DNA from: a virus
IMG/VR virus record: IMGVR_UViG_3300025921_000072
Coordinates: 1 to 21,617 of that record
Reading direction: 5' to 3' (one strand)
DNA: 21,617 nt
Shown here: piece by piece, positions 1 to 21,617 of the stretch
How positions within the stretch are numbered: the stretch's first letter is position 1
How the letters are laid out: every line of letters begins with the position of its first letter
The notes under the pieces: model-generated
Databases searched by the model: none
Seen by the model: the letters and a program-made list of their open reading frames with translations, nothing else
What the model was told of the DNA's origin: nothing
Program-made: the position numbers and the translations under genes

Positions 1-2
1 AC

Positions 3-92
3 ATCTTCATCGGCGCGCTGCTGCTGGGCTGGCTGATCGCCCGCGAGCGCCGCCACCAGCACAATCTGAAGCAGCACAGGGGGCGGCGATGA
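3..92 (+). CDS. C-terminal end of a small membrane protein, holin-like (partial)
   Basis: An open frame enters from the left edge and ends at a TGA that overlaps the lysozyme ATG (ATGA). The 29 visible residues are a hydrophobic stretch (IFIGALLLGWLIA) followed by a basic tail rich in Arg, His and Lys. A membrane span with a positively charged C-terminus, translationally coupled to an endolysin, is the usual look of a class II or III holin, which would make the inner-membrane hole that releases the lysozyme. The N-terminus is outside the window, so the number of spans is unknown. It could also be another small phage membrane protein. Confidence 0.5.
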   Translation: MFIGALLLGWLIARERRHQHNLKQHRGRR

Positions 93-541
93 ACCTGTCC
101 GACCAAGGCATCGAGCTCGTCAAGGAATTCGAGGGCTGCGTCCTGCGCGCCTATCCCGATCCGGCGACGGGCGGCGAGCCGTACACGATCGGCTACGGCC
201 ACACAGAGCGCGGCAAGATCAAGCTGGGCGATACGTGCACGCAGGAACAGGCCGACGACTGGCTGCGCGCCGATGTCCAGTACGCGGTCGCGGCCGTCAA
301 CCATCTGGTGACGGTCGAGCTCGAGCAGCACCAGTTCGACCCGCTGGTGAGTCTCACCTACAACATCGGGCAGGTGGCGTTCGGCAACTCGACGCTGTTG
401 AAGATGCTGAACGCGGGGCAGTTCAATTCTGTGCCCGGCCAGTTCCTGCGCTGGGACAAGGGACCGAACGGCCAGCCGCTTCCGGGCCTCACCAGACGGC
501 GCAAGGCCGAGGCCGCCATGTTCACGGGAGAAGCCGCATGA
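89..541 (+). CDS. Endolysin: GH24 (T4/P22-type) lysozyme
   Basis: This 150-residue protein is the phage muramidase, which cuts the beta-1,4 bond between N-acetylmuramic acid and N-acetylglucosamine at the end of the lytic cycle. The glycoside hydrolase family 24 signature is clear: catalytic Glu15 in the EFEG motif, Asp24 in the YPDP motif and Thr33 in the YTIGYGHT motif. The GGEP insertion between Asp and Thr is common in lambdoid-type endolysins. Length is normal for the family. There is no signal peptide or SAR anchor, so it should be cytoplasmic and depend on a holin. The start is the ATG preceded by a G-rich Shine-Dalgarno and overlapping the preceding stop; the frame is open further upstream but without a better start. 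It overlaps the next gene by ATGA. Confidence 0.95.
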   Translation: MNLSDQGIELVKEFEGCVLRAYPDPATGGEPYTIGYGHTERGKIKLGDTCTQEQADDWLRADVQYAVAAVNHLVTVELEQHQFDPLVSLTYNIGQVAFGNSTLLKMLNAGQFNSVPGQFLRWDKGPNGQPLPGLTRRRKAEAAMFTGEAA

Positions 542-636
542 CCAAACAGGCCGTCATTGCCCTCTATGTGATCTTCGGTGGGGGGACGCTATGCGCCTGT
601 GCTGCCGTCTATTTCCTGATGCGGTGGGCGCTGTGA
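538..636 (+). CDS. 32-residue single-span membrane peptide in the lysis cassette
   Basis: A short frame begins at an ATG overlapping the lysozyme stop (ATGA) and ends in a TGA overlapping a GTG (GTGA) that can start the next gene. The product has a short polar N-terminus (MTKQ), about 23 hydrophobic residues with a GGG motif and two Cys, then a short tail containing Arg. Size, one membrane span and position between endolysin and spanin genes suggest a second holin, an antiholin or a lysis regulator. The tight overlaps on both sides support translation, but such a short peptide cannot be assigned to a family by eye. Confidence 0.5.
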   Translation: MTKQAVIALYVIFGGGTLCACAAVYFLMRWAL

Positions 637-899
637 TCGCCGTCATCACCGGCTTCTTTGCCAAGCCAGCCATCAGGTACGCGCTTCTCGCCGCCGCGTT
701 GCTTCTCCTTGTCGGCCTCACGGTCTACGTCGTGGCCGGAATCTACAACAAGGGGGAGAAGGCAGGGGCCTCGACCGTGACCGACGCGGTGCAGACCAAG
801 ACCATCACCGATGTCGAGAAGGCCCGGCAGACCAAGGAAAAGGCGGATATCGATGTACGCAATGCGCCGTATTCTGACCGCGTCGATTCTCTGCGCTAG
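633..899 (+). CDS. Inner-membrane spanin subunit, Rz-like
   Basis: The product is about 88 residues with one N-terminal membrane span (hydrophobic core ALLAAALLLLVGLTVYVV) and then a charged, probably helical periplasmic part (EKARQTKEKADIDVRN). This is the layout of an Rz-type i-spanin, which joins an outer-membrane lipoprotein to fuse the two membranes in the last step of Gram-negative lysis. The Rz1-like gene starts inside it in another frame, the classic embedded or overlapping arrangement. The chosen start is a GTG overlapping the preceding stop (GTGA). An in-frame ATG at 591 with a run of G upstream is an alternative that would add 14 residues. It is shorter than lambda Rz (153 residues). 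Confidence 0.72.
   Translation: MIAVITGFFAKPAIRYALLAAALLLLVGLTVYVVAGIYNKGEKAGASTVTDAVQTKTITDVEKARQTKEKADIDVRNAPYSDRVDSLR
834..846 (+). promoter_or_regulatory. Ribosome binding site fixing the Rz1-like start
   Basis: A purine-rich run, AAGGAAAAGGCGG, lies inside the Rz-like frame with its core about 9 bases before the ATG at 853. The in-frame ATG codons at 811 and 862 have no comparable site, so this one decides the start of the embedded lipoprotein gene. Confidence 0.55.
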
Positions 900-1101
900 C
901 CTCGCGGCCTGCGGTGATCGGCCGGTCGTCGTGACCTCCGTGGACACGCTGTGCACGTCGACCACGCGCTACCATGCGACGGATGGGCAGATCGACCAGT
1001 TCAAGATGGACCCGCTGATGTGGGGGCCTCTGGTGGACTGGCTGGCATCCTTCAACAAGGTTCGGGACGGCGAGTGCCTGAAACCGGCGAAAGGCGGCTG
1101 A
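853..1101 (+). CDS. Outer-membrane spanin lipoprotein, Rz1-like
   Basis: This 82-residue product starts inside the Rz-like gene in a different frame. It has a short basic N-terminus, a hydrophobic segment and a lipobox (LAAC), so it should be lipidated at Cys and held in the outer membrane as the o-spanin partner of the preceding gene. The mature part contains two further Cys residues and is not notably proline-rich, unlike many Rz1 proteins. The ATG at 853 is chosen because a good ribosome binding site precedes it; 862 would also leave a complete lipoprotein signal. The stop lies one base before the next gene. Confidence 0.75.
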   Translation: MYAMRRILTASILCASLAACGDRPVVVTSVDTLCTSTTRYHATDGQIDQFKMDPLMWGPLVDWLASFNKVRDGECLKPAKGG

Positions 1102-1102
1102 C

Positions 1103-1804
1103 ATGGCCACCGCCGACATCCTCGCCCTGTGGAACGACGCCGTCCTGAACATCGGCGCCAAGACCGCCATCGCGTCGCTGACCGAGCAAAGCGCCGAGGC
1201 TGCGGCCTGCGCCCTGCGCTACGAGTCGGTGGTCAAGGCCGCCCTGCGCGGCTCGGACTGGAATTGCGTGCGCATGACCGCCGCGCTGGTCGACGTCACC
1301 GCCGACTTCGCGCCACCGGCGCGCTGGGCCTATCGCTACGCCTATCCCGACGACTGCCTCAGGATCTGGCGCATGGAGACCCCGAGCGGCCTGTGCTGGG
1401 CGTTCCCCCAGCCGCTGGAAGGCTTCGAGATCGCGATGGACGCCGACCCGGGCAACAGCGACCTGCCGACCAAGTACATCTATTCGAACTATACCGACCT
1501 GTCGGCGATCTTCACCCGCTACGCCTTCGACGTGGCGCACGGCTACTATGAGGCGCTGTTCGAGCCCGATCTGAGCGAGGCCATCGGCTGGGCGCTGGCC
1601 TCGGCGATCGCCGGGCCGCTGACCGGCAATCCGGGGATCATGGCCCAGGCCAAGGCCGAGGCGGCGCGCACGCTCGACGTGGCGCGGGCGTCGTCGGCCA
1701 ACGAGAGCGCGCCCAATTCGATGGACGACCCGCCGGCGGAGAGCCTGGGCATCCGGGGCTACAATGCCTACGCGGGTTGGCCCTTTGCGTGGCCGTACAG
1801 GTAG
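1103..1804 (+). CDS. Tail tubular protein A, T7 gp11-like
   Basis: The 233-residue protein has the feel of the podovirus tail tubular protein A family, which forms the gatekeeper or adaptor ring between portal and nozzle. Family-like features are the helical N-terminus with a run of Ala, Glu and Cys around residues 27-40, an ALRGSDWN motif (about residues 48-55), an aromatic YRYAYPDDCLR segment (about 78-88), an Asp/Tyr-rich middle and a long helical C-terminal half. T7 gp11 is 196 residues, so this one is slightly longer. A Shine-Dalgarno (AAAGGCGG) precedes the ATG. It sits directly upstream of the nozzle-like gene, as gene 11 sits before gene 12 in T7. Recognition is by pattern and synteny. 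Confidence 0.85.
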   Translation: MATADILALWNDAVLNIGAKTAIASLTEQSAEAAACALRYESVVKAALRGSDWNCVRMTAALVDVTADFAPPARWAYRYAYPDDCLRIWRMETPSGLCWAFPQPLEGFEIAMDADPGNSDLPTKYIYSNYTDLSAIFTRYAFDVAHGYYEALFEPDLSEAIGWALASAIAGPLTGNPGIMAQAKAEAARTLDVARASSANESAPNSMDDPPAESLGIRGYNAYAGWPFAWPYR

Positions 1805-1807
1805 ACG

Positions 1808-4681
1808 ATGCCCCAGCAGACCCTGCAACCCAGCTTCGCCGCCGGCGAGATCGATCCCAAGCTCTACCAGCGCATCGACCTCGCCAAGTATCACATCGGC
1901 GCCCGCACGATGCTGAACTGGTACGTGCACGCCTCGGGCGGCGCCTCGAACCGGCCCGGCACCGGCTGGGTGGGCGAGATCCTCGACAGCAGCAAGGCCG
2001 GCCGGCTGATCCCGTTCCAGTTCTCGATCTCGCAGACCTACGTGCTCGAGTTCGGCGACCTGAAGGTCCGCTTCATCACCAACGGCGGCTATATCCTCGA
2101 AAGCACCAAGGCGATCACCGCCGTCACCAAGGCCAACCCGGGCGTCGTGAGCTCGACCGCGCACGGCTTCGTCACCGGCGACCGGGTCTACCTGGCCTCG
2201 ATCGGCGGCATGACGCAACTCAACCGCCGCTATGTCACCGTGACCCGGATCGACGCCAACTCCTATTCCGTGGGCGTCGATACCTCGGGCTTCACGACCT
2301 ACACCTCGGGCGGCACGGCGGCGCGGCTCTACACGCTGGTCACGCCCTACGCCTATGCCGACCTGCCGCTCCTGAAGTACGAGCAGAGCGCCGACACCCT
2401 GACCCTGACCCACAAGAGCTACGCGCCGCAGAAGCTGAACCGGCTGGGCGTCGCCTCGTGGCAGATCGCGCCCATCGTCTTCGCGCCCACCCAATCGGCG
2501 CCCACGGGCGTGGCGTCGAACGCCGGGGGCTCGGCCGCGATCTACGCCGTGACCGCCATCAACGACACCTCGGGCGAGGAAAGCCTGCAGTCGGCGGACG
2601 CCGGATCGTCGTCGCAGACCTCGACGCTGACCTGGCCGTCGCTGGTCGATTGTTCGTCCTACTCGGTCTACAAGAAGAAGGACGGCGTCTATGGCTTCAT
2701 CGGCGCGGCCCAGGCGCCGGCCTCGGGCGGCACGGTGTCGTTCACCGACGCCACGATCGTGCCCGACAAGACCACGACGCCGCCGCAGCAGCGCAATCCC
2801 TTCGCCGCCGGGGTCATCACCTCGATCACGGTGACGGCCGCGGGCTCGGGCTATTCCGGTTCGCCGACGCTGATAGTCCAGGACTCCAGCGGCCTGGGCA
2901 ATTCGGTGATCCTGGTGCCGCACGTCTCGGGCGGGGCCTTCACCTCGGTCGATGTCACCTCGGGCGGCAAGGGCCTGATCGCGCCCACCATCGTGGTCTC
3001 CGACGGCGCCGGCGCCGGCGCGGTCCTTGCCCTGGGCTTTACGCCCGACGGCGGCGAGGTCGTGGTCGGGTCCTATGTCGATCCCGGCACCGGCGACACG
3101 ATCCCGGTCACGACGCCGACCTATTACATCAGCTCGTGCGGCGTCTCGGCCGGCGGCTCGGGCTATCACTCCGGGGTCCAGATCCGCCTGGCGTTTCCCG
3201 GCGAGGTCAGCGGCGGCGGCGCCGCGTTCTCGGCCACGGTCTCGGGCGGCGTCATCACCGGCGTGACGGTGACCGCCGGGGGTGGCGGCTACTACAACTA
3301 TGCCCCGACGTATTTCCCGACCGCCTACACGATCGATAGCGCCGGCACCGGCGCGGTGCTGACTCCGGTGCTGACCAACGACACCACGGTCAACCCCGGC
3401 TGCACGACCTATCACGACGGCCGCCAGTGGTTCGCCGACACCACGGCCCGGCCGCAGACCCTGTGGGCCTCGGTCTCGGCGGCGTTCAACAACATGAGCG
3501 TGTCGATCCCGACGCGCGACAGCGACGCGATCACCCGCAACCTGGCCTCGCGGCAGGTCAATGACATCAAGCACATGATCAGCCTCACGCAGCTGATCCT
3601 GCTGACCGGCGGCTCGGAGTGGAAGGTCTCGGCCGGCTCGGCCGACGTCATCACGCCGGCGCAGTTCGTGGCCCGGCCGCAGAGCTACAACGGCAGCTCC
3701 GACATCCGGCCCATCGTGGTCAACAACACGCTGCTCTACATCCCGTCCTCCAGGCGCAAGGTGCGCTCGCTCGATTACCAGTGGGCGGCCGACGTGTGGA
3801 CCGGCACCGATCTTTCCCTGCTGGCCGCCCACCTGTTCGAGGCCTCGGGCACCGACGGCAACCAGATCGTCAACTGGCAGTTCGCGCGCGATCCCGAGTC
3901 GATCTGCTGGGCGGTGCGCGACGATGGCGTATTGCTGGGATTCACCTACCTCAGCGAACAGCAGGTCTACGCCTGGCACCGGCACACCACGTCGAACGGC
4001 CTGTTCGAGGATGTCTGCTGCGTGCAGGAAGGCGACGAGACGGCGGTCTACTTCATCGTCAACCGCACGATCGACGGCGTGACCAAACGCTATGTCGAGC
4101 GCCTGCACACCCGCGTGTTCGAGACCCTGGCCGATGCATGGTTCCTCGACTGCGGGCTGGAGTACGACGGCAGCGCGACCACCACGATCTCCGGTCTCTG
4201 GCACCTGATCGGCGAGAGCGTCTACGCCCTGGCCGACGGCGTGCCGGTGGGTCCGTTCACGGTCTCGGCCGCGGGCACGATCACGCTGGCGACGGCGGCT
4301 TCCAAGGTCATCGTCGGCAAGGCCTATCCCGACTGCGACCTCGAAACCCTGTCGATCGAGACCCAGGACCAGGCCGGCCCCTCGATCGGCCGCAAGAAGA
4401 AGGTGAACCACGTCACCCTCGGCCTGAAGAACAGCGCCGACAAGGGCCTGACGGTCGGCCCCTCGGGCGGCCAGGGCAACCCGGTCCTCTACGAGATCAA
4501 GGGCAAGGACATGGTGAACCCGCTGGCGACCCCGGCCGGCACGGCGCCGGCGCTGATCACCGACCTGATGCACATGATCGCCGCCCCGGAGTGGAGCTGG
4601 ACCGGCCGCACGCTGATCCGGGCGACCCAGCCGCTGCCCTACACGGTTACCGGAGTGATGGCCGATGTCACCACGGGTTGA
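1808..4681 (+). CDS. Tail nozzle / tail tubular protein B-like, with extra domains
   Basis: A 957-residue structural protein. The N-terminus (QPSFAAGEIDPKLYQR, then DLAKYHIGARTMLNWYV and SGGASNRPGT) is the hallmark of a widespread podovirus-type tail protein, the nozzle or tail tubular B equivalent. Residues about 102-174 resemble the FCCH-type beta domain of ubiquitin-activating E1 enzymes often found in phage tail proteins (AHGFVTGDRV, GGMTQLNRR). Residues about 228-330 look like an Ig/fibronectin type III fold. Residues about 342-522 hold four Gly-rich repeats. The C-terminal 430 residues (DGRQWFADTTARPQTLWAS, LLTGGSEWKV, WAVRDDGVLLGFTYL) look like the beta-propeller nozzle core. T7 gp12 is 794 residues, so the extra length matches the inserted domains. 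It overlaps the next gene by 17 bases. Confidence 0.82.
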   Translation: MPQQTLQPSFAAGEIDPKLYQRIDLAKYHIGARTMLNWYVHASGGASNRPGTGWVGEILDSSKAGRLIPFQFSISQTYVLEFGDLKVRFITNGGYILESTKAITAVTKANPGVVSSTAHGFVTGDRVYLASIGGMTQLNRRYVTVTRIDANSYSVGVDTSGFTTYTSGGTAARLYTLVTPYAYADLPLLKYEQSADTLTLTHKSYAPQKLNRLGVASWQIAPIVFAPTQSAPTGVASNAGGSAAIYAVTAINDTSGEESLQSADAGSSSQTSTLTWPSLVDCSSYSVYKKKDGVYGFIGAAQAPASGGTVSFTDATIVPDKTTTPPQQRNPFAAGVITSITVTAAGSGYSGSPTLIVQDSSGLGNSVILVPHVSGGAFTSVDVTSGGKGLIAPTIVVSDGAGAGAVLALGFTPDGGEVVVGSYVDPGTGDTIPVTTPTYYISSCGVSAGGSGYHSGVQIRLAFPGEVSGGGAAFSATVSGGVITGVTVTAGGGGYYNYAPTYFPTAYTIDSAGTGAVLTPVLTNDTTVNPGCTTYHDGRQWFADTTARPQTLWASVSAAFNNMSVSIPTRDSDAITRNLASRQVNDIKHMISLTQLILLTGGSEWKVSAGSADVITPAQFVARPQSYNGSSDIRPIVVNNTLLYIPSSRRKVRSLDYQWAADVWTGTDLSLLAAHLFEASGTDGNQIVNWQFARDPESICWAVRDDGVLLGFTYLSEQQVYAWHRHTTSNGLFEDVCCVQEGDETAVYFIVNRTIDGVTKRYVERLHTRVFETLADAWFLDCGLEYDGSATTTISGLWHLIGESVYALADGVPVGPFTVSAAGTITLATAASKVIVGKAYPDCDLETLSIETQDQAGPSIGRKKKVNHVTLGLKNSADKGLTVGPSGGQGNPVLYEIKGKDMVNPLATPAGTAPALITDLMHMIAAPEWSWTGRTLIRATQPLPYTVTGVMADVTTG
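2831..3373 (+). repeat. Four Gly-rich beta repeats inside the nozzle-like protein
   Basis: At protein level, a unit of the type T-A-G-G-S-G-Y-x3-P-T, followed by a Gly/Ala-rich turn and a second short strand, recurs at residues about 342, 384, 447 and 489. The copies are diverged and the spacing is uneven, so this is a domain-level repeat rather than a recent DNA duplication. Such repeats usually build stacked beta structures in phage tail and surface proteins. Confidence 0.6.
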
Positions 4682-5123
4682 AATCCGTCCCGCCACGCTG
4701 GCCGATGCCGCGCTGCTCGAGCTGCGCGCCGCCGACCGCGCCGAGGTCGCGGCCCTGTCCGGCCGTGATCCGCGCGAGGCGCTGGCCGAATCCGTCGAGC
4801 GCTCGGCGATGGCATGGGCCGGGCTGGCCGACGGCCGTCTGGTCTGCCTGTTCGGCGTCGTGCCGGCGAGCCTGGCGGGCGTGACCGGCGTGCCGTGGCT
4901 GTTGGGCTCGGACGACGTCTGCGCCTACTCGCGGGCGTTCCTGCGCCGCAACCGGGCTTATGTGAGCGCCATGCTGGGCGAGTTCCCGGTGCTACGCAAC
5001 GTGGTCGACGCGCGCAACGAGGTCTCGATCCGCTGGCTGCGCTGGCTGGGCTTCACCTTCGGCGAGGCCTGCCCGCTGGGCGTGGCCGGCCTGCCATTCA
5101 TTCCATTCGAGAGGCGGGCATGA
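4665..5123 (+). CDS. T7 gp13-like internal virion/assembly protein (GNAT-like fold)
   Basis: The 152-residue protein starts inside the end of the nozzle gene, with a CGGAG ribosome binding site about 6 bases before the ATG. Its layout resembles T7 gp13 (DUF2833; T7 gp13 is 138 residues): an N-terminal IRPAT motif, a WLLGSDDV motif near residue 83 where gp13 has WFVTSDQV, a long helix of Arg and Lys, and a C-terminal NEVSIRWLRWLGF motif where gp13 has a similar IRFLK-containing segment. In T7, gp13 is needed for infectious particles though it is not kept in the mature virion. Order (after gp12-like, before gp14-like) fits. The fold is acetyltransferase-like, but whether it is an enzyme is unknown. 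Confidence 0.75.
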   Translation: MSPRVEIRPATLADAALLELRAADRAEVAALSGRDPREALAESVERSAMAWAGLADGRLVCLFGVVPASLAGVTGVPWLLGSDDVCAYSRAFLRRNRAYVSAMLGEFPVLRNVVDARNEVSIRWLRWLGFTFGEACPLGVAGLPFIPFERRA

Positions 5124-5572
5124 ACATCGTGCCGGCGACCGTTGCCGGAATCCAGCATGCCGCCACCCTGCCGCGGCTGGCCGCGGAGTACGCCGCCGAG
5201 TCGAGGATCGACGGCCTGCCCGAGCCGATGGCGAAATGGGATACCTACCAACACCTCGAGGCCGCTGGCGCGCTGCATGTGTTCGGCGCGGCCGTCGAGG
5301 GTGCGCTGGTGGGCTTCATCTCGGTTCTGGCGCCGATCTTGCCGCACTACGGCGCGGTGGTGGCGGTGTGCGAGAGCTTCTTCGTGGCCAGGGAGTGGCG
5401 CCATACCGGGGCGGGTCTGGGGCTGCTGAAGGCCGCCGAGGACAAGGCCCGCGAGATCGGCTCTCCCGGCCTGCTGGTGTGCGCGCCGTTCGAGGGCGAC
5501 CTGTTCAAGGTGTTGCCGCGCCGGGGCTACGCCGAGACCAACCGCGTGTTCTTCAAGAAGGTGTCACCGTGA
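5120..5572 (+). CDS. GNAT-family N-acetyltransferase-like protein
   Basis: A 150-residue protein beginning at an ATGA overlap with the gp13-like gene, behind a strong GAGGCGGG site. The sequence has GNAT logic: a central beta hairpin (HVFGAAVEGALVGFISV), a SFFVAREWRHTGAGLGLL segment that matches the acetyl-CoA pyrophosphate-binding R/Q-x-x-G-x-G/A loop (here RHTGAGLG), a helix, and a C-terminal YAETNRVFFKK strand. It probably acetylates or otherwise acylates a protein or small molecule; the substrate cannot be read from sequence. The 50-residue N-terminal part may also be involved. It could be a catalytically active sister of the preceding gp13-like protein, since both share the fold and sit next to each other. 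Confidence 0.8.
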   Translation: MNIVPATVAGIQHAATLPRLAAEYAAESRIDGLPEPMAKWDTYQHLEAAGALHVFGAAVEGALVGFISVLAPILPHYGAVVAVCESFFVAREWRHTGAGLGLLKAAEDKAREIGSPGLLVCAPFEGDLFKVLPRRGYAETNRVFFKKVSP

Positions 5573-6012
5573 CCGATGTTGTCCCGCTGCTTCAGGTCGT
5601 CCCCGCCATGGACGGAGCCGCAATCGACAGGGTGCGCTTGCTTGAGGGCGCCGCATCGATCCTGGAACAGGTCAATATTCGGACTTTCCATGCTTTCCAC
5701 GCCGGTCTCTATGCGCGCACGGTGTTCGTGCCCGCAGGCGTGTGCATCACCGGCGCGCTGGTGAAGATACCGACGCTGGTCACCGTGAGCGGCCATTGCC
5801 TGCTTTATGTCGGCGAGGGCGAGCCTCCGCGCGAGATCACGGGCTACAACGTCCTGAATGCCGAGTCCGGCCGAAAGCAGGTGTTCGTAGCGCTCGACGA
5901 TCTCGCCATCACCATGTGCTTCGCCACCGCCGCGCGCACCGTCGAGGAAGCCGAGGCCGAGTTCACCGACGAGACCGATCTACTGCTCTCGCGCCGCCAG
6001 GGAGGCATCTGA
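5569..6012 (+). CDS. Cupin-like phage protein
   Basis: The 147-residue product starts at a GTG overlapping the GNAT stop (GTGA). The middle (GLYARTVFVPAGVCITGAL, then SGHCLLYVGEG and a later VFVALDDLAITMCF strand) reads as a beta-barrel with the Gly and Pro spacing of a single-domain cupin. The family of such proteins is common in alphaproteobacterial podovirus-type prophages next to GNAT genes. A conserved metal-binding His pair is only partly visible (FHAFHAG at residues about 41-47), so an enzymatic role is uncertain; it may be structural. The residues LLLSRRQGGI close the frame, and the stop overlaps the next ATG (TGATG). Confidence 0.65.
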   Translation: MTDVVPLLQVVPAMDGAAIDRVRLLEGAASILEQVNIRTFHAFHAGLYARTVFVPAGVCITGALVKIPTLVTVSGHCLLYVGEGEPPREITGYNVLNAESGRKQVFVALDDLAITMCFATAARTVEEAEAEFTDETDLLLSRRQGGI

Positions 6013-6599
6013 TGTCGGGCGTCACCACTGCCACGGTCATCGCCGGCGCCGGGCTCGCGCTCTCCGCCGCCAGCACCGCCGCCAGCTTCATGGGCCAGAT
6101 GAACCAGCAGGCCGCGCAGGGCGCGCAGGCCAACTACATGAAGCAGGTGGCGCTCCAGCGCCAGCAGGTGGCCGACCAGCAGTCCGCCGACGCGCTGGCC
6201 CGCGGGCAGGTCAACGAGGACAAGCAGCGCCAGGTCACGGCCTCGCGCATCGGCACGCAGACGGCGGCGCTGGCCGCGCAGGGCACCGACCTGTCCGGCA
6301 GCCCGACCGACATCCTGGGCGACACGGCGCGCGCCGGCGAACAGGACGCGCTCACCGTGCGCAACAACGCGGCCCGCGAGGCCTGGGGCTACAAGGTGCA
6401 GGCCAACAACGCGGGCAACGATGCCGGGCTCTACGGCGGCTTCCAGCCGTCCTACATGGGGGCCGGCGCCTCGCTGCTGTCGGGCGCCGGAACGCTGGCC
6501 GACAAATGGAGCAAGTTCCAGTTCGGCAGCGGCGGCAACGATCCTGTGTCGATCGGCGGCAGCCAGGCCTCCTATGACATTTCCGGGGGCCTCGTCTGA
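6012..6599 (+). CDS. Internal virion protein, T7 gp14-like
   Basis: The product is 195 residues, essentially the size of T7 gp14 (196). It has a small hydrophobic N-terminus rich in Ala and Gly (VIAGAGLALSAASTAASFMG), then a long helical region of Gln, Ala and Arg (NQQAAQGAQANYMKQVALQ), and a Gly/Ser-rich C-terminus. In T7, gp14 is ejected and forms the outer-membrane part of the trans-envelope DNA channel. The ATG follows a GGGAGGC site and overlaps the previous stop. Position directly before the large ejection proteins supports the call; direct residue identity with T7 gp14 is not obvious by eye. Confidence 0.75.
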   Translation: MSGVTTATVIAGAGLALSAASTAASFMGQMNQQAAQGAQANYMKQVALQRQQVADQQSADALARGQVNEDKQRQVTASRIGTQTAALAAQGTDLSGSPTDILGDTARAGEQDALTVRNNAAREAWGYKVQANNAGNDAGLYGGFQPSYMGAGASLLSGAGTLADKWSKFQFGSGGNDPVSIGGSQASYDISGGLV

Positions 6600-9500
6600 T
6601 GGCGACCGTCCAGCCCTATCCGATCCCCACGGTGGCCCCGCAGGCGGCGCCGAACGTCGCCCCGTCGGCCGGTGCCGCCGGCGACGTCGGCCTGTTCGGC
6701 GGCAACCAGGCGCGCGACATGCAGGTCGCCGGCGCCCAGCTCGAGAAGGCCTCGAACAGCGTCGAGAACATCGCCCTGCGCGAGAAGGCCATTGCCGACC
6801 AGACCCGCGTCGAGGGCGAGGTCAACGGCTTCATCTCGGCCAAGCAGAACGCGCTCTATACGGCGCCCGACGCCTTCTACCGCCTGAAGGGCGAGGCCGC
6901 GATCAACGGCGCGCAGGCCGTCACCGACAACCTGATCGACCTCAAGAAGGAGGCGCTGTCCCGGGCGGCGAACGACGACCAGCGGCTGGCGCTCGGCCGC
7001 GCGCTCGATGCCCAGATCACCGACGCCACCAACGGGATTTCCCGCCACGTCGCGGGCCAGAGCCTCGAATGGCAGAAGCAGACGGTGGACACGCGGCTGG
7101 CGCTGGCCGGCCGGAACGCGGCGCTGAACCCCGACGATCCCGACGAGCTGAACAAGAGCCTCGTGGCGGCCGAATCGGCGGGCCAGGAGAAGGCCCGGCT
7201 GCTGGGCGCCACGCCGGGCAGCGACACCGCGAACCTGATCGTCGATCAGGAGAAGTCGAAGATCTACAAGAGCGTGATCCAGACCCAGGTCGACGCCGGC
7301 AAGAAGCGCGCGGCGCTGGCGCTCTACGATTCGGTCAAGGACAATCTGGCGATCAGGGACGACCACAGCCTTGCCGCCGCCATGAAGGGCATCCGCTCGG
7401 AAGTGCTGGGCGCGCAGGCGGCCAACGAGGCGCTGGCCAAGGTCGGCCTGCCGCCGATGCCGAGCGATGACGGCAGCCCCGCCCAGCCGGTGACGCCCGG
7501 CCTGCTGCACCGCGCGCTGGTCGGCCAGGAGAGCGGGGGCCGCCAGACCGACGTCTCGGGCAAGACCCTGACCAGCATCGACGGCGCCAAGGGCGCGGGG
7601 CAGATGATGCCCTCGACCTTCGCCAAGTACGCCCAGCCCGGCGAGAAGATCGACAACGCACAAGACAACCTCCGGGTGTCCAGTCGCATCGTCGACAGCT
7701 ATTTCCAGAAGTACGGCGGCGATCCGCAGCGCGTGGCCGTGGCCTACTTCTCGGGCGAGGGCAACGTGGCCCCGGCGGGCTCGCCCACGCCATGGCTCAA
7801 GGATGCCAAGGACGGCAACGGCAAGTCGGTGTCGTCCTATGTGGCCGACGTCACGCGCCGCATCGGTGGCGCCACGCCGGCACCGTCCCAGGGCACGCCC
7901 TACAAGGGTGACGTCAAGTCGGGCTATGAGCAGGCGGCGCTCGAGATCAGCCAGCGCACGGACCTGAACCGCGAGGACAAGCAGGCCGCGCTCTCGGTGC
8001 TGAGCAAGCAGGGCGCGGCGCTGACCGCATTCCAGGCCGCCGGGGTCAAGAGCCTCAAGGACGAGTTCAACACCACCCTGACCACGGCATTCCTCAGCCC
8101 CGGTCAGGTGAAGCCCGAGCAGTTCACGGCCATGGCCGACCGCGCGGCCTCGCTGGGCGAGCAGGAGTTGGCGACGCGCTATCGCCTCATCGCCTCGATG
8201 CAGGGCACGCTCAAGAACGGCCTGCAGAGCGCGCCGCCGGAACAGCTCAAGATGCTCAAGGAACTGTCGGAAGGCCTGCCCAAGCAGATCATCGAGGGTC
8301 TGCAGAACGGCAACGCCGACCTCGCGACCCGCGCCGGCGACCTGCACGCCAAGCTGAAGCAGGCGATCGACGATGGCCTGCCGGCCAAGAGCCTGACCGA
8401 TCTGGCGCACCAGGCGGCCGACGCCTATGCCGCGGCGGGCAAGCCCGAGAAGGCGCAGGAAGTGGCGGACCTTCACCGGGCGGCCACGGCGGCCGGGAGT
8501 GTTGCCGAATTGCCACCGGTCGAGGCCGAGAAGGCACGTGCGGCACTGGAGCAGAAAGTGGCAGCCGGCCAGGCCACGGCCGAGGACGCCCAGCTCTATC
8601 ACCTGATGACCCAAGGCATCGCCCACCAGACCGCAGCGTTCGCCAAGGATCCGCTGGCCGCCGGCAGCGCGCTCTATGCCGATGTCGGGCCGCTGGCACC
8701 GATCGACTGGAGCAAGCCGCTCGACCCGGCGGTGCTGGCGCGGCGCACCGAACAGGCCGGCTTGACCAGCCAGCACCGCGGCGGGCTCACGGTCAACCCG
8801 TTCACCGCGGGCGAAGTCGCGACCCTGCGCAGCACGCTCGACACGGCGCCGCCCCAGCAACAGGCGGCGATCTTCCGTTCGTTGGCCGGGATGCCGGCCG
8901 AGGCGATTCCGCATGTGGCGGCGGCGCTGGCCGGCAAGACCGAGGGCGACGCCCTGAGCCGGTCGTATGCGGCAGCCCTGTCGTTCTATGCCGATTCCGA
9001 TCCGCAGAGCCAGGCGGTGGCCGGCCTGATCCTCGACGGCGCCCAGCGCCGCAAGGACATGGGCGACAGCGCGCGCAAGCTCACGATGTCTTCGGATGCC
9101 GTGCAGCAGGCCATGCAGGACAAGATCGGTTCGGCCTTCGTCGACATGGGCCGCAAGGTCCCGGCGGTGATGACCGATGCCGTCGAGAGCGTCTACCTGT
9201 CGATGATGGCCCGCGCCGGCCGGCAGGGCGACAAGCTCGACGCCGACGTGTTCGGCCAGGCGCTCGATGCCGTGGTCGGCAAGACCATGGCGCGCAACGG
9301 CCAGACCCTGCTGCCACCCAAGGGCGTCGGACCCTACGAGTTCGACAACGCTCTGCGTAGCCTGTCGGATGGCGACTTCGCGGGCATGACCACGCTCAAC
9401 GGCTCGCCGGTGACGGCGCGCAAGGTGATCGACTACGGCCGGCTGACCAACGCCGGCAAGGACGGACAGTATTTCGTGGCCATGCCGGATTCCGCCAACG

Positions 9501-9673
9501 GTGGGGCGCCGGGCTATGTGATGACGTCCGACGGCAAGCCCTACGTGCTCGACCTCAAGCCGTTGCTCGAGCGGGCACAACGCTTCCCCAGCGGGCTGGC
9601 CGTGACCGGCGAGAGCGCGATCGCCGACCGCCGCCGGGCCCCGGCGTCGCCGACCGCCGATGTGAGCCCGTAA
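6599..9673 (+). CDS. Large internal virion (ejection) protein with lytic transglycosylase domain
   Basis: A 1024-residue protein starting at a TGATG overlap. Residues about 300-400 form an SLT-type lytic transglycosylase domain: catalytic Glu311 in the QESGG motif, GAKGAGQMMPSTF at about 329-341, and the YFSGEGN motif near 383-389. The flanking regions are long Ala, Gln and Lys-rich helices typical of T7 gp15/gp16-type core proteins, which leave the virion and cross the envelope ahead of the DNA; the enzyme opens the peptidoglycan locally. In T7 the transglycosylase is at the N-terminus of gp16, the last of the ejection proteins, whereas here it is in the middle of the first one. There is no signal peptide, as expected for a virion protein. 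Confidence 0.88.
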   Translation: MATVQPYPIPTVAPQAAPNVAPSAGAAGDVGLFGGNQARDMQVAGAQLEKASNSVENIALREKAIADQTRVEGEVNGFISAKQNALYTAPDAFYRLKGEAAINGAQAVTDNLIDLKKEALSRAANDDQRLALGRALDAQITDATNGISRHVAGQSLEWQKQTVDTRLALAGRNAALNPDDPDELNKSLVAAESAGQEKARLLGATPGSDTANLIVDQEKSKIYKSVIQTQVDAGKKRAALALYDSVKDNLAIRDDHSLAAAMKGIRSEVLGAQAANEALAKVGLPPMPSDDGSPAQPVTPGLLHRALVGQESGGRQTDVSGKTLTSIDGAKGAGQMMPSTFAKYAQPGEKIDNAQDNLRVSSRIVDSYFQKYGGDPQRVAVAYFSGEGNVAPAGSPTPWLKDAKDGNGKSVSSYVADVTRRIGGATPAPSQGTPYKGDVKSGYEQAALEISQRTDLNREDKQAALSVLSKQGAALTAFQAAGVKSLKDEFNTTLTTAFLSPGQVKPEQFTAMADRAASLGEQELATRYRLIASMQGTLKNGLQSAPPEQLKMLKELSEGLPKQIIEGLQNGNADLATRAGDLHAKLKQAIDDGLPAKSLTDLAHQAADAYAAAGKPEKAQEVADLHRAATAAGSVAELPPVEAEKARAALEQKVAAGQATAEDAQLYHLMTQGIAHQTAAFAKDPLAAGSALYADVGPLAPIDWSKPLDPAVLARRTEQAGLTSQHRGGLTVNPFTAGEVATLRSTLDTAPPQQQAAIFRSLAGMPAEAIPHVAAALAGKTEGDALSRSYAAALSFYADSDPQSQAVAGLILDGAQRRKDMGDSARKLTMSSDAVQQAMQDKIGSAFVDMGRKVPAVMTDAVESVYLSMMARAGRQGDKLDADVFGQALDAVVGKTMARNGQTLLPPKGVGPYEFDNALRSLSDGDFAGMTTLNGSPVTARKVIDYGRLTNAGKDGQYFVAMPDSANGGAPGYVMTSDGKPYVLDLKPLLERAQRFPSGLAVTGESAIADRRRAPASPTADVSP

Positions 9674-11550
9674 TGGCCGGCCTTCTCGACCTCTACGCGG
9701 CGCAGGCTGGACCCGCGGGCCCTGCACTGATCCAGCCGCCCAGCACGGCAGGCGAGCGCTTCTCGGCCGAACAGGGCGCGGCCACGGCCCCGGATCGCTA
9801 CTTCAACCTCAACGCCTCGCGCCGGGAGTGGTTCGGCAAGGCCGCGGCCGAGCTTCAGGCCGAGACCGGCAAGACCTTCGCCAACCCCTACGATCCGCCG
9901 ACGCACGAGGAACTGTTTAAGGACGGCGTGGCCGTGCCGCCCGTCCAGATCGAGACCGACCGGCGCAATGCGCTGATCGAGGCCAACCGCCAGTTGCGCG
10001 AGATCAAGCCCGACGCGATCGACGCCGAGGGCATCGACACCTTCATCGGCGTGGCGGGCGATGCGGCACGCCAGAAGGCGGCAGAACTGTCCAACACCGG
10101 CAACGGGCTGGCGGCCTTCGCCGGCGGAGCGCTGGCCTTGACGCCCGAGAACGTGATCGGCGCCATGATCCCGCCGGGCCGCGCCGTGCTGGGCGCTACC
10201 ATGGTGGGTCGGTCGTTCCTGGGCGGCGTGCTGCGCGAGGGGGGCTATCAGGGCGTGACACAAGGGGCGCTGACTGCCGGCGCCGAAGGGCTCGACGTGC
10301 TGGCCCGGCGCGAGACCGGCACGGCCCCCGACGGGGGAGAGATCGCGGCCAATGTCGCCCTGGGCGTGGCGGGTGGTGCGGTTCTGGGCGCGGGCTTCCA
10401 CGCCCTGCACGCCGGGCCGCGCGCCCTGTGGGAGCGCTGGAACGCCCTGCCGGAACCGGCCCGCGCCAATGCCCCGCTGGAAGTGCGCGACGCCATGGCG
10501 ACCCTGCAGCCCGAGGCGATCTACCGGGACGCCAACCGGTTGGGCCTGCCGTGGGACCTGCACGAGCGCTATCAGGGCCGCGCGCTCGACGCGGTGATGC
10601 GCGGCCAGGCCGTGGCGCTCGACGAACTGCAGCCGGGCGACATGCCGATGACCGGCCTCGCCACGATCCTGCGCGGGGCGCCCGACCAGATCCGGGTCGA
10701 GGGCCTGGGCAACACGGTTCCCCGCATCGCCAGCCTGCCCGACAGCGAGATCGAGCAGTTGGGGCGCCAGTTGAGGCCCGAGACCTTCGCGCCGCTCGAC
10801 GCCATCGACCAGAAGCTGCAGGCCCTCGACCAGCGGACACAGGCCATCCACCAGGAGGCCCAGCAGATCGGCCTCGCCGACGTGGCCGACATCGACACCG
10901 CGGCCCGTCTGCAGGACATCGAAACCCGCCTGCAGCAAAAGAACCTGCGCAAGACCGTGCGCGCCGACCTGGAGCGCGAGCGCGAGACCATCAACCAGAG
11001 CATCGACCCCAACGGGCAACTGACCGAGGAACTGAAGACCACCCGCCGGGACTTCTTCCCCCAGCACGCCGAGGACCTGAAGGCGATAGAGACTGAGCGC
11101 GCGGGCCTGATGCAGCAGCGCGAGGCCGCGCAGTCGGTGGCCGCGCGCGAGATCGAGGCCATGCGCAAGCGGCTGGATTCGCTGCCGGCCGGGTCGCAGT
11201 TCGGCGACGAGGCCTCGCCCGGCCTGCTGGGCGCCGAGTTCGGCAAGCCGGAGGATGTGGCCAAGGCGCTGGAGGCCGCCGACTTCAACCGCACGGTGCG
11301 CATGGCGCAGGAGATTGGCCCGACCGCGACCCGCGCCGTCGAAATGCCGGTCCCCAAGGAAACTGCCGGCGCCGCGCCCGTCGAGCGCCCGGAGATCGAG
11401 GCTGCCGCAAAGGCCGTGATGGAAGGCAAGGGCGGGGCGCTGGCCGACTTCCGCAAGGCCGTGGCCAAGGAAATGGACGGGCTCGATCTCGAATTGAAGG
11501 ACGCGCAGGCCGCCGCGAACTGCGTCGCCAACGGAGGGTCGATCCCATGA
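9673..11550 (+). CDS. Internal virion (ejection) protein, 625 residues
   Basis: The frame starts at a TAATG overlap with the transglycosylase gene and ends in an ATGA overlap with the next. The N-terminal 120 residues are mixed and polar. Residues about 140-260 are Gly/Ala-rich and weakly hydrophobic (FAGGALALTPENVIGAMIPP; NVALGVAGGAVLGAGFHAL), looking like membrane-inserting segments. Residues about 380-520 are strongly helical, probably coiled coil (KLQALDQRTQAIHQEAQQ; RADLERERETINQ). This mix, and the place between two other large core proteins, suggests a part of the DNA-ejection channel. I do not recognise a named domain. The C-terminus (from about 545) is low-complexity, rich in Ala and Pro. 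Confidence 0.72.
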   Translation: MAGLLDLYAAQAGPAGPALIQPPSTAGERFSAEQGAATAPDRYFNLNASRREWFGKAAAELQAETGKTFANPYDPPTHEELFKDGVAVPPVQIETDRRNALIEANRQLREIKPDAIDAEGIDTFIGVAGDAARQKAAELSNTGNGLAAFAGGALALTPENVIGAMIPPGRAVLGATMVGRSFLGGVLREGGYQGVTQGALTAGAEGLDVLARRETGTAPDGGEIAANVALGVAGGAVLGAGFHALHAGPRALWERWNALPEPARANAPLEVRDAMATLQPEAIYRDANRLGLPWDLHERYQGRALDAVMRGQAVALDELQPGDMPMTGLATILRGAPDQIRVEGLGNTVPRIASLPDSEIEQLGRQLRPETFAPLDAIDQKLQALDQRTQAIHQEAQQIGLADVADIDTAARLQDIETRLQQKNLRKTVRADLERERETINQSIDPNGQLTEELKTTRRDFFPQHAEDLKAIETERAGLMQQREAAQSVAAREIEAMRKRLDSLPAGSQFGDEASPGLLGAEFGKPEDVAKALEAADFNRTVRMAQEIGPTATRAVEMPVPKETAGAAPVERPEIEAAAKAVMEGKGGALADFRKAVAKEMDGLDLELKDAQAAANCVANGGSIP

Positions 11551-14039
11551 GCATCGAAAGCTGCATCGCCGAGGCGCTGGCCGCCGGCAAGATCACGGCC
11601 AAGGGCGCCGACCAGTACAAGGCGCACATGAAGGACGCCGAGGCGGTGGCCGAGCAGAAGGGGCTTGCAGGCCCGGACGCCTATATCTTCGCCACCACCG
11701 AGGCGGCCAAGGCCATGGAGCAGCGCGCCACCAGCCGCCGCGCGCAGACGCAGACCACCATTCTTGCGATCGACCGTGCCTGGGCCGGAGCCCTGAAGAA
11801 CGAGAAGGGCCTGGCGTTCGGCCTGACCGACGTGTTCGGCGAGCATCTGTATGGCGCGGGGTCCGGTTCATCGCTGGCCCAGCAGCATCGCGGCAACCTT
11901 GCGCTGTTCCAGTCGATCATGGCCGACTCGCTGGCCCAGCTTCAAAGCCGGGCCTTTGGCCTGAAGCAGGAGAAAATCCTGCCCACCGACACCGTGCGCG
12001 CGCTCTACGGCGCCACCGGCAGCAAGGGCGGCGCCGCGGCGGCCAAGGCGTGGGATCAGGCGGTCACCCTGTGGCGCGACGAGATGCAGCGCGCCGGGGT
12101 GTTCGTGCGCGAGCTCGCCGACTGGCGGCTGCCGCAGCATTTCGATCAGGGCGCGGTGAAGGCCCTTGGCCCCGATGGATTCGTGAACCAGATGGGCCAG
12201 TGGTTCCATGACGGCAAGCTGCGCCTGCGGGACTGGGAGGCCGATGGGCAGGCCTATCTGGTGCCGGGCCGGGCCGACGAGCGCGCGCGCGAGATTTTCC
12301 AACGTGCCTACGACAACATCACGACCAACGGCGACGCCTCGCTCGATCCGGGGGCGCTCAAGATCACCACCCTAGCCGACAGGTACGGCCGGCGCCGGGC
12401 CTTCGAGTGGGCGACCGACGATGCGTGGCTGGAGTTCAACCGCACCATGGGCGTCGGCGACGATGCCATCGGCGAACTGATGGTGCGCCACATGGACGGC
12501 ATGGCCAAGAACCTCGCCACCGCCCAGGTGCTGGGCCCCGATCCCGACCGGGCAGCCAAGATCCTGCTGCAGATGTACCGCAAGGAGACCGGGAGCAAGT
12601 TCTGGGCGAACCGTCTGGAGGCGATGTACGAGATCAACGCCGGTCACGCCATGCAGCCGGTCAGCCAGCGGCTGGCGCTGGGCGCGCAGTCGTTCCGGCA
12701 ATTCCTGTCGTCGGCGCAGTTGGGCGGCGCGGTGCTGTCATCGACGTCGGACTTCGGCTTCACCAAGGCGACGGCGGCCTGGCACGGCCTCGACATGACC
12801 AGGATCATGGCCGACTACGTGTCCAACCTCGGCAAGAATTCGGTCGAGGCCCGGGCGCAGGCCATGAAGGACGGCCTCATCCTCGAGGTCGGCCTGCGCG
12901 GGCTGCACGACGCGGCGCGCGACACCATCGGCGATGTGGTGGCCGGCAAGGGCGTCGGCGGCAAGGTCGATGCGGCGCTGAACGGCCTGTCCCGCGTGAC
13001 CGGCCGCATGTCGGAGGTCGTGATCCGGGCGCAGGGCCTGGCCCACCACACCCAGGCGCTGCGCGACGCCATCGGCTCGCAGGTGATGTCCCATCTCGGC
13101 GGTCTGGCCGGCACGTCGTGGGAGAAGATGGGCCCGGTCGACAAGCGGCTGTTCACGACCTACGGCATGGGCAAGAAGGAATGGGACGCCCTGCGCAAGG
13201 GCGCGCTCAACCAGGGCTTCCTCGACCCGGCGAAGCTGGCCCGCGAGGGCGAGGGCGCCGCCCGCGATGCCGCAGTGAAAATGCTGGGCGCCATCGCTGG
13301 CCTCCAGCGCACGGCGGTGCCCGAGGGCAATTCGATCACCCGGGCGCTGATGCTGGGCAAGACCCAGGCCGGCACCTGGGAGGGCGAATTCCTGCGCTCG
13401 GTCGCCCAATACAAGGGCTTCCCCATGGGGGCGATGATGATGCACGCCTTCCGCGGCATGGAGAGTTTCGCCGACAAGGACGGGCAGTGGTTCCGCGGCC
13501 AGTACGTGGCCAACCTGATCGTCAACACCACGGTGCTGGGCGCCGCGGCGCTCCAGCTCAAGAATCTCGCGGCCGGCAAGGACCCCGAGCCGATGGATGG
13601 CAAGCACGCGGCCCGGTTCTGGCTCAACGCCTTTGCCCAGGGCGGCGCCGGCGGCATCTTCGGCGACCAGCTCAAGGCCATGTTCAGCGCCCAGCGCATG
13701 GACGATCCGAGCCGGCTGCTGACTCCGGCGGCCGGCTTCATGCTCGACATGAAGCAACTGGCGTTCGGCAAGGTGCAGGACGCGGCCAACGAGCGAGAGG
13801 GCCACGGCGGACGGGAGGTCACGCGGCTGTTGCACAAGTACGTGCCGGGCGTGTTCTACACGCGCCTCGCGCTCGACCGGCTGGTGCTCGACACGCTGCA
13901 GAAACGGCTCGACCCCGACAGCGCGAGCGCCTTCGCCCGGCAGGAAGATCGCGCGCGCAAGGAACAGCAGACGCAGTTCTGGTGGCGTCCGGGATCGAGC
14001 AGCCCGCGGGCCCCGGATCTCGGGCGGGCGGTGCAGTAG
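11547..14039 (+). CDS. Internal virion (ejection) protein, 830 residues, T7 gp16-like position
   Basis: The last gene of the + strand block, starting at an ATGA overlap. It is a long, mainly helical protein with amphipathic and weakly hydrophobic stretches, for example around FLSSAQLGGAVLSSTSDFG (residues about 390-410) and NLIVNTTVLGAAALQLKNLA (about 655-675). The C-terminal 100 residues are basic and end in a polar, Pro-rich tail. Proteins of this size and layout are commonly found as the last large ejection protein in podovirus prophages. No catalytic motif is visible; the transglycosylase expected in T7 gp16 is in the first of the three ejection genes. The role is inferred from position and composition. 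Confidence 0.72.
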   Translation: MSIESCIAEALAAGKITAKGADQYKAHMKDAEAVAEQKGLAGPDAYIFATTEAAKAMEQRATSRRAQTQTTILAIDRAWAGALKNEKGLAFGLTDVFGEHLYGAGSGSSLAQQHRGNLALFQSIMADSLAQLQSRAFGLKQEKILPTDTVRALYGATGSKGGAAAAKAWDQAVTLWRDEMQRAGVFVRELADWRLPQHFDQGAVKALGPDGFVNQMGQWFHDGKLRLRDWEADGQAYLVPGRADERAREIFQRAYDNITTNGDASLDPGALKITTLADRYGRRRAFEWATDDAWLEFNRTMGVGDDAIGELMVRHMDGMAKNLATAQVLGPDPDRAAKILLQMYRKETGSKFWANRLEAMYEINAGHAMQPVSQRLALGAQSFRQFLSSAQLGGAVLSSTSDFGFTKATAAWHGLDMTRIMADYVSNLGKNSVEARAQAMKDGLILEVGLRGLHDAARDTIGDVVAGKGVGGKVDAALNGLSRVTGRMSEVVIRAQGLAHHTQALRDAIGSQVMSHLGGLAGTSWEKMGPVDKRLFTTYGMGKKEWDALRKGALNQGFLDPAKLAREGEGAARDAAVKMLGAIAGLQRTAVPEGNSITRALMLGKTQAGTWEGEFLRSVAQYKGFPMGAMMMHAFRGMESFADKDGQWFRGQYVANLIVNTTVLGAAALQLKNLAAGKDPEPMDGKHAARFWLNAFAQGGAGGIFGDQLKAMFSAQRMDDPSRLLTPAAGFMLDMKQLAFGKVQDAANEREGHGGREVTRLLHKYVPGVFYTRLALDRLVLDTLQKRLDPDSASAFARQEDRARKEQQTQFWWRPGSSSPRAPDLGRAVQ

Positions 14040-14292
14040 CCCTCAGCGATCGACAAGGGGAATGGATCTCAACGCCGCCGGGGTAGGCATCCACTCGGCC
14101 ATCATTGGTTCTTCCTCAGGGGGACATATAAAGGCGTGGAACAAACCGCGTCCGCTTCCCCCGATCTTCCCCCGGTGTTTCGGGCGCGTTCTGGTCGGTT
14201 CGGGCAGGTTTCCACAGGCGGCCATTATGTAAGCCGCTCGCCGCAGTATGCCATAAAATGCACGCGGGGTTGAGTTTTATTATATCGGACAA
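14040..14292. other. Convergent intergenic region, left arm of attP
   Basis: About 250 bases separate the end of the late operon from the attachment core. The part next to the core is AT-rich (an ATAAAA at 14253 and a TTTTAT at 14275 form a weak inverted repeat), in sharp contrast to the GC-rich surroundings, which fits an integrase or IHF binding arm. The 7-mer TTCGGGC occurs at 14179 and 14199, two helical turns apart, a possible arm-type site. A weak hairpin (CCCG/CGGG near 14171-14184) has no T-run, so no terminator is claimed. A 20-codon frame on the - strand is listed separately. Confidence 0.4.
14043..14105 (-). CDS. Possible 20-residue peptide (weak candidate)
   Basis: On the - strand an ATG-ATG pair is preceded at about 5 bases by GAGGAAG, a good Shine-Dalgarno, and opens a 20-codon frame ending in TGA just after the end of the late operon. 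The peptide is unremarkable (MMAEWMPTPAALRS and so on) and has no recognisable domain. Only the ribosome binding site argues for it, so this is a low-confidence call. Confidence 0.15.
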   Translation of the reverse strand: MMAEWMPTPAALRSIPLVDR

Positions 14293-14339
14293 TGGTGGGC
14301 GCGGTAGGGATTGAACCTACGACCCCACCCGTGTGAAGG
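14293..14339 (-). other. attP core: 3' part of a tRNA-Val(CAC) gene
   Basis: Read on the - strand this is the 3' part of a tRNA: anticodon loop TTCACAC (anticodon CAC, valine), 3' anticodon stem GGGTG, variable loop GGGTC, a perfect 5-bp T stem (GTAGG/CCTAC) around TTCAATC, the acceptor strand CGCGCCC, discriminator A and CCA. The sequence before the anticodon loop cannot pair with GGGTG beyond the closing positions, and there is no D arm or 5' acceptor strand, so it is not a functional tRNA. Integrases often use exactly this tRNA segment as the crossover core, and the integrase gene stops 10 bases away. The phage copy would restore the host tRNA on integration. Confidence 0.8.
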
Positions 14340-14349
14340 CGGGGGCAAG

Positions 14350-15351
14350 TCATTGGCGCGCAACCTTTTTGGCAGATTTTCCCCTCTTTTTCCCCTTGAG
14401 CAAAAGCACCACGCCGCGCTCGCCAACGGCGGTCGAACGGTGGTGCACGTACCTTGCGGCAGATCGCTCGTCGCGCCACAGCCCGCGCTCGGTGATGGCC
14501 TTCATGTCGTATCCCAGCGCCCGCATATCGGTCGCCATGGCGTGCCGGCTCTGGTGTGGCGTGTAGGAGACCTTTAGGCGCTTACAGAGGGGTTTCAGCC
14601 ACCTGTAGACGTTGTGCCGGTCGCCCCAAGGGAAGACGCGCCCAGAGGCCAATTTCGGGGTGTTGGCGAGCATCGCCACGAGACGGGGGCTGAGTCCAAT
14701 TTCGCCATGGTCGTCGGTCTTGCGCGAGCCTACGCGGGCGATGCCCCTCTTAAGTTCAAGATCAGCCCACAAGAGTCGCAGCGTATCGCCAATCCTTTGC
14801 CCTGTCTCATAGAGCCATGCCAGTAAAAGGCGCTGGTGCCCGTCTGTGTTGCCGAGCAGTAGTCGCATTGTAGCTTCACTGGCGGGGGATTTTTTTGACC
14901 GACGGGAAAACGAGGGACGACGTATGCGACGGTAGGCGCACCAGTCTTGTTCGGCGGCGTAGTGGAGGATCGCGGAGCATGGCGTGTAGACATAACGCAC
15001 CTTGGTTTCGTTCTGGACTTTGGGGCAGAGGGCGTCGGCGGCCTGCCGGATGTCATCGCTCTTGATCTCGCGGACATCCCGCGTGCCCATGTGGGCGATC
15101 AACTTGTTGATCCATTTCGCGTCGTCCTTGCGTGGCTTCTTCCACGCCATGTAGGCGCGGGCGGCATGGGCGAACGTCACTATCTCGTCGGGAGCGCGAC
15201 CATGGATGCTCGCGAGGAAGTCGTCGGCCTCTCTCTTTGCATCTGGCCGAGTCGTCGCTTCCAATACTTTTTCAACTTGCCGTCCATTGACGTGGGCGCG
15301 GACAACATAGGTCCGGTTGCCCTTGCGGGTTCCTGGCGCGTAGAACTGCAT
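14350..15351 (-). CDS. int: Tyrosine recombinase / phage integrase
   Basis: A 333-residue tyrosine site-specific recombinase. The N-terminal 55 residues (RTYVVRAHVNGRQVEKVLEA) resemble the beta-sheet arm-binding domain, residues about 58-140 the core-binding helical domain, and residues about 155-310 the catalytic domain. Catalytic residues are visible: Arg186 in ETGQRIGD, Lys211 in SRKTDD, His266 and Arg269 in TPHQSRH, Trp292 in the place of the second His, and the nucleophile Tyr301 in AARYVHH. The C-terminus is Lys-rich. It should catalyse integration and, with a directionality factor, excision at the tRNA-Val(CAC) site that directly follows its stop codon. An AAAGGAA site 7 bases upstream and an in-frame stop further up fix the ATG at 15351. 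It overlaps the HTH gene by 172 bases. Confidence 0.95.
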   Translation of the reverse strand: MQFYAPGTRKGNRTYVVRAHVNGRQVEKVLEATTRPDAKREADDFLASIHGRAPDEIVTFAHAARAYMAWKKPRKDDAKWINKLIAHMGTRDVREIKSDDIRQAADALCPKVQNETKVRYVYTPCSAILHYAAEQDWCAYRRIRRPSFSRRSKKSPASEATMRLLLGNTDGHQRLLLAWLYETGQRIGDTLRLLWADLELKRGIARVGSRKTDDHGEIGLSPRLVAMLANTPKLASGRVFPWGDRHNVYRWLKPLCKRLKVSYTPHQSRHAMATDMRALGYDMKAITERGLWRDERSAARYVHHRSTAVGERGVVLLLKGKKRGKSAKKVARQ

Positions 15352-15521
15352 CCCCGTTCCTTTGCTTTCAGCGTCTCAAGATCCTCGGCCCCGATCCGCG
15401 CCCTACGGCCCGTGCCGATGGTCGCAATTCCATGCCGAGCCAGCGCCCGCGTCAATGTCCGGCGCGTCCAGCCCATGTGGGCGGCGGCATCCGGTAGAGA
15501 CAGAAGCGTCGGCTCACTCAT
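15180..15521 (-). CDS. Excisionase-like helix-turn-helix DNA-binding protein
   Basis: The first 55 residues after the ATG at 15521 (LLSLPDAAAHMGWTRRTLTR, then HGIATIGTGRRARIGAEDL) form a MerR/excisionase-type winged helix-turn-helix that ends in a helix. Such proteins set the direction of the integrase and can repress it. The rest of the 113-residue frame, about 57 residues, is read out of frame through the start of the integrase gene and has no fold-like features. HTH genes overlapping the start of an integrase are common in alphaproteobacterial prophages. An upstream in-frame Met (15587) lacks a ribosome binding site and would overlap the HNH gene; 15521 has a weak GGGA at 9 bases. Confidence 0.65.
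   Translation of the reverse strand: MSEPTLLSLPDAAAHMGWTRRTLTRALARHGIATIGTGRRARIGAEDLETLKAKERGCSSTRQEPARATGPMLSAPTSMDGKLKKYWKRRLGQMQRERPTTSSRASMVALPTR
15357..15363 (-). promoter_or_regulatory. Ribosome binding site of the integrase gene
   Basis: AAAGGAA on the - strand lies 5 bases (AAAGG core: 7) before the ATG at 15351. It is inside the coding frame of the overlapping HTH gene and decides that the integrase starts here, with its full arm-binding domain, rather than at a later Met. Confidence 0.5.
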
Positions 15522-15553
15522 TACACAGGTCCCTGAGTTGGAGTTTGAAGGGG

Positions 15554-16027
15554 CTACGCGCCCGATGACGGGTGGCCGGTAAGCCATCCATAAGATCGGC
15601 CGCCTCGAATATCGGCAATGGAAGCTTGGCTGACTCCATAGTCGCTTGAGACCAAAGCCCTAGGTCTTTTGTCCGCGTATATTTTGAGAACTTCTTCGGC
15701 CTTCAGTTTCCTATTGCCTCGCTGCTTGCGCGCGCGGTCTAGGGAATTGTCGGCGTCGGTTCCGAGGAACAGGTGATTGACGTTGACGCAGCAGGGGACG
15801 TCGCACTTGTGGCAAACGAGCAGTCCCGCTGGGATCGGCCCTTTCGCCAGCGCCCACGCGACTCGATGGGCAGCGTAGGTTTTGCCTTCCCAAAATATTT
15901 TCCCGTGACCGATGCCATGGACGCTGCCGGTCCAGAGGAGGCAGCCACTATTGGGCTCCGGCATTGAGTAGAATTCCAGACGCTGCCCGAGCGTCCAATT
16001 TCTCGTTTCATTGTTCGCGTGGGCCAT
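15554..16027 (-). CDS. HNH endonuclease, homing type (first copy)
   Basis: A 157-residue protein. Residues about 27-95 carry the zinc-containing HNH domain seen in I-HmuI-like and phage homing endonucleases: GCLLWTG, KTYAAHRVAW, then VCHKCDVPCCVNVNHLFLGT, giving Cys72, His73, Cys75, Cys79/80, His85 and Asn94. Residues about 107-146 look like a small helix-turn-helix DNA-binding tail (EEVLKIYADK, VSQASIADIRGG). It would nick or cut specific DNA and spread its own gene. A very strong AAGGAGT site precedes the ATG by 6 bases. Its DNA is less GC-rich than its neighbours, in line with recent arrival, and its start and stop do not overlap the operon genes, unlike the rest. Confidence 0.88.
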   Translation of the reverse strand: MAHANNETRNWTLGQRLEFYSMPEPNSGCLLWTGSVHGIGHGKIFWEGKTYAAHRVAWALAKGPIPAGLLVCHKCDVPCCVNVNHLFLGTDADNSLDRARKQRGNRKLKAEEVLKIYADKRPRALVSSDYGVSQASIADIRGGRSYGWLTGHPSSGA

Positions 16028-16033
16028 CGCTCT

Positions 16034-16040
16034 ACTCCTT
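16034..16040 (-). promoter_or_regulatory. Strong Shine-Dalgarno of the HNH gene
   Basis: AAGGAGT, 6 bases before the ATG at 16027 on the - strand, the best ribosome binding site in this operon. It fits a self-contained mobile gene that does not rely on translational coupling. Confidence 0.6.
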
Positions 16041-16090
16041 CATCACAGTTATCGGTCGGTGCGGTAGGGAGTCATCGCCCGCGTAGCGCG

Positions 16091-16498
16091 TTATCCCTCC
16101 GATGCAGGCGCGGAGGAGGTGAGGGACAGAAGAGCGCGACAGGCTTCTGCAGCGAAATCAAATGCTGTGTCGGTCGATGCTTCGACATCTCCGTCGTACC
16201 AGCCAAGGTAGAGCCTCGCCGCTTGCAGGGCGTCGCTGCTCGCCGCCTCCACCACCTCCGCCTCTACAGCAGCAGGGCGAGCAGCCTTTCGGAGAAGTGT
16301 TTGCGCGTCATCGATATCCTGAAGCGCCTGCGGGAAGCCGAACTGACTTGACCAGTTTGGAGAACGACCAGTGATAAGGTAGTAGGCTTGACTGAAAGCT
16401 TCCTCAGCCTCGTCCCGTTCTTTCAGAGTCTCCTCTAGTTGTCGCTCAACTTTGGTCATTTCGCTCAACCCCGTCTCCCGCTCAAGATTATCCGTCAT
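16091..16498 (-). CDS. Small phage protein of unknown function (135 residues)
   Basis: The ATG at 16498 overlaps the stop of the preceding gene (ATGA). The N-terminal 45 residues are charged and helical (KVERQLEETLKERDEAEEAF), probably a coiled coil. The middle has the pattern ITGRSPNWSSQFGFPQAL, which I recognise from small proteins of phages but cannot give a function. The C-terminus is helical and acidic. No catalytic motif, signal peptide or membrane span is visible. Context is an early operon between HNH nucleases, so it may be a DNA-metabolism accessory or a host-takeover protein, but this is a guess. Confidence 0.7.
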   Translation of the reverse strand: MTDNLERETGLSEMTKVERQLEETLKERDEAEEAFSQAYYLITGRSPNWSSQFGFPQALQDIDDAQTLLRKAARPAAVEAEVVEAASSDALQAARLYLGWYDGDVEASTDTAFDFAAEACRALLSLTSSAPASEG

Positions 16499-16692
16499 GG
16501 CCGGAGCCCTTCTACAGTGTGGAAACATTCGCGCAGCGGGCCGTCTTCCGTGTCGTGGGTGAGGCCGTCGCATCGCAGCCAGCCATCGCTCTCGACCTGG
16601 AGATAGCCACCGCAGTTGGGATCGGGGCACCGGCGCGAGACAAACCGGCCGCCAGCGGCGCGGATCACCTTGGGTTCGACAGCGGCCGTCAT
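16495..16692 (-). CDS. Small zinc-ribbon-like protein (65 residues)
   Basis: The frame begins at an ATG overlapping the previous stop (ATGA), behind an AGGGAAG site, and ends in another ATGA overlap. Four cysteines (Cys22, Cys27, Cys41 and Cys56; RRCPDPNCGG, WLRCDG, RECFH) with a CxxxxC pair suggest a small zinc-binding fold. Similar short Cys-rich proteins occur in early operons of many phages. A DNA or protein-binding role is possible; nothing more can be read. Confidence 0.65.
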   Translation of the reverse strand: MTAAVEPKVIRAAGGRFVSRRCPDPNCGGYLQVESDGWLRCDGLTHDTEDGPLRECFHTVEGLRP

Positions 16693-16907
16693 GTCTTCCC
16701 TGCCTTCTTGGGGGTGTCGATGGTGAGGGTGGCGCGGACGAAAGGCGGCGCGTGCATGCCGAAGTTCGGCCGTGCGCCACCAGTCAGGACCGTTAAAATG
16801 CGCGGGTTGGCGTTTAGAAAATTCTTGCACAATGGGCGCGGGCGCGTGCTTCCCATCTGCACCCACACCTTGAACGTCCGCTCCCGCTTTACTGTCTTAC
16901 GTTTCAT
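16689..16907 (-). CDS. Small basic protein of unknown function (72 residues)
   Basis: A frame with ATGA overlaps at both ends. The N-terminus is strongly basic (MKRKTVKRERTFKVW), and the C-terminus is FVRATLTIDTPKKAGKT. There is an AGGG about 8 bases before the ATG. The overlaps and the even spacing in the operon support it as real. It matches no family I can name; the composition would suit a nucleic-acid-binding peptide. Confidence 0.55.
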   Translation of the reverse strand: MKRKTVKRERTFKVWVQMGSTRPRPLCKNFLNANPRILTVLTGGARPNFGMHAPPFVRATLTIDTPKKAGKT

Positions 16908-17344
16908 GGGGTGCCCTGACCTTTGCTCGAATCTACTGACGCGCCATCAGTGAGAAGCGCAGCGCGGGCGCGGAGAGCGGCGGCGCACCGGGCCATCGGT
17001 TCGGTCCTGGCACGCGCGACAAATCCGTCGGCGGGTGCTTTCCTCCGGCAAACGAGGACTTCCGCCTTGAACAGCGACGGGTCAGGTCCTTCGCCATCGT
17101 GCCCGGAGCGCCAGAACACGTCATCGCCGGGAGGCACGAGCGTCACGGCAGCGTCGAGGCTGGTGTCCGGGCGAGGCATTGACGACCAGACGCCAACGCC
17201 ATCCTTGCGCCACTCCCAGCCCAGCTTCTCGCCTCGGAATAGTGTCTGATGCCCGGCTGCGACCAAGATGGCGGACGCCAGATAAGGATTTGGTTCCTCG
17301 GTTTCGCACCGGGCGGCGACCGCCAGGATTTCCTCGGGGGTCAT
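16904..17344 (-). CDS. Conserved-type phage protein of unknown function (146 residues)
   Basis: The start at 17344 is chosen because its ATG overlaps the stop of the HNH gene (ATGA); the longer frame upstream reads through that gene. The N-terminus TPEEILAVAARCETEEPN is helical. A middle motif SLDAAVTLVPPGDDVFW and a C-terminal ARTEPMARCAAALRARAAL motif are a combination I have seen in short uncharacterised proteins of alphaproteobacterial prophages. No catalytic residues can be named. It sits between an HNH gene and small unknowns. Confidence 0.68.
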   Translation of the reverse strand: MTPEEILAVAARCETEEPNPYLASAILVAAGHQTLFRGEKLGWEWRKDGVGVWSSMPRPDTSLDAAVTLVPPGDDVFWRSGHDGEGPDPSLFKAEVLVCRRKAPADGFVARARTEPMARCAAALRARAALLTDGASVDSSKGQGTP

Positions 17345-17889
17345 GCGTTGCCCCATTGTGCGCCCCGGCGGATGCGCTGGATGGTCGTGCGGTGGACGCC
17401 GTACATGAGAGCCAGATGTTTGGTGAGCATGTAGCTTTCCCGGATCGTAGCGACCTGGGCGGCGGACAGGACGGCCTTGGGGTTGTTTTCGCCCTTGGCC
17501 CAATCGTTCATCTTGCCAGCCTCGATGCCATTGAGGCGGTGACGTTCAGGCTGCGTCGCGCCGAACGACCGCCGCCGTTCCCGCATATCGCGCATGTTGC
17601 TGGCGTGCGTTCCTTCGTAGAGATGATTCGGATTGAAGCACGGCGGATTATCGCAGTCGTGACAGGCCATCATCTGGGGCTTGAGTGGTCGGCCCAGTTT
17701 GCGCGCCAGCATTAGACGGCTGACAAGATGCAGCTTGCCGTCGATCCAGACGCGACCCTTGTTGCCTGTGCGAAACGGCCAACAGGCACTCTTGCCGAAC
17801 TTGCGCTCCGCTTCATCCGCCAGCTTCAGGAGCGTGTCGTCTGAAGTCTGCTTTAACTGCCGCCCCTGCGGCGAGCTATCGTCGGTCAT
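17341..17889 (-). CDS. HNH endonuclease, homing type (second copy)
   Basis: A 182-residue protein starting at an ATGA overlap with the Ref-like gene. An N-terminal helical part (residues 1-35) is followed by the HNH core: CWPFRTGNKGRVWIDGK, then MACHDCDNPPCFNPNHLYEG, giving Cys76, His77, Cys79, Cys84, His89 and Asn98. The C-terminal 45 residues (LSAAQVATIRESYMLTKHLA, GVHRTTIQRIRRG) form a helix-turn-helix. The same layout of zinc-type HNH core and HTH tail as in the gene at 15554, with similar key motifs, suggests a related homing endonuclease, but this one is fitted into the operon with overlapping ends. Confidence 0.85.
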   Translation of the reverse strand: MTDDSSPQGRQLKQTSDDTLLKLADEAERKFGKSACWPFRTGNKGRVWIDGKLHLVSRLMLARKLGRPLKPQMMACHDCDNPPCFNPNHLYEGTHASNMRDMRERRRSFGATQPERHRLNGIEAGKMNDWAKGENNPKAVLSAAQVATIRESYMLTKHLALMYGVHRTTIQRIRRGAQWGNA

Positions 17890-18311
17890 GCCGCGCTCCG
17901 TTCACAATGCAGCTTCACAAACGCCCGCGCCTCGTCCCGCTCAGGATCTCGGCAGCCGGCGAGAACCGACAGGATCATGCCGTAGGGGTCGATGCCCTGG
18001 GACCGCCACCAGCGGGCCTCATCGCCTGTTCTGTGCAAGGCGTCGGGTGCGATCGTGTGGTGCCACTGGCACAGCGGCAGGCACAGCAGGTCGGATATCC
18101 GCTTGCCTGTCGTGCGCGGGAAAAGGCCCTTGGGATGGTGCGCCTCGGTCGGGTGCTGCTGGTGGCCGTTGAAGCAGCACAGGCACGGCCGGGACCGGAT
18201 ATGGACCAGCCACGCGGCGTTGCGTGTCGGCCCCTTGTCGTCCAAGCGGCGGGTGGTGGCCTTCGGGATGAACGACTCTGGCCGAGTGAAGGGCTTCTTG
18301 CGGGCGAGCAT
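17886..18311 (-). CDS. Ref/DUF968-like HNH nuclease
   Basis: A 141-residue protein with an ATGA overlap to the ATPase gene. The pattern is that of Ref-type and DUF968 phage HNH proteins: HIRSRPCLCC (Cys43, Cys46), PTEAHH (His58, His59), GKRISDLLCLPLCQWHH (Cys77, Cys81, His84, His85), and a helical C-terminus. P1 Ref is a RecA-dependent nuclease that enhances recombination. Here the gene sits right after an exonuclease and a RecA-fold ATPase, so a role in recombination or in processing strand-exchange intermediates is likely. It lacks the long disordered N-terminus of P1 Ref. Whether it needs RecA is not shown. Confidence 0.78.
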   Translation of the reverse strand: MLARKKPFTRPESFIPKATTRRLDDKGPTRNAAWLVHIRSRPCLCCFNGHQQHPTEAHHPKGLFPRTTGKRISDLLCLPLCQWHHTIAPDALHRTGDEARWWRSQGIDPYGMILSVLAGCRDPERDEARAFVKLHCERSAA

Positions 18312-19258
18312 CAGGCCGCCTGCTTTGCCGGCGTGAAGGCGTCATCCAGCGGGTCGGCCTCGCTGCCGATCGTTGCGGGGGCCTTCTCGGCTTCGTCGGC
18401 GTCGGCCTGGTTGGCGATCATCTTCAGTTCCTCGATCATCGAGGCGAGGCGCTGGCGCTGGGTCTTGGTGAGCTCGGTTTCCCACCAAGCGCGCATCTTC
18501 ACACTGCCCTCGGCGGCCTTGTCGCGGGCGTTGCGCTTCAGATCCTCGATCTCGCGGTTGACGGCCACGCCGCCAGCGACCCATTCCGCGATCTTCGTCC
18601 CGGTCTCGATGCCGAGCGGCTTGTCGAGCGGGATGGCCGCCACGATGTCCTCCGGGGCCTTGATCGGCACGACGGGCGCGTGGGTCTCGGGCGAGAGCTG
18701 TACGCCCACGGTCATCTCGAAGATGAAGTTCTTCTCCATGATCGGCGTGAGGCCCTGGCTGACGATCTCGGTCTTGCTGCCGTTGCGGACCTGGACGTAC
18801 TTCTCCTTGGCTCGCAGGCAGAAGATCACATGCACGGGAGAGCGCAGGAGATTGTTCATCATGCGCTTGTAGGCGATCTTGGGGGCCTTCCACTTCGCCA
18901 GCCCCTTGTCGTCGCTGCTGTCGGCCTGGTCGAGCGTGCCGCCTTCGCCTTCCCAGACGTGGGACATGCTGTCGATGACGATCACGTCGGCGCCGGCCTT
19001 CTCGGCCGACAGCATCGCCTCGGTGTAGCGCTGGGCCGTGAACGGCGGCTGAAAGTCGATATGCTGCCAGCCGCCCACCATGCTGGCGTAGAACTTCGCG
19101 CGCCCGTTCTCGGTGTCGATGACCACGATCTTGCCCTTGGGGCCGACCAGCCCGCGAGCGACCAGCAGGGCCGAATAGGTCTTGCCGGAACCGGACGGCC
19201 CCCACAGGCCGATCAGCGCCGGGGTGGCTTCGCGTACAGCATCTTTCACAACGAACAT
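18311..19258 (-). CDS. Sak4/RecA-fold AAA-family ATPase, phage recombinase-associated
   Basis: A 315-residue ATPase with Walker A (GPSGSGKT, Lys26) and Walker B (ADVIVIDSMSH, Asp96), followed by a RecA-like core up to about residue 215 (VHVIFCLRAKEKY). It resembles Sak4-type single-strand annealing ATPases and other short RecA-fold proteins that phages pair with an exonuclease. The C-terminal 95 residues are helical, and the end is acidic (SEADPLDDAFTPAKQAA). The start has an AGGAGAG site at 19263-19269 which overlaps the stop codon of the exonuclease gene. In the cell it should bind ssDNA made by that exonuclease and drive pairing; no SSB gene is visible in the window. Confidence 0.82.
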   Translation of the reverse strand: MFVVKDAVREATPALIGLWGPSGSGKTYSALLVARGLVGPKGKIVVIDTENGRAKFYASMVGGWQHIDFQPPFTAQRYTEAMLSAEKAGADVIVIDSMSHVWEGEGGTLDQADSSDDKGLAKWKAPKIAYKRMMNNLLRSPVHVIFCLRAKEKYVQVRNGSKTEIVSQGLTPIMEKNFIFEMTVGVQLSPETHAPVVPIKAPEDIVAAIPLDKPLGIETGTKIAEWVAGGVAVNREIEDLKRNARDKAAEGSVKMRAWWETELTKTQRQRLASMIEELKMIANQADADEAEKAPATIGSEADPLDDAFTPAKQAA

Positions 19259-19267
19259 GGCTCTCTC

Positions 19268-20422
19268 CTAGTCCAAGGCCCAAAGCGGGAAGTCAGCATC
19301 GAGGAAAGGCCGGATCGGCTGCGGGTCGATCCACGGTGTGTCGGTGCCGTAGTGCTCCAGGCACTCGCGGTACTTGGTGACGGCCTGCCGGAACATCGCA
19401 TGGCCTTTCGCCCAGTAGAGGTTCTCGTCGCCCCGCGCGGCCTCGCGCTGCTTGAACTCGCGGACCCGCACGTTCGGCACGTCGCCGGTTTCGAGGAACA
19501 TGAACACGAAAGTATGCGGGCCGGGTGCGGCGAAGGCTTTCAGCCACTCGGTCGAGGGCGGGTTGCCGAACACGATCTTGCCGCCCAGCTTGTTGAGCAT
19601 CGCCTTGGCGGCTTCGATGGCGTCCAGCCGCACGACGGCATCGACGAAATACTTGTTGTTCGCCACCGTGCCGGAAACCGCGGCATCGACGGTCTTGCCG
19701 AACGGGTTGGTGAAGGTCTTGAGCTCGACCGCGGCGCGCACCTTCAGGTAGTCGATGCGGGCCTTCATCGGCACACCGGTTTCCTTGTCGATGTAGAAGA
19801 TGGACACTTCGCAGTAGCCGCCGCGCAGGGCCTTCTCGGTGCCGGGGTGCATCTCGACGATGCGGGCCTGGCGCTGGATGTCGTCGGCCAGCCGCTGCTT
19901 GATGATCGTCTTGCCGGCGGCGACGGCTTCCTCCTGAAAGTTCAGCATGATCTCGGGCCACAAGACGGCGCTGGAATCGGCCTCGCGGATGCGCTCGCAC
20001 AGCTTGGCGATCGATCCGCCGACCGGCAGGCCCAGATCCTTGCAACGCGCCTTCAGAGCCTCGCCACCGTCGATGGCATCGGGATAGTCGGCGATCTGCG
20101 GCGCCACGGCGTACCGTTCGGAGAAGGCGTCGATGCCTTCCAGCAGCCGGGCGTGAAACGCCTTGCCGCGCTCCTTGGCCTCGCTCGGATCGTCGGTGCG
20201 CGCCGCGTTGAACGGCGAGTGCATCCAGAACGTGAGGGGCGAGACGTGCACGTCCTTGATGCCGGACGCCGAGAGCGACGGGTCCTCGTGGTACTCATCC
20301 TCGGGCATCCCGAAGTAGATGCCGGGGGCATGGGCGCCGATGGCGGGCAGCGGCTTCCGCGCCGCGCTGCCGGGCATCGCGTCGAGGATGTCGCCCACGG
20401 TGCCGATCCGGGTATCAGGCAT
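19268..20422 (-). CDS. RecE/PD-(D/E)XK exonuclease with SAP-like insert
   Basis: A 384-residue nuclease. The N-terminus has the RecE-type signature YHEDPSLSASGIKDVHVSP (residues about 44-62) and RGKAFHARLLEG with His90. Later come GGYCEVSIFY (Glu205), KARIDYLKV (Asp224) and VELKT (Glu233, Lys235): the H..E..D..ExK metal site of the RecB/RecE family. It should resect 5' ends of dsDNA to give the 3' tails used by the ATPase. Between His90 and Glu205, residues about 121-147 (LKARCKDLGLPVGGSIAKLC) resemble a SAP-type DNA-binding helix pair. A clear AGGAG site lies about 9 bases before the ATG. The C-terminus is compact and typical of the family. Confidence 0.88.
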   Translation of the reverse strand: MPDTRIGTVGDILDAMPGSAARKPLPAIGAHAPGIYFGMPEDEYHEDPSLSASGIKDVHVSPLTFWMHSPFNAARTDDPSEAKERGKAFHARLLEGIDAFSERYAVAPQIADYPDAIDGGEALKARCKDLGLPVGGSIAKLCERIREADSSAVLWPEIMLNFQEEAVAAGKTIIKQRLADDIQRQARIVEMHPGTEKALRGGYCEVSIFYIDKETGVPMKARIDYLKVRAAVELKTFTNPFGKTVDAAVSGTVANNKYFVDAVVRLDAIEAAKAMLNKLGGKIVFGNPPSTEWLKAFAAPGPHTFVFMFLETGDVPNVRVREFKQREAARGDENLYWAKGHAMFRQAVTKYRECLEHYGTDTPWIDPQPIRPFLDADFPLWALD

Positions 20423-20467
20423 ATCGATCTATCTCCTGTGATGTAGTTAGGGGTGGCCCGCCTTCGG

Positions 20468-20770
20468 TCACCTCGGGCGATTGCGCGGGCGAAGATGAAG
20501 GCCGATGCCGTCAAGACGGTCGCAGATGGTGTCACCGAGAGCGTGGGTGAAGGTCAGAAGAAAGCCGAGAAAAACCACAGCAATGAATCCGCCGGGGAGG
20601 CTCATGCACATAGCGAACACGAAATCCCCCGTAGACTTCACGCCAAGCCAGACGAGCAGGCTATAGACGCCCCAGAGGTACAGGCCGGCGCCGCCAAAGA
20701 ACGTGGCAATGCCCACGACGCTCTCGGTGATTTCCCGGCGGGGTTCGCGCTTGATGTTCGATAGAGCCAT
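20468..20770 (-). CDS. Small two-span membrane protein of unknown function (100 residues)
   Basis: The protein has a basic, soluble N-terminus (MALSNIKREPRRE), a hydrophobic segment (residues about 18-41, VGIATFFGGAGLYLWGVYSL), a second one at about 50-73 (FAMCMSLPGGFIAVVFLGFL) and a basic C-terminus. By the positive-inside rule both ends should be in the cytoplasm. A weak AGAGG site lies 13 bases upstream of the ATG. It does not overlap its neighbours. A role in superinfection exclusion or lysogenic conversion is possible from its size and place, but nothing in the sequence proves it. Confidence 0.65.
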   Translation of the reverse strand: MALSNIKREPRREITESVVGIATFFGGAGLYLWGVYSLLVWLGVKSTGDFVFAMCMSLPGGFIAVVFLGFLLTFTHALGDTICDRLDGIGLHLRPRNRPR

Positions 20771-20824
20771 GTTGGTCGTGTCCTCTCTTGCAAAATGCGA
20801 TGGGTGCGAGCGCAGCGAGCCTGT

Positions 20825-21373
20825 TCAATGAAACGGATCTCTGTTGGCCCACATGCTCGGCGGCGCGGATACGGAGCGGTCGAGCCTGTGAAGATTGGGA
20901 CCGGCCGCCAGTTCACGCGGCAGGCCCAGCGATGCCAGATAGTCCGCCGCATCGGAGGTATCCCGGCCGCCCTGGATGTAGGACGAATGGAATTGAACGT
21001 CGGCGCCTTCACCGAAGCGATGATCGCGAACGCCCACCACCAGCAGCGCACAGGCCGAGTAGCAGAAGCCGTTGACCGTGAGAGAGGCCCCGGCGCGGTT
21101 CAGTTCATCGGCCATGACCTTGGCGGAAATCATGTAGCCTCCCGTCGAGGTGTTGATCGTGAACGCGCGCTGTCCCTGGGCCAGCGCCCGCTCGACCTTG
21201 GCCGACATATCCGGCCCGATCTTGCCGCGCAGTTCGACGGGCTGGGCATGGGCGGCCTCGGTGCACAACAAGCACGCGCCGATCAAGGCGGCGACGCCGA
21301 GCAGTATCCAATCCCGAGCGGTGATCGGATCGGGATCGCGGGAGGGGAAGTCGTCGATGCCGGTGGGCTTCAT
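20825..21373 (-). CDS. Secreted ClpP/crotonase-fold protein, COG3904-like
   Basis: A 182-residue protein with a cytoplasmic lead of about 20 residues, a hydrophobic segment (DWILLGVAALIGACLLCTEA) and an AHA-Q signal peptidase site at about residues 43/44, so the rest should be periplasmic. It has ClpP/SppA-like logic: an INTSTGG turn (about 73-79), a helix, then GFCYSACAL with Ser106 as the candidate nucleophile between two Cys, and VQFHSSY with His129 as candidate base. COG3904 proteins look like this and are host-type periplasmic proteins of unknown role. The ATG overlaps the previous stop. Prohead proteases of this fold occur in phages, but those are not secreted and sit in the head gene cluster. 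Confidence 0.72.
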   Translation of the reverse strand: MKPTGIDDFPSRDPDPITARDWILLGVAALIGACLLCTEAAHAQPVELRGKIGPDMSAKVERALAQGQRAFTINTSTGGYMISAKVMADELNRAGASLTVNGFCYSACALLVVGVRDHRFGEGADVQFHSSYIQGGRDTSDAADYLASLGLPRELAAGPNLHRLDRSVSAPPSMWANRDPFH

Positions 21374-21609
21374 GGCTTGCCTGCCAGTCCGCAGAAGCCG
21401 TCATCGGGCTGGATGCCGACGTTGCTCGGGTGGTACGGCGGCTCGTTCTTGCCCCATTCTTCCGGCGGGTAGGTTCGCCACGCCATGCAGGCAGAGCCGA
21501 TGCAGCGGCATTGGGAGGGATTTTGCTTGTCCGACGCTCCCCTATTGCCACCGATGTAATGGCTATTTGCGAACGGGCACCACTTCGTCTTCGCTTCCTG
21601 TTCGGTCAC
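21370..21609 (-). CDS. Small Cys-rich phage protein (79 residues)
   Basis: The frame ends in an ATGA overlap with the next gene. It has five Cys (11, 34, 36, 41 and 73) in the order KWCPFANS, SQCRCIGSACMAWR and DGFCGLAGKP. I recognise this arrangement from small proteins of alphaproteobacterial phages, where a metal or Fe-S site is likely. A GTG at 21609 is used as start; the frame remains open up to the window edge, so the true start may lie upstream. The function is unknown. Confidence 0.6.
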   Translation of the reverse strand: MTEQEAKTKWCPFANSHYIGGNRGASDKQNPSQCRCIGSACMAWRTYPPEEWGKNEPPYHPSNVGIQPDDGFCGLAGKP

Positions 21610-21617
21610 AGGCCCGG

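Follow-up and report, generated by a model that had tools for sequence, protein, structure and literature searches.

The window, by which we mean the whole 21,617-base stretch analysed here, is a linear IMG/VR virus record whose ORFs run off both ends; a scripted search for direct terminal repeats of 12-199 bases gave none. Its left half, on the plus strand, encodes an endolysin, spanin-like ORFs (a label that is our own reading, given without a family match), tail proteins, internal virion proteins and an 830-residue virion protein. The right half, on the minus strand, carries the integrase, a small helix-turn-helix-like partner, HNH endonucleases, an AAA protein and an exonuclease VIII-like protein. 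Between the two lies a tRNA-derived attP core, flanked by phage DNA on both sides, the integrase on one and the late virion genes on the other (Table 1). No complete tRNA gene was detected in the window by ARAGORN. The 20 window ORFs scanned against PHROG gave no match to terminase, portal or major capsid families, and these genes probably lie outside the record, which holds about half a genome when set against the 39-42 kb of phiV10 and BcepC6B. The G+C content is 69% in the late half and 63% in the early half, a wider gap than in BcepC6B (66/65%) or phiV10 (49/49%).

Table 1. Genes and attachment-site features of the window, by position
Feature	Position	Strand	Evidence
Endolysin, cut by record start	2..541	+	PHROG 7, E 2.8e-56
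Tail protein	1103..1804	+	PHROG 394, E 1.2e-34
Tail protein, 957 aa	1808..4681	+	PHROG 376, E 2.4e-182; relatives in 32 of 76 host-order genomes
Acetyltransferase-like protein, late region	5117..5572	+	PHROG 1249, E 3.5e-08 on longer ORF 4814-5572; 62% identical in the contig of L002
1024-aa protein	6599..9673	+	Matches to endolysin, virion and tail PHROG families
Late protein, 625 aa	9673..11550	+	No family match; in G066 a protein of 37% identity adjoins the relative of the 830-aa protein
Virion structural protein, 830 aa, last late gene before attP	11547..14039	+	PHROG 684, E 5.7e-109; 56% identical over full length in G066
P' arm, between core and last late gene	14040..14292	-	14211-14155 82% identical to L030 over 57 bases, E 1.9e-11
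Putative integrase sites of the P' arm, a pair of G4A-rich repeats 11 bases apart	14155..14172	-	Identical in L030 (4361), similar in L002 (2624)
attP core, 3' part of tRNA-Val(CAC) to CCA	14339 down to 14293	-	47 bases; exact in genome stretches
Tyrosine integrase, 333 aa	14350..15351	-	PHROG 1, E 3.5e-34; Pfam PF00589, E 7.8e-17
Putative integrase sites of the P arm, a pair of G4A-rich repeats 11 bases apart	14378..14395	-	Inside the 3' coding end of the integrase; same place in L002 (2428)
ORF containing, in its N-terminal part, a small conserved protein (helix-turn-helix-like by eye)	15180..15587	-	Overlaps integrase start; no Pfam match
AAA ATPase, Sak4-like by weaker match	18311..19258	-	PHROG 1366 (E 6.5e-71), PHROG 124 (E 2.8e-08), PF13479
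Exonuclease VIII-like protein	19268..20422	-	PHROG 412, E 7.3e-46

Several of these products deserve comment. The small helix-turn-helix-like protein is 75% identical over 60 residues to one in L002, a locus within a 52,458-base phage contig that is a separate IMG/VR record from the window, and 56-58% identical to those in L088, L098 and L099. Two HNH endonuclease genes in the early region (15554-16027 and 17341-17889), both assigned to PHROG 1872, may specify homing endonucleases, and a relative of these adjoins the endolysin gene in the contig of L002. The 957-residue tail protein has a Pfam E1_FCCH match at residues 114-171, and some 165 of its residues (126-291) fall between the two aligned pieces of its relative in L074. 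For the 830-residue protein, a scan of the viral contigs found nothing, and identity was 26-29% among the best 20 of 91 phage records. The ORF at 20825-21373 has a signal-like start and was read by eye as resembling periplasmic ClpP-like proteins, with a weak match to PHROG 19619 and none in Pfam.

The core was confirmed to be what the initial annotation had described, namely a 47-base 3' fragment of tRNA-Val(CAC) ending in CCA, 10 bases from the stop codon of the integrase, with late genes about 250 bases further on; the nearest late ORF, that of the 830-residue protein, ends 253 bases beyond the core. The start of the fragment had been placed at the anticodon loop, and this needs a small correction: it does fall in the anticodon region, at position 29 of a 75-base gene with its anticodon at 33 according to ARAGORN, that is, in the anticodon stem, two bases before the loop. 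An exact tRNA end of 47 bases adjoining an integrase far exceeds chance. Moreover, 71 exact copies of the 47-mer are present in 70 stretches of the genome contigs, all of which bear alphaproteobacterial names or the title Proteobacteria MAG, and in 68 of these 70 loci ARAGORN placed it within a complete tRNA-Val(CAC) gene. The match to a host tRNA-Val(CAC) gene, on which the initial annotation had made its reading depend, was thus found, and it supports the 3' end of this bacterial gene as the probable target of the core.

Some copies are of other kinds. That in L017 is truncated by the contig end, and that in L040 (4507-4553, minus strand) is a bare core adjoining an ORF read by eye as integrase-like. 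A search of the viral contigs, a collection that may omit records very close to the window, gave an exact match to 28 bases of the core in one stretch, L003, where the same 47-base tRNA-Val(CAC) end (383-429, minus strand) lies beside a different integrase, 27% identical to that of the window. Since the 47-mer adjoins other kinds of integrase in L003 and L040, several integrase lineages seem to use the tRNA-Val(CAC) target. L065 contains two exact copies 404 bases apart (1022-1472, minus strand), one within an intact tRNA-Val(CAC) gene and the other bare, with neither a repeat pair nor an obvious element beside the bare copy; this doubled core is perhaps the scar of a largely deleted element.

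Two pairs of G4A-rich repeats flank the core: read along the minus strand, one precedes it by 38 to 56 bases and the other follows at a distance of 120 to 138 bases. Of the pattern GGGGARR-N4-GGGGARR the window contains exactly two instances (minus strand, at 14395 and 14172), both next to the core, and the 12,445 bases of L002 likewise contain exactly two, one on each side of its core. The 885,370 bases of the other loci examined hold two more, one by the tRNA-Val gene of L030 and the other by a tRNA-Glu end in L097. When the P' stretch was simulated with a one-step Markov model, the pair arose in 0.015% of 20,000 runs. A relaxed form of the pair lies within 300 bases after the core at three of 77 core copies, some of which have less than 300 bases of flank; the three are those of the window, L002 and L030. 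In the viral contigs no match to the exact 19-base P' pair was found. As counted by eye, the two pairs of one element differ at 5 of 18 positions in the window, at 2 of 18 in L002 and at 1 of 18 in an element of genome G062 that is described below. We infer that the pairs are putative integrase-binding arm sites.

The contig of L002 joins in a single piece, and in the order of the window, relatives of the tail protein (29% identity, E 4e-31) and of the acetyltransferase-like protein (62%), an ivpB match, a core with two mismatches, and an integrase 63% identical to that of the window. The ivpB match is weak (40% over 58 residues, E 1e-4), and the contig gave no match to the 830-residue protein. 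Its endolysin (39% identity) is encoded between the virion genes and the core, while that of the window precedes the tail genes; its late region also includes an ORF of 3,356 residues (L131 3976-14046; PHROG 9880). By linking related halves, this contig supports the view that the two halves of the window would belong to one phage.

Taken together, these features indicate that the window is very probably a genome fragment of a temperate BcepC6B/epsilon15-like phage, short-tailed to judge by its tail and internal virion genes, and that it spans an uncut attP. The integrase would bind the repeat pairs as arm sites and recombine the core with the part of the host tRNA-Val(CAC) gene that runs from the anticodon to CCA. 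Since the phage brings an identical 3' end, it is proposed that the host tRNA gene would remain intact. Integration would place this whole tRNA beside the P' arm and the late genes (attL), and the integrase end beside the bare 47-mer (attR).

L030, the end of a contig of a bacterial metagenome-assembled genome, looks like the attL that such an attP predicts, in that a whole tRNA adjoins the late-gene side. A host gene, HAD-like by eye, is followed by a complete tRNA-Val(CAC) gene at 4190-4264 and then by DNA resembling part of the P' arm of the window (Table 1), with an identical 19-base repeat pair. Further on, the sequence is 72% identical over 328 bases to phage contig L075 and contains a reading frame that is spanin-like by eye. 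The P' arm of L030 is adjoined by lysis-like genes, again by eye, and not by a relative of the 830-residue protein. A relative of the 957-residue tail protein is encoded on a different contig of the same genome. This genome gave no integrase match at E<=1e-3, so that its matching attR was not seen; of the two junctions that had been suggested for related lysogens, an attL-like one was thus recovered and its attR was not. The search for prophages at tRNA-Val(CAC), likewise suggested, yielded no lysogen with both halves of the window phage at that gene.

Relatives of the integrase were found at other sites. In the genomes bearing the core, 9 of 48 gave an integrase match at E<=1e-3; the best, in genome G043 (E 8e-62), lies beside a tRNA-Glu end rather than tRNA-Val, and the other eight were weak (E 5e-22 or worse). 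Five of these eight weak-match loci were scanned with ARAGORN, and none of the five gave a tRNA gene. A script that searched all nine loci for the final 30 bases of the core, allowing up to six mismatches, gave a single find, a tRNA-like copy with five mismatches in L092. Integrases 36-42% identical to that of the window (L088, L097 and L099) adjoin 3' ends of tRNA-Glu(CTC) that start at the anticodon region, and intact tRNA-Glu genes are present on other contigs of these three genomes. In L088 the tRNA-Glu end is followed by an ORF that is LysR-like by eye, as host DNA would follow in an integrated prophage. No tRNA 3' end was recognised by its T-arm pattern in L098 or in the short L100. A further arrangement was seen in contig C36 of G062 (L128), a genome of the Reyranella/Enhydrobacter order. 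Here two bare tRNA-Glu(CTC) ends enclose a 12.7-kb segment (1364-14032), repeat pairs stand just inside both ends, and an integrase relative lies outside the segment; this looks like a tandem-like stacking of elements at one tRNA gene. The prophage on contig C66 of G066, which encodes the relative of the 830-residue protein (56% identity), was considered for an insertion at tRNA-Val and rejected, a tRNA-Phe-like 3' end being present 4.4 kb later. The naming of that fragment as resembling the 3' end of tRNA-Phe is our assumption.

Many of the 70 stretches with the exact core have Sphingomonadales names, and Sphingomonas-type hosts were for this reason the first candidates. They were set aside after comparison with 76 genomes that represent the order of Enhydrobacter aerosaccus ATCC 27094 (G041; L057) and include G042 and G045, the genomes behind loci titled Reyranellaceae (L061) and Reyranella (L067). 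We take the GTDB name of this order to be Reyranellales; NCBI places Reyranellaceae in the Hyphomicrobiales. The exact core is present in 16 of the 76 genomes. Integrase relatives at E<=1e-40 were found in five of the 76 and in none of 396 Sphingomonadales genomes or of 385 genomes sampled from the class; the query that drew this blank in the Sphingomonadales did match in the host-order search. Relatives of the 957-residue tail protein at E<=1e-10 were present in 32 of the 76 genomes versus 16 of 376 Sphingomonadales (best there 1e-57), and at E<=1e-80 in 30 of the 76 (by eye) versus none of the 376. These contrasts are approximate, since few candidates per genome were scored in the large searches. 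The 830-residue protein had relatives at E<=1e-10 in two of the 76, once with 56% identity over its full length. The last 45 bases of the L002 core, in which A replaces C, occur exactly in three of the 385 sampled class genomes, all three within the 76; in each of them a T in the tRNA could pair with the changed A, and core variants therefore seem to track host variants. On this distribution of relatives, bacteria of the Reyranella/Enhydrobacter order are the most likely hosts. Little phage literature was found on this order (for Reyranella and prophage, neither word appeared in titles or abstracts), and none was found that combines tRNA-Val, attP, integrase and Sphingo.

More broadly, we lean slightly towards a little-described BcepC6B-like temperate lineage that is widespread in Reyranella-type bacteria. 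Its integrase family may have switched between tRNA-Val(CAC) and tRNA-Glu(CTC), always at the anticodon region and with the same arms (G4A pairs 11 bases apart), tracking single-base changes in the host tRNA.

An uncut attP implies that the sequenced DNA is most likely excised or packaged phage DNA. The initial annotation had taken the sequence for a free phage genome with an uncut attP. The second part is most likely right, in view of the repeat pairs on both sides, the layout of L002 and the attL-like junction of L030. As to the first, the DNA is most likely not integrated, and yet what we have is a fragment, linear, without end repeats and with ORFs off both ends. The uncut attP speaks against a single prophage of the ordinary sort; a junction of tandem prophages sharing one tRNA would be compatible with it. 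Two different, related prophages at the same tRNA-Val(CAC) gene, one contributing the integrase and early side and the other the P' arm and late genes, would likewise read integrase, core, P' arm and late genes, and the tandem-like arrangement in G062, with its two bare tRNA-Glu ends 12.7 kb apart and its integrase relative outside, leaves this explanation some weight. The differences between the two repeat pairs of the window and the step in G+C content at the junction are in its favour as well. On the other hand, on the contig of L002 an integrase of this type is independently linked, in the same order, to the core and to related tail genes, BcepC6B shows this order as a single phage, and tandem insertions are rare, with 125 tandem cases against 3919 islands in the figures that PMC4383910 gives for Islander. 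Altogether we regard a tandem junction as unlikely; that the halves stem from two different adjacent prophages, which the initial annotation had named as the finding that would tell against it, is a reading for which no clear sign was found.

Still less probable is an assembly chimera, in which attL reads of one phage and attR reads of another were joined through the shared 47 bases. The 47-mer is present in many host genomes and beside other integrases (L003 and L040), and a short-read assembler could cross from one to the other at such a sequence. Usual read lengths, however, exceed 47 bases; in addition, phage DNA with matching repeat pairs flanks the core on both sides, and the layout is repeated in L002, a separate record. 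That the core is a captured tRNA remnant without a role in integration, as the bare tRNA end of L065 (404 bases from an intact gene, with no obvious element or repeat pairs) might suggest, is the least probable reading, since the core of the window adjoins an integrase, has repeat pairs on both sides and is matched by the attL-like junction of L030.

With a temperate phage fragment spanning its attP as the preferred reading, the window is now tied to a precise insertion target and, most likely, to a bacterial order on which little phage literature was found. Related integrases at two tRNA targets with similar arm repeats also form a small natural collection in which target change by tyrosine integrases could be studied. 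Systems of this kind are well known and the mechanism is ordinary; what is new here lies in the arm repeats, the attL-like junction and the host order.

Among known phages, BcepC6B (NC_005887) resembles the window in having late tail and virion genes, a convergent integrase in mid-genome and early genes with an exonuclease, all in one phage, and its counterpart of the 830-residue virion protein is 28% identical over 79% of the length. It differs in that its virion gene and integrase are separated by tail fibre and lysis genes, whereas in the window the endolysin and spanin-like ORFs precede the tail genes, and it is absent from the five phage records whose DNA encodes a match to the window integrase. 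The order of virion genes (tail, tail, internal proteins, protein of the 830-residue class) is common to the window, BcepC6B and phiV10, although the int gene of phiV10 is on the strand of the late genes and the integrase of the window is on the opposite one. The Escherichia phages phiV10, epsilon15 and ZX5 (Uetakevirus) also have attP beside the integrase, as described in PMC9782041, but there the three share a core of 17 bases and the target of ZX5 is the 3' end of guaA and no tRNA. Metagenomic phages have been assigned to hosts through an attP identical to a tRNA, with a tRNA-Val case among those presented in PMC3861242, and the same logic appears in PMC5831537; the host in PMC3861242 is an actinobacterium, while for the window an alphaproteobacterial match is joined by an attL-like junction and prophage relatives. 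Finally, the islands catalogued by Islander, with 2083 anticodon-centred sites in the account of PMC4383910, carry like the window a 3' tRNA fragment that begins in the anticodon region; those islands are integrated, and the window reads as an uncut attP.
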